From Toxorhynchites rutilus septentrionalis (lineage: Eukaryota > Arthropoda > Insecta > Diptera > Culicidae): DNA of 64,000 nt. The position numbers and the translations under genes are program-made. The stretch is taken from assembly GCF_029784135.1 (NCBI RefSeq), contig NC_073746.1, forward strand, positions 260,625,598-260,689,597, read 5' to 3'. This document shows, in pieces, positions 1 through 64,000 of the stretch. Below the pieces are notes generated by a model. The model was given only the letters and a program-made list of their open reading frames with translations, was not told the origin of the DNA and searched no databases. Every line of letters starts with the position of its first letter. Within the stretch, counting starts at the first letter, position 1.

Positions 1-772
1 ACAATCTTGGGGTCTGCCGCCTCTATTGAATAATATGTTATATAACTTGCTTTGTGAGAAACATTTGAACTTTTCTCACGGAGATTCGGCAGTAAGTCGG
101 TTCTCTTACATGGGCCTCCCCCAGGGCTCATGTTTAAGCCCCCTTTTGTACAACTTCTACGTAAGCGACATTGACAATTGCCTTACACAAAATTGCAGCC
201 TAAGACAACTTGCAGATGATGGAGTGGTGTCTGTCGTAGGATCAAACGAATCCGACCTGCAAGAACCCTTACAAGATACTTTGAACAATTTTTCAACCTG
301 GGCCATTGGGCTAGGGATCGAATTCTCCACGGAGAAAACAGAGATGGTGGTTTTTTCTAGGAAGCATAAACCAGCAAAACCAAAGCTTCCACTTTTGGGT
401 CAACCGATCACTCATGCTATGTCATTCAAGTATCTTGGGGTCTGGTTCGACTCTAAATGTACTTGGGGGGCCCATGTTAGGTATCTGAGTAAAAAATGTC
501 AACAAAGAATAAACTTTCTCCGTACAATTACCGGCACCTGGTGGGGAGCCCATCCAGAAGATCTTATAATGTTGTATCGAACAACTATTCTCTCAGTGAT
601 GGAGTATGGCAGTTTCTGTTTTCAATCAGCTGCCAAAACACACCTCATTAAACTCGAGCGAATTCAGTATCTTTGTCTCCGTATTGCGTTGGGATGTATG
701 CCCTCAACGCATACCATGAGTTTCGAGGTTTTGGCAGGCGTACTCCCACTAAAAGATCGCTTCAATTTATAA
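1..772 (+). pseudogene. Reverse transcriptase domain, non-LTR, broken
   Basis: Open frame from about 26 to 772. It shows the RT palm motif GLPQGSCLSPLLYNFYVSDI, followed about 40 residues later by the catalytic box LADDG, where most RTs have FADD or YADD. The thumb-like region after it ends at a stop at 770-772. Downstream coding-like sequence continues in another frame (RFLIRCKVMNPL...), so the stop is a frameshift scar and not the natural C-terminus. The N-terminal part of the RT and the endonuclease would lie left of the window. It would have copied element RNA at the target site when intact. Confidence 0.8.
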
Positions 773-1072
773 TCTCTTCGGTTCCTCATCCGGTGTAAGG
801 TTATGAACCCATTGGTGATCGGAAAATTTTGAACAGCTGATCGAGCTAAATTTTCAATCTGGGTTCATGAGTCCATATCATGAATTCATCTCCATGCAGG
901 TTGACCCTTCTTCGTATATTCCCAACCGTGTTTGTTTCCCTGACTACATCAATTCCTCTGTGCATTTTGATCTGTCCATGAAGCAGGATATCCATGGAAC
1001 ATCAGATTATCTTCGATCGAGGATCGTTCCAACGATCTTCGATGCAAAGTATGGGGATATCATAATGATAAT

Positions 1073-1924
1073 ATGTACTTTACTGATGGGTCCTCTATGA
1101 ATGAGTCCACAGGATTTGGAGTGTTCAACGAATTTTTTAGCACCTCACACAGTCTTCAGAATCCTTGCTCAGTGTATATTGCTGAATTGGCAGCGATACA
1201 CTGGGCGCTGGACAGCGTCGCCTCACGACCTGTTGAACACTATTACATTGTAACGGATAGTCTTAGCTCTGTCGAAGCTATCCGTTCAGTGAGGCCGGAA
1301 AAACACTCGCCGTACTTCCTTGAGAGAATACGAAAAATTTTGAGTGCTTTATCCAGACGCTGTTATGTCATTACCTTTGTCTGGGTCCCTTCACATTGCT
1401 CAATTCTGGGTAATGAGAGGGCTGACTCATTAGCAAAGGTAGGTGCAATTGAAGGCGATATTTATCAGCGTCAAATCGCCTTCAATGAATTTTATTCTTT
1501 AGTCCGCAAAAATGCCATAGTTAACTGGCAACGCAAATGGAACGAAGATGAATTGGGCCGGTGGCTCCACTCGATTATCCCTAAGGTTAGCCTCAAACCA
1601 TGGTTCAAAAGTCTGGACTTGAGTCGGGACTTTATTCGCACCTTCTCCCGACTCATGTCCAATCACTGTTCGTTAGATGCGCTACTCTTTCGTATTAATC
1701 TTGCCGACAACAATCTTTGTGTTTGTGGCCAAGGTTACCACGACATCGAGCACGTTGTTTGGTCGTGCGAGCTGTATCTTGTCGCCAGATCGAATTTAGT
1801 AGTCACCCTTCGGGCCCGAGGAAGGCAGCCAATGATGCCGGTGAGAGACGTTTTAGCTCGGTTAGACCTTGATTACATGTCCCAAATATATGTATTCCTT
1901 AAATCTATCGATCTTCGTGTGTGA
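1073..1924 (+). pseudogene. RNase H domain and C-terminus of the same non-LTR element
   Basis: The frame begins with the RNase H signature YFTDGSS. It keeps the other acidic residues in order: AELAAIHWAL, VTDSLSS and GNERADSLAK, the D-E-D-D set with the usual spacing. A Cys/His-containing tail follows (CVCGQGYHDIEHVVWSC), as is common at the C-terminus of I/LOA-type polyproteins. The stop codon is at 1922-1924. The preceding stretch (867-1100) runs in another frame, so a one-base shift separates this domain from the RT linker. Known family role: removal of the RNA strand during target-primed reverse transcription. Confidence 0.85.
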
Positions 1925-2281
1925 TTGTCCTTATACCCTTAGTTTTTCCTTTTCCTTTTCCTTTGTGAGAGATCGGATCCCTTCTTAAGAATGAGATGAA
2001 ATGTAAATACATATTAGATATAAGATAGGTTTAAGAATTGAGTGTGATTGAGAGTGTGAGTGTGATCATTGTCAACATATCCTCATATCCCCTCCTTTTC
2101 CTGAAGAAAATATGTCACCCTTCTAAACTCGAGTCGATCGCGAGTAACCGGTTTCCTATATTATTAACATTAGAATTAAGGAAAAATGTATATATACTAG
2201 TAACAATACAGTAAGGAGTTCGGCTCCTTTAAACCTATGTAACTGAGCCTGTAAAAATAAACGATTTAAATTTAAAAAAAA

Positions 2282-2744
2282 CCATCAATAACTCTACTAC
2301 ACACTTTTTCGGTACGACTCATAGTTTTTGAGATATAAATTATCAAAGATTTCTCTTACTCAAATCGATACGCCCTTTTAAAAAGTTACGCTTGAGTCAA
2401 AAAATTCCCAATTGCTGTGGAAAACTCATATTTCCTCTAACCCAAACGGAATACACACTTTCATTCGAATCAAAAATACTCAGTTTTGTCATTTGTCGAT
2501 TTCATTTGGAATTGCTCATACCATAGAGGACAACGTCATTGCCAGTGTCATAATTGAAGATGTGAATCCGTAGAATTGGATTCAATCAGTGCGTTGCCTC
2601 TCAGTTTTGAAGAGTTTTGAAGTTGTAGTTCAGAGTGATCAGACGCAACGCTTCGCAATGTTTGCCGATATCTGACGAACGATTGGCGAAGCTCGACGAT
2701 CCTGAACTAAAGCATTCTCAGAACAGCCAGGATTCGCTTAAAGT
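2282..2744. other. Intergenic, no recognised feature
   Basis: AT-rich sequence after the poly-A tail of the first element. I see no gene, no terminal repeats and no tRNA-like boxes. Confidence 0.5.
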
Positions 2745-3868
2745 AGTGGATGGACAGGCGTGAGATTCCATCTCAGCACCAGAAGCGATGTCTCGCTCAG
2801 CTAAATCAAGATCACCCTGACATGGAGAGGTTGAAAGCTACGTTTATTGGCCCTACTTGGATAATGATACCGTTGGATACGTTGGACTGCGCATCCTTAG
2901 CCAAATCAGCTCCACTCCACTCCAGTTCCATGACCGCAACATCAAAACCCTGGCAGCGGGTTCACGTGGACTACGCAAAACCAATTTAAGGAGACTATTA
3001 CTCCCTTGCTATAGACGCATTTTGTAAGTGCCCAGAAATTATTAGAACTAGTCGCATAACTTCTACTGCAACGATTGACATTCTCCGGGGCATTTTCGCT
3101 TCCCTTGGAATGCCAGAAATACTGGCTACCTACAAAGGAACACAGTTCACAAGCACCGATTTTTCCAGTTTGGCATCGAATAACATACGACAGCTCCGTT
3201 CCATCCTCTAGCAAATCTGAAAGCGTAGAGTTTTGTTGACATATTCAAACGGACCATAAAGAAAATTCTAGAGGGAAGATACATATTATATGCTTCGCTC
3301 CAATCTAAATCAACTGCGTAGCCGAACCGTAAACCCACTGTCGACGAAACGGCCAGATTCGCTTCCAGAGCCGTCACTACCACTGAACGTGTTGCTGGAA
3401 GCATGGCATCTGAAAAAAAAAACAGTAAACCCAACACCTGAAACATAAATCGGCAGCATGTTTCAACACAGCATTCATGTTCTGCAACGGGACTGTCGAA
3501 ATGCGAACGAACGCTACAAAAGCTACCAGCGGAGCGCGTTTCCTCGACTCCGCAGAACTTGATTCCAATGGAGGCGACATGTAATGGTCCTGCTCCTTTG
3601 TCCTCATCGTCAACATCATCAACGAAATACAACGACTATGGACCGGCGATTGAGACTCAACCGATGGTACCTCTTTCTCGGCGGTCTTCGAGGATCTGAA
3701 GACCCCAGTGGTTTGACCCGTACCATCCCTATTGAAGAGGGAGATTTTGTAGACAACAGATCGACTGGCAACTATGCTGAGAACCTTTGGCTCGACCTGA
3801 CAGTGCTAGCTGTGAGCGTCACGATCTCAACAAGAGAAATGACAAAGGATCATCCATTAGCGACTTGA
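2745..3868 (+). mobile_element. Ty3/gypsy pol remnant (integrase region)
   Basis: Reading across several frames gives a degraded Ty3/gypsy integrase: the zinc-binding part (HPDMERLKA), PWQRVHVDYAKPI with the first catalytic Asp, then DAFCKCPEI and LRGIFASLGMPEILATYKGTQFTS. The second catalytic Asp of the usual SDNGTQF motif is replaced by Tyr. The region that should hold the catalytic Glu (after a HPLANLKA-like stretch near 3200) is interrupted by a stop. C-terminal integrase-like sequence runs on to about 3868 with more frameshifts. No LTRs were found on either side. Dead copy. Confidence 0.7.
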
Positions 3869-3869
3869 C

Positions 3870-4600
3870 AGTTTTGTGTCTTCGTGTGAACGAACCCTAA
3901 AAATATTTTAATGATCTGTCTATGTCAAAACGTTAGTCAAAATCAACATTTTCATCATGGTGAAGTATACGAACGAGCGACGCTAAATATTTATTCAAAA
4001 TCACTAGCGCGAAATGTGGAGTCGATGGTTGCAATTAAAATTTTGTAGGTCTGATAGATTTTGTGTGAGAAACTACTCGAAATTTTGAGTTTTTTCCACT
4101 TTTTTTTCGAAGAATCTTACTTTAAAAACGATAACATCTACAAAACGTTGGTTGAAGAATGAAATGTAGAGAATTATTCATGTTTTCATTGGAAAATATC
4201 AAGCAATTTTGAAGATGGGTACTTTTACAGGTAGAAACATTTTTCGAACATCAACTTCTTTATGTTCTTCTTGGAAAAATTACTATTGATGTTCAATTTG
4301 TAACATTTGTATGAAAAATTTAAACAATTTTCTACATTTTATCCTTTGACCCAAATTTCGTAGGTATTTTAGTTTTTGAGTCATATTTTTTTTCCTTATA
4401 AAAAAAATGAAGAAATTTGTTTTGCCATTTTTAAAAAGTAGTCTAATTCTTCTTTGAATATTTCAAGTATGCAAAGTTGCTTAGAAGACCTAAGCGCTTA
4501 TACCCACAACGTTTCGCTGCTATCTGAGATGGTGCTGCCAACGGCCAGTCGAGTTGGCATGAAATTCGTCCATTACATTTTCTACCAACGTATTCACACT
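3870..4600. other. Intergenic, AT-rich, no recognised gene
   Basis: This interval lies 3' of pasha exon 3 on the pasha strand and was searched by eye for a C-terminal pasha exon; none was recognised. It is AT-rich with homopolymer runs. Confidence 0.45.
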
Positions 4601-4630
4601 AAACATTCACACAAGAACAAAACGGCTTAC

Positions 4631-6520
4631 CTGTAGAATTGCCTGCGACGCTCGCTGTTTTCCATCCCGCTTGTTTTTGCACACCACGGTCGCCGTGTGT
4701 TTCCCCACCGTCATGGTGAACTCATTTTTCCGATGCTTTCCGGCCTTAACGTCGTACTGAATCTGGACGTCGCCGAGTCCAAAATTTCGCTGCAGACACG
4801 TTTGTAGGATGGTATGCGGGGATGGCTCGGTTGTTTTGGCACAGAATTCTGCCACCCTTGGGTCTTCGATTTTGATCTCATCGAATACCGATAAATTCCG
4901 TGCTTCAGTCTGTGTCTCCGTAGAACCGTTTTGATCCTTCTTGGCATCCTTGCTGGTGATCTTATCTTTCATATCGGGGATCAAAATTTCGAGCGTCTCT
5001 CTCGCTGCCTCGCTTTTGGCTTGCTTTTTACTCGTTCCATACCCTGTCCCATACTTGAGATCATTGATAGATACGGTAGCGGAATATGGGGTGGCCGCAT
5101 TCTCAAGCTCTTTAAATTCATAACTCGGTTGCTTCCTCAGTGCATGCTGGACATACTCATGGAGAATGCAAACGTAACTTTTCCCGTTCGGATTCATAAT
5201 CCATTCTTTTTTCGGGCGCGTATGACCATTGCCTTTATCGCCTTCATTGTGCAATACCGGAAATGTTATCAGTTTCGTTCCGTCCGGCAGCGTTGGACGC
5301 TGTAAATTCTTCATATGCTTCCTGTGTTTCGTTAACTTCCTTCGCGCAGCCCACGATTTGAAGCGCATAACACGGATTGTTTTGAACTTAAAAAGCTTTT
5401 TACAATACTCTTGGAATGCATCGGCTGTGAGCGATTGAGCCTTCAAATTTTCATTGACAGTTTCGATTCTGGCAGTTACTTTCAACGGAAGCATCTTAGC
5501 ATTGGCTTGTGCTTCAGAGGGTGTTATGGCACTTGCAATCAATTTGCTGAGCTGTGGATTATGCATCTGCTTTTGCAGCTTCTGTGCGTTTTGATTATTG
5601 GCACTTTCTTCGCCTTTGGCTTCCTCGGCTGCCGCAGCATTAGCCTCAATTTCTTTACGAATTTCGTCTTCTTTCTCCAAAGCCTTACGGTAGTTCATAC
5701 AAGGTATAGCGCTGAGTGGAATTTCGTGTTTCTAATAAAGTATAGTAAATATTACGTAAAAGATAAAGAAAACTAAAACTTGAATATTGATACCCACCCG
5801 CACACTTCCCGGACCCAAAAAATATGGTCTTGACGCAGTGCAAACTCTCGAAGCGGTGTGCAGAAATATCGGCATTCCACTGATATGAGTAGCTTGGACC
5901 CATCCTTCCGGGAGAACCTCAAAGTGATTGCGTCCCTTTTCCTCCAAAACCTCTTTGAAACGTTCCTCGTATGCTTTTGTTTTCGGACCACTTTCTCTCA
6001 TTCCCTCTGGAAGTCCCTCATCGAGCAAATTCTCAAGCTCGTCATAGTCGAGTTCCGACCCCTCGGAGCTATTGTCGTTGCCATCATCATCTGCATTTCC
6101 TTCAATTGGAAAACAAAAAAAGCATGTGATAATCTTTCAACAATAAAATTGAATAACATTTTGCTTGCCTCCGTTCTCTTCATCCGACATGTCTCCCTGG
6201 ACTTCATCGAGCACCTGAAACTGCCGCAAATTATTGTTCATAGCTTCCCGCAGGGTAGGAATTCCTTTCGGACAGTCGTCATCTGCATCATTCCGGTCTG
6301 GCTCCTCGTCCGCGCTATTACCACCCTCATCATAATTATCATCGCAGAAATTGTTCATCTTCATTCGTTTAGCGAAAGGACACATTTGTTCAACCGAACG
6401 CCTGCGCATCACGGATTGAGAACATTCGCTTTCCGATTGATCACTCATTGCGGGTGGCGGGGGAGGTTGTAAACACATTTGCCCGTCAGAGGAAGGCGGT
6501 TTCGGAATAGGAGGATCCAT
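4631..6520 (-). CDS. pasha: Pasha / DGCR8, microprocessor RNA-binding subunit (3' partial)
   Basis: Partner of the RNase III enzyme Drosha in nuclear pri-miRNA processing. Exons (-): 6520-6169, 6099-5798 and 5731-4631, giving 585 in-frame codons. Exon 1 is acidic and low complexity. Exon 2 carries the WW-like core LPEGWVQATHISGMPIFLH and RPYFLGPGSVR. Exon 3 opens with KHEIPLSAIPCMNYRKA, which keeps the Ile-Pro-Cys heme-binding motif of DGCR8. Two double-stranded RNA-binding domains follow, one around GTSKKQAKSEAA and one around KNKRDGKQRASQAILQ. Exon 3 ends at a good donor (CAG|GTAAGC), so a final exon with the Drosha-binding tail should follow, but I do not see it. I prefer the start at 6520 (MDPPIPKPP) over an in-frame ATG at 6568. 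Intron 1 uses a GC donor. Confidence 0.92.
6100..6168 (-). other. GC-AG intron 1 of pasha
   Basis: The donor reads GGAG|GCAAGC and the acceptor TTGAAG|GAAATG. Only this junction joins the acidic exon 1 frame to the exon 2 frame (DDDGNDNSSEGSELDY). A GT at about 6157 would put exon 2 out of frame. Length 69 bp. Confidence 0.7.
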
Positions 6521-6639
6521 TTTCCCGATTGTTACTTGATTTCTCACCCCACCAGATCGGAATATCACTAAATCTAACTAAATAAACGCTTTTGCTTTTT
6601 TTGTTGCCTTCAATTTTCTACCAGGCCGTCCAATGTTGA

Positions 6640-6909
6640 TCAAACCCAATTTTGCATTTTGGCTGCTATCTCGCCAGAGAGTTTAAGTGCGCGAATAGCA
6701 AAATAATAACTGAGTAGGATCACATAGGCAAGAGGTAGAAAATCTTGAATTGTTCCTTCGTAGCTCAGAGACTTTGGGCTATCAGCATTTGCTCGAACAC
6801 TCCAGGATTGTTTTTTGCTGACTTGTATCATGTAGAAACTAAAGCCCAGCGTTCTTGGCACATAATAGCAAGCAAGAACACACAAGCCAGATAGTTTCTA
6901 ACTATGATG
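6640..6909 (-). CDS. Small unrecognised ORF with two hydrophobic segments
   Basis: Not recognised. The frame runs from a possible splice acceptor (ATAGTTAG| near 6907) to a stop at 6640-6642, about 120 bp upstream of the pasha start on the same strand. The residue mix looks coding. A first hydrophobic stretch (LSGLCVLACYYVPRTLGFSF) is followed by a polar loop (SKKQSWSVRANADSPKSLSY). A second hydrophobic stretch (FLPLAYVILLSYYFAIRAL) is followed by a short polar end. There is no ATG at the start of the open stretch, only one internal ATG, so either an upstream exon exists or this is a remnant. It could be the last exon of a small membrane protein gene upstream of pasha. The hAT-like element starts only about 120 bp further up and may have separated the 5' part. 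Confidence 0.35.
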
Positions 6910-7564
6910 TTTTACTATTTTAAGTATTTTAAATGCAAATTCACTAGATTTTCAAACAGCCGAACGAAAAACACGCACAATATCTGACCAAAGTTTGACG
7001 TTTCTCTCGTATGCGCAGCATGTTGCAGCCAGGGATGCCAGGTATTTTTTTTTGAGTATCATCACACGGCACGAAAGAGTATGTTAACATCTAGGTAGTG
7101 CGGACTGAATCAAAACGGCTGTCAAAAAAGATCCAATTGAAATGTCAAAAGAGATCCAACGATCAGGAGTGTTATTTTTCTTATGATAATCAACACTATA
7201 AAAAAGGTATTGTTATCAAATGCAAAAATAATTAAACTTATAAAATGAACGAACTTCATTTTTCCGTCAATTGTTTAATTGGCCATTGCATCTCTGAAAG
7301 AGAATCTCATATTGCAAGGTATCAGAACTTGACCGAATATCAACAAACTACAAATAACGCTTAGTTCACTCCAACATGCTCCGCCAACGGATTGGATGAT
7401 AGTTTTTGCTGTACAAGGACAGCACACCAGTTCGATTAAAGACAGAGTGTACGCAACAGCAGCAAATTTGAAGCAGAATTTAAGAAGAAATTTAAGTGCT
7501 TGTATAATTTCATGTATATTTCTATAGTATTAAGTAAAATACAATGTACATAGTTATAGTAGTT

Positions 7565-8020
7565 TAAGTGTGTGTTGTATTTTGTCTCCGATGAAACGAG
7601 TCCCTCAATCTGCTACAGTGATGTGAATTTCCATGCGAATGGAAAATCCCCGCTGCATCACTGCAATGAAGGCAGTCTGCATCGCGCCCACGGGGGGATT
7701 TTGGGTTCTCACGTTGGGCAATCCGCATAAAGGCTGCTTTGGTATCTCGCAGCGGGATTAAGTAGCAGTTTTCACAGTCCACTGCATTAAGACGCTATCA
7801 AAATAATCTTGAAAATGTGTATGAAAGGTTTGCTACACTTTTGGTTTCCAATAATTCAAACATCGTACTTACTCCACTGATACGCGAATCCTTATTCGGA
7901 ACTAGTTTGTCGTCTCCGCAAAAATCAACCCAGTGCGTCTGTAAATACGTTTCCGAAGCTATAAGAGCTAACGCGAACATTTTCACTCGTATTCGGGCAG
8001 CCTTTCACTGAGCAACGCAT
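7565..8020 (-). pseudogene. THAP-like zinc-finger fragment and linked coding-like exon
   Basis: Reading down from the ATG at 8020 gives MRCSVKGCPNTSENVRVSS, which resembles a THAP start (C-x4-C here). After a one-base shift comes WVDFCGDDKLVPNKDSRISG, which resembles the W...C...L.P...S.IC part of a THAP domain, but the expected C-x2-H ligands are absent. The stretch ends at a consensus donor (GTAAGTACG near 7872). A coding-like segment (CENCYLIPLRDTKAAFMRIA) begins after an acceptor near 7798 and ends at a stop near 7565. THAP domains bind DNA in P-type transposases and host proteins. The resemblance is by eye only. Confidence 0.35.
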
Positions 8021-8350
8021 TTTTAATGTCCACTTTCCCTGATATAATTTTTCTCCGAACGAAATAAAAACAAACGAAGTCACAGTCACGTAAATGTTTA
8101 CTCCTGTGATTTGAAAACATTCGATGAAAAGTGGAAAGAAGAGTTGCCAGATGATTTTTAAAAAAAGGCTGTAAACATATGAGAAAGTCTGTTAAAAATG
8201 TGGAAATGTCTGTAAAAGCGTGCGAATCTGTAGAAATCTCTTTTAATGTTAATTTTTCCAGATTCATTGATACTTTGTACATCGCGATGCACGCTAGATT
8301 GTCTTTTGTATATTATTGTATATTTTGTATATGTACATCTTTTATATATA

Positions 8351-8857
8351 CAGCCATTCCATGCCAAACCGATATAGTGGTTCTCAGATTTCAATGAAAA
8401 GTGGTAGTTTTGTTCTTTATTGCAAAACATTAAACCCTTTTTTTTCGTTAGGGTGACCATTTCCATTTTAGGGTGGTCCGAAAAATCATTTTTCCCCAGT
8501 TTTACCCAAAACTGACTTTTTTCAAAAAATCATAACTTTTGAATCATTGAACCGATTTAGATTATCGACATATCTAATTGAAGCCAATGAGCTAGCTTTT
8601 CATTAAAATATAATATATTGAAATTGTAAGGAAAAAAAGGATTTTGTTTTTGTACTTATCGATTGTATTTTTTTATTATTTTGAACTAGAGGGCGCTATA
8701 TTTTTTTTATACTTTTCTTGAAAGCTTGTTATACATAACATATCTCGATTTCAGAGATGCTTTTTTTCGTTATTGAGATATGATTTTTTAAAGTTAACCG
8801 GTGGTCCGAAAAATCATTTTTCCTCTTGAGAACCACTTTATTGGCATGAAATGGCTG
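8351..8857. repeat. Foldback/MITE-like element, CAGCCATTCCATGCC ends
   Basis: The left end CAGCCATTCCATGCCAAACC.. and the complement of the right end (..GGCATGAAATGGCTG) match, and the inverted match continues through GTGGTTCTCA. Interior motifs such as GGGTGGTCCGAAAAATCATTTTT recur in both orientations. A related sequence starts at 61482. Confidence 0.6.
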
Positions 8858-8860
8858 ACA

Positions 8861-9078
8861 GACCTGTAATGCGACACGTTTAATTGGGCATTTTTACCTT
8901 TAATTGGACGTTTTTGTAAACATCAAGTTCGGGGCCTAAATTATGGTCCCAAATTGAAAGTCCCAACCAGGCGTCGACACTGTATCACTCTCATCGCCAA
9001 TGTCTAATTACAAGTCAAAATAGCCTCCAATGCGACACTGAGTGGTGCCTCGGCATGTCGCATTAAATGTGAATAACT
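8861..9078 (+). repeat. MITE copy, AATGCGACA family
   Basis: The sequence from CCTGTAATGCGACACG to GGCATGTCGCATTAAATG is repeated in inverse orientation at 11203-11461. The right end (CATTTAATGCGACAT on the complement) resembles the end of the other copy, giving terminal inverted repeats of the form CAGTnATTnACnTTTAATnCGACA, with TA next to the right end. This copy lacks the outermost left terminus. Confidence 0.6.
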
Positions 9079-9091
9079 GTATATACACATA

Positions 9092-9130
9092 CTAGCTCAC
9101 CCAGCGAACTTCGTCCCGGGTCAGCTAGTA
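9092..9130. repeat. Palindrome ending in CTAG, possible Helitron 3' end
   Basis: CTAGCTCACCC ... GGGTCAGCTAG flanks a 15-bp loop and ends in CTAG. Helitrons end in CTRR after a short hairpin, and the clear Helitron terminus at 61472 shares GGTCAGCTAG. The match is short. Confidence 0.35.
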
Positions 9131-9164
9131 AATGTAGTATATGTCATATCATTATTGTTTTGAT

Positions 9165-9655
9165 ATGAATTCTATAGAACGAATTTCGAAACTTTTCCTC
9201 ATCATAACATTGTTCTGTGGGCAGAATACCACAAATACAATAAAATGAAGACAGCTCAAAAAGGACCTTTCCTTCATCGGATTTGCGGATAAGCAACACA
9301 TTTAGCCTTCTATTTTTATTCATATAGATAGATAAAAGATATAGGAATGCGTTGTATTGCCTGAAAATCCAGTTCCACTTTCGAACAAAGATCACCTTCG
9401 CTAGCGCAAATATTGAATGGACTAAACGCGCTTATCATGATGTAATTTTCGGTCATATGAGAATTCATTTTTCCGAATTTTCCTACATTCCTTCTGAGTT
9501 TTCCGGAAACTTTCCGATTTTGCTCTCCACTATATTGATCTACGGGAAGAGACGAATACAACAAAATAAAGAAGTCTAAAATCGGATCATCCCTTCTTCG
9601 AGGCTTGCTTACGAACAGATTTGGCCTTTCATTTTCATTTATATAGATAGATATA
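9165..9655. repeat. Two diverged direct repeats with GATA-rich 3' ends
   Basis: Segments of about 170-195 bp at 9165-9334 and 9460-9655 align with many differences. Both start GAATTC and both end in TTTAT(A)TAGATAGATA. No coding sequence is seen. Confidence 0.45.
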
Positions 9656-10534
9656 GGCTAACAGTGCGAGGTTGAAGGGATGCTCAAGGACTGGGATAAA
9701 ACTCCGTGGGTTTCCATTTTCGCTCGGCTGTAGTCAATCTTAATATTACTCAAAAATGTGTGCTCCGCCGCAGTGCTACCCCTGTACGGAGTACTGCGCC
9801 GAAAAGTATGCACATCGCGCTGGTGTGATCGAAGAGCAGTATGAATTTCATGTCGTCTAAAGACGACGCTCGTACACACAGCTCGTCACGTGGTTGTCGT
9901 CAATAGACGACGCCCGTAACGAAAGGGTTAAGGCTTTGAGAATCAACTCACTGTCGTTTGCTCAAAGGATACCCCTCTAGGAGAGTCATTTTTTAGGAAA
10001 TTAGCGACGCACATGTTGCACCGTACGTTTGCTAAAAAATGATTCGCTTGGCGGCGGCAGCGCTAATTCGGTTTACTTGGTTTGTCGTCGGCTGTTCTTG
10101 ATATTCTCGGTAAATTACAATCTGTTAAGTTTTACCAATCTCATCGATAGTTCTCATAAGTTCTCGACTCTGTTCCCTCACTGTCATGAAATTTTGAAGT
10201 ATAGTATAGATACATTTAATGCAATTTTTCATTCATCGTGAAGAATCGTAGTGTCTGTTTCGCCTGCAATGATTTCAGGGCAAATGAAATAATGAAAAAC
10301 ACTGACGTATACAATTTATTGTTACCAAACAAAACACCAACAGAATGCAAAAGATACTGAAGTACTGTCATCGGCCACTGAGCGATACTATGCTCACGAC
10401 ATCACTGCAATGCGACCTATTTTGCGCACGTAATCACTGTGGTGATACCGGCAGTTAGGCTCTAGTTTGCGCACATAACGACTGTGGTTACGCCGGGCGA
10501 CAAAGTGTTTATGAATTACTCAAAAAATAGGTCT

Positions 10535-10860
10535 AACGTCATGTGTATTCATATAAACTAAATATAAAAACTTTTTATGTATTAAAACTATGGGTAAATG
10601 TAATACGATGAGTCAAATATCTTTGATGTGATAAATAGAGTCTCTCATTTTTCAAAAACCTGTGAAATATTGTTGTATCCAAAAAGTCTGCAACAAAAAT
10701 AAAAAGTATTTTACAGATATGTCTGTAAATTTACTAACATATCTATTAATCTGGCATCTCTGGTGGTCTGAGAATTTATTGCAAGAAATCGCTTGAAAAA
10801 ATCCATAAATTTGCTTGAAAATGAAGTGGATTGAGTCCGCACCACTTAGGTTAACATATT
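10535..10860 (+). repeat. Dispersed repeat, copy 1 (other copy at 63057-63376)
   Basis: About 320 bp, nearly identical to 63057-63376 from CTAACGTCATGTGTATT to GAGTCCGCACCACTTA. It includes CTGGCATCTCTG, which looks like an internal hAT-type end. Confidence 0.75.
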
Positions 10861-11202
10861 TGCCATATTTATTTTGTTATTAAAAAAGGGTCATTAAAAA
10901 AGGTCACCATGTTCAGTAATTCAATACCGATAACTAAACAAAATTCCACGTTTCCATTAAGAAACAATGACGTCTTCAGTTTTGTCATACACAGTTTTTA
11001 AAAGTCTGTAAATGTTTTTTCTAATTAAATATCTTCAACCTGGCATCCCTGATTGCAGCGAAAGTGTATACACACTAAATATGTATTAAGCCAATTTTTA
11101 GAAAATCTTACACCCAGGAAAACCATTACACTCAGAGGAATAATTAGTAAACATAACAATATTACATATACAAATTCTATGCATGGTGCAGAAGTTTTGG
11201 AT

Positions 11203-11461
11203 ATGCTGTTACATTTAATGCGACATGCCGAAGCACCACTCAGCGTCACATTGGAGGCGATTTTGACCTGGAATTGGACATTTCCGATGAGAGTGGTACA
11301 GTGTCGTCGTCTGGTGGCGACTTTCAATGTGGTGCCATAATTTGGACCCCGAACTCTATGTTTACAAAAATGTCCAATAAGAGGTAAAAATGTCCAATTA
11401 AACGTGTCGCATTACAGGTCTGTCCAATTAGTAAAATGTCGAATTAAACGTAAATTACTGT
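11203..11461 (-). repeat. MITE copy, AATGCGACA family (inverse of 8861-9078)
   Basis: Reverse-complement relative of the 8861-9078 copy and more complete. Its end CAGTAATTTACGTTTAATTCGACA lies at 11461 on the complement. Confidence 0.65.
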
Positions 11462-11469
11462 GGAAATTT

Positions 11470-13258
11470 CTCACTGATGAACCTGCGTCGACTCTCGAAG
11501 GGAGCAATGTCATATACCGTGTATATGGTCTTGTTACGCAATCACTATCCAGCGCAACGATTTTTATTCACTTTATTTACACTCTCGCTCGTTGTCACTC
11601 TCTGTGATAAGATTAACGACAACGACAACATGAGAACCTTAAGGCACACTGTGTGGGGGTCAAATATTTGACACTTTTATCTTTATCTGACACAGATAAA
11701 ATTTGGTTTGAAATTTGTACAAACACTATTTGAGTTAAACAGTTTAAGGCAGTATTCTAGTCTAGACATTTGAAAAAAAAAATCATTTTTTTCCTTCATA
11801 TTTCTGTAGTTTAGGCATTCAAACATATTCAGAGAGAAAAATCTCATTATCTACCGATTTTGAGCCATTTTAGCGATGCGGTATCTAACCTGGTACGGCC
11901 AAAACAATGAACTTAAAACGCGTTTTTCTCGGACTATTTTTCAAACTGGACTACACGATGAGCCGATTCATGCCGAATTTTATTCAATCTGCAGGCATCT
12001 CTCTGTCGCATAAACCACTGAAAATGATATTTTTTAGATTTTACTATTTTTTAAAAATCGGGAAACGTAAGGAAAAACGTTTTCAACCGCATTTTGTTTT
12101 TCAAACGGCCGCAATTTGGTCAAAAAATATGTTTTTGACTTGTCCGAGGTTCATGCGATAGCGGCAGAATCGATTTTTTTTTGTTTAAGATGACCAGAAG
12201 GGCTGGAATCGTGTACGCCATGGCACAACTTTTTTTAACCCTCTCACTTCATCAGCTCTTATATATTCTAGTTATGAATATTTTTTCTACGTTAATTTTT
12301 TGGTTTATTGTTGAATAATGATATAATGGACAGTAAAAATATTTCTCGTTTTATTTTTACGGAGCTCGGGAAAACGTCCGAAATTCGTGTCTCTACACTA
12401 GAAAACCCCCTTAACCTCTTTCCCTACTAGATCACGTATATACAGTGTGCCCCTGAGCGTCCGCGGGATAATCGAAAACCGCCCGAAGCCGAGCGATGAC
12501 TGCCTGCTGAAAAGATGGCGGAAAGTGTGCAGAGTGTCCAGCCCACTTGATCACTAAACTGACGATGCCCGTGTTGCCAAAACCGAGCATGCCACACATC
12601 TTCTCTCTTCTCCGAAAAGAATTGAATAAAAAAACGAAAAGAACAAATGCTTGTGGCTTTGGTTCAGTGTATTTTCCTTCACAGAAAACATTTGAGCCTC
12701 TTTGGGATGATTGAGCTAATTGATGACGTTGAACTAAAAAAATATCGAGTCAAGTTCTGTTCTCCACACGGTCGTGCCCAACCGTACTTATTCTGCGTAG
12801 TCGTCCCGATCCGCACTCTTATCATTATCATTTTTTATACGGGCGTCCCGAGCCGTACCCGTTTGTCTTGAACGTGCTTTTTTGCCCACGAGGTATGTTC
12901 TAACGCAGTAAAAAACTTATCCGTCAACTTTCGGTGAATTATCAGAGGCCGTATTCCGTCCCATATTTCGGGTAAGAATTCACCAACGTATTGGAAATAT
13001 TTTTAATTCAAAATCCTTATGGCGCAATCTGCATTGAGTGTCTAGATGACATCCAAATTGTCAAAATCACACAAGATAATTTTCGTTTTAGTGGCCATTC
13101 ATTCGGGATCTGTAACGTGTAACGTGTTCATTGGAAGTCGTGGTAGTTTTCTATTCTATGATTTCTTTACTAACATTGCTCGAGAGAGTCTTCGTAGTTA
13201 ATTTGTTAAGCGACCCATCGTGAGTTCAGAACTCAGGGCTTACTATGCAAGTTCAACT
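11470..13258. other. Intergenic, no recognised gene
   Basis: AT-rich to about 12420, then a more GC-rich stretch (12440-12900) with CCGATCCGCACTC- and CCGAGCCGTACCC-like motifs that faintly recall the minisatellite at 48.5 kb. Short open frames here show no recognisable domain. Confidence 0.4.
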
Positions 13259-13967
13259 TACAGTGTCGGACAAAACATTGAGACCACAATCCAGCTATTC
13301 GAAGGAATTTATAACATCTGTAGTTGAAACAATACTCATTCATTAAAAAAAATGCGTTTTAAGCATACTTAACAACTAAATAGGTTCTCTATAGGGTTTA
13401 GATGCGGTGACAGCGCTGGCCACACGACTTTGTTATCCTGGAACCTCTTTTTGACGGTCTGGGCGGTGTGCTTCGAATTGTTATCCTGCATGAACAATAG
13501 TCGGATTTTTTTGTTGACTGCAACCAGAATTCGAGAATTTATAGCTTACATACTTCTTATTAAATACTTACCAGGATCCTAAAACCACAAAGTACCACCG
13601 CGAAACAATCAATTTTCTTCAAAAATCGGTCGAAACAACACTAGAAACAGCCGGAACGAGGAACTGGTTCTGAATTTTGTTGCGTCATTTTAATTGTTAA
13701 GTATGCTTCGAACGCATTTTTTTAATGATTGACTATTGTTTTAACTACACTGCCGTTCTGCGCATAGTTGTTCCATGTTCCAAAATCAGCAACTGAGAAA
13801 AACACAATCAAAGTTTTCTAGCATATTCGTCTACCAGAAGCTTTAAGGATTTCAGTTTGGCAATAGACCGGATTTTTATATGCAGTAAACTATTGTTTAA
13901 TGAAATGCGAAGAATTACCCTCACTTGAATCAATCAAGCTTGATTATGGTTCCAAAAAAAAAAAAAA

Positions 13968-14110
13968 AATGGTGGGACAGTTATCCCTAGAATAACAACA
14001 TGGGACAATTTGAAGTACATGTTGTTTTTTGAAGTACTGGGAGCAAACAATGAGTTTTTTGGTACTTTTCCGAAAAATTATGCATGAAAACATCGTTTTC
14101 TGAAGAAGAG
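13968..14110 (+). repeat. Direct repeat, left copy
   Basis: TGGTGGGACAGTTATCCCTAGAATAACAACATGGGACAATT... is repeated with about 20-25% differences by eye at 15492-15625. The two copies flank the nested element 14174-15348. Confidence 0.6.
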
Positions 14111-14173
14111 AGTGATCTGAAACACCTTTACAGAATAAAAATCTCATTGTTTTTGCCATTCGCTAACAAGATG

Positions 14174-15348
14174 TAAGGAAGGTGGGGGTAAAACGAACAT
14201 GTTAAGAAGAACTTCAATTATTTCTTTGGAAACTAATGTTTCCCAAAACTTTGATGCAGTTTCTTGCGATTCAATATACTGTTTTTCTACCTAGTTGGTC
14301 AAATATTTTACAAAAAAGCGTTTTTCAATGTTTTTTTACAGAAATTAAAACAAACCGAAAAGTACAAGTTTTCGATGCGGGTAACATGGACAGCTTTGTA
14401 ATATATGAAGCGTAGAGGTTCATCGAGTGCACCCGTGGCCGAGTGGTTAGCGTCTCACATTATCATGCCGGGTGTTCGGGTTCGATTCCCGTTCTGGCCG
14501 GAGGGATTTTTCGTCAAAGAAATTTCCTTCGACTTGCACTGTGGTCACGCGTATTCAAGAGCTTGCCCCTCGTGTTATTTGGCTTAAGAAATCTCAACTA
14601 AGTATTAATAAATGACGCTAGTTAATGCATACGTTGAGACGGCAAAAGTTCCACAGGGAACGTTAACGCCATTCAAGAAGAAGAAGAGGTTTATCGATCG
14701 CGAGAGGAATAATTGTATTCAACCAAGGTCTGTCCGTTAAATGATGATTAAATGAAATCGAATTAATCCACCTAGAAGTGATATCGTGCTTTCAGCAGTA
14801 TAAACGAACAGACCCTCATCTATTTTGTATTTGATTCCAGTCAGCTTCTAAACAGTCCTTATTTGGCGATTTGATTTCCATTTATAGACGCGGGGCAGGA
14901 ATAGATTAAACAGATTAAACAGACTTTTCACAGTCCATCTCACTCCTACTGGCAACTGTCCGTTTTACCCCACCAGTACAATTATTTCAATGATTTGAAT
15001 TTTGCACTCAAAATTTAATTTACTTTTCCGTACAAACCTTATATCGCTTCTCTGTTAACTCGCAAACCGAAATATAACAAATTGAATTTTGATATTAAAC
15101 CACTCAAAATGCTTAATATCGAAGCAGCTAAAATTACATCCACACGCGGAAACATGTATGATTTTCGGTTTTTGTTTCCCTGTTTTACTTTTGATTAGTA
15201 TTCATTGCCATAAGGTGGCTTAAATATAATAGAATAACATGTAGAAGGTGTTCTCATTAACAGAAATTTGAAATTCAAAATGTAACTATACAAATCAACC
15301 ACCTGTCCATTTTACCCCCATTGTCCGTATTACCCGCGGTTCCCCTAC
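14174..15348 (+). mobile_element. TAGGGGA-ended repeat family, copy 1 (with nested SINE)
   Basis: It starts GTAAGGAAGGTGGGGGTAAAACG and ends TTGTCCGTATTACCCGCGGTTCCCCTAC. The other copy at 26573 starts GTAGGGGAGGTGGGGGTAATACGGACA, so the two ends form an inverted repeat. The body is collinear with copy 2 (26573-27892). No transposase was recognised. Confidence 0.6.
14414..14697 (+). mobile_element. tRNA-headed SINE, full-length copy 1
   Basis: The SINE body is 14427-14684, flanked by AGAGGTTCATCGA (14414-14426) and AGAGGTTTATCGA (14685-14697). The head has an A box (TGGCCGAGTGGTTAGCGTC) and a B box (GGTTCGATTCC), both Ser/Leu-tRNA-like. The tail ends CATTCAAGAAGAAGAAG. Copy 2 of the host repeat, at 27310-27350, shows the empty site. 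Transcription by RNA polymerase III is inferred from the boxes. Related copies: 28816-29075, 31842-32121, 39424-39556, 44120-44397 and 60278-60470. Confidence 0.9.
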
Positions 15349-15828
15349 ACGTGTTCTGTGGAACTTTTTTTTATTTGTTTGAGAATTATTTCGTTCTTTC
15401 AAACCATAAATCAGTGCATTAGCCCTGCTGAAACAATGACATAAAATTTATGCACTTGAACCGATTCATTTATTATACATACAAAAACACATGGTGGGAC
15501 AGCTATGCTTAGAATACCAACATGGGACAATTGAGATTGATGTTGTTTTTTTGCAAAAGCTGGGAACAAACAATAAGGTTTTTCGTGGTTTTCTGGAATA
15601 TTAGGCATAAAAATATTGTTTTATGAAGAAAGGTGTAAATTGTCCAAAAGTAACATGTGACAACTATGCATAGAACGACAGACAGATGTCATAAATTTCT
15701 TCGAACAATGCAAACAAATTATTATAAACGGATTGAAGCACTTGATTGGATTATTTTTTTCTCAAAGTTTTGTTCCTTTCTTTTTCGCTTGAGCAGTGAT
15801 CTTAATGTTTTGTCCGACACTGTATGTA

Positions 15829-16560
<732 letters not shown>

Positions 16561-16864
16561 TACAAAAAATACAAAAATGTTTATTGCATGTATCACTGCT
16601 TTTTCAAGGAAAAACAATATGACGCCCATGTCCAAATTTAATACGACCGCAAAGGGTTAACTCGGACACTGACAAAACTCTTGAGTTGTTCTATAAGAAC
16701 TGTGGTGATTAATAAGTACAAGAGGAAACTTTTACGACTGTCCGCAAATCACAAACCAAGCGCCTCATTGGAACCCTTGATCGTCAAATTCAGTTGATGG
16801 TCAAGGCAAGGCAGCAAATTGAAAACTGATTACTGTACTGTGCGCGAATCCTTCTTTCTTTTCT

Positions 16865-17245
16865 TTGAAATACAATAAATATAGTGCGATTGTAGAAGTC
16901 GATGGAGACACGTATATTAAAATGATGGAAGCCAAATCATTATTCTGTGGCTTCGAAAAATGTCGGGTAATCGATGGGTTGAAGATTCTGAGATGTTTTA
17001 AATGCTGCGAATATGGTCATAAGATTGTCGATTGCAAATCAGAAGTTAGTGTATGTCCGAAATGCGGTAAAAATCACCAATTTAAAGATTGTAACTCTCA
17101 AGAAATTCAATGCTCGAATTGTACAAAAATTAAAAAGGAACGAAGAATGGACATAGATACTAAACATTTTGCTTGGAGTCCCAACTACCCCATATTCCTT
17201 CGCAACTACGAGAGGAAGAAGGAACAGGTAGACTTCTCCATCTAG
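16865..17245 (+). pseudogene. ORF1 (Gag-like) fragment with zinc knuckles
   Basis: Encodes CFKCCEYGHKIVDC and CPKCGKNHQFKDC, two complete CCHC knuckles with standard spacing, then CSNC, the start of a third. Three-knuckle Gag proteins are standard in Jockey/CR1/I-type elements, where they bind the element RNA. The N-terminal part has no obvious methionine-led start in the window, and the third knuckle is not completed, because lysine-rich sequence and a stop at 17243-17245 follow. Confidence 0.75.
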
Positions 17246-17278
17246 CCATCCATGAAAGGAGCATATCAAGGATATGAT

Positions 17279-17703
17279 ATTATTTATTTAAATGTGGCAG
17301 GATTACGCACTCATTTCGATGAAATATGAAATCTAGCAAAAAACCGAAAATATTAATAATGGTTGAAACACATTTGACGGAATCAATTGATCTAAATGAA
17401 TTCAATGTAACTGGGTACACAATGGTAAATTGCTTGTCGAGGTCTGTGCATACTGGAGGCGTATCTATGTACATTTCCGGCCTTTTGAAGTTTAAAGAAA
17501 TTTACAATGATACATACATGGACAACTGGTTTCTAGCTGTAGAAATTAGAAGTTCGAAAATATCTGGAATCTGTGCTGGAATATACCATTCCCCGAGTAG
17601 TAGCGACAAGGATTTCCTAGAATTTCTGGAAGATGTTTGGTTGCAACATATACAAGAGATATCGACATTGAATTTGACGGTAATAAGGAAAGTGACTTCG
17701 TAA
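17279..17703 (+). pseudogene. Apurinic-type endonuclease domain, N-terminal part only
   Basis: The reading IIYLNVAGLRTHFDEI at about 17279 corresponds to the N-terminal NVAGL/N(V)RSL motif of non-LTR endonucleases and is followed by a stop at 17327. Frame 17326-17703 continues with MVETHLTES, which keeps the catalytic Glu context (ETHL), and VHTGGVSMYI. The later GDFN and SDH motifs are missing, and the frame runs into a short unrelated tail at about 17650-17703. In an intact element this domain nicks the target DNA. Confidence 0.7.
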
Positions 17704-19301
17704 CAGCAGAAAAGCTAAACAAATTTTTCACGTCAGGTGTGGAGGAAATCCACAATGGTATTGTATCTCCTACGAATCGTCTTTATTTTGCTTTTCCAAG
17801 TCTGTCTTCAGAATTGAGATGCTTCAGAACCATCAGCATGGAAACACTGAGGAAGGTAGTAATGGATTTAAGAAACTGTTCAGGTGTTGATGATATCAAT
17901 AAAACAGTATTAGTAGATGCATTTGATTTAATCAAAGAAAATCTACTATATATAGTAAATGAGTCAATACTTCGTGGTGAATGCCCATATAGTTGGAAAA
18001 AATCTGTTGTCATACCGATTCCAAAAAATCCAAAATCATCCAAACCAGAAGACCGTAGGCCAGTTAATATGTTACCACTGTACGAAAAGATTCTAGAAAT
18101 TGTTGTCAAAGATCAATTATTGGAACATATAACGGAAAATGGGATACTGGTAGATGAACAGTCAGGGTTTAGAAAAAATCACTCTTGTGAAACGGCTCTC
18201 AATTTGTTGCTCTTGAAGTGGAAACAGGCTATAGAGGCGGAGAAAGTAGTACTGGGTGTTTTCATTGATTTGAAACGAGCTTTTGAAACAATAGATCGAC
18301 ATAAGTTACTAAACTTGCTTTCCAATTATAATGTAACTGGACCTGTATTGAACTGGTTTGGGAGTTACCTGGAAGGGCGAACACAAATCACTATTTATAG
18401 GGATAGTAAATCATCGGCGGTACCAGTGAATCTGGGTGTGCCTCAAGGAAGTGTTCTGGGGCCGCTGCTCTTCTTGCTTTATATCAATGACATTAAACAG
18501 GTGTTGAATGGCAGTGACGTAAACTTGTTTGCTGACGACACTGTTATATTCGTTGTAGCTGACACATTGCAAGATTGCTACATAAAGATGAACCATGAAC
18601 TGCTAAACTTAGACGAATGGTTGACATGGAAGAAACTTAAGTTAAACATAAACAAAACGAAGTACATGGTAGTATCCACACGAAATCTTGACAGCGAAGG
18701 TCTTAATATAACTATTGATGGGCAAACGGTGGAAAGAGCATCATCGATCAAATATCTTGGCGTTATTCTTGACGAAACGCTGCACTTCAACGAGCATATA
18801 AACTATACTATAAAGAAAGCAGCTCAAAAATATGGAGTGCTTTGTAGAATTGATCGATTCTTGACCTTTGAAAGTAAAATCACGATCTATAAATCACTTA
18901 TTGCTCCACATTTTGATTATTGTGCATCTGTGCTATTTCTTGCAAATAAGAGGCAAATGCAAAGAATGCAAATTGTGCAATACGAATGCCTGCAATGGAT
19001 GTCAGTGAGTCAGCGTATTAAGTACTGCACGCTTACGTTCATATATAAGATGACTAACGGTATGACACCGAACTATCTACAAAACACGATAACGTATGGG
19101 AGAGATATTCACCGATATAACACAAGACAAGCAAGTGACCTCAGAACCATGAACTTCCGAATGTCCTGTACCCAAAATTCACTTTTTTACAAAGGATATC
19201 GGCTTTACAATACATTACCAAATGAAGCAAAGACAGCAACAAGTCTTCGAATGTTCCGTAGTATCTGTACAGAATTTTTGAAGTATGATTTGGATTTTTA
19301 A
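17637..19301 (+). CDS. Reverse transcriptase of the CR1/Jockey-like element
   Basis: A continuous 554-codon frame. Fingers and palm motifs are present in order: SWKKSVVIPIPKNPKSSKPE with DRRPVNMLP, FRKNHSCETAL, VLGVFIDLKRAFETIDR with the first catalytic Asp, GVPQGSVLGPLLFLLYINDI, and the catalytic box LFADDTVIF. After the palm come KTKYMVVSTR, SSIKYLGVILDE and a C-terminal region ending at 19301 without RNase H. The ATG at 17637 may be artificial; coding similarity to the RT linker starts near 17690. The long open frame suggests a younger copy than the element at 1-2281, but the lost endonuclease half means it cannot act alone. Confidence 0.88.
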   Translation: MVATYTRDIDIEFDGNKESDFVTAEKLNKFFTSGVEEIHNGIVSPTNRLYFAFPSLSSELRCFRTISMETLRKVVMDLRNCSGVDDINKTVLVDAFDLIKENLLYIVNESILRGECPYSWKKSVVIPIPKNPKSSKPEDRRPVNMLPLYEKILEIVVKDQLLEHITENGILVDEQSGFRKNHSCETALNLLLLKWKQAIEAEKVVLGVFIDLKRAFETIDRHKLLNLLSNYNVTGPVLNWFGSYLEGRTQITIYRDSKSSAVPVNLGVPQGSVLGPLLFLLYINDIKQVLNGSDVNLFADDTVIFVVADTLQDCYIKMNHELLNLDEWLTWKKLKLNINKTKYMVVSTRNLDSEGLNITIDGQTVERASSIKYLGVILDETLHFNEHINYTIKKAAQKYGVLCRIDRFLTFESKITIYKSLIAPHFDYCASVLFLANKRQMQRMQIVQYECLQWMSVSQRIKYCTLTFIYKMTNGMTPNYLQNTITYGRDIHRYNTRQASDLRTMNFRMSCTQNSLFYKGYRLYNTLPNEAKTATSLRMFRSICTEFLKYDLDF

Positions 19302-19380
19302 CCCAGTATAGAATCAATTTTAATCAATGTTAGCATGTAAGATGACGAAGTTATAACGGATATTTGTGTTTCTTATCTTT

Positions 19381-20330
19381 TGACTATGATGATGATGATG
19401 GTATGTTATTCGTTTGGGGAACTTTAGTCGTACTTTTTTTTCTCTACAGTCGAACATACAAATTTAACTTTAAACAATAGTTTGAGTCCGCGCGCGTTCA
19501 CACACATAGAGAAGCATAAGACTGAACATAATCAAATTTATCTCGAATAAAATAAAAGCGTTCCAAGGGGTTCAATGTGGAAACCAGAGTGAAGCTAGGG
19601 ATAGCTCAACAGGAATACTCGTAATTTCATCTTTTCAACAGATAGTTATAACGAGATTTTTCTGTGTTGTGGCAGATCTCATTGCAGATTCAGGTTGATA
19701 CGTTTATACTCCAGGTTGAATGTAGGACCTGAAGTATCGGCTGGAATTAGGCTTAGGTTTGCTCAGTTGTCTGGTCTCGAAAACGGTTAACAGACCGTTG
19801 TCGGGTATCCAAAGAAGCGGGAATTCTTTTGTAAATTCAAGGCTAATACTGACATAGGTATTGGGTTCAATTCCTGATCGGTCAAGGATTTTTTCGGGTT
19901 GGAAACTTCCTTGACATGCCTTGGGAGAAGTAATGGGCCTGTAGTATCGGCTAGAATTAGGCTTGGGTTTGCTCAGCTGCTTGAACTCGGAAACGATAGC
20001 ATCGTGGCCGGGGATCTGAAAAAGCGGGAATTCCCTTGTAAATTCTTGGCTAATATTGTAATAGGTATCGGATTCAATTCCCGATCGGTCTAGGGTCTTC
20101 CCGTGTTGGGAATTCTCTCGACATACCATGGAATAAATGCGTCGAGTAGTTCTTTCGATTAGGAATCTATGTCTGTGTTATAACCAGTCCGTGTTTTTTT
20201 TATGATATGCTAACTGGTTAGTTGTATAGTATAGTAAATTTCAATATAAATATCATTATCAACAAGAGCTCGTTCAGCTCAAACTTTTGTAAGGGGACCA
20301 TCATCATGATTTCATATAATAAATAATGTA
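19381..20330 (+). repeat. Tandem duplication, unit A (contains two subrepeats)
   Basis: About 950-1000 bp, repeated at 20388-21345. Subrepeats of about 190-215 bp lie at 19722-19912 and 19913-20130. Each has CTGAAGTATCGGCTGGAATTAGG-type sequence, a GCGGGAATTC core and a box-B-like GGTTCAATTCC near its 3' part. The flanks share TTTGAGTCCGCGCGCG upstream and ACCATCATCATGATTT downstream. Confidence 0.85.
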
Positions 20331-20387
20331 TTGTCTTTTGTGTGTGAGTGTGTGCTTTTTTTTAATTTTTACTAATTTTTTTTTTTT

Positions 20388-21345
20388 TTACTATGATGAT
20401 GATGGTATTGATTGGTTTTGTTTTTATTTCAATTCAATTCTTCAATTAAATTTGAAAAATAATTGTGAAGTCTGCAATAGTTTGAGCCCGCGCGCGTTGG
20501 CACACATAGAAAGACTTGAGATCGAGCATAAGCAAAAGTAGTTTTTCGCGAATAAAATAAAAGTATTCCAAGGAGTTCAATGTGGAAAACGGAATGAAGC
20601 TAGGGATAGCTCAACCGGAATACTCGTAAATTTATCTTTTCAACAGATAATTATAACGAGATTTTTCTGTGTTATGGCGGATCTCATTGCAGATTTCAGG
20701 TTGATACGTTTATGCTCCAGGTTGGATGTAGGGCCTGAAGTATCGGCTGGAATTAGGCTTAGGTTTGCTCAGCTGTCTGGTCTCGAAAACGATTAACAGA
20801 CCGTTGTCGGGTATCCGTTGAAGCGGGAATTCCTTTGTAAATTCAAGGCTAATACTGACATAGGTATTGGGTTCAATTCCTGATCGGTCAAGGATTTTTT
20901 CGGGTTGGAAACTTTCTTGACATGCCTTGGGATAAGTAATGGGCCTGAAGTATCGGCTAGAATTAGGCTTGGGTTTTCTCAGCTGCTTGAACTCGGAAAC
21001 GATAGCATCGTGGCCGGGTATCAGATAAAGCGGGAATTCCCTTGTAAATTCTTGGCTAATACTGACATAGGTATTGGGTTCAATTCCCGATCGGTCTAGG
21101 GTCTTCCCGGGTTAGAAATTCTCTCGACATGCCATGGAATAAATACGATCAGATAATGGCTTATATTGTTCTTTCGATTAGTAATCTATGTCTGCGAAAT
21201 AACCAGTCCGTTTTCATTTCAATTTAATTTGCTTACTGGTTTGTTGATGAATAATGTAAATACCGTAATATAATTATTATCAATTAGATAACCCGTTCCT
21301 CTCAAAACTTTGTAGGGGAATGAGGTGGGACCATCATCATTTTTT
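20388..21345 (+). repeat. Tandem duplication, unit B (contains two subrepeats)
   Basis: Second copy of the 19381-20330 unit, offset by about 1.0 kb. Subrepeats are at about 20728-20925 and 20926-21130. The subrepeat sequence with GGTTCAATTCCCGATCGGTC and GGGTCTTCCCGGGTT resembles the 3' part of abundant tRNA-related mosquito SINEs; family identity is from memory and uncertain. Confidence 0.85.
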
Positions 21346-21602
21346 CTGGGGAGGCTAGAAGTGTTACCAAGGAAATAGACAACCCAATCGAAGCCTCGAG
21401 CAACAAACATGTTAACTTATTAATATAAGATAAATTATAGCCCAATAGGATATAAACATCATTCATACGTGATTAAAAAATAAGGTGTGATTGAATTATT
21501 ATCAACTCATATATTATCAAAGCTTTATTCAGCTCCATCGCTTTCGTTTCGATGAAGACGGGATTATCCTTATCCACGAAAATGTGGAATTACTTAAATA
21601 TA

Positions 21603-22180
21603 TACAGTAAAACCTATTTTGTGCGGTTTTTTTTGTGTGAATTTTTTTTGTGCGATTTTCTGTTCTTGTGCGGTGTTTTTTGTGCGATTTTTTTTGTGAG
21701 GTGTATGAAAAGAAGCATATTTGACGAAGTTATCGGCCATTTAGTTTTTTTTTCGATGGTTTATATGCATTTAAGTGCGAAAAAAGTATATTTGCGTCTC
21801 AATTATCCACTTCTGAAATCATTCCCCTCCTCTCATCAAATCTAAGTTTTTCTAAGTTTTTGCATGACATGATTTCTAACAGCAACACGTTTCGACATGC
21901 AACTAAAAGCACAAAACAGCCACGCGCAACCGAAATGGCAAAGTGTCCCATCGCAAAGCTAGGAAACAAAAGGAAATTCAACGGTGAATGGCGTGGATTT
22001 GAGTTATTTTCTTGGAGGAAACTTTTCTTATGCGACCCCTATGTACCGCACAAAAAAAGTTTTTTTCAAAATATATACCGAACACGATTTTTTAAAGCTG
22101 CTGGTGAAGTTTTGCACGATTTTTTTATGCGACTTTTTTGTGCAGTCCCCATCCCACGCACAAAAAAAGGTTTGCCTGTA
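21603..22180. mobile_element. pogo-like MITE 1 (CAGTAAAACC ends)
   Basis: The element is 21605-22178 with TA on each side. The left end CAGTAAAACCTATTTTGTGCGG matches the complement of the right end (CAGGCAAACCTTTTTTTGTGCG). Repeated GTGCGGTTTTTT/GTGCGA motifs fill both arms. TA target and CAGTnnAACC ends are typical of pogo/Tigger-derived MITEs. No transposase. Confidence 0.6.
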
Positions 22181-23193
22181 AAAGCCCAACGCACTTCTCC
22201 ACGAAGCCTAACAGTTGTTGAGTCTTCAAATGAGTGAATTTGTCCCTGAAGACAGTTCTAAGTTTGTTCTCAATCTCAATGAAAATAATTGACTGCTGAT
22301 TGCATGTAACTCTTACTCTTACTCGGCCAGTATTAGAATTATCTCAATACACTTACAAAAATCTGTTTATAATAATATAAAACCATTATCAGAATAAAAC
22401 TATCCTAAATTCCTTGTATAAAAAATGATACACTATTAAATAGGATTTTTTTTTAAAGCCGATTTGAACTAAATCCCGGGGGTTAAATTCTACTTGCCAT
22501 CTGCTCATGGCAAGGCTTCTAGTAGATTCAAGATTTTTTATTCGATATTTCCTGCTTCAGGTTAACTTCGGCATATCTTCGACCAAGGCAGTGGGTTCGC
22601 ATTCGACCGGTGATATTCACCCCTAATTGGCAAATTTGGCAATGGATTTGTTTCTGTGGCAGGATGGGCCAGTTACGTTATAGCTAGATGCTAGATCAGA
22701 ACAAAAGTCACGAACCGTTCATTCCTCGAGTCTTCTATCTTTACTCACATTACAATTTGCGATTAAGTGCTCATTCTTATTTTTCAAAACAATAATCAAT
22801 CGGATAAGAAAAGCGGTTAACTTATCGATATGACATTCTACAGAGATTTTTAGAATACATTAGACTAAAACTTCATCTACTAACATATACATTTGCTGCA
22901 CTTTTTGTAAAATTACAGTAGTTTTTCTAAAACTCTACAAAACCTGTTCATGACACTTTTTCAAAATTAATGTAACAATTGGATTTTTTTTCGTCAAAGG
23001 AATACATGGACCTTTACAGAATCAAATCAAGTTTTAAAGCTGCTTAATGATTCGCTGCATTATCATTGTCTTTTATAATATTCATAACGAAAAAAGGATG
23101 GGTTATTTTTCAATCAATCATGAATATATTTGTAGTAAAAGGTCCTATTGGAGTATTCTAGGAGGGAAATGAACTGCATAATTAAGTTGATTA
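22181..23193. other. Intergenic, no recognised gene
   Basis: AT-rich. A stretch at 22580-22690 (GTGGGTTCGCATTCGACCGG) has a weak box-B-like motif, but no A box was found. Confidence 0.4.
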
Positions 23194-24026
23194 GACTAAT
23201 TGAATCGTTTGTTTGAAAACCCCATAAACGCTACTTTTATCAAAATTGAATTTTTTGAGTCCTCAAGGACTCAAACCTACATCCTACATCGACTATCATA
23301 ATTTCAAAAAAAGTTAGTTCTACGAACCCCCTTTAACACGTTAAGCCCATCGTCGGTCCCTAGGGGCCGACGATTAGCTTTTTGGTAGGAAAGTGCTGAC
23401 TGACAGTCACAAAATAATAAAATAAAAATGTTTTACAAATGTGACTACTTTCTAGTCGAGTTGCTGATTATTTTCTATTTATTCAATAAATATCTTTGGG
23501 CACTGGGACCGACACTGATATTGTGCAAACGCTCTTGATGCGCGCTGAATGGAAAGCGCAGCAAGAAAAAATCGGGGCTTAACGTTTTAATTGAGGTTTC
23601 AATTTTAATTTCATTCATTGTTTACCGATGCCGTAAGAAACATGCGCAACTCAACTTAATCGGAACGTCTTCTGATGGAGAACATAACTTATGAACAGCC
23701 CCATTCTTACTTGGTATGAACATTACGAACATTAAAAGTACATAAACTTGAATTCAATCACTTCAAAACTGCTAAATTTACCACTAATTTCATGTTTGTT
23801 TGAGAAACCCCCTAAGTCCATCAACTTCAAAACGCTATATTTTGAGCTGTTATATCGACGAAAAAGTGGTTTCAAATTATATGTTTTGGGTGTAGTAATC
23901 GAACCTGATACCAACAAATAGAAGGCCCAGGTCAAAATTTTGAGAAGAAAACAATTTTTTTGTCGTTCTCTCGCAAGTGCGTTGAAAGGACTTATGGGGT
24001 TTCTCAAACAAACGATTCAATTAGAC
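23194..24026. mobile_element. MITE with 33-bp inverted ends, carrying a nested TTAA element
   Basis: CTAATTGAATCGTTTGTTTGAAAACCCCATAA at 23197-23228 is matched in inverse by 23993-24026 (..GGTTTCTCAAACAAACGATTCAATTAG). A similar AGAAACCCCCTAAG motif occurs internally near 23808. A 250-bp TTAA-target element sits inside at 23337-23586. Confidence 0.55.
23333..23590. mobile_element. TTAA-target MITE, copy 1 (piggyBac-like)
   Basis: The element is 23337-23586, starting CACGTTAAGCCC and ending GGGGCTTAACGTT, flanked by TTAA at 23333-23336 and 23587-23590. It contains the near-palindrome TCGGTCCCTAGGGGCCGACGA. The second copy is at 27484-27769. No ORF; mobilisation in trans by a piggyBac-type transposase is inferred from the TTAA duplications. 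Confidence 0.75.
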
Positions 24027-24034
24027 GTTATTGG

Positions 24035-24215
24035 GTTGATTTGATTTTTGTCTTAAGCTGCTTTGGTAACAACTTAGTCGTAATCCTAGTCTTAGTCTGC
24101 TCTGGAAAAGCAAACAACCATTTTCGATTTCGATGTCGAAATCCGCGGCCAGAACGAGAATCGAATCCGAATCCTCGCCACAATAATGGGTGACGCTAAC
24201 TACTTGACCACAAGA
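24035..24215 (-). mobile_element. Second tRNA-headed SINE type, minus strand
   Basis: On the minus strand the sequence from 24215 reads CTCTTGTGGTCAAGTAGTTAGCGTCACCC (A box) and then GGATTCGATTCTCGTTCTGGCC (B box), with a body running to about 24035. The body does not match the SINE at 14427. Target duplications were not resolved. Confidence 0.6.
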
Positions 24216-24706
24216 GTATTAAAAAAAAAGAAAATTCATATTTGTTGGAGCATATGATCTTTATTCACATTTGTGCACATTACAATATGCCTGATAATGT
24301 TTCCAGGTGTAATTGAACGCGTAAATACAACAAAAGAGGTTTTTGTTCAATATTGTTGATGGTTAACAGTTATTAGCAGTGCGTATCGGATGGGGTTCAG
24401 CTGTATGGAATCACGATACACATCAAAGGACACGCGGTGCAACTGTAGCAAAAACCAATAATGAACAACATGCGAACATGCCGTGAAATGAAAATTTACC
24501 ACAACAATGCGATGGACCCTGGTAACAACACATTTTTCATTCAAGACAATGGGAGGGCACTTGGAAGTGGAATCGTCTATCGTGCTGGAAAACGCAGCCA
24601 AAATGCATTTCTTATCGCAGTATTACCTCGACTGTTTAGCAGTCAAGTGAATGTCGACGGAGGGTTTGAATACCTATCATGGTTCAGTTGTGAAACTGAT
24701 AGTGCG

Positions 24707-27700
24707 ATGATTGCGTTTCTTTGGGTTTTACTTTCGTTAGTTATCGCGGTTCTTGTGCATTGGCATTGGCGGAAGAAAGTGGCTTTCGCAAGGAACATTC
24801 CGCGGTTGGAGCCCTGCTACCCTATTGTGGGAAACTTACCGTTGGCTTTGATGAAAAATTCCAATCAAATATTCATAGTGCTTCACGATTTCTTCCGGAC
24901 TCATAACCGATTGTTTACATTGCGCTGCGGACCTTTGGTGGCCATCGGTGTCACCAATCCAGATCTAATTCAAAAAGTTCTCAATCATCCAGATTGCCAA
25001 CAAAAGCCAGACCTTTACAAAGTGGTTCGGCTGCCCGGTGGACTGCTGGCTGCGAAATGTGTGACTTCGAGTGTTTTGTGCGGATCGGGGCCCATTAATG
25101 AATATTTCTGTGTTTCAGATGAGACATGGAAGAAGCATCGCAAAACGTTGAATTCTACGTTCAACCTACGAATTCTGAATAGTTTTCTGCCAATATTCAA
25201 CGATTGCTCGAGGAAATTAATCGATCGGTTGAGTTTTTTCGCTGAAACGGATGAATCGTGCAACATTTTGGAGTACATTTCTGAATGTACCCTGGAAATG
25301 ATTAGCAGAACGTCTCTGGGCGGGAAAGCGATGGAACGGAAAGGAAAACAGGAGTTTATTGAAAACTTGAAAGTGTAAGTTTTTTTTCTGTGTTCCCGGG
25401 GTGGAAAACTTGCAAAGTATAATAGAAACCTTCAAGCTATATGCGTCAAAATTTTATGATAGTTACTTTTTGGTGGTCTAAATTCGCCAGTTATAAATTC
25501 AAAAAAATGACTAAAAGCTATTTCCTGAACCATCATAATAATGTTTTGAGTGATCTACTTCGAGCTGTAGTGCTTAATAGAATTGTTGGATTCAGCGGCA
25601 GTATAAAATCATATAATCTAAAAAAAATTTAACTGGCATAAATATTTCGTCTCAATTCTCAAATCTTGGTTCCACAAAAATAATGAACTATTTTTTATCT
25701 TTCACTCTAGATCATGGAGTGATAGTGATCATGGACAAAATGGTTCAAAAAATGATCTGTCCTTCAAGAATCATTTGTTAATATTTCAATGTTCCAAATG
25801 ATCATTTTTGTTTGTTTCAAGTATTCGTCTACTTCTTAAAGTGGGCCACTTTGCTTGGTAATTTATTGTCATTTTTAGGTAGTTCCATTGTGTCTCTGTG
25901 GTAGAAATCTATGTTCTTATTGGGAAATGTTGCATAGGAAGGAACAGTTTGAAAAATACTTGGTGTATGTAAAATAAGGTGGATGCATCAAAATCACCCA
26001 ACTAAGCATTCGCAGCTTCTGGTAGAGGATGGAACGAGTCAAAATAAATTTGATGTATTTATTTTGAGCGAGCATTTAAAAACCTGAATATCCCTCATTT
26101 TGTAGATGTGTGGCGTGAAATGATTTTGATTTTCACGTTTACTCAAAATGGCGTCTATTCAAGAGAAACAACATTTTAAAAATTTTACTCGCGCAACGCG
26201 AAAATCTAAAATCTGAATGTCACAAAATCAACTGTAAAAAACGTTATTTAAGTGATTGGAGAAACGTTTATCGACCGCCAGGAAACCTGGATCGAGAAAA
26301 AATCGGAAGCCGGAAGCTGCTGGGACGATGAAAAAAGTGATCAGACTTTTAAGCAAAACCCCATCCTCTCAGTCCGAGACGTCGGGTAGAGCATGGGATA
26401 TTCGCACATAACAGTGCAGAGAGCCAAGAAAGGAGTCGAGATGTCGTCCTACAAGAAGGTGAAAATTCCGAATCGCTACGACAGGCTGACCACAATAGCC
26501 AAACAACGACCCCGGAAGCTGTATACGGAGTTGCTCACGAAGTTCGATTGCGTCGTTATAGACGACCAAACGTAGGGGAGGTGGGGGTAATACGGACATG
26601 TTAAGAAGAGCTTCAATTATATCTTTGGAAACTCATGCTTTCCAAAACATAAATGCAGTTTTGTGCAATTCAATATACTGTTTTTGGAACTAATCGGCTA
26701 AATGTTTTACAAAAAAGTGTTTTGCAACGTTTTTTACTGAAATTAAAACAGATCGAAAAATAGAACATTTTTGTCGATGCTGGTAATATGGACATACGAG
26801 GTCGGTCCGATAAGTACTTAGCCTCATCGCCCGATGGTGCCAGTATCGCAAGAAAAGATTACTATCGTGTAGTACATTTTCGTAAACGGTTACTGTCAAA
26901 ATTTTAGCCGAATTGGACTCGTAGTATACTCGTAGTTTTGTTTTGACCGTGTGTGGAAGCGGGCGTGTCTGCGGATTTTAGAAAAATGGAAAAAAATGGG
27001 ATTTCCACCGTCGCCACGGCCAAATTGGTCGAATTGCACTAAGAACTGCTGCCCCACTTCTGTTTTCAAACTTGAAAATTTCACTCGCCGGGCAGAAATT
27101 TAAATCGAATGAGGAGGTCATCGCCGCCACGAAGGCCTACTTTGCAGACCTCAAGCAAACGTATTTTTCAGATGGATTAAAGAAGTTAGAGCATCGCTGG
27201 GTCAAGTGTATCGAGCTAAAAGGAGACTATGTTGAGAAATGAATCGCCACTTTTCCAACATTTTTGTTGTGCTTATCGGACTGCGTATAGGGGGGGGGGG
27301 GGTTATATGAACAGGTTTGTAACATATGAAGCGTAGGGGTTTATCGCTAGCGAGAAGAAGAATTTCGCTCTCTCTCCTCGTTTGTTTGTCCAGCAACTCT
27401 TCCCATCACTTTCCATCATGTATTCATGCCTGTTAACTAACAAACTGAAATATAATCATCAGTGAATTGAATTTTGATATTGACACGTTGAGCTCCAATT
27501 TGTTCTTGCTTCGCATTTCTCGCATCAACCGTTTGTTAATTTTGCACCGTTTGCACAATGTCGGTCCCAGCTCCTAAAGATACTTATTGTATAGATAGGA
27601 AATAATTCGAAATTCGACAAGAAAGTAATCACATTTAATAACACATCCGTAAACAAACCATACATCTTTTTTAATTTTTCGTTTTGTAACTGTCAGTCCC

Positions 27701-30700
27701 AGTCAGTTAGCGCTTTCCTACCAAAATGCTCAAAGTCGGCTCCTAGGGACCGACGCGGGGCTCAACGTATTAAATCACTAAAAATGCTTAATATCGAAGC
27801 CGATAAAATTATATCCACACGCGGAATCATGTATTGTATGATTTTCAGTTTTTGTTTACTTCTTCATCTTTTGATCAGTATTCATTGTCTTAAGCCGGAT
27901 TTAGACGTTGGGAGTTACTCGGTTGCGAGTGAACGTCAATCGATCCGAAGAATTACGAACGCAAATTACCCGCACTTTCTCTACATAAAATCGTACTTCA
28001 AGCAGTTTTCGGGGAGGACGTTTTACAGTTCGACGAGAAAGGGGAAGGTGACAGACATCTCCAAGACAACGGAACTATCCATGTTAAAAAAAGGTCCTGG
28101 ATAGCCTGCTACTATTTTCACCTGCGAATGGAGAAGCGATATGTTTATCGCCTCCGAGATCATCAACTCGCACATAAATACCTGAAGAAACGTCTACTGT
28201 CTTTCGTCAACAAACACGACCAATCCATTCTGTTTTGATCGGATTTGGTATCCTGCCATTATGGAAAGAACATCGGAAAGGTTTTTCGAGAATAACGTGA
28301 TGGTGGAGCCCAAGGATTACAAACCTCCTAACATACCAAAGATAATGGGTCAAACTTCAAGTGGAACATGAAGAAGCCTTAAAAGCAGAAAATTATTTAT
28401 AACAAACTGGTATTCTGTGACGAACAAAGTCGATGAGGCGGCTGTACAAAGCATATTGGTCAGAAATGCAGAAAAAAACAGCAGGCAAAGTAGAAGCTTT
28501 GAATGAAAATTTTTGACGTAGGACTACGCCTTCATTAAGAGTGCCAAATCAGAAAACAGGTCACGTTTTTATGAAATAAAGTTAACGTTGATAGCTATTT
28601 TTGTATAAAACGGATTTTGATGAGTTGTATACCATTCGAATTGGAAATTCCCTGAAATTTATTAAAGACTCTATACATTACGATTCCCTAATCTGTAAAT
28701 GATTAAAATTAACAAAAATTAGTAGCACTTCTGTTTTCCTATACATTTGTTCTGCACGATTTTGTGGTGTCTTACCCAAACTGTTTACAAGGTTCTACTC
28801 ATCCGTCTGTGGGTTCTTCTTCTTAAATGGCGTTAGCGTTCCCTGTGGAACTTTTGCCGTCCCAACTTATGCATTAACTAGCGTCTTTTAATAAAAGACT
28901 AAGTTGAGATTTCTTAAGCCAAATAACACGCCTTGAATGTATTCCGAGGGGCAAGCTCTAGAATACGCGTGACCACAATGCCAGTCGAAGGAAATTTCAT
29001 TGACGAGAAATCCCCTGACCAGAACGGGAATCGAACCCCAACACCCGGCATGATAATGCTTTGCCCACGGGTGCACCGTCTGTTGGTTACAATATTCATA
29101 TACCACTGCGAATCAAATGCAGCGTTCGTTCTATGGACACAGTGGAGAGGAAATATTGCAACTTAAGCTCCTTCCGTTAATAACTTATTCGGAATAAAAG
29201 GAACGTTTCGCGATTTCAAGCACATGGTCTTGTTCCAGTCAGCGCTCAGTCAACAGTTTTAGTCAATAGCATTCCCTCATGCATTTGTTCTGTGTATTTT
29301 AACTTCCTATCACTGCGGATCAATAACGTGTAAATCGCTCGCTGTACTGAATATAGAGCAGAGCAAATATTGATTTTCAGGCTCCTTCCGTTCATAACTA
29401 TTACAAATGAGAATAAATGAATGTGCGTCTGCTAAGCAATTGATCGTGGATTCACTCTCTGAATTCTCCATTGGCAATGTTCTAAATGGCTTTTTACAAG
29501 AATAAAAGCGAATGACGTTCATTATCTTTCTCTATTTCTGTTCACCTGTTTCGTTTACAACTTACGACGAACAGATTTAGATGATTCGCATTCCAATTAT
29601 TGAAAAGTTCAAATCATACAGCAGCCAAGAACAATCGAAACCAAGTCCATTTTAATCGCACGTTCGGAATCCAGATACAATGTTCGTTCTACCGTAGAGA
29701 CGTCGGTTAATCGTTCTATTATTTCAAATAATCGAATATCTGCAATTATAATCGAGTAATTTTGTATCGAATAATGAAAAATCAAAATATGAATACATTG
29801 AATAATTATCACAGTAATCGCGATTAATGAAAAAAGAACCATTCTCAAGGTTAATAAATTTTTAGGTTAAGAGTTAGACTAAGCATATTTTAACCTATCT
29901 TACATCGACATGCCGATAGACCACGCGACCTGAATGAGATCGTGATACATTGTGTAGATGTCAATTATATATGCTTTTAGTGCTGTTCTGCTTACTCTCA
30001 AAGAGTGCTAAGGAAAATCTACTATACTAGTAGTCAATGATACTATAAATATACTTCTTTTGAACTAGTAGTTATAGGGACCAAGCAGAAATTTTCAAAC
30101 AAATCAGCTGTTTCAAAAACATTCGAAGAACAGGTAATTTCGAACAGAAGAAATTGTATGTTGGTGTGTTAAACATGTTGTGCATCATTTTCATGATGTG
30201 CTCTTTTTTCAATGGTCCGCAAAAAAATCATGAAATGGTAAATTTATTAATATAATGAAATATCATTACATAATCTTTTTTTAATATTAATGTATATTCA
30301 TTATTATTACAAGAAATAAATTATTTTTTATTTTTTATTTTAGTATTCGAATAATCGAATACTAAAAGACAATTATTCGAACGAATCGAATATTTAAAAT
30401 TGGCTCCACGATTAATCGATAATTGAATAAACGAAATTTTAGACATCTCTAGTTTTACGGACACTGTGGAGTAGAGATGGGCGAGCGCTCACGATTCGCT
30501 CATTTGAGCCAGTACGTCAGAAAGAGCGTACGATCCACGGATCTTTAAAAATGAACAGCGGCTCTCAAATGAACGGTTCTTGAATGGACCTCGGTTCAAA
30601 AAAAGACCCACGGTTCTTTTATGAGCCGTGGCTCTTTTTGAACCGCGGTTCATTTAAGAGCCGTTCATTTGAGAACCACGGTACAAAAAAGAACTGTGGT

Positions 30701-33700
30701 TCATAAAAGAACCGTGTTTCTTTTAAGAGCCGGCTTATTGATTAAGAACCGTGAATCGTTCTGACGAACCGTGGCTTGCGGCAGTGCGGAAGAAATATGA
30801 GGGGCTTAGAATGCAAGGGGTGTAAGTGACTAGATCGATTTCTCTTCATCAACTTTTTATTTAGTTAATAACTCGACTGCAAAAACGTTCCAAATTAAGT
30901 TTGCTATAGAATCCGAAAGATGAGGTTCTGACCTATCTTCCACATTGTCAAATACAGCTGGGAATGTATTTGCAGCGAAGTTATGACCAAAAGAGAGAGT
31001 CGATGTAGAGAAATCGATCAAATCACTTACACCCTTTTCATTCTAAGCCCCTCATATATGTTTCCAATGCTGCTTTTTAAGCGGTTTCATTTAACTGTTT
31101 GTATGTTTGTAAATTTTGGCGGATTACATATTTTCTCGAAACCCCATAAATATGGGTATCTAATGAAAGGACTTGACTAGTAGGACACAGTTATTTATGT
31201 AAAATGGAAATCCAAGATGGCGGACGTTACAAAATGACAGACAACTAATTTCGTCAAAACCCCATCAATATGGGTATCAAATGAACGGACTTGACCAGTA
31301 TATCACAGTTATTAATGATAAATTCATCCTGCCTATGGGTATCGAATGAAATGATTTGACTAATATAATACAGTTAGTCATGAAAACATTCCATTCGAAA
31401 TATTTAAAAAACGGTGAGAAAACTTTGTCGTTATCGAAAACTGCTATACTCTCCCGACTGATAATTCGACATGATCAACATTATATGGATCAAGTGAAAT
31501 CAGTTCTAGTGATTAAAAAAATGCTCTGCATGAATTGATTTCGGAGCTGGTAAAGCGATCTACTTGAGTCTTGAGTCAGATGAATTAGTAGCCTAATAAA
31601 TACTGCTAGATCCTCGCTTCAAGCAGTAAGGTTTTGGGGATAACAGAAAGTACAACTATGCACACCAGTCGTGGATAAGGATGCTAAAAATGACATCCAT
31701 AGAATACACACCTACGAAACTACCACAAATCTTTGGTGATGAAGCGCTGTCATCTGTATGGGAGGAGTTTGATGCATTGGTTGGCAATCTTCGATCCACA
31801 CATCCAAAAGCTGCTGTAACATCTATTGTAGATAAACATTTCTTCTTCTTCTTCTTCTTCTTCAATGGCACTAACGTTCCTAGAGGAACTTCGCCGTCTC
31901 AACGTAGTATTACTTGCGTCATTTTTATTAATACTTAGTTGAGATTTCTATGCCAAATAACACGCCTTGAATGCATTCTGAGTGGCAAGCTCTATAATAC
32001 GCGTGATCACAGTGCAAGTCGGAGGAAATTTCTTTGACGAAAAATTCCCCCGACCAGAACGGGAATCGAACCCGAACACCCGGCATGTTAGTTATGACGC
32101 TAACCACTCGGCCAAGGGAGCAGATAAACATTTAGCGGAACCAAATTACCTTCGTTTTGGTGGAATGAAAAAAAAACCTATCTCTCCGCGGCTCTATCTT
32201 TTTTTTGAAAATATTATGTATTCCGGCGACTTCAGTACCATGTGAGTTTTTTCGATGCCAAATGACTTAAAAATAAAATGTCGAGAAATGGTGTCATATC
32301 GAAAAAAATTTTTGGCGGCCGAAAATCGACCTTTTGGGACTTAGCCTGAGTGGCAATGAAGGTATGGCAAAAAAATAATTATCGATTTTAAAGAACCGAC
32401 CTTTGAGCGCTTTGAGGCACCTTTTTGAAATTTGAGGTACTTTGAGGTCGGTTTTTGAAATTTGACATGACCATTTTCGCTACCACCCAAGTATAAAACC
32501 ATTATGCCAATTTCTATTCAACAGCCTGGATCCTGCCAGCGAGCGGTCAGCATCTGTTTGGATTTTATTGTGATTCAGCGGGGATTCGCTGATAAAAATT
32601 TTATTTACTATTTTTTTATTTATTTATTTTACAAATGTCAACAGGCCTAACGTTTGCCCTAATCAACATAAATCTACTGCTATCACCACAACTACTACTA
32701 TTTCTACTACGAGCTACATCTATCTATTAGAGCCCCCGCATACTACAGACTTTCTGTCAACCAACAGTTTGGTCGGGTTGGTCTTCTGGTGCAAAAACCG
32801 ATCCAACTGAATCGGCGTAATGTGCGCAAATGCATACCTCTCCGTACTGATTAAGAAGCCGACCAAACTATCGACCGACAAATCAGTCAGCAGTCTGCGG
32901 GGGCTCTTATACAAGTGTCACAGAATAGAGCTTTTTAAGGGACGCACGAGACACATGGAAGTCGAACTACAACGATTATTATGAATTTTATATTAGTATT
33001 AGGTTGGGGAAAAAGTTATCCATTATTTTCTCGGTAGCTGGCTTTAGTGATGAATATCTCGCGTAATATTGATCATACAATTTCAGGTATAGACTCGTTG
33101 TAAAGGTGACATTTCAAACTAAGAAAATTCTTTTGCAGTTTTTTGTTTGTTCCATTCAGTTGTGAGTTACAGGGTGCTAAAAATGGAGGTCAACAAAGAG
33201 AAAATTCGTTACATTTTACACTTTTGCTTTTAAAAATGCGAAAATGCAAGCCAGGCCCCTGAAATTGCGATTGATGTGTATGGTGTCCATACTGCAACAG
33301 TAGAATTGGTGCAACTTAATTTATTTTTAAAAATTTGTAATATTTTTTTTAAGGTTTTTTCAAAATTTTATTTTAAATTTTTTTAAAATTTTTTAAATCT
33401 TTTTTTAGCGCAATATACCAAATTGAGATCTCTACTGTCAACAAATGGACCGTTTGAAGCTAGCGATTGACCAGAAACGTTCAAAACTGGCTAACAGAAG
33501 GGGTTTTGTGTTCCATTAGCATAACGCAAGGCCACAGATTTCCGAGAGCTTGATTGGGATGTTCTATGCATCCACTATATAGTCCGGACCCGGCACCAAG
33601 CGATTTCCACCTTTTCCTCGCATTGCAAAATTTCCAGAGTGATAAGAAAATGGGATGAAGAGAAGATTGTAAAAAGCTAGAGTTTATCGCCTATAAGGAC

Positions 33701-36136
33701 CAAGACCTCTATGATAGAGACATTATGAAGCGACCTTTAGAATGAGCAACCAATTTTGCAACAAAACGGTGCATATTTCACCCAAATCGGACAATCCGAG
33801 GCATATTAAAAATAGTTTTAATTTCACCCAAAAATAATGGATTACTTTTTTCTCAACCTAATAAAACAGTTCGGCTGAAAAGTTTATAAGGTAACACATG
33901 AAAACATTTTTTTTTGCTAAATTCTATTTTATTATTCAACATCATTGCCTTCGAGGGCGATACAGTGACTATAGCGATCTTGCAACAGCGAGCATTCTCC
34001 TCAGGTCTGCCAACAGAAAATAGTCGATAGGGCCAGATTTTGAGAATAAGGTGGATGCGGAAGCAATTAGAAGCCCAATTCATGCAATTTTGCCATTTTG
34101 TTCATTGATTTGTGATTTTTTAATTTTTTTCTCAATAACTAATGTTGCTTCATTCTCAATGCTGTAACTCACGAGCCAATCGACCGATTGCTGTCAAATT
34201 TTGACACGTATGCATTGAAAGATGGTGCTTTGTGATAGTAAAGTAGATTTTTGCAAGAGGCGCCATCTAGAAGTCAACCTTATGAGCTTTTCAGCCGAAC
34301 CCAAACATCAAGATTCTTTTTGTATTTCAACTTTTTTCAAGTGTGTACGAACGAGTTTTGTTTTGTTCTGGACAATAGAAGCGAAGCTTGACGGTTGCAC
34401 ATGATGATTTCCATTATTTTATCGACATCCTGGAACAAATCGTGGTGCAACCACGACATCAAAACTACCGGAATGGAATCCACGAAATATAAATTGTTGT
34501 ATTACAAATACAATACTGTCTGATAGTTGTGTCATGTGATTCGATCCCCCTAACGTTATTTGATGTTTCCCGATAGAACTTAGATACAGATTGTTATTAA
34601 CGTTAACTGGAGAACTCGGACTGGACTCAGACGTTTTGCTACACTTAATATTTGTATAGCACGAAATAGTACTAACCCGTTTCGGGCATTTTGTAGATCG
34701 TATTACAGTTTCGCCATGTAGTCGTAGAAGTTCATCATAATTTAACCTATTTCTCGCAGTGCCCTAAATGCTCTCGGAAAGCGGATATTGAACGTGTTGC
34801 TACATAGTGATTTTATTTATCGGTTTACTCAGCTCTACTACAATGAAATGAAAGCAATCGCTGTCTGTCATCAGTTCACAGATAAGGTAACAGTTCAAAT
34901 TCATTTATGAAACAATACCTACCGTTGTGACTCAAGTTCCGAATACTTCATTTTACAAATCAAACTTAACTGAACAAATATGTTTTTTCGATACCTATAA
35001 ATGGTATTTCACGGACGGGTTAATTTTAGAGAATATCGGGGTATTCATAATTCATTTATTTATGAATGAGGGGCTCAATATTAAAAGGGTGTAAGTGACA
35101 TTATAGATTTTAATAGTAAACTCAAATTGGAACGTTTTTGCAATTGGGTTATAAGCTAAAAAAAAGTTGATGAAGAGAAATGGATCAAATCACTTACACC
35201 ACTTTCCTTCTGAGCCCCTCAAATTTAGTTTTTAAAATGAAGTGTTCAGAAGTTTAGTCTGTTCGAAATATTAGTCAAAACGAAACTCTCGGTTACTCCT
35301 CTAGATTATTGCCGAAAAACGCACTGAAATAGGAACTTTGCTGCATAATAATGGAAATGTGATTGAATCGGACGCAAACTATAAGCGACCGCAAATTTTC
35401 ATCGATCAACTGATGAAAATGCCATTGAAAGCGGATGGAGTGTACAGTTTCAGTAATCGGGAGATTTCTGATCATATTTACACTATGATAGTGGCTGTAT
35501 GTGATTATTTTCCGTAATTTTAGAACAAATATCATTTCGTGCCTCTTTTAGGGAAATGAGACATCCGCTACCCAACTCTCTCATACGTGTCTTCTGCTGG
35601 CGATGTATCCAGATATCCAGGAACGAGCCTACCGCGAGGTTCGGAACATTATCACCTCACCAGTGATGGAAATCAACATCGATGATTTGAAACAACTAGT
35701 TTACATTGAGGCTGTGATCAAGGAGGCGATGAGACTGATACCTGTGGCACCGATCATAGCCAGGGAGAATCTACGCGACATAGAGTTGGATGGCCACCAT
35801 ATTCCGAAAGGGACCCTGTTAATGATGAATTTCTACTCACTTCATCGGCGTAAAGAGCTCTGGGGTCCATTTGCGGACCACTTCGATCCGGAACATTTCC
35901 TCGAAGATGCGGCAATGCAGACAAGACATCCTTATGCCTATTTACCATTTAGTGGAGGCCCGCGCGGTTGCATCGGCTATAGATATGCAATGATGAGCTT
36001 AAAACTGGCACTGGCATTGATATTGAAAAACTTTCGGCTCACAACGGAAATAAAGTACGATCAAATTCAATATCAGTATCAGATATCGTTGAACCTAGCT
36101 TTACCTCATACGGTTAGTTTGAAGAGAAGATTGTAA
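24707..36136 (+). CDS. Cytochrome P450, CYP4 clan (CYP325-like), complete
   Basis: Heme monooxygenase anchored in the ER membrane. Exons: 24707-25058, 25119-25374, 34760-34886, 35305-35496 and 35552-36136; all phases agree and give 503 codons plus stop. The start at 24707 is chosen because MIAFLWVLLSLVIAVLVHWH is a typical membrane anchor; the upstream in-frame ATG at 24461 would put an unlikely leader before it. Motifs: Pro-rich hinge (IPRLEPCYPIVGNLPL), C-helix WKKHRK, I-helix GNETSA split by intron 4, EAMR (ExxR), FDPEHF, and heme loop FSGGPRGCIG with the Cys ligand. Exon 3 (ALNALGKRILNVLL...HQFTDK) was found by phase and fit. Intron 2 (9,385 bp) is filled with transposons. Substrate unknown; CYP325/CYP4 members act on lipids, hormones or xenobiotics. 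Confidence 0.9.
26795..27287 (+). mobile_element. Internally deleted mariner
   Basis: The ends CGAGGTCGGTCCGATAAGTAC.. and ..GTGCTTATCGGACTGCG are inverted and flanked by TA. The 3' part reads SNEEVIAATKAYFADLKQ and GLKKLEHRWVKCIELKGDYV, the C-terminus of a mariner transposase. The catalytic core is deleted. Confidence 0.8.
27480..27773. mobile_element. TTAA-target MITE, copy 2, with empty site known
   Basis: The element is 27484-27769 (CACGTTGAGC ... GGGGCTCAACGTA), flanked by TTGA (one change from TTAA) and TTAA. The collinear host repeat at 15090-15125 shows the uninserted site, TTTTGATATTAAACCACTC. The central palindrome TCGGCTCCTAGGGACCGA resembles that of copy 1. Confidence 0.8.
27905..28535 (+). 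pseudogene. DD37E-type Tc1/mariner transposase remnant
   Basis: Frame-broken C-terminal half: SDLVSCHYGKNIGKVF carries the second catalytic Asp context (normally PDLASCHYGK), followed by VMVEPKDYKPPNIPK and later KVDEAALYKAYWSEMQKKTAG. The P-x-E-x-YW segment that should hold the Glu is not cleanly readable. Several stops and shifts; dead. The same subfamily recurs at 40010-40600 and 47105-47290. Confidence 0.65.
28803..29088 (-). mobile_element. tRNA-headed SINE, full-length copy 2
   Basis: The SINE body is 28816-29075, minus strand, between CCGTCTGTGGGTT (28803-28815) and CCGTCTGTTGGTT (29076-29088). The B box is GGTTCGATTCCCG, with the GAA tail on the left. The A-box region differs from copy 1 (GGGCAAAGC in place of GTGGTTAGC). 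Confidence 0.88.
30475..30790. repeat. Palindromic GAGCC/GAACC repeat (foldback-like)
   Basis: Many alternating copies of GAGCCGTGGCTC, GAACCGCGGTTC and their complements, which can fold back on themselves over about 250 bp. A shorter relative lies near 55180-55270. No coding sequence. Confidence 0.6.
30796..31056. mobile_element. TGAGGGGCTTAGAATG MITE, copy 1
   Basis: The element is 30798-31054. The ends TGAGGGGCTTAGAATGCAAGGGGTGTAAGTGA and (complement) TGAGGGGCTTAGAATGAAAAGGGTGTAAGTGA are inverted, with TA on both sides, so a Tc1/mariner- or pogo-type mobiliser is likely. The related copy at 35067-35221 lies in intron 3 of the same P450. Confidence 0.75.
31135..31385 (+). repeat. Three degenerate direct repeats (~65 bp)
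   Basis: AAACCCCATnAATATGGGTATCnAATGAAnGGACTTGAC.. ..ACAGTTATT recurs at 31139, 31257 and (degenerate) 31333, spaced about 75-118 bp apart. Confidence 0.6.
31681..32246 (+). pseudogene. Unrecognised ORF interrupted by a SINE
   Basis: A frame from 31681 (SVWEEFDALVGNLRSTHPKA) runs into the SINE target site, and the frame after the second target duplication (AEPNYLRFGGMKKKP) is the same one, so a coding-like stretch of about 75 codons existed before insertion. No family recognised; it may belong to an older transposable element. Not expected to be functional now. Confidence 0.3.
31830..32133 (-). mobile_element. tRNA-headed SINE, full-length copy 3
   Basis: The SINE body is 31842-32121, minus strand, between perfect 12-bp duplications AGATAAACATTT (31830-31841 and 32122-32133). 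The head has TGGCCGAGTGGTTAGCGTCA and GGGTTCGATTCCCG, and the tail is (GAA)6. Identical duplications and the long tail suggest the youngest of the full-length copies. Confidence 0.92.
33000..33860 (+). mobile_element. Mariner, degraded
   Basis: The element is 33002-33858. The ends GGTTGGGGAAAAAGTTATCCATTATT and (complement) GGTTGAGAAAAAAGTAATCCATTATT are flanked by TA. The plus strand gives the transposase start (MEVNKEKIRYILHF) and, after a gap of AT-rich filler, MHPLYSPDPAPSDFHLFLAL and DKKMG.REDCKKLEF. The YSPDLAPSD-type motif is the mariner signature with the third catalytic Asp. Stops are present throughout. Confidence 0.85.
33869..34300. mobile_element. Short mariner-like element, GTTCGGCTGAAAAG ends
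   Basis: GTTCGGCTGAAAAGTTTATAAGGT and the complement of the right end (GTTCGGCTGAAAAGCTCATAAGGT) form a 24-bp inverted repeat with two mismatches. The 432-bp interior has no intact ORF. The target duplication is unclear. Confidence 0.7.
35067..35221. mobile_element. TGAGGGGCT MITE, copy 2 (short)
   Basis: TGAGGGGCTCAATATTAAAAGGGTGTAAGTGA at the left and CACTTACACC ACTTTCCTTCTGAGCCCCTCA at the right, 155 bp, an internally deleted relative of 30798-31054, inside P450 intron 3. Confidence 0.7.
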
Positions 36137-36210
36137 ATGTACAGTTTTGAAACTTTCGTTCCTCAAAAATCACGTTATCACGTGTCACGTTATTGAATGT
36201 CTCTCAACTA

Positions 36211-36216
36211 TTTATT
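36211..36216 (-). terminator. Poly(A) signal of the OBP gene
   Basis: AATAAA on the minus strand, 39 bp beyond the OBP stop codon and inside the 118-bp gap between the two convergent genes. Confidence 0.6.
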
Positions 36217-36254
36217 ACAATAAGTTATAGCAATGGTAGGAACATCAAGTAGAG

Positions 36255-36866
36255 TTATTTTCTTTTGTTGTCTCTGCTCCTGTCATCGACCAGCCGCCTA
36301 ATAGTGACGCATCTGGTAAGGAAATAGGCTCGTTCGCAAGGATTTCCCGCTTGAATAATTAAAATAAAAATGATTATTTCAATCCGTATGAAACGTTCAT
36401 AATCCATACTCATTTCTTGCAAACAATCATCAATAGATTCCCCGTTTTTGACCCAATCAATGCTGAGGGCACGTTCTTTGTTCACCTTGTCATCGTCGGT
36501 CAATATACCATTTTTCAGCAGGAAACATCGTATAAAACACTAGAAAACAGACCGAATCAGTAGAAAAAATCTAATAACAAATACTATGAGTTGGCGGACC
36601 ATAGGAGTTTTATCTGTTTCGTCTGGAAAACTGCCGGTATCATTCAGTTCGTTCAGGTAATCCATAGAGATGATGAAACTCTTATTGCACTCCACGTAAA
36701 TGTCGTCGATACTTAACTCCTTATCGTTTTCCGCTGTAACGGACGAGGGATCTGCCAAAAGCGTGTCGAGTAGTTTGGTATCGTCGTTGGCGGTCACAGT
36801 ACATCCCGTGACATCAAGGACAACGAAAGCGATCAGCAAACACCCGAACAGAACAAGATTTCTCAT
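36255..36866 (-). CDS. Classical odorant-binding protein
   Basis: Secreted carrier of small hydrophobic ligands. Exons (-): 36866-36600, 36539-36410 and 36349-36255; both introns are 60 bp and the joined frame is 163 codons. Signal peptide MRNLVLFGCLLIAFVVLDVTG. Six-cysteine pattern: VEC, then 29 residues, CFIRC (C2-x3-C3), 33 residues, DDC, 8 residues, then C-ERAYFLTR-C (C5-x8-C6), which is the insect OBP signature. The long acidic stretch before the first conserved cysteine is unusual. Intron 1 can use ATG|GTCCGC (used here) or ATA|GTATTT 15 bp later; the second would lengthen the C1-C2 spacing to 34 and leave a 45-bp intron. An upstream in-frame ATG at 36881 is less likely because it delays the signal peptide. 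It converges with the P450, 118 bp apart. Confidence 0.88.
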
Positions 36867-36905
36867 TTTTATCCAGCACATTCACTATTCACTTTCACGT
36901 GGAGT

Positions 36906-36944
36906 AACTGATTCCCGATAAGCTATAAAACTCTCGTTTTATAG
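36906..36944 (-). promoter_or_regulatory. TATA box and initiator of the OBP gene
   Basis: TATAAAA at 36937-36943 (minus strand) and a TCAGT initiator at 36907-36911, about 31 bp apart, the canonical arthropod spacing. The predicted 5' UTR is about 43 nt. Confidence 0.7.
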
Positions 36945-37402
36945 TTCTCTGGCGTCCGCTGGCAGCCATGTGAGCCTAATTTAATTGAAAGCGCTGCATT
37001 TGTCGGAAAATTGATTCAAAGACAGCTTCATAATCTGTGCCTTTATTTCCGTTGGTATCATGTCACAAGCTTATGACAGGTCGTTAAATTGTGTCATCAA
37101 TTCTGGGAATAGAACAGTGAGCGTGTTCATATGCTCTTATGCAGCTATAGTGAGCCATCACTCAAAGAGTTTTCAGCAATTGAAATAATAGCCGTAAATG
37201 CTACCCACGTGGCGCGTTGTATACGAACGGACTTATGCACTTGATTACACCAGGTAAGTGAAGATTGAACCTACAATTTATTTTCAAATTTCATAAAATT
37301 TTAACATCGCATCATCCGAGAAAACTAAGTTATTTTGAGGTGGAAAATACATATCATTTCATGTAAAGGCTTGCAAGGTAGTTAAGATTATTCCATCGTG
37401 TT

Positions 37403-37730
37403 CTACTTCTGTCGGTTTGGAACGACACGATTCGTTACACTGTTCATGATACGGTTCGGCAGGCTTGGCATAGTAGCATTTTCAGCTCCCATGCCGCCAG
37501 GCATTTCCGGTGTAGCTGGCACTTCTGGGGTGGAAGGAAGATCTGGGGTGGCAGGTAGCTCGGGCATAGTACCGTTCATGGCGGGCAGTGCAGGTAACCC
37601 CTGGGGAGCTGCGTGAATTGCTAGAAGTACAAAAAGGTGTGTGTGTTAAACTAAACGTTTGGACGATACCAGTAAATTGTGTTATACCAACGACAGACAG
37701 GAGGATGGCAACGAAGGCGTGTTTGACCAT
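37403..37730 (-). CDS. Small secreted Pro-rich peptide, paralog 1 (unrecognised family)
   Basis: Family not recognised. Exons (-): 37730-37688 and 37620-37403, intron 67 bp, 87 codons including the stop. Exon 1 is the hydrophobic signal (MVKHAFVAILLSVV); exon 2 begins AIHAAPQGLPALPAMNGTMP with a likely cleavage after IHA. The mature part is made of L-P/E-x-P steps (PELPATPDLPSTPEVPATPE), with one NGT and one NAT sequon, and ends in SLPNRIMNSVTNRVVPNRQK. Same gene plan as 46698-47009: an exon 1 of 43 nt, the same intron phase and position, the same IHAAPQ junction and the same PAMNGT and LPNRI blocks. No cysteines. Possible tissues (salivary gland, reproductive tract, gut) are guesses; nothing in the sequence decides. 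Confidence 0.75.
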
Positions 37731-37769
37731 TTTGACTAGGACGGTTTTCTGTACTGTGTGCTAGATATC

Positions 37770-37807
37770 CACTGCTATCGATTCGACGAAGTAGTACAGT
37801 TTTTATA
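37770..37807 (-). promoter_or_regulatory. TATA box of secreted peptide paralog 1
   Basis: TATAAAA on the minus strand at 37801-37807, 71 bp upstream of the ATG, with an AGCAGTG initiator-like site about 30 bp downstream. Confidence 0.55.
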
Positions 37808-38186
37808 CAAATAATTTCACACAGTAAACTCTGTTATCAAACCCATAATTATGTAATTTGGATACTTTCTTTGTTCTAGACAGTCGAGAGATAGAGCATG
37901 ATTGATGGTCGATTGAAACAAACGCCAATCATAATTGTTTGGTTATAAATTACTTTCTTGTAACAATTCGACCATATACTTAACAAAATTAATATTTAGA
38001 TGTAGATTATTACAATATTAAGTAGAGCATGTAAAATGAAAAGGGAACATGAAACTATAAATAAAGCTCCCATGGCCGTTACACAAAGCGTGATGATAAC
38101 TGCGGATAGATTTCATTCTTTGATCGGGAAATTGTTCGTCGATGAAAGTTCTCATATGTGCTTTGTATTTGCGATAATGAATGACA

Positions 38187-38465
38187 AATCTATATATATA
38201 AAAATGGATTTCTGTCTGTCTGTCTGATTCTTATGGACTCGGAAACTACTGAACCAATCGACATGAAAATTGGTATGAAGGGGTTTTTAGGGCCAGGGAA
38301 GGTTTTCGTGATAGTTTGAGACCCCTCCCCCCTCTCTAAGGGGGGCTGCCATACAAATGAAACACACATTTCTACATTATTCGAGAATTAATCAAGCAAA
38401 TGCAACTAAATTAGGCATCTGGAGGTTTTAGGGTGCAATAAATGATTCTATGGTGGTTACCCAGC
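38187..38465 (+). mobile_element. Helitron 5'-terminal segment
   Basis: TCTATATATATAAAAATGGATTTCTGTCTGTCTGATTCTTATGGACTCGGAAACTACTGAACC... begins with TC after an A. It carries the block GACCCCTCCCCCCTCTCTAAGGGGGGCTGCCATACAAATGAAACAC that I know from insect Helitron 5' ends. Family recognition is from memory. The 3' end is not nearby, so this is a fragment. Confidence 0.6.
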
Positions 38466-39423
38466 AAACATTAAATCGCATAACAAGCGTATATATATAA
38501 CATCATATGCCTTAAATTTTGATTGGCATAAATGCGCCTAACTGGCATATACATGCAAAAGTGGAGGCCATATACATACATGGCAAATGTTTACCGAATA
38601 AGTTTGGATGAATATGCAATTTTGACCGGCTATAATAGCGATTATGTTGAAATTGAATTGCGATCTTATATGAATATATTCATGAATTGTCAAAGCTTCC
38701 AATACGACTTTTGCCATACTCATATACGATTTATTACAAACATAATAGAAAAAAAATGGCGCAAAATATTTTCGTTAAATGTTTATTATAACCTCACGAA
38801 TCGCCATTTTTATATATGAGTATTTATGTTTGTGGAAATAATAATTGTTTAATTGACTTGTGTTGGGAGTGGAATTTGGCGAAAACTGCTCCAATGTGTG
38901 TTCGAACTCCGGTCGTCTGGATTATCATTCACCAGCTTTCTCGCGCGGCTATCTGAAATTTAATTCAGCAGCGGTTAAAACTCATACATATGATTCGATA
39001 TGATATAACCTAATACATTCTACGCAGTAGGATCAGCCATTCCTGGTTGCCGATATTATTATTCAACTATGTTCCAAAGAAAAAGATCTTTGATTTCCCT
39101 ATCATAGAAACCAAATATATAATATCATTGAACTGGAATAATAAAAAATAAATAAATATCAATAAAACTATCTCAATTTTAAATTATTTTTATTACAATG
39201 TTCACTGTACAATTTGTTTTCTCAATCTCCAACTCCAAATCCAACTAAATTCTGATTACTATTATAATAAATATAATAAATCAATCTGGCAACCTTGCAG
39301 AGCGATGCGATGCAATGTGCCAAATTCGATGTGGTATATATTTAAGATTGGCGTTCAATGGCGTAATTCACTTCGTTTTGCTGCATGTTTCATTAGAAGG
39401 GATGTTTGCCGTTGTTACTTTCA
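38466..39423. other. Intergenic, no recognised gene
   Basis: AT-rich. 38530-38820 has an open frame rich in Tyr/Ile without any recognisable domain, best explained by base composition. Confidence 0.35.
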
Positions 39424-39556
39424 TCGGAATACATTCAAGGCGTGTTGTTTGGCTTGAAAAATCTCAACTAAGTATTAATAAATCACGCTAGTTAATGCAT
39501 ACTTAATGCAGACGGCAAAAGTTCCACAGGGAACGTTAACGCCATTCAAGAAGAAT
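39424..39556 (+). mobile_element. tRNA-headed SINE, 5'-truncated copy
   Basis: Only the 3' half is present: CATTCAAGGCGTGTTGTTTGGCTTG ... GACGGCAAAAGTTCCACAGGGAACGTTAACGCCATTCAAGAAGAA. It matches the 3' part of 14427-14684. The A and B boxes are missing. Confidence 0.85.
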
Positions 39557-40009
39557 TTTCTAAAAACGCAATTTTTTGGTAGTTTATTCATTACCTTAAA
39601 CTAAATGAAGAAATTCTATTTCCGAATTGACGACACTTGAGTTTTCGTTAGGATAGAGTTGATCAATGAGCGTGAGAGCTACAAAGTATGAAAACAAAAA
39701 AAAAAAGGTTTCGGATTTGTTAAAAAATCTGACAGTGTGCTTTTCATAATGATACGACCACTCTCGATTATTCGTTTTCCACGCGTTTCAAGTTTCAAGT
39801 CTTCCTAAACGAATGATGACAATCGATAAATTGTGATAAAAAGAGATTAAAATCCGGAAATCATGATGGGGGATCAAAAGAGTAACTGAATGCAAGAGAA
39901 ATAGAGTGTAGTCACTGTGTTGTCTTAAATTTCCATAAAAATCCGCTAAATATGTCCAAGAAATAGTTCAGAATGAAACAAAAAACTGTAAAAAAATGGG
40001 CGTCATAAA

Positions 40010-40605
40010 GGGTGTACCGTTCAAAATCCGCATACACTCAAATTGCTCTAACTTTTGATCCTTTGGGTAAAATCAATTGAAATTTTGCGTAGACATAGTT
40101 TAAGTGTAATGTTTACACTCTGTGAGTTGATGTCATCGAGTGCGCAAAAATGTTCAAAATGGATATAAAAGAACATTGCGTGCGCGAACAAGTACGTATA
40201 TGTAAAATACGTATCTGTCGCATCGTGTCAGCGGAAAAAAGTGGGGAATCGCGAATTACACGGTGTCTGGTATCATAAAATGGCTCGAACGAACATCTGA
40301 TCGGAAGCGAAGATCCGGTAAAAAAGCCGTCTCCTTTCGTTATCGCAAGCACCACGAATAGACAGGTGTATTTGGAAGAGTGTCTCCAAAAGCAGCTTCG
40401 CCCTCTCCTGAAGGCTCACGACGGTCTTCTGGCCGGATTTGACATGATGCCACTACACGAAGGACGTGTTAGAGTATAAGGCGAATGATGTCGATTTCGT
40501 GCCGAAAGTTCTGAATCCCCTAAACACTCCGAAACTACGCCCAATAGAAAAATACTGGAACATTATGACATCTGAAACGATCTAAAGTGACGTAGAATGT
40601 AGAAG
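40010..40605 (+). pseudogene. DD37E-type Tc1/mariner transposase remnant, copy 2
   Basis: The N-terminal part reads MFKMDIKEHCVREQVRICKIR. The C-terminal part reads RQVYLEECLQKQLRPLLKA, then in another frame HYTKDVLEYKANDVDFVPK and LRPIEKYWNIM, where PIEKYW holds the catalytic Glu. The second Asp region is damaged (GFDMMPLH). A possible left terminal repeat GGGTGTACCGTTCAAAATCCGC starts at 40009. No intact protein. Confidence 0.65.
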
Positions 40606-40939
40606 AAATGAAGAAAGCTTGGGTTAACCCTTTGCTGTCATTTGTTTACTCTCAGCCACCACAGCAAGGAATCATACTAAATACTTCATTCAACGATGTC
40701 ATTGTCCCAATTTTTTCTAAACGAATTTTAATGTCTAGTGCACTCATTTGTATGATATATATGCTAGAGCCAATATGAAGGAGCGAAACAGAAGATACAT
40801 TTAAATGAAAGCTTAAAGCCAAATACACGCCAAATACACGGCCCAGACAGAGAAACATATATTCTCGTTCATGTTCTTCTTTATCGGCTTAGAAAACACC
40901 TTCCAACTTCATTTTAAGATGAGGTGTAATATTATCACG

Positions 40940-41220
40940 CTTCTTTATAATAGCGCTGGCAGCTATATGGATAGCGTGGTCGTGTAAAGTAACTTCGCAT
41001 TCCAGCCGGTCTTGGTTCGATCGCCATTGACGTCGTATGGACTTTTTTTTTGCACAATCCCAAATGAAAAGAGAAAAGAAAACAGAAAGAGATGTCTGCT
41101 CGCATACATACAAACCATTTTTATGCTTCAAAATAGCTCACTATTTGCGCATTTGACTCTCATGTCCAGGAAATGGCATCTTTTCTGCCAAAGATGACAT
41201 GTTTTCTGCCAACGCTAGTT
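40940..41220 (+). repeat. Possible third tRNA-like SINE type
   Basis: GATAGCGTGGTCGTGTAAAGTAA (A-box-like) is followed 32 bp later by GGTTCGATCGCC (B-box-like) and an AT-rich body. Only one copy was found and there are no clear target duplications, so this is tentative. Confidence 0.35.
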
Positions 41221-41639
41221 TGGGTGTAGCATTAATTGTTTCATTTTACTCCCAGAAAATTTGATGATAATCGAACAAAAACTTGAGTTTTGAGAATGAT
41301 ACACACATCCTTTATTGTCAAAAATTCATCGAATATAACGATGAGTTAGTCGAAAATTTGAGCTGAACTTAAGTTGGACGCTTCAGTTCCGACGGATTGG
41401 CTGGCATTGAAAAGTTTCTAAAACATTGTACGATCAAAAATAGTTAGTGCACCACTTGCACTACCTCGGCACAAATAAGCAAGATCAGAATTCTCACGCC
41501 GAAACATGTTTCAAGATTGAAAAAAAAAATGGAAACGTTCTTTAGCATTGTGCTTCTTCTTGGTTGCTTTTAAATTTTATGCGTTCAAACCAGTTAATAT
41601 AAATTCTATCGAAATTCTCACGGGTGAATTTCTCAGACG

Positions 41640-42165
41640 AGAAAAAGCTCAACTTGGACGGACCGAATGGATATGACGGCTATTTGCGAGATTTGCGCAA
41701 GGAATTTTGGGGTAGTCTGACATGGTGTGGGGAGCATTTTGTGACTTCGGAAAACTAGATCTCAATTTTATTTCACACAAAATGAATAGTTCTGATCACA
41801 TTAAACTTCTGGAAGCCAGTTTGCTACCAATTCACAGAAGATCAATAGCAAAGCTTATTTTCCAGCAAGACAATGCCAGAATTCATGCCAGTACTGGAAC
41901 GATGACGTGGTTTAGGTCTGACAAGATTGATGTTATGCACTGGCCGGCAAGATCTACGGGCCCCTAGAACCCTTTTGAGAACCTCTGAGGAATCATGGCT
42001 CGACGGATATATGCTGTAATCGTAAATTTTCAACGATTGAGGAGCTGAAAATTGCTATTCTTCAGTCGTGGAATGATATTGAACTGGCAACACTGCAAAA
42101 CTTGACACAAAATATACTAAGGTGTATCTTTCAGGTAAGGCGTGATGCACAAAATGCGTAACGCT
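41640..42165 (+). pseudogene. Tc1-like (DD34E) transposase C-terminal half
   Basis: MVWGAFCDFGKLDLNFISHK leads to FQQDNARIHASTGT, the second catalytic Asp context of Tc1 transposases. It is followed by VMHWPARSTGP and, after a stop and frame changes, by sequence matching the NPIENLWG-type Glu region (ENL.GIMARRIYA) and the C-terminal STIEELKIAILQSWNDIEL. The damage falls right at the third catalytic residue (SPDLNP became STGP). Terminal repeats were not found. Confidence 0.75.
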
Positions 42166-43476
42166 AAAAATTCATATTTTGGAGCCCCTTCCTTTGCAAT
42201 TCCTATATCTAATACACAGAAAGTAATGTAATTCGATCCGCTCCCCCCTTCTCGCGTTACGTAATTTGTGCACGACACCGAATCACCCTTACTGACGGTA
42301 TAACAGAATATTTATTGATTTATTCATCATTAACTCAGGAAAAACTGCTGGTGGTCGTATCATTTTGAAAAAGCATTTATACGAAAAAAAACATTTTAAA
42401 CAATTTAAACAAGTTTTATGAAAAAAAAAATAATTCTTGAGTTGAAACGCATCTTTTAATATACTATTGGAGAAAAGCTCAAATTTTATTCGCCTTTCAT
42501 AAATCTTCAGATGATCTTAAAATAATAATTATATTCATTGTGATAGATAATTGATAATGGATATAATGGATATGATTATCAAGATAAACAATTGAATAAT
42601 TGTAAAATAACAAAGCTTTATATAAAAGCGTTAAATCCCACGTTTTGATTGTCTCAATTGGTGCTCTTCAAATTGTATCGAATAAAAAGGGCAACTAGAG
42701 TAATGGCGGAATACAGTTTGACTACATCAATACTACTGCGAAAACAAACATAGCTACCCATCGTGCATATCGTTCTATCCAAGGGAATATGAAAAAACAA
42801 CGAAGCCAACACACGCACAAGCTTGTGAGTTGTTGTTTGTTTTCCTTCTCTCTCTCGTAAGGCTGCTTGCACATACAATGGTTTTGCTCAATACGATGGA
42901 AGCCAGAAGAGAGGGAAAATATTGTGTCGCAAGCTCCACCCTGTGTGTTTATACAGCCAGTTAACACTTTCGCGATTCAGTTGTGTTTCTTGCGAGGCCC
43001 AAATTGACTGTTGGTACGCTAGACGATAATCAAAGAAATAAACGTGGAACAATGATTTTTCACAATACTTTTGAAAAAATAGTACTGAATCAATCCTTCA
43101 TTCCTCAATGATCGATTCAGTACTACTTTTTGCATAAATATGGTGAAAAAGTCCTCAAACTATGCTCTACAGCAGGGTAAAGATTCTTTGTGAAAGTATA
43201 TCAAGATGACAAACCAGCGGAAGAAAATATGTTGGTCTAGCCAGTTGAATTTTTAATTTATTGTGCACATATTTCAATAAAATGCCATATCATTAGAAGA
43301 TTCATGAGGTGATCCGAAATATAAATGAATGGAAAGTATAGTATAGTGTAACAGGTATATTTTAACATTATTCATTCCAATTGAGAGAGTGACACACTTC
43401 AAAAATCTTGAAGAAAAAAAATATTCCTTTTGCGGTTGATCGCTTTTGCGCCACAGAGAACTCTACTTAATATCTA
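42166..43476. other. Intergenic, no recognised gene
   Basis: AT-rich with several microsatellite-like ATGATAATGGATATAATGG runs near 42530-42580. Short open frames on the minus strand at 42654-42967 show no domain. Confidence 0.4.
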
Positions 43477-44489
43477 TACTGCGTTCATAACTATAGAACC
43501 ACTCCCATTTTCTGAGTTTCCAGATATATGTAAGAAGTCGGTTGAATTGAAGTATATAGTGTAGAATACAATAACTTTCTTTATACTTTTCTTTATATAT
43601 GAACAGTCTGAAGTGCAACTTAGTACTTCAGAATCATTTACTACATTTTTTGCATCAAAAACACCGTGATAATTGGGTAATTTGGCATCAATTCATAAAA
43701 TTCGGAAGGTCATGGCATAGTTTAATGAATAGGGGCTTCAGAATTCGGACTGGTCTGCTTGTTCACCAAATCAAATCCCTGTCAAGAACTACTGAGGAGT
43801 GATCGTACGAATAGTAGATGCAGCTTACAAGCAGTATGAGGATTTGAAGAGCTTAAACGAGCAGTATCCTCTGCGTAGAATGAGATACACACTACAACAT
43901 GGCGCAGCTTGCTCGAAACCACCCCGAATAGGTTATTTGAACTGACTGAGAACTAAAGATGACCTACGAATTAGAAACTTATTGTAATTCATGTGAAATT
44001 AACGTTAATTTTTTAGAGGAGTGAGAGTTTTTCAATCTGGTTCTATAGTTATGAAACACTGGAATAAAATTCAAATGGCCAGTCTTATGAAAGAATTATA
44101 TCCTAGACCTACACTTTATGTGCTCCCGTGGTCGAGTGGCTAACGTCACACCTAACATGCAGGGGGTTCGGGTTCGATTCCCGTTCTGGTCGGGGAAATT
44201 TTTCGTCAAAGAAGTTTCCTCCGATTTGCACTGTGGTTACGCGTATTCTAGAGCTTGCCACTCAGAATGCATTCAAGGCGTGTTATTTGGCATAGAAATC
44301 TCAACTAAGTACTAATAATAATGACGCAATTAATACTACGTTGAGACGGCGAAGTTCCTCTAGGAACGTGAGTGCCAATTGAGAAGAAGAAGCAGATCCT
44401 ACACTATATACTTCAATTTAACTGACTGCTTACAAATCTCTGGTAATTCAAAAAAAAAGTGTGGTTCTATAGTTATGAAACGCAGAGTA
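43477..44489. mobile_element. Tc1-like element with ~80-bp inverted ends and nested SINE
   Basis: The left end (GCGTTCATAACTATAGAACCAC ... TTGAATTGAAGTATATAGTGTAG, 43481-43566) and the complement of the right end (44402-44484) match over about 80 bp. Inside is a short degraded N-terminal-transposase-like frame (43599-43802) and a further copy of the terminus (GGTTCTATAGTTATGAAACACTGG, 44040-44063). The SINE 44120-44397 is inserted near the right end. Confidence 0.7.
44108..44409 (+). mobile_element. tRNA-headed SINE, full-length copy 4
   Basis: The SINE body is 44120-44397, flanked by CCTACACTTTAT (44108-44119) and CCTACACTATAT (44398-44409). A box GGTCGAGTGGCTAACGTC; B box GGTTCGATTCC; tail GAAGAAGAAGC. 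Its body is closer to copy 3 (31842-32121) than to copy 1, sharing the TTCCTCTAGGAACGT block. Confidence 0.9.
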
Positions 44490-44631
44490 TAGCATAGCTT
44501 CTTCGAGATAGGGATGAGCGGAGGGATCAAACAAAAAAAAATAAACTGAGTTTATTAAAAAAAAGTATTAAAGTGTATGGAGAATCTAACGAGAATATAC
44601 AAATTCTTTTTAAAAAATGGTTAATACTTAA

Positions 44632-44975
44632 TACAGTAGAACCCCGATTTTCCGCGGAATACTCTGACAAGGGCATCGCCAATAACGAAAATCGCGGATA
44701 ACGAGATAAAGGACTAAGAATGAGGTGCAAACACGAAATAAAAATATTTCAGCACGAAAACTATGTTTTATCAATACAAAAATCCTTAAACTATCCGTCT
44801 GAAAGGTAGTGTACATCACTGATCAGATAATGTAAAGCCATGGCCAAAACAAAAGGGCAAGCGCCTACCACACAGTGACAAATTTCGGGAAGCTCTCTAG
44901 AATCACTATAGAATACGTTGCGCGGATAATCCACACCGCGGTCATCCACTCGCGGATAATCGGGGCTCTACTGTA
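44632..44975. mobile_element. pogo-like MITE 2 (CAGTAGAACCCCGATTTTCCGCG ends)
   Basis: The element is 44634-44973 with TA on each side. The left end CAGTAGAACCCCGATTTTCCGCGG matches the complement of the right end (CAGTAGAGCCCCGATTATCCGCG). These ends are of the pogo/Tigger type. No ORF. Confidence 0.75.
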
Positions 44976-45235
44976 CTTTCCGAAATCGTAGCGTACTTAA
45001 ACTCTAGAATGAAGGAAGCGATAAAATGTTACCATACAACCAAATTATCAGTATCGTGACACCTTTCCCGTGACCCTACTGACTACAAGGATTTTCAAGA
45101 TCCTTGAGAGTCGCTTTACTAATAACTTAGAACTCTATAAAAGAATATAAATTTAACATTGTATATTCAATTATTTTCATGCACAAATATGTTACACTCA
45201 TAAGAATGAGATGCAGAGGGCAACACCTAACAACG

Positions 45236-46459
45236 TTTCGGATCAGGGTTGCCACATATACAGAATATTCTGTATTTTACAGATTTTTCACCAAAATGAG
45301 ATACAAAATCTGTATGTACAGAATTACAGATTTTCAGCGAATTGCAGAATTTACAGATTTTTTCAAAATTCATTTTTAAGTATAAAATTTATTACAGTAC
45401 ATACATACGAGGTGTGTTCAAAAAGTATCGCGAATTTTGTGTTTTTCAAAAACATATTTATTTATTCATGAATATCAATTTTGTCCCCTTCAATGCAATC
45501 CCCATGAGATATTATACACTATTATACACTTATACACTCACAGGAGGGCAGATCTGGGGAATACGGTGGCTGTGGCATCATTAGTGTGTTGTTTTTAGCC
45601 AAAAAGTCGCGCACAAGCAACGATGTGCGAGCAGGGGCAAAGTGCAAAGGCCGACCCGCCTCATGTCCAAATCATTGATAAAAATCGAATGGAACGAGCC
45701 GATCGATATGTCTAGGTTCACAGCAACTTCTCTAACGGTGATTCGACAATTAGCCAATACCATTTTCTACCCTTCATCAATTTTTTCGTCTGTTGTTGAA
45801 GTGCTCGGGCGTTTGGCACGCTCTTCGTCGTTCACATCTTCTCGGCCTTCTGAGAACATTTTGTACCACCAATAAACGTTGCTTCGTTCCAACGCAGCTT
45901 CTCCGTATGCCACAGTCAACATTCGTAATGCATCCGCGCACTTAATTTCGTTTTTTCACACAAAATTTGATACAGGTTCTTTGATCCATTTTTTTGAATA
46001 GGTAACAATCGAAGACGAGTCAAAACACGTCAAAACACGTGCAAAAAAGCAGCTGTCAACAGTTAACTGAACATTCAACATGGCCGAACATGTCGGTATA
46101 AGTGAGAGACATGAGTACCAACATAACGCCACTAAATAACCGAAATTCGAATATACGTAACCCGCGAGAATTCATAATTCGCGATACTATTTGAACATAC
46201 CTTGTAGATACCTTGATTTATAAAAAAAAATAACACAACGCTACGAGATGGATTCCATTGGAGGCGGTTATTAAGCGAAATCTTGAGCGATTTGAAGAGA
46301 TTAAACTTTATAAGAAAAATTACTTCAATGTGAAAATAAATCTTTATTTCCATTTTTTCCTTAACTTTCCGATACAGATTTTTTTAGCTTAAAAATACAG
46401 ATGTACAGAATTTTTTCAGAAATTTTTACAGAACTAAATGTGGCAACCCTGGTTCGGAT
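45236..46459. mobile_element. hAT-like MITE with 8-bp duplication, carrying a mariner
   Basis: The element is 45244-46451. The ends CAGGGTTGCCACAT and (complement) CAGGGTTGCCACAT are identical over 14 bp. The flanks TTTCGGAT and GTTCGGAT differ at one position. Repeated CTGTA/TTACAGA motifs fill both arms. Without the mariner at 45408-46204 the element is about 410 bp. Confidence 0.75.
45406..46206 (-). mobile_element. Mariner, degraded, nested
   Basis: The element is 45408-46204. The ends CGAGGTGTGTTCAAAAAGTATCGCGAATT and (complement) CAAGGTATGTTCAAATAGTATCGCGAATT are flanked by TA. The minus strand encodes CRITVREVAVNLDISIGSFH, the helix-turn-helix part of a mariner transposase, then LAKNNTLMMPQPPYSPDLPS-like sequence in a shifted frame. 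The central domain is lost. Confidence 0.85.
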
Positions 46460-46562
46460 GATGGAATGGATATTACCATTTTGATGTTCGAACTACTCAT
46501 ATCGCAAAATTACACTTTTCGCGTTCCAATTAAAAGAATCGAGCGGTTATTGTTATTGAGTG

Positions 46563-46660
46563 ACAGATAAGATGGCTAATTTACATATAAATTGACCGAA
46601 GCTAAAGTGGAGGTCCCCGGTATAAAAGACACTCCCAATTTGTTGAGCTGCATACATTCA
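46563..46660 (+). promoter_or_regulatory. Promoter of secreted peptide paralog 2
   Basis: TATAAAAG at 46621-46628 with a TTCACTG initiator-like site about 35 bp downstream, and a GATA-type site (AGATAAGA) at 46565-46572. The 5' UTR would be about 40 nt. Confidence 0.6.
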
Positions 46661-46697
46661 CTGCAACCACTGAACAAGTGCATCAACAGCCACCACT

Positions 46698-47009
46698 ATG
46701 TTTTTCAAACTTGCATTCGCCGTTGTTTTGGCTATCGTTGGTAAGTGAGCATAAGTTTGCCCCAAATATATTGATTGTTAGAACTATATTACTTATGTCA
46801 CAGCCATTCACGCCGCACCACAATTGGGAGGATTGCCAGCGGTTCCGGCCATGAATGGAACACTTCCTGAACTTCCAGCAGGCGCCCCTGATCTACCAAC
46901 ACCCGAATTGCCCGAATTGCCAGGCGCAGGTGGCGGCGCTCCAGGTGCTGAGAGTGCCAGCCTGCCAAATCGCATAACCAATCGCATTACAAACAGAGTA
47001 AATAACTGA
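46698..47009 (+). CDS. Small secreted Pro-rich peptide, paralog 2 (unrecognised family)
   Basis: Family not recognised. Exons: 46698-46740 and 46804-47009 (intron 63 bp, GTAAGT...CAG), 82 residues. Signal peptide MFFKLAFAVVLAIV, then AIHAAPQLGGLPAVPAMNGT as in paralog 1. The middle is PELPAGAPDLPTPELPELP followed by a Gly/Ala stretch (GAGGGAPGAESAS), and the C-terminus repeats LPNRITNRITNRV. One NGT sequon; no cysteines. Identical intron phase and exon 1 length show recent common origin with 37403-37730, in opposite orientation. The conserved ends and variable middle suggest a repeat-rich extracellular peptide; its role is unknown. Confidence 0.8.
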
Positions 47010-47104
47010 AATCTGGCCAATCGAATGTTTACGAAGAATTTGGAGTTTTAAATTTTGATCATTCATTGTTTTGAAATATACCTGATTGTAGACGAAATCA
47101 TGAA

Positions 47105-47290
47105 ACAAGTTTATTATACCGCTTGACAATTGTCCAATATTTTTCGATTGGGAGGAATTGGGGGCAACTGGGAGGATTGAGGTATTTTCAATGTAATCGA
47201 CCCAATTTTCACGGTACCACTGAAGCAGCATTCGATTGTAGTGACAGTTTGCCCAATATGGCCAAAATTTCGGACCTTTGTGAGCCCTGT
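47105..47290 (-). pseudogene. DD37E-type transposase C-terminal fragment, copy 3
   Basis: The minus strand reads WPYWANCHYNRMLLQWYREN, then WVDYIE, and after a one-base shift CPQFLPIEKYWTIVKRYNKL. The spacing and the HYN..LQWY and PIEKYW motifs are those of DD37E elements. The second catalytic Asp is replaced (PYWANCHY instead of PDLASCHY). Confidence 0.7.
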
Positions 47291-47452
47291 TAAACGGAAG
47301 GAAACATTTCTGCAGGCACTCTTACATTTTCCAGTCCATTGTCTTGTTTGTGACGAGAACCTTGGTTTTCTGTTCACAGCTGCAAACCCCTCGCCAAATC
47401 AAGAACTTCCTGGCAAATTTACTAGAGGAAAAGGACTTAAATTTGCTGGGGA

Positions 47453-47742
47453 CTGTGTGATTTTGGCCACCAAAAGCCCAGCCATTTCGGAGATGTTTTA
47501 TCCTTATCCGCAGAGCACACATCTTGCCTTTACCGCTGCCAGAATGACGAGGGAGACGAGATCTCGTGCTGCGTAATTAGGTCGGGCGATGCAGGGTTGG
47601 AGCAAACCTTATGGCCGGCGAAATATGGGCGGCAGGACTGCATCGTATAGGCACGGTATGTATAAAAGGGACAACGCAACGCATTGTAAGTGAAATACAT
47701 TGGATGTAATAGGAGGATCACATTCACGTCCCACACATCACC
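47453..47742 (-). repeat. 3' LTR of a Ty3/gypsy-type element
   Basis: In minus orientation it begins TGATGTGTGGGACGTG just after the purine tract GGAAGAGGGG (about 47743-47752) and ends GGCCAAAATCACACA at 47453, i.e. TG...CA. It contains TATAAAAGGGACAACGC on the plus strand at 47660. The last 31 bp are identical to those next to the primer-binding site at 49528. Confidence 0.6.
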
Positions 47743-48027
47743 CCTCTTCCGAAAAAAAACCGAAACTCAGGGATAAATAGTTCATTGTGTTGTCGAATAC
47801 ATGATCAAATATATACTTTAAACATGCTAGATCTTAAAATTTCCAACTACTGTTATGAAATTTTTCGAGAGTTCAGGTGTTCTCTAACAACTATAGGCTG
47901 TGAAATTTCATACCGAGGGATGCTGTAGAGTAGTGTGATCGTTTCTTTTGCTTTCCTAATATTTTGTAGGGATAGCTCCTTCGGAGTGCCTCCCATTGTA
48001 TGCTTTATTTGTCTGCGACACATGTTT

Positions 48028-48427
48028 TTACAAGAACTGACCGCTTTCATCGCTCAAAACCAGCATGCCATTCCGTTTTTCCATCGCGGTATACTTACGA
48101 TGGTCGAAACGTGATTCCCCTTTTGCACGAGTTTGACGTTCAACAACGACTGTCTCACCTAATTTAAAACGATATTGACGAGCTCCCCACGCAGCAGAGT
48201 TATATGCATGAACTTCTGCGTTCAATTCCTCTCGGTAGCTTATTCCATTTGCAAACTGTGATCATGTCTTTTTTTCCACCGGCTTCATGCAGTTTCTGGT
48301 GATTGCGCAAAAAATGAAAGACTTCATCTATCCCTTCACATATTTCGTCATACTGGTTCGCCAAACTCGCTCTCAAAATATTTTCAAAATTCATTACGTT
48401 TCTCGCGTAGTAATCTTGATCAACCAT
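48028..48427 (-). pseudogene. Gypsy integrase C-terminal remnant
   Basis: The minus strand reads QYRFKLGETVVVERQTRAKG and SRFDHRKYTAMEKRNGMLVL, the GPY/F-region-like end of Ty3/gypsy integrases, in one frame. The upstream part (FENILRASLANQYDEICEGI) is in another frame. Catalytic DDE residues are absent from what remains. Confidence 0.7.
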
Positions 48428-48454
48428 CGTATATAATTACCACATCTATTAATC

Positions 48455-49122
48455 TCAATCCGGTTGTCTCAATCCGCTATAATTCGTTCTAAGCATCGCG
48501 GTCGCCTCTATTCGCTGAATAAAAATGCGGTCGTCTCGACCCACTAAAAACACTCAAAGCGCGGTCGTCTCGATCCGCTACAAATGTTCAAAGCACAGCC
48601 GTCTCGATCCGTTACAAATACGGCGCTCGTCTCGATTCGCTATAAGCGGGCGTCGCGATCCGCTTTTAATAACAACAAGCGCGGTCGTCACGATCCGCTT
48701 TCAATTACATCTAGCGCGGTCGTCTCGATCCGCTTTTAATAACAACAAGCGCGGTCGTCGCGATCCGCTTTTAATTACATCTAGCGCGGTCGTCACGATC
48801 CGCTTTTAATTACACGGTCGTCACGATCCACTTTTGATAATACCATGCGCGGTCGTCGCGATCCGCTTTTAATTACACCAAGCGCGGTCGTCACGATCCG
48901 CTTTTAATTACATCTAGCGCGGTCGTCACGATCCGCTTTTCATTACATCTAGCGCGGTCGTCGCGATCCGCTTTTAATAACACCAAGCGCGGTCGTCACG
49001 ATCCGCTTTTAATTACATCTAGCGCGGTCGTCGCGATCCGCTTTGAATAACAGCTAGCGCGGTCGTCACGATCCGCTTTTAATAACACCAAGTGCGGTCG
49101 TCACGATCCGCTTTTAATTACC
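48455..49122. repeat. 35-bp GC-rich minisatellite, about 19 units
   Basis: Core unit CGCGGTCGTCACGATCCGCT plus an AT-rich half TTTAATTACATCTAG. The units vary mainly in the AT-rich half (AATAACAACAAG, AATTACACCAAG) and at the CGTC(A/G/T)CGATC position. The left units (48455-48650) are shorter and more diverged, as expected for an older array edge. Confidence 0.9.
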
Positions 49123-49138
49123 ACGATTCCGATCCCAA

Positions 49139-49272
49139 TGTACATCACTACACATATCAAACAAAAAATGTACATCACTACCCATTTATAAAAATTACAT
49201 CACTACACATTTCAAACAAAAAATGTACATCACTACCCATTTCAAACGAAAAATGTACATCACTACACATTT
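49139..49272. repeat. 30-bp tandem repeat, 4-5 units
   Basis: The unit TGTACATCACTACACATATCAAACAAAAAA recurs from 49139 to 49272. It lies directly after the 35-bp array inside the gypsy-type element. Confidence 0.85.
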
Positions 49273-49560
49273 TTTCCTCATTTAACAAACAACATGTGAG
49301 AGAAAAAAAGCACTCGTGTTCAGCTACCGGCGATATTACAACAATCACAATAACTAAGCCGGGATGACAGCCATGTTTTTTCTCACTTCCACGTATTTGT
49401 TTTTTCGATTTTTTTTTTGCGATTTCGCTCCACACCACGCTAAAATAATCGGCCAAACGGTTAATTAGCTGCGACGAACACAAGTAGCCGTACAGCAAAA
49501 AATTCCAGCTCCTGGCAGGATCGCCAATGTGTGATTTTGGCCACCAAAAGCCCAGCCAGG

Positions 49561-50700
49561 GACATCTCCTCTGGCAGTGGCCTTATAGAATTTCAGAGCT
49601 GGGAGCTATCAAAAATCCATCTTCCCGTACATTTTGTCATCTATCAGCATGCATCAATCGTACTTCGTACTTGTTGTACAGCTTTCGAGCGCGTCTTTTT
49701 GACACCAGATTTAGTTTCAGTGCCCTGTTTGGTTGCTTGCAGGCACGGAAATTACGATAATCTTCTCACATACGGATTCTCCTGATGATACTTTGGTTAG
49801 AGTTGTGTTTTTTTGGCGATGTCGTAGTCCGAGAGTCCCGGGTATGCTTTAATAGTTCTCAGTACCTTCAACATCAGCTTTCGATCATAAGTTCCACTAA
49901 GACGTGTCCTCTGATACATACGAAAAACAGGTGTACGTTCACGGAAACACGGTCGAGTTAACCACTTTCAGAGATTCCGCTATTTTACTACCTGACCACG
50001 CCAGATTTTTAATGTGGGTGTCCAATATCAAATTTCTCCTTTCGGATTCTATCCTACACAACTTTTTCAAAACAAAACGGATCAACGTGTAATTTTTTTA
50101 CCGTCTGAAGATACAGGTATTCTAAACCATTTTTGTGTCAAAAGATTTCTGATAAGCCTACTACGATCGCGGTTATAAAATTAACAGTAATTCCGGATTC
50201 TAATTGTCTCAAGCCTTACATGCTCGGTAAAACTCTTAACCTTCCCCGAGATGGAGTCGCGATACAGTACAGTGATCAGCATTCAGTTTTTAGTCAAATC
50301 ATAAACGAGATGTTGGGGTCAGCCCTGCCTTTCTGAATGACCTTCAGAGATCAACCCAATATCTCTGAAAAAAAACGTTAGTTTTAGGCTGTAAAAATAG
50401 ACCGAGCAGAACTTTTTACGAACAACCAAACGCTATCAAATGCTTGCAAATATGACCACTGGGATGGTCGCTATCGTTAAAATGGATTGTCTTATTTCTA
50501 ATGATCTAAACCTTAGGCTTTATACTAGTTTACATAGCTCTGATATTAAAATGTTAAAGATGTTATTTCGCACGAGAACGTTTTTATCGGCCACTTTTCT
50601 TAAAATATCATACATTGATCATACAAATTGATTTCATACTTAAATCTTGTCGAAAGGATGTAAGCCGACCGATATCGACCGGTTAAAACACATAATTTCT
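49561..50700. other. Intergenic, no recognised gene
   Basis: No domain recognised. The first 250 bp may be the remaining, recombined 5' LTR of the gypsy-type element. Confidence 0.35.
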
Positions 50701-50751
50701 AGCTAAAATCGTTTTTCTAATGATTCAATGTGTATATATTTATTTTCTAGA

Positions 50752-50940
50752 AGCTTCACAACTAATCCAATCTCAACAGTCTCCTTGTTTGATTATTATG
50801 TCAACATTATAATGCTTTTGTTTATTCTTCTGTTCAAGTTGGGGAATGAGTTACGTTCCAAAGAAGACTGGGCAGAACATCCATGCGACCGAAAATGGAA
50901 TAGCGGTGTAGAATACACTCCGTATTACTGTCATCATTAG
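50752..50940 (+). CDS. Unrecognised short coding-like exon
   Basis: A good splice acceptor (TTATTTTCTAG at 50741-50751) opens a frame with a hydrophobic stretch (NIIMLLFILLFKLG) followed by NELRSKEDWAEHPCDRKWNS and EYTPYYCHH, stop at 50938-50940. After this stop the same frame stays open for 45 further codons (GNEYSIPDPVVYSNMFSLRR...) to a TAA at about 51076, and AATAAA follows at 51105-51110. It may be the last exon of a small membrane or secreted protein gene with one stop acquired, or noise. No upstream exon was identified. Confidence 0.3.
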   Translation, partial: SFTTNPISTVSLFDYYVNIIMLLFILLFKLGNELRSKEDWAEHPCDRKWNSGVEYTPYYCHH

Positions 50941-51125
50941 GGAAATGAATATTCCATTCCTGATCCTGTGGTTTATTCGAATATGTTTTCGCTACGACGA
51001 CAGCGAATTGTTTGTCCTATGATTTATGATTCTGCTTACATTGTTAGAAGTGTCTGGAATGCAATTACGGAGTAAACGATGTGATGAACTCAGGGGAAAT
51101 AAAACTTCAACAGTTTGAATTAGAT

Positions 51126-51131
51126 TTTATT
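51126..51131 (-). terminator. Candidate poly(A) signal of the GMC gene
   Basis: AATAAA on the minus strand about 420 bp after the GMC stop; no nearer one was seen. Confidence 0.3.
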
Positions 51132-51551
51132 GTCGTAAAATATTCATAATTTACATGGAAATTTATGTTATTATAACAACATTCGCGGAGGTATTTATAA
51201 TAATACCATACATGAAATTATTTCGAAGATGTAGACATATATCAGCGTGCACAGAAAATCGGAATAACATTAATTATAGCAAATATCTTACTCGTTACAA
51301 TAACATTAAAGGAATTTGGAAGTCGTTGTCTATTTGCTGATATACGATGAAGTTATTAAAATAGCATGGTGCTTTTTTCTCTTATCAGTGTTCTAATAGA
51401 TACTTTTGGACAGGACAAGGGAGGTAGAAATGATCGACCGACCAAATGTTCTTAACATAACCTCCATTATTGGGAACCACTACGGCTAATGTTCGATTTG
51501 TGCCCTAAATGCTAACAAAAAGTTCACAGTGAAGCGAGTGGGCCCTATTCA

Positions 51552-53151
51552 CTAGCGTGCTCCCCACGCCCTGCGGATCAGATGGGCTCCTTTTTCGGCT
51601 ATCATTATGACTGGCGCGTTTGTATTGCCAGATGTAACCTTGGGCATAACCGAAGCATCCACCACCCGGAGGTTCCGAACTCCATGCACTCGCAGCTCAT
51701 GATCAACGACAGCCATAGGATCTCTCAGTGGTCCCATCTTACATGAACCAGCCTGGTGATTTTCAGCCCCGGTATTTTGCCGCACTGCGCACTCCCAGTA
51801 TTCCTGAAATAATATAGTTATCAAATGCGCTCGATATGCGGACTTTATTCGCTTACCTGTGATCCGAATTCATGATTCTGGCAGTCCTTAATCGGTGTAC
51901 GGTCCAGTTGGATCCCGTAGGCTTGCAGTGCATCGGTATCAGCTAGCCGCAGAGCAAACTTAATTCCTTCAACCAACACCTTCACATCGTGTTGTTCTTT
52001 CAGATAGTTTACGACAATCTTGGGATGATCTAGAGGGTTGCTTGATTTCAGCTCGATGTACCCACGACTCTTCGGGTGCAGAACGGCAGGGAATATTTGA
52101 ATCGAGCGTGAATCGTTGCTAATCAATTCACCCACTTGACCACTCTTCGCACAATCCGCCAAAAATCCCCCGAAGTAAAACTGCACATCGGGATCGTTCG
52201 GTCGCTCTGCGTACTTGGTGCTTATTTTAGCCGTGACCGCAGACACTCCCGTGCCGGACATGAGACCATCTCGGAACAGAAGGTATTCCATAGCGGTTGC
52301 CCAGTTCAGAGGGGCAGTGTTTGTGTCGTTGATATAAAAGTTGATGAAATATGCAACGTGATTGTGTAGATTACGTCCAACTCCGGGCAAATCGTGAATC
52401 GTTCGGATACCAACTTCATCGAGATGTGCTTTCGGACCAATGCCGCTGAGCAGTAGAATCTGGGGAGAGTTCACTGCACCACCACTGACAATGACTTCTT
52501 TCTTAACCAAAATCTTGCGCATATGGCCGTCTTCGTCAACAACCTCGACACCGTGGGCTGTTTTTGAGGTCGGGTGAACCAAAATCTTGGTAACCGTAGT
52601 GTTCAATAAAATATGCAAATTCTGTCGATTAACGGCGGGACGAAGGAAAGCACGAGATGAGCTGTATCGGATTCCATTCTTGCTGGTGGTCTGAGCTATC
52701 ATGAAACCGGTAGTGTTGGCTCCGTTTAAATCATGCACACTATAGCCCAGTTCTTCACCTGCCTTCAGCACCGAATGGGAGAAAGGAGGGTTGTATGGGA
52801 ACTTTGAGACTGGAAGCAGTCCACCGGTCGTATGGTACTTGCTGTCAACCTCATTCATCTGTTGGTTATCCTCCGACTTCATGAAATAGGGCAGAACATC
52901 CTTCCATTTCCAACCGGCGTTACCCATTGCTTCCCAGTCATCGTAATCCACGGGATTGCCACGGATGTACATCATTCCGTTCATGACCGACGTTCCGCCA
53001 AGAACTTTACCGCGTGGCCAATAGCAGCGTTGTTCGGGCGATCCCAGACATCCATACTGTTCCGGCTCCGTGTTGAATTTCCAATCGATATCGCTGCCGA
53101 TATAGTTGAGGAACATTGAAGGAATCTGCGCTCCAGTCGGCTCGTCCGCCC
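51552..53151 (-). CDS. GMC oxidoreductase, glucose-dehydrogenase-like (5' partial)
   Basis: FAD-dependent oxidation of a sugar or alcohol; insect members are usually secreted. Exons (-): 53151-51857 and 51803-51552 (53-bp intron, CAG|GTAAGC ... TTTCAG). 515 codons are visible. It starts at an acceptor (CGTTTAG|GG) with [20 protein letters not shown], so a preceding exon carrying the FAD-binding GxGxxG motif is required and was not found in the remaining 10.8 kb. GMC signature 1: [23 protein letters not shown] signature 2: [17 protein letters not shown]. The C-terminal active site is [12 protein letters not shown], with the catalytic His, and [16 protein letters not shown], with the catalytic Asn. 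No frameshifts, so the gene looks functional. Which GMC subfamily it belongs to (glucose dehydrogenase, ecdysone oxidase and others) cannot be told from motifs. Confidence 0.9.
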
Positions 53152-53159
53152 CTAAACGA

Positions 53160-55555
53160 TGGGATGAAATTGGTAAAAGAAGTGAGAAAGTGAATAAAGG
53201 TTGTAGTGATTAACGACTAAGCCATTGTGTAGTTAATTTTGCCGGTAATTAATTTTTTGCCGCGTTCTCGGTGAACATGTGTACGCTTGAAGGCCCCATT
53301 CCAACATGTTTCATGTTGTAGAGTAAATAAACGAACAGTGCTGGTATCAGCGTGTATCTTGAGACCATTTGTTATCACACATTTAGCTACCGATGTGGAA
53401 AATTGGTGAAGTCATCTAGTGAAACTGTTAATCACCCGACCACCTAGCGTTCGGGTACCGAGACAAGGGAAGAAAACTAATGTACCACCAAACAGTGGAC
53501 GCGTGGGGAGACCGATGTAAACATCAAAAAGGGCTATCAATTTATCTACTTCCATTCGATTTGGTAATTTGTTGCCACCATTTTCTCCATTAAATAGCTC
53601 AATACTTCTACGATGTAAACACTTCTGTTTTGATGCAATACTTGTATTATTATATATACTGCGTAGATACAGCAGGGGTTGGTTTTTGCAATCATCAAAG
53701 GAAACATTTCTGTTTCTTCAACAAATCTGAACGTTTTTCTGCATTCAAGAAGCATCCGTCTAAATCCGTGCAAAATTTTCCCAGAACTGCAACGACGGAC
53801 GTACCAAAGAGCGAATAAGAAACATAAAGCGGGAAAATCACTGTTCTGAACACCCCGCACGAATGAAACTGTGGGAGTTTTTTTTTCTCTCCGTCAAAAC
53901 TTTGCATTATCGGTAGGTATGTTTTCGACATGGACGATATTGAATTCAAAGCTCAAGCAGTTGCGTATAGTTATCTCGTGGTGTGTATAGCTTCAAAGTG
54001 CTTTTCTTTTATGTATACATACCACTGTAGCGCAAGAGATTGCGTCGGGCATGAGCGATTGCGATCTTGAAACGCAACACATAAATTACAGGGAAGCTCA
54101 CGGATGCATAAGGTTATCAGAGATATGAGTTATAATAGAACCGTGTGTGAGACGAGCATGAATCATTCATATTTGTTCGAGTCATTCCTAGTTTGACGTG
54201 TAGTCACTGCGAGCAGACAACTTCGAAGTGCAAAGTGCTTTTCTCCTACTTCAACGAATTATGTTTTGTTTTCGAGCATGGGAAAAGTTTGAACAAAATA
54301 CATATACGTTTCGAACTTGAAATGCGCCTAGAATTTTCTTGACATGTACTTTAAAGTGCTACGAATGGCAGAAGTACGGTGATTCTGCTCAGAAGAACAA
54401 CTTATGATGTATGTCCATCATTAAAAAGCGACTAGTGCTTGCATCAGTTGGATTCTGAAAGCACTACTTATTCTACTAAAGCGCTCTCATCGGTTGGTTC
54501 TCTAATATTTTGATAGCAGGTTTGAAATGTTGCACGAAAATGGTGTTTTCAAAAATTTTATTTTGATGTCAAATGTCTTAAAAATGCATGAAACGTCGAG
54601 ATCCACTGTCATCTTGATTTTTTTTTTTGTAAAAAATCGACGCTCTGAGTTTTTGAAAACCGAAGAATCACCGGAAATCAAAGTTTACAATTTTTTTTTG
54701 ATGCCAAATGTCTTGAAATTGCATAACACGTTGAGATTTACAGTTATCGAAACTAGTAAATGAAGTCCGATCGAGCTAACATTTTGCATTGGGTATTTTA
54801 TCGTGTAAATCACAGGTGACATATTTGGCATCCACATTTTTTCGAAAACACCATTTTCATGTACTTGGGTGATTTTTCGATTTTCAAAAAACTAAAACTT
54901 TGCGCCACTCTCCCTGAAGTCCGATTGAGATGAAATTTTGCATAGGGTGTTTTTTCGATGTGGTGAACATTTTGTATGGGGTTACTTTTTGAAATTCGAG
55001 ATGACGATTCTCATTGGCACTTCTTTCACCATTTTTTTTTGGTTATAACACAAACAGTGAAGATATTAAAACAAATAAACAATTTAGCTGCTTGTGCTAT
55101 GAGAGAAGAGCAACAAATAACATGTCCCCATACAATTAGGGTTTTAGCCTTCATGGTGGATAGGGGTAATCCGTTCACGAACCAAAGAACTAGTTCGCCA
55201 AAAAGATTGAACGAACGGTCGTTCTTTTTTAAAAAACGGTAGCCCGTGATTCCGAACGAAATGCTGGAGAACGAATTATGTGCAGCTGAACTGAATACAT
55301 CTAACGATTTCGATGCCTGAATGCCTGAATTTGACGTCAGATTACGGCTTTCATTTCTATACTGGGGTGTAAGTTCAAAGTTTCGAAAACCAGAGCGATA
55401 CATTGAAGAAACAAAATTTTTCGTGATGGACAAGGTGAGTCGATGCATGTTGAAAATTATTCTACATTTACCGATGGCGTTATCAGAACCAAAGAAGAGG
55501 AACATTGTTCATGCTTCGCGCCCATTGAGAAAAACCGGTCGAATCTGGGATTTGT
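53160..55555. other. Intergenic or intron of the GMC gene, repeats only
   Basis: No domain recognised. 54520-54960 contains repeated GATG(C/T)CAAATGTCTT(A/G)AAA..GCAT blocks, related to 32235-32290. 55180-55270 has a GAACGAACGGTCGTTC palindrome related to 30475-30790. Confidence 0.4.
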
Positions 55556-55559
55556 ATAT

Positions 55560-56172
55560 GGTACACTTCGTACGGAGTCGGAGTTTGTTGGATGAATTCT
55601 GTTGCGATCAATCCCTCTTGCTAGCATGTATTCAGTCTTAGACGCATTGATCCCAAGCCCAATAAGCCCTGCTTCGTGTTCCAGTCGGGTATTACAAGTT
55701 CGCTACAGTTGCATGTGTTCTTCCGATTATGTCCACGTCGTCGGCGAAGCAGATAAACTGACTAAACTTGTTGAAAATCGTGCACCGCATGTTGAAGCCC
55801 GCTCTTCACGTAACACGTTGGAGAGCAGACAGGAGAAGCCATCGACTTGTCGAAGTCCCTTGTGGGTCTCAAACGATTCCGACATTCCGACAAACAATTC
55901 CGACGATCGCCTGAGATCCGCACACTGCACCGTATACCGTTCATCGTAGCCTGAATCAGTCTTGTCAGCTTTCGGGGAAAGCAGCGTTCGTCCATGATTC
56001 TCCATAGTTGCCGTCGGTTGATTGTATTATATGCGGCCTTGAAATCGACGAAGATGTGGTGCATAAGGACCTGATACTCGCGGCACTTATGGAGGATGAA
56101 TCCGGCCTGATAACTTCCCACAAATCTACTTACTATTGGCGATAGACGGCAAAAGATGATCTGAGACATTAT
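55560..56172 (-). mobile_element. Non-LTR reverse transcriptase remnant
   Basis: The minus strand from 56169 reads YQAGFILHKCREYQVLMHHI, FVDFKAAYNTINRRQLWRIM (first catalytic Asp), LTRLIQATMNGIRCSVRISG, then in another frame GLRQVDGFSCLLSNV and finally FICFADDVDIIGR (catalytic Asp pair, near 55730-55757), followed by LGINASKTEYMLA. These are RT palm motifs in order, with at least three frame changes. The clade was not assigned. Confidence 0.8.
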
Positions 56173-57695
56173 TTAAAGGTACCATTCAGGATAGTGATTG
56201 CACGGTGGTTCCCACAATCCAGTTTATATAGATTAGGCGGTTCTGTGAAAATTCTGCCAACTAGAATTTTGATCATTGCAGCAATAAGAAAGTTCATGAC
56301 ACCAAAAAATTGTATTTGACTAGTTTGACCATCTGTAGGTTTAGAGTATATGCTGTCTGCTTTTGCCTGTAGGTGAACTTAGATCTTCAGGAAGGTTTTT
56401 GTTGGTTTTGATGGCATTTGGAAGATATGTTCGCTTCTTTTCTGCTTACATACGATAAAATCATGAAGTTGTTTGGCATTCTTCCCCGACTGTACTAAAG
56501 CGAAAGTATGGAATTTTGGCTATTTTCATCGTTTTTAAAAATAAAAAATGATTTCTGTGTTACATAAAATGTTACTATTATCTGTAACATAGGAAGCATA
56601 ACAATACTAAATTCGAAATGGCAGGCAAAACCACCCTTCAAGCCATTTGGCTGCAAGATCCGGAGATTTGGTCATGGCTGATAAACACTAGCTAGGATGC
56701 GCATACTGTTCCGTATTCATATCCAGAGATCGAACCAGGCACCCCTAGATTGTGTCGTGACTGACCATACACTTATGCAATGGGTACTGCAATTCAACTT
56801 TCAACCGATTCCCTTCCTTTGTTCTTCTCCGAAAACTATTAAAGCTGAGATATTATGGTGTCTGGAAACAGTTATGTGCAGGGTTGCCAACCTTCCAGTT
56901 TTTCCTGTATATTACCAGTTTTTTTTTTCAAGCATGCCAGCAAAACAGCCAAAGGCCAAAAATCTCCAGTTTTTTAATTTTTCACAGTTTTATCCAGTTT
57001 TTTTGTGATTTTTTCGAGATTTACAAGTTTTCTACTCCTCAAAATTATATTTTTTCTTTCAGTTGCGAGAATCCTACTCCACTTCACTCACATCGAAGAC
57101 CTTTATGGTGATTATCGTCTTTCATTATCTATATCTTTAGTATAAGCACACAGAAGTACGGTACGGTGTTTTGTCACTAATTTGCCTCTCATTTAAAGAT
57201 ATTCAGTCCAATCAGCAAAATTATGCCAGTTTGGATAATGTTTATGTGGATGATCAATAAATATATGTCAGTATGTAAAATTTCACACAACGCCGAAGCT
57301 TATTTCAAGACCAATAAAGTATAAAGTCTCCCATTACACTCTGTAATCAAGTTCTAAAACGTTTTAATTTGAATGATCCTTTATTTATCAACGTGGCGTT
57401 AATTAATCCAACTATTGCCATAGAAAAGAAGCATATGTAAATTGTTCCCCTTCTAGGAAGTGTTCCAAATATTTGCGATCGAAATGATATCCAGAAAATC
57501 GACAATACATTTAGGGAGATCCGAAACCTGGGTTTTACTGACTTCACTGTAAACGAACGCCAGGATGCTTCTTTCCTAAATTTTTATCCCAAAATAGTAT
57601 GACATAAATTTTGCTTATCCCAAATTGATAAAAAATAATTTCAACATGCTTGATTCTGTCGCATTCCTCAGCAACCGTTGAATGATTGTTCCTAG
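56173..57695. other. Intergenic, no recognised gene
   Basis: CAGGGTTGCCAACCTTCCAG at 56879-56898 looks like a single hAT-type end, but no partner end was found. The rest is AT-rich. Confidence 0.4.
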
Positions 57696-58404
57696 TACAC
57701 CCAGGTTTTTTGAAGCGTTTTTTGCGCGGTTTTTTTACGAGGTTTTTTTACGCCGATTTTCCAATTAACGCGAATTTTACAATTAACGCGGTTTTTTTAC
57801 GCAGATTTTCCAATTAACGCGGTTTTTTTTACGCGGTAAAAAATATAACTTTTCTCCCTCAGCTCACATTTTTCTCTTATGTACTCTCAGAGCATATTAC
57901 GGCAATTAGTGCTTGTAACGGAGCTTAGCGCTTAGCGCCGCACCTTATCACGATTCTTACGTGGATTTTAGGTGTTGGGTAACGGGGAGCTCGCCGGGAG
58001 GTACAACGGGACGGGGTTTTTACGGGCAGCGATTCGTGAATGTCTTTCCCTGTCTACTTAGCTCTGGACGGTCCAACAGTGGTACTGCACGTGAATCGGC
58101 AGAAGAGTGTACAAATTACTAGGGGATCTTCTAGCAACAGTAGATGACCTCATTCGTGAGGAAAACCGAACTATAGCTACCAGTAACCAACGAAATTGCA
58201 GGAAAAAACTACGGGTTTTCGGAAGCGAGCAACACTTAACTTTTTACTTTTGTTATACATAAAGATAGTCCTATTTGATATCTATCATTAGGTGACATGG
58301 GTTTTCTACGCGGATTTTCCAATTAACGCTTTTTTTTTGCGCAGTTTTTTTACGCGGTTTTTTTACGTGGTAAGTATCCCCCGCGTAAAAAAAACCTTGG
58401 TGTA
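57696..58404. mobile_element. pogo-like MITE 3 (CACCCAGGTTTTTT ends)
   Basis: The element is 57698-58402, TA on each side. The left end CACCCAGGTTTTTT and the complement of the right end (CACCAAGGTTTTTTTTACGCGG) match. ACGCGGTTTTTTT / CCAATTAACGC motifs occur repeatedly in both arms. The middle (57900-58240) is unique, GC-richer sequence. Confidence 0.6.
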
Positions 58405-58714
58405 TACGATTCGAATTAATCATAACTAGAAAGTAGAACAGGGACAAAAACTAAGCGAAGAATTCTAGCTTTCATAAATTATGTAGGAATAAAGAACAAT
58501 GAAGAAAAATGAAGCAAAGTCAGGATTAGCAAGATTGAACGATTGTTCTCAGAATACAATTTGAACAAAACAAAGCCAAGAAATAGAAAAGGAACATAAA
58601 CATTGCGCGGAATTCCAGTTTTCAAAAATTATGTAGACATGCATAAAGAACAGTCAGGATTAGTAAGAATGATACAAACTGCAAAACAAATTATAATATT
58701 ATGAAGATGTACGT

Positions 58715-59605
58715 CCTTTGGGAATTTTCAAAATATATTCATGTTAAAGAGTTTATTTGAATGTTTTCTTTCCATGTAACACTGTGATCAAATACATTTG
58801 GTTTTGTGGTTTTTCAATCAATCGCAATTAACAGGATAGCTTCAGAAGATTATTCTTCCCCATCAGTAGGATATTTCCGTATCCAATATTGTATGCGCCC
58901 GCAATCGATTATTGCTCAGTCGCCGAAAGTTCCGAGCTCAGAGAGTTAATTCCCCTCTAGTTTGCCTTCCAAATTGCCATCGTAAACCACACCTTCTCTC
59001 GATTCAATCACACACAAAAAGCATACTTAAGCGATATTCTGGTGGTGAGACACATTCATTTTTCGTGAGGACATCGACAAGACAACATCGTTGCCTAACG
59101 TGCTGGAGGAGGTGGACGGCGAAGGATCGACACATACACGCGCAGAACTCTTTCCGTTAGGATGCCATTCAGCATCGAGAAAGTTCCGGAAAGATCTAAT
59201 CATTGCTGGAAAATAATCTGCCAGTTCCTTTGGGAATTTTCAAAATATATTCATGTGAAAGAGTTTAATTGAATGTTTTCTATCCATGTAACACTGTGAC
59301 CAAATATGTTTCAATCAAGTGCTATTAACAGGTGGTTATCGAGTTGGCATTAACCACTGGTGGGCTTCCAGTATCGAGGAAAATGTGGAAATATCTAATC
59401 GTTACTGAAAATAATCTGCCAGTTCCTTTGGGAATTTTCAAAATATATTCATGTGAAAGAGTTTATTTTAATGTTTTCTATCCATGTAACACTGTGACCA
59501 AATACATTAGGTTTTGTGATTTTTCAATCAATCGCAATCAACAGGATAGCTTCAGAAGATTATTCTTCCCCATCAGTAGGATATTTCCGTATCCAATATT
59601 GGATG
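58715..59605 (+). repeat. Repeat block, three copies of ~85 bp and two of ~105 bp
   Basis: TTTGGGAATTTTCAAAATATATTCATGTnAAAGAGTTT..CCATGTAACACTGTGA occurs at about 58716, 59227 and 59430. The following block GGTTTTGTGnTTTTTCAATCAATCGCAAT..AACAGGATAGCTTCAGAAG..CGTATCCAATATTG occurs at 58800-58892 and 59509-59604. An intervening GC-rich piece (58900-59160) is single copy here. Confidence 0.75.
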
Positions 59606-59939
59606 CATAAAACCTTGTGCCTCCAACGTAACGCTCTCGTTTTCGAAGTTCTCCAAATATTCATTCATTCAGAATGAATTCAGATTCAACTTCATACAAA
59701 TGATCTCTAAATCAACGATAGTCCTACGTCACCCTTGCGGTTATACCATAGATATAACCCACTTCCTGTTTTTTTCAAAAATTTGACTTCATACCATACA
59801 TATAACCTTAAATTTTGACCCCAATTCCCTATTTTTAAATTGCAATTTTATTATTTTTGTGTCAAAAATATTCTAATAATTTAACCGTTGTTCGTTTTTT
59901 CAACAGAACAAATTTATTTAAGTTGTTCAATGACTGATG
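59606..59939. other. Intergenic, no recognised gene
   Basis: A short ACCATAnATATAACC motif occurs twice (59745 and 59794). Nothing else was recognised. Confidence 0.4.
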
Positions 59940-61472
59940 GCGTAACGCCCGCTTCATTGAACATCCATCTACAAATACACAAGTAACATCAATTCATCTA
60001 AAGCAGGGAGTATATCCGACGAGCTGGAAGCCTTTTTGAATGAGCACAATGAGTTATCGAAATTCTTCAAATCACATTTGCTTGGATTACAAAATGACAT
60101 TCACGCTATTGCCATCAACCCTGATAAAACATCAGCTGGAGAGCACGTGTGTAGATCCAAAGCACAAGCGCTGCTGGAATCATGATAGCACGGTGACACG
60201 AGAAATTTAATGCGAAGAAAAAACAATAATCTGGAATTCATCGTTGACACACACCGTTCATACGACCCTCGCTATGTTCTTCTTCAATGACACTAACGTT
60301 CCCAAGGTTTGCCTTCTCAACGTAGTACTACTTGCGTCATTTTTATTAGTAAATAGTTGAGATTTCTATGACGAACAATACGCCTTAAATGTATTCTGGA
60401 GTGGCAAGCTCAAGAATACGCGTGACTACAGTGCAAGTCAGAAGGGTTTCTTTAACGAAAAATCTCTTGCATAAACATTAGACCAACGAGACCCCGTCAC
60501 AGATACTTCATTCATTATGAACATCATTTTTCATTTTGATTTAATATTTATGAACATGCGACGAAACAAACAGAGGGCGCGCTCGAAGGATTTTTATGTT
60601 TATCATATGGTGATTTGACATGATCAAGAAACGCCAATTCAAGATATCGTAAGCTGTGCCTACAATTTATGGTCGACATATACGCGAAGGTAGAGATTGA
60701 ACGACTGCAACTCTTACTACACAATCAACAAAAGCGGTGCGAGGAATAATACATTCACTTGCGAGACACTATCATGACATTGCGCGTGTGTTCAAACACA
60801 AAATGAAGTTCGATCGTATTCGTCCCCACATATTGTTGGTTGTATTCTGTTGAATACAACTTATTTTGACCATTTTTTCGCGACAAGGCGAACGAATTTA
60901 AGAGTGTAAAAGTCGATTTCGATCGAATTGTAAAATCCGATCACTCATAATAAAACATCCATGAATAAAGGAAGCAATATGGCTGTGTTTCAAACTTAGA
61001 TTACCGATGTGTATACTCCTCGATTGAATGACAACGATAAAATAACGCGATTCCGAACAGGCCGATTAATTTGAACTTTTTCCAATTTATGAACGAGACC
61101 AAGCTGTTATAAACTAAGCCATGTCGAAAACCACATGCACGTATTTTCTAACAAGGAGACAGCAATAAATATTGATTTTTTATATTTCATTTTTTCTACT
61201 TTACGACTAACTTATATTACTTTTTTCAGTTGACGTTTAACTTTTAAGAACTCAAACATGTCAGTTACGTTAATGAAATACGCCAAGAACAATCATATAA
61301 CCTTTCGTTCAAATCATTTAATTCGTTTTTTTATCGGTCACATTCGATTTATTTTAAAGATCGTTAAAATATTCAAACACACTTACAATACATTAGTGTG
61401 TTTTATTCAACACCCAAAATATTCACTAGACATAATTTATTTGGCAGAACAACGTTTGCCTGGTCAGCTAGT
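59940..61472 (+). mobile_element. Helitron with Rep/helicase remnants and 3' terminus
   Basis: Coding remnants on the plus strand match the N-terminal region of Helitron Rep-helicase proteins: FLNEHNELSKFFKSHLLGLQ with DKTSAGEH (60030-60150), NLMRRKNNNLEFIVDTHRSY (60205-60265), and VDIYAKVEIERLQLLLHNQQ with EYIHLRDTIM (60670-60780). The 3' terminus at 61472 is the hairpin GGCAGAACAACGTTTGCC followed by TGGTCAGCTAG. A SINE at 60278-60470 interrupts the coding part. Stops and a large deletion of the helicase make it inactive. Confidence 0.75.
60278..60470 (-). mobile_element. tRNA-headed SINE, head-truncated copy inside the Helitron
   Basis: Minus-strand SINE body: the tail CTTCTTCAATGACACTAACGTTCCC at the left, then the CGTAGTACTACTTGCGTCATTTTTATTAGTA, TGGCAAGCTC and ACGCGTGACTACAGTGCAAGTC blocks. 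The tRNA-like head beyond about 60470 is missing or unrecognisable. It is more diverged than the full-length copies. Confidence 0.8.
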
Positions 61473-61481
61473 ATATATATA

Positions 61482-62500
61482 GCCATTCCATGCCAAACCG
61501 ATATAGTGGTTCTCAGATTTTCGTCAAAAGTGGTAATTTTGTTCCTTATCGCAAAACATTAGACCCGTATTTTTTATTTTTTCATTAGGGTGCCCATTTC
61601 CATTTTAGGGTGGTCCAAAAAATCAATTTTTTCCACTTTTTCCCAAAAATGACTTTTTTCAAAAATTCATAACTTTCGAACCACTTTACCGATTTAGATG
61701 ATCGATATATCAAATTGAAGCTAATGAGCTTTAATTGTAAAACATTGCTTTTGCAGATAGTATGGATCCCATTTTCGTAATTATTGATTTCAGTCGTTTT
61801 TTAATGTTTTCATGGATTTGGACTAGGGGGCTTTTGATAACTTTTGATCTATTGGACTGATTCATATCATCGACATATCAAATTGAAGCTTACAAGTTAT
61901 TTTTCTTTGAAAATTTTTTGCGAAAAATTAGAATTTTTTTTTGTAATTATTGATTGAGTTAGTTTTTCATAGTTTTCTCGGTTAAAGATAGAGGGCGCTA
62001 TAGTTTTAAATATTTTTATGGAGGATTATTTACATAACATATCTCGATATCAGAGATGCTAGAATTATTGTTTTTAAGTTATAATTTTGTAAATCTAACA
62101 TGTTTAAAGTCTTCGATCAATATTCCTATGTGACTAAACTAGACCTATGCGACTAGAATCCAATCTTCCCGCAAGTGTGATATTTTTCCATTCAAAGTTT
62201 GCTTATTGGCTTCAATATATCGATCATCTAAATCGGTTCAGTATTTCAAATGTTATGATTTTTTGCAGAAAGTCATTTTTGGACAAAGGGGGAAAAATGA
62301 TTTTTCGACCCACCGGTTAACTTTGAAAAATCATATTTAGGAAACGAAAAAATAGCAGCTCTGATATCGAGATATGTTATGTAAAAAATCCTCAGCTTTC
62401 AAGAAAAAATATAAAAAATATATATCGCCCTCTAGTCCAAAGTAATAAAAAAATAAAAAAACGACTACAATCAATAATTACTAAAATAAATTTTTTTTTT
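61482..62500. repeat. Foldback element related to 8351-8857
   Basis: The left part (AGCCATTCCATGCCAAACCGATATAGTGGTTCTCAG) matches 8352 onward. Inverted matches inside: 61660-61735 with 62205-62260 (ACCGATTTAGATGATCGATATATC), and 61985-62075 with 62355-62440 (AACATATCTCGATATCAGAG, GAGGGCG). The right limit is uncertain. Confidence 0.55.
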
Positions 62501-63056
62501 CGCAAATTAATAAATAATATTTTATTTGTCTACGTAGGTAAGTTTTATAAAAATCAATATTTCTCCGTTGATATATTGAACATCCACCAAGGCTTGCGGT
62601 CTTGTCGTTCGTGAAATTTATAAGAAAGTGCAGTGTATATTTTCCATCCGCCATGCAAGGCTATACAAGTTTTAGAAGTTTATCGAACAGTAACCCATAT
62701 TTCGTCATAAGTAGACCCGGAAGCAAATGTAAGTTGTTGAAAATAGAATGACAATTTTTATACGATGTTGTTTAAATACTTAGAAGAACTAGTCCTGACC
62801 CAAACTTAACTATTTTTCTATAAATCTCCTTGAATTTCAGCGAAAAAAAAATCTTATCCAGAACAGAAAATAATTATCAGAGACAATTTTCATTCAAGAT
62901 TTTTCCCTACCTGCAGAGAATGCAATTTTTCATTAATTGTGAATAATTTCGTCTGCAATGATGTCAGGACAAAAGTACTTATGTATATGAGTTCCAAACT
63001 TCATTCACACCAGATGGGCCAACCAGAAAGTCTGCCGGGCCGCAGGTTGGGTATCG
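62501..63056. other. Intergenic, no recognised gene
   Basis: Nothing recognised beyond AT-rich sequence. Confidence 0.4.
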
Positions 63057-63376
63057 CTGGTCTAACGTCATGTGTATTGATATAAACTAAATATAATAAC
63101 TTTTCTGTATTAAAACTATGGAAAAATGTCATACGGTGAGTCAAATATCTTTGATGTGATGAATAGAGCCTATAATTTTTCAAAAACCTGTGAAATATTG
63201 TTATATCCAAAAAGTCTGCAACAAAAATAAAAAGTGTTTTACAGGTGTCTGTAAATTTACAAACATATTTGTAAATCTGGCATCTCTGGTGGTCTGAGAA
63301 ATTATTGCAAGAATTCGCTTGAAAACATGCATGAATTTGCTTGAAAATGAAGTGGATTGAGTCCGCACCACTTAGT
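63057..63376 (+). repeat. Dispersed repeat, copy 2 (other copy at 10535-10860)
   Basis: Nearly identical to 10535-10860, same orientation, ending GAGTCCGCACCACTTAG. Confidence 0.75.
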
Positions 63377-64000
63377 TTCTTACCCCCTACCCCCCCTAAA
63401 GGCCCCTATTCCAAAAATTACGAAAAATTGTGTACCTTTCCAGATAAATCTGTACGTGTGGCAACACTGGTGGTCAGTTTGCGTCCATCATCCCTACTTC
63501 CAATCGCATCGTGTTCGAGTATATTGTACAACTTTCAACTAGATTCATGGTATCTATGATTGCCAATTGCATTCAGCATCAATGGAAGCAGCGAACGAAC
63601 CTCTCCGCTTGCAGCAGACTAAATGAATGAGTACAGAGCGGGGTTCGTTCTACTTTAAAGCTCGATTGTTGTGCGGAATCAAAACGATTCAAGGGTTTGT
63701 TTTTTTTTTCGCAAAATTGGAAAGCAATTATAACATTATGCAAATGTGCCTCACCGACGTTTGACTGTTTGTGTACGGTTTTCTTCTGGTCGAATCAAAC
63801 ACACTTGGCAGATATCCGGCGAGAATGATCAATGTGGATGAATTTGATTCTTGTGTTTTTTTCTGTTTCATTCTTGCAGTATAGCAGCGTTCCCCACCAC
63901 TGATTGGAGAGATCACCGCCCCTTGTGGCCTCTGGATGGCCTGTACCGGTGATCAATGATCGTTGGAGTGATTTGTGCAATTGCAGCTTGGCAGAATAGT
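63377..64000. other. Right edge of the window, no recognised gene
   Basis: GTGTGGCAACACTG near 63457-63470 resembles a single hAT-type end. A minus-strand frame at 63795-63980 was checked as a possible GMC N-terminal exon and does not show the FAD-binding motif. Confidence 0.35.

Follow-up and report, generated by a model that had tools for sequence, protein, structure and literature searches.

Two divergent paralogous genes for small, proline-rich, secreted-looking peptides in the mosquito Toxorhynchites rutilus septentrionalis

The window, i.e., the whole stretch of 64,000 nucleotides of contig NC_073746.1 that was analysed here, contains two small genes which face away from each other. We refer to the gene on the minus strand as gene 1 and to the one on the plus strand as gene 2. 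A preceding sequence-only reading had located the pair, and both genes were recovered at the proposed coordinates and on the proposed strands (Table 1). Each consists of two exons separated by a short GT-AG intron, and the intron phase is common to both, as had been suggested. The TATA boxes that were expected close upstream are present as well, at the same distance from both start codons. Furthermore, the residues AIHAAPQ at the exon junction, the block PAMNGT(M/L)PELP and the motif LPNRI are found in both genes.

Table 1. Coordinates of the two peptide genes, their signals and the elements lying between them
Feature	Position	Strand	Remarks
Gene 1	37403-37730	-	
Gene 1 exon 1	37688-37730	-	43 nt; ATG at 37730; begins the signal-like N-terminus
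Gene 1 intron	37621-37687	-	67 nt, GT-AG, phase 1
Gene 1 exon 2 with stop	37403-37620	-	remainder of the 86-aa precursor
Gene 1 TATAAA	37802-37807	-	starts 77 nt 5' of the ATG
Gene 1 AATAAA	37277-37282	-	possible poly(A) signal, downstream of the gene
Gene 2	46698-47009	+	
Gene 2 exon 1	46698-46740	+	43 nt; ATG at 46698; begins the signal-like N-terminus
Gene 2 intron	46741-46803	+	63 nt, GT-AG, phase 1
Gene 2 exon 2 with stop	46804-47009	+	remainder of the 82-aa precursor
Gene 2 TATAAA	46621-46626	+	starts 77 nt 5' of the ATG
Gene 2 second TATAAA	starts at 46586	+	112 nt 5' of the ATG
Tc1-like fragment	41716-41967		DDE_3, 22.9 bits, below the cut-off of 28.6
Mariner-like element	45406-46206		34-nt inverted ends, 88% complementary

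The gene models involve a choice among several splices. Candidates had to be GT-AG, to keep the frame open, to have the donor within the first 80 nt and to remove an intron of at least 40 nt. Nine such splices exist in gene 1 and six in gene 2, the chosen ones included. In gene 2, a single one of the six joins exactly at AIHAAPQ, with a first exon of 43 nt. Two splices of gene 1 join exactly at this sequence, leaving a first exon of either 43 or 61 nt; here the 43-nt version was chosen because it makes the AIHAAPQ junction with 43 nt common to both genes.

The start codons are 8,967 nt apart, in line with the approximately 9 kb given before. The description of this gap as transposon debris holds in part: two elements were identified (Table 1), which do not make up the whole gap, and the Mos1 HTH_48 match of the mariner-like element reaches 22.0 bits, below its cut-off of 24.1. 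Elsewhere in the window, a long reverse-transcriptase frame was observed (17604-19301, plus; RVT_1, E 2.2e-31), together with a tandem array of 35-nt units (48646-49118, 13.7 copies) that is adjoined by a 30-nt array (49137-49272).

The neighbouring genes are as expected for an insect. An odorant-binding-protein gene on the minus strand (36866-36255; PF01395, E 1.2e-11; 168 aa) was modelled with the exons 36866-36600, 36539-36395 and 36349-36255, the splices being picked by eye among 12 frame-keeping models. A frame at 4607-5731 (minus) matches DGCR8 with an E-value of 2.9e-66; DGCR8 is a subunit of the Microprocessor and is named pasha in flies. Two P450 frames on the plus strand (24449-25378 and 35552-36136), about 10 kb apart, represent either two genes or a single one that is interrupted by a long intron. 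On the minus strand, a GMC oxidoreductase exon lies at 51845-53209, and the frame at 51552-51869 resembles, by eye, the C-terminal part of this enzyme. The window holds no Rfam family at the gathering score and no tRNA.

The relationship of gene 1 and gene 2 is most apparent at the protein level. In 55 of 77 aligned codons the residue is the same, and 38 of these 55 shared residues are encoded by different codons. Differences at the first, second and third codon position amount to 20, 7 and 51, respectively. When the peptides are aligned from after residue 14, the score is 201; 5000 shuffles averaged 35.6 (sd 7.4) and never exceeded 70. Identity is unevenly distributed: 22 of 24 residues agree from AIHAAPQ to PELPA, the tail has 11 of 16 in common, and the middle, which had been called variable, retains 15 of 24. 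Before AIHAAPQ, 7 of 13 aligned residues agree; the first exon that the two genes were said to share is thus common in its length, and not in its sequence.

At the DNA level, blastn (E 0.01) between the 7-kb stretches bearing the genes returned a single match. It is 134 nt long with 78% identity, lies outside both genes and joins 39424-39555 to 44262-44388 in their flanks. The likeness of the two genes sits in the protein and not in the DNA, as would be expected if an old duplication had been followed by purifying selection. YN00 gave a dN of 0.25 and a dS of 1.23, i.e., dS is near saturation; the resulting dN/dS of about 0.2 is only rough, since NG86 returned no dS and LWL85 failed for this pair. 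One may ask whether gene 1 and gene 2 are chance open frames in non-coding DNA, as both frames are short and known here from the sequence. Such an origin is scarcely credible, as it is at odds with both the codon-position pattern and an alignment score far beyond the shuffle maximum. The earlier proposal of paralogous small genes for proline-rich peptides with a secreted look is supported by gene structure and by constraint at the codon level. As far as a sequence permits such a statement, we are dealing with two intact paralogous genes of matching structure whose protein has been under constraint.

The copy number was addressed in the genome of the species itself (902,557,243 bases in 514 contigs). 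With gene 2 as DNA query, only the gene itself was matched at E 0.001, and the protein of its exon 2 had no match up to E 10 other than the two known genes. The exon 2 protein of gene 1 matched five places, comprising the two genes and three weak matches with E-values of 1.24, 1.41 and 7.85. The latter were rejected as third copies: two are frames in simple repeats, and one is the Lys/Pro-repeat part of an open frame of 399 residues. The genome hence has two copies by this search, and a very divergent third may exist, because the best candidates only were scored, with single-sequence queries and no profile.

What kind of peptides do these genes encode? The cleavage of the putative signal peptide was judged by eye to follow AIHA, and the values of the mature peptides rest on that cut: 68 aa, 7060 Da, a pI of 5.0 (5.01) and 14 prolines for gene 1, and 64 aa, 6289 Da, a pI of 4.6 (4.59) and 12 prolines for gene 2. 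Acidic and basic residues number 5 and 4 in the former, 5 and 3 in the latter. Cys, Tyr, Trp, Phe and His are missing from both. The sequon NGT is common to the two peptides, and both tails repeat the pattern N-R/S-I/V-x. A structure predicted for exon 2 of gene 2 is irregular, apart from one helix that spans residues 54-67 of the 68 modelled; this model, derived from a two-sequence alignment, is a weak one (mean pLDDT 65.6, pTM 0.22). We also considered an amphipathic tail and dismissed it, as the hydrophobic moment is not significant (matched by 5.4% and 7.7% of 10,000 shuffles).

Two functional readings can be weighed on these properties. With so high a proline content, the pair could be taken for proline-rich antimicrobial peptides. 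These are basic and carry a net positive charge, whereas both mature peptides are acidic, and we consider this reading improbable. Neuropeptides or hormones that are cut into smaller active peptides would likewise suit the short length, the secreted look and the conserved core of the precursors. However, a dibasic site occurs in neither precursor and, by eye, the amidation sites Gly-Lys and Gly-Arg are absent from both, which makes this reading more improbable still. Both fit worse than a secreted exocrine product, because dibasic sites are missing and the peptides are acidic.

Our preferred reading, which we put forward tentatively, is that gene 1 and gene 2 form a family of two, encoding peptides which are secreted from an exocrine tissue and probably glycosylated. 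Secretion is inferred here from the appearance of the N-terminus. The signal peptide would be cut, probably after AIHA, and release a chain of approximately 64-68 residues that is presumably disordered, besides being acidic and rich in proline. N-glycosylation would take place at the common NGT, inside the most conserved block, and the N-R/S-I/V-x tail may fold as a helix. An exocrine tissue such as the salivary gland, the male accessory gland or a similar one could then release the peptides. The GLPA-PAMNGT-PELPA block might serve as a contact site and the Asn/Arg tail as a second contact, with the proline-rich middle as a spacer whose length would be free to vary. Besides the weak model, the non-significant hydrophobic moment of the tail and a dS near saturation, two further observations count against this exocrine reading: a further sequon, NAT, occurs in gene 1 only, and neither AATAAA nor ATTAAA is found downstream of gene 2 within 47000-47300. 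A more far-reaching version is conceivable and, in our judgement, quite unlikely: a family invented within one insect lineage, with two divergent genes under long protein constraint, whose glycosylated PAMNGT-PELP core is recognised as a ligand by one particular receptor or partner during mating or feeding.

As to the tissue, two special cases of the exocrine reading were compared. The male accessory gland is a tissue in which odorant-binding proteins are frequent, as are small secreted peptides that change rapidly. The peptides might be seminal ones, and the odorant-binding-protein gene, which lies directly downstream of gene 1 on the same strand, would be in agreement with this. Such a neighbour is, however, weak evidence; many tissues produce odorant-binding proteins. 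A precedent is Aea-HP-1, described in the available part of PMC3368272 as a small peptide of the Aedes male gland that is transferred to the female. All in all, a seminal role is possible and rather unlikely. The same grade is given to a role as salivary blood-feeding peptides, in the manner of the proline-rich salivary secreted peptide of Aedes, and the two cases stand about level. In the accessible portion of PMC2644710, a peptide of that name is reported for Ae. aegypti, restricted to female glands, and An. darlingi has a relative; an excerpt of PMC4801386 puts the peptide's level in female glands >100-fold above that in male ones. Against a salivary role, ABF18046, the protein annotated with this name, is listed at 21 kDa as a recombinant protein in the portion of PMC11094246 at hand, versus 7.1 and 6.3 kDa for the pair.

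Searches for relatives are consistent with the earlier statement that no named family has this plan, where Pfam, NCBIfam, PDB, the viral contigs and the protein set are none of them a survey of insects. A lineage-restricted mosquito family, as proposed before, stays a conjecture, the one insect genome searched being that of the species itself. In Pfam, no family was found up to E 10 for either peptide, and there was no match at the gathering score. NCBIfam returned none for gene 2 and three for gene 1, all far below the cut-off. A large protein set from public genomes and metagenomes yielded 36 candidates for gene 2 and 141 for the two-row alignment, with none at E <=10. For gene 2, 86 stretches of viral contigs fit the pattern and 0 were confirmed. 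Sequence matches in the PDB were judged to be chance: gene 1 reached no better than E 0.99, gene 2 no better than E 0.33 and the profile no better than E 3.2. Eleven overlapping peptide strings met only unrelated character runs, in three papers, in open-licence literature text, and the accessible text of PMC3878727 has nothing on a proline-rich family.

From a biological point of view, these genes are real, perhaps unnamed, and nothing out of the ordinary. Insects have many small orphan secreted genes, which annotation easily overlooks. Two copies in one genome suffice to demonstrate that the protein is constrained and to point out a conserved core for assays. Should saliva or seminal fluid turn out to contain the peptides, these would be added to the candidates of unknown function in vector biology.

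Among the named systems, the Aedes "proline-rich mucin" ABF18067 resembles our pair in being proline-rich, in its case by name, and has 100 aa according to the available part of PMC12641683; the comparison is limited to one octapeptide from that source, which by eye occurs in neither precursor. Closer in kind is the proline-rich salivary secreted peptide of Aedes, found in female glands only, whose An. darlingi relative, AD-267, is 47% identical (PMC2644710, in the part accessible). ABF18046 carries this annotation among the recombinant proteins in the corresponding part of PMC11094246, and it is the annotation name that ties it to the peptide of the older papers. As far as these partial sources go, ABF18046, AD-267 and the pair have in common that they are of secreted type, rich in proline, from mosquitoes and with no known function. 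ABF18046 is set apart by its listed size, about three times that of the mature peptides here. The small size, in turn, is shared with AeMOPE-1, a secreted peptide of the Aedes 9.7-kDa family with a mature mass of 7.84 kDa. The available section of PMC8327214 describes AeMOPE-1 with cysteines, a basic pI of 8.56 and no predicted N-glycosylation, whereas the two peptides presented here have no cysteine in the mature part, are acidic and carry the NGT sequon.
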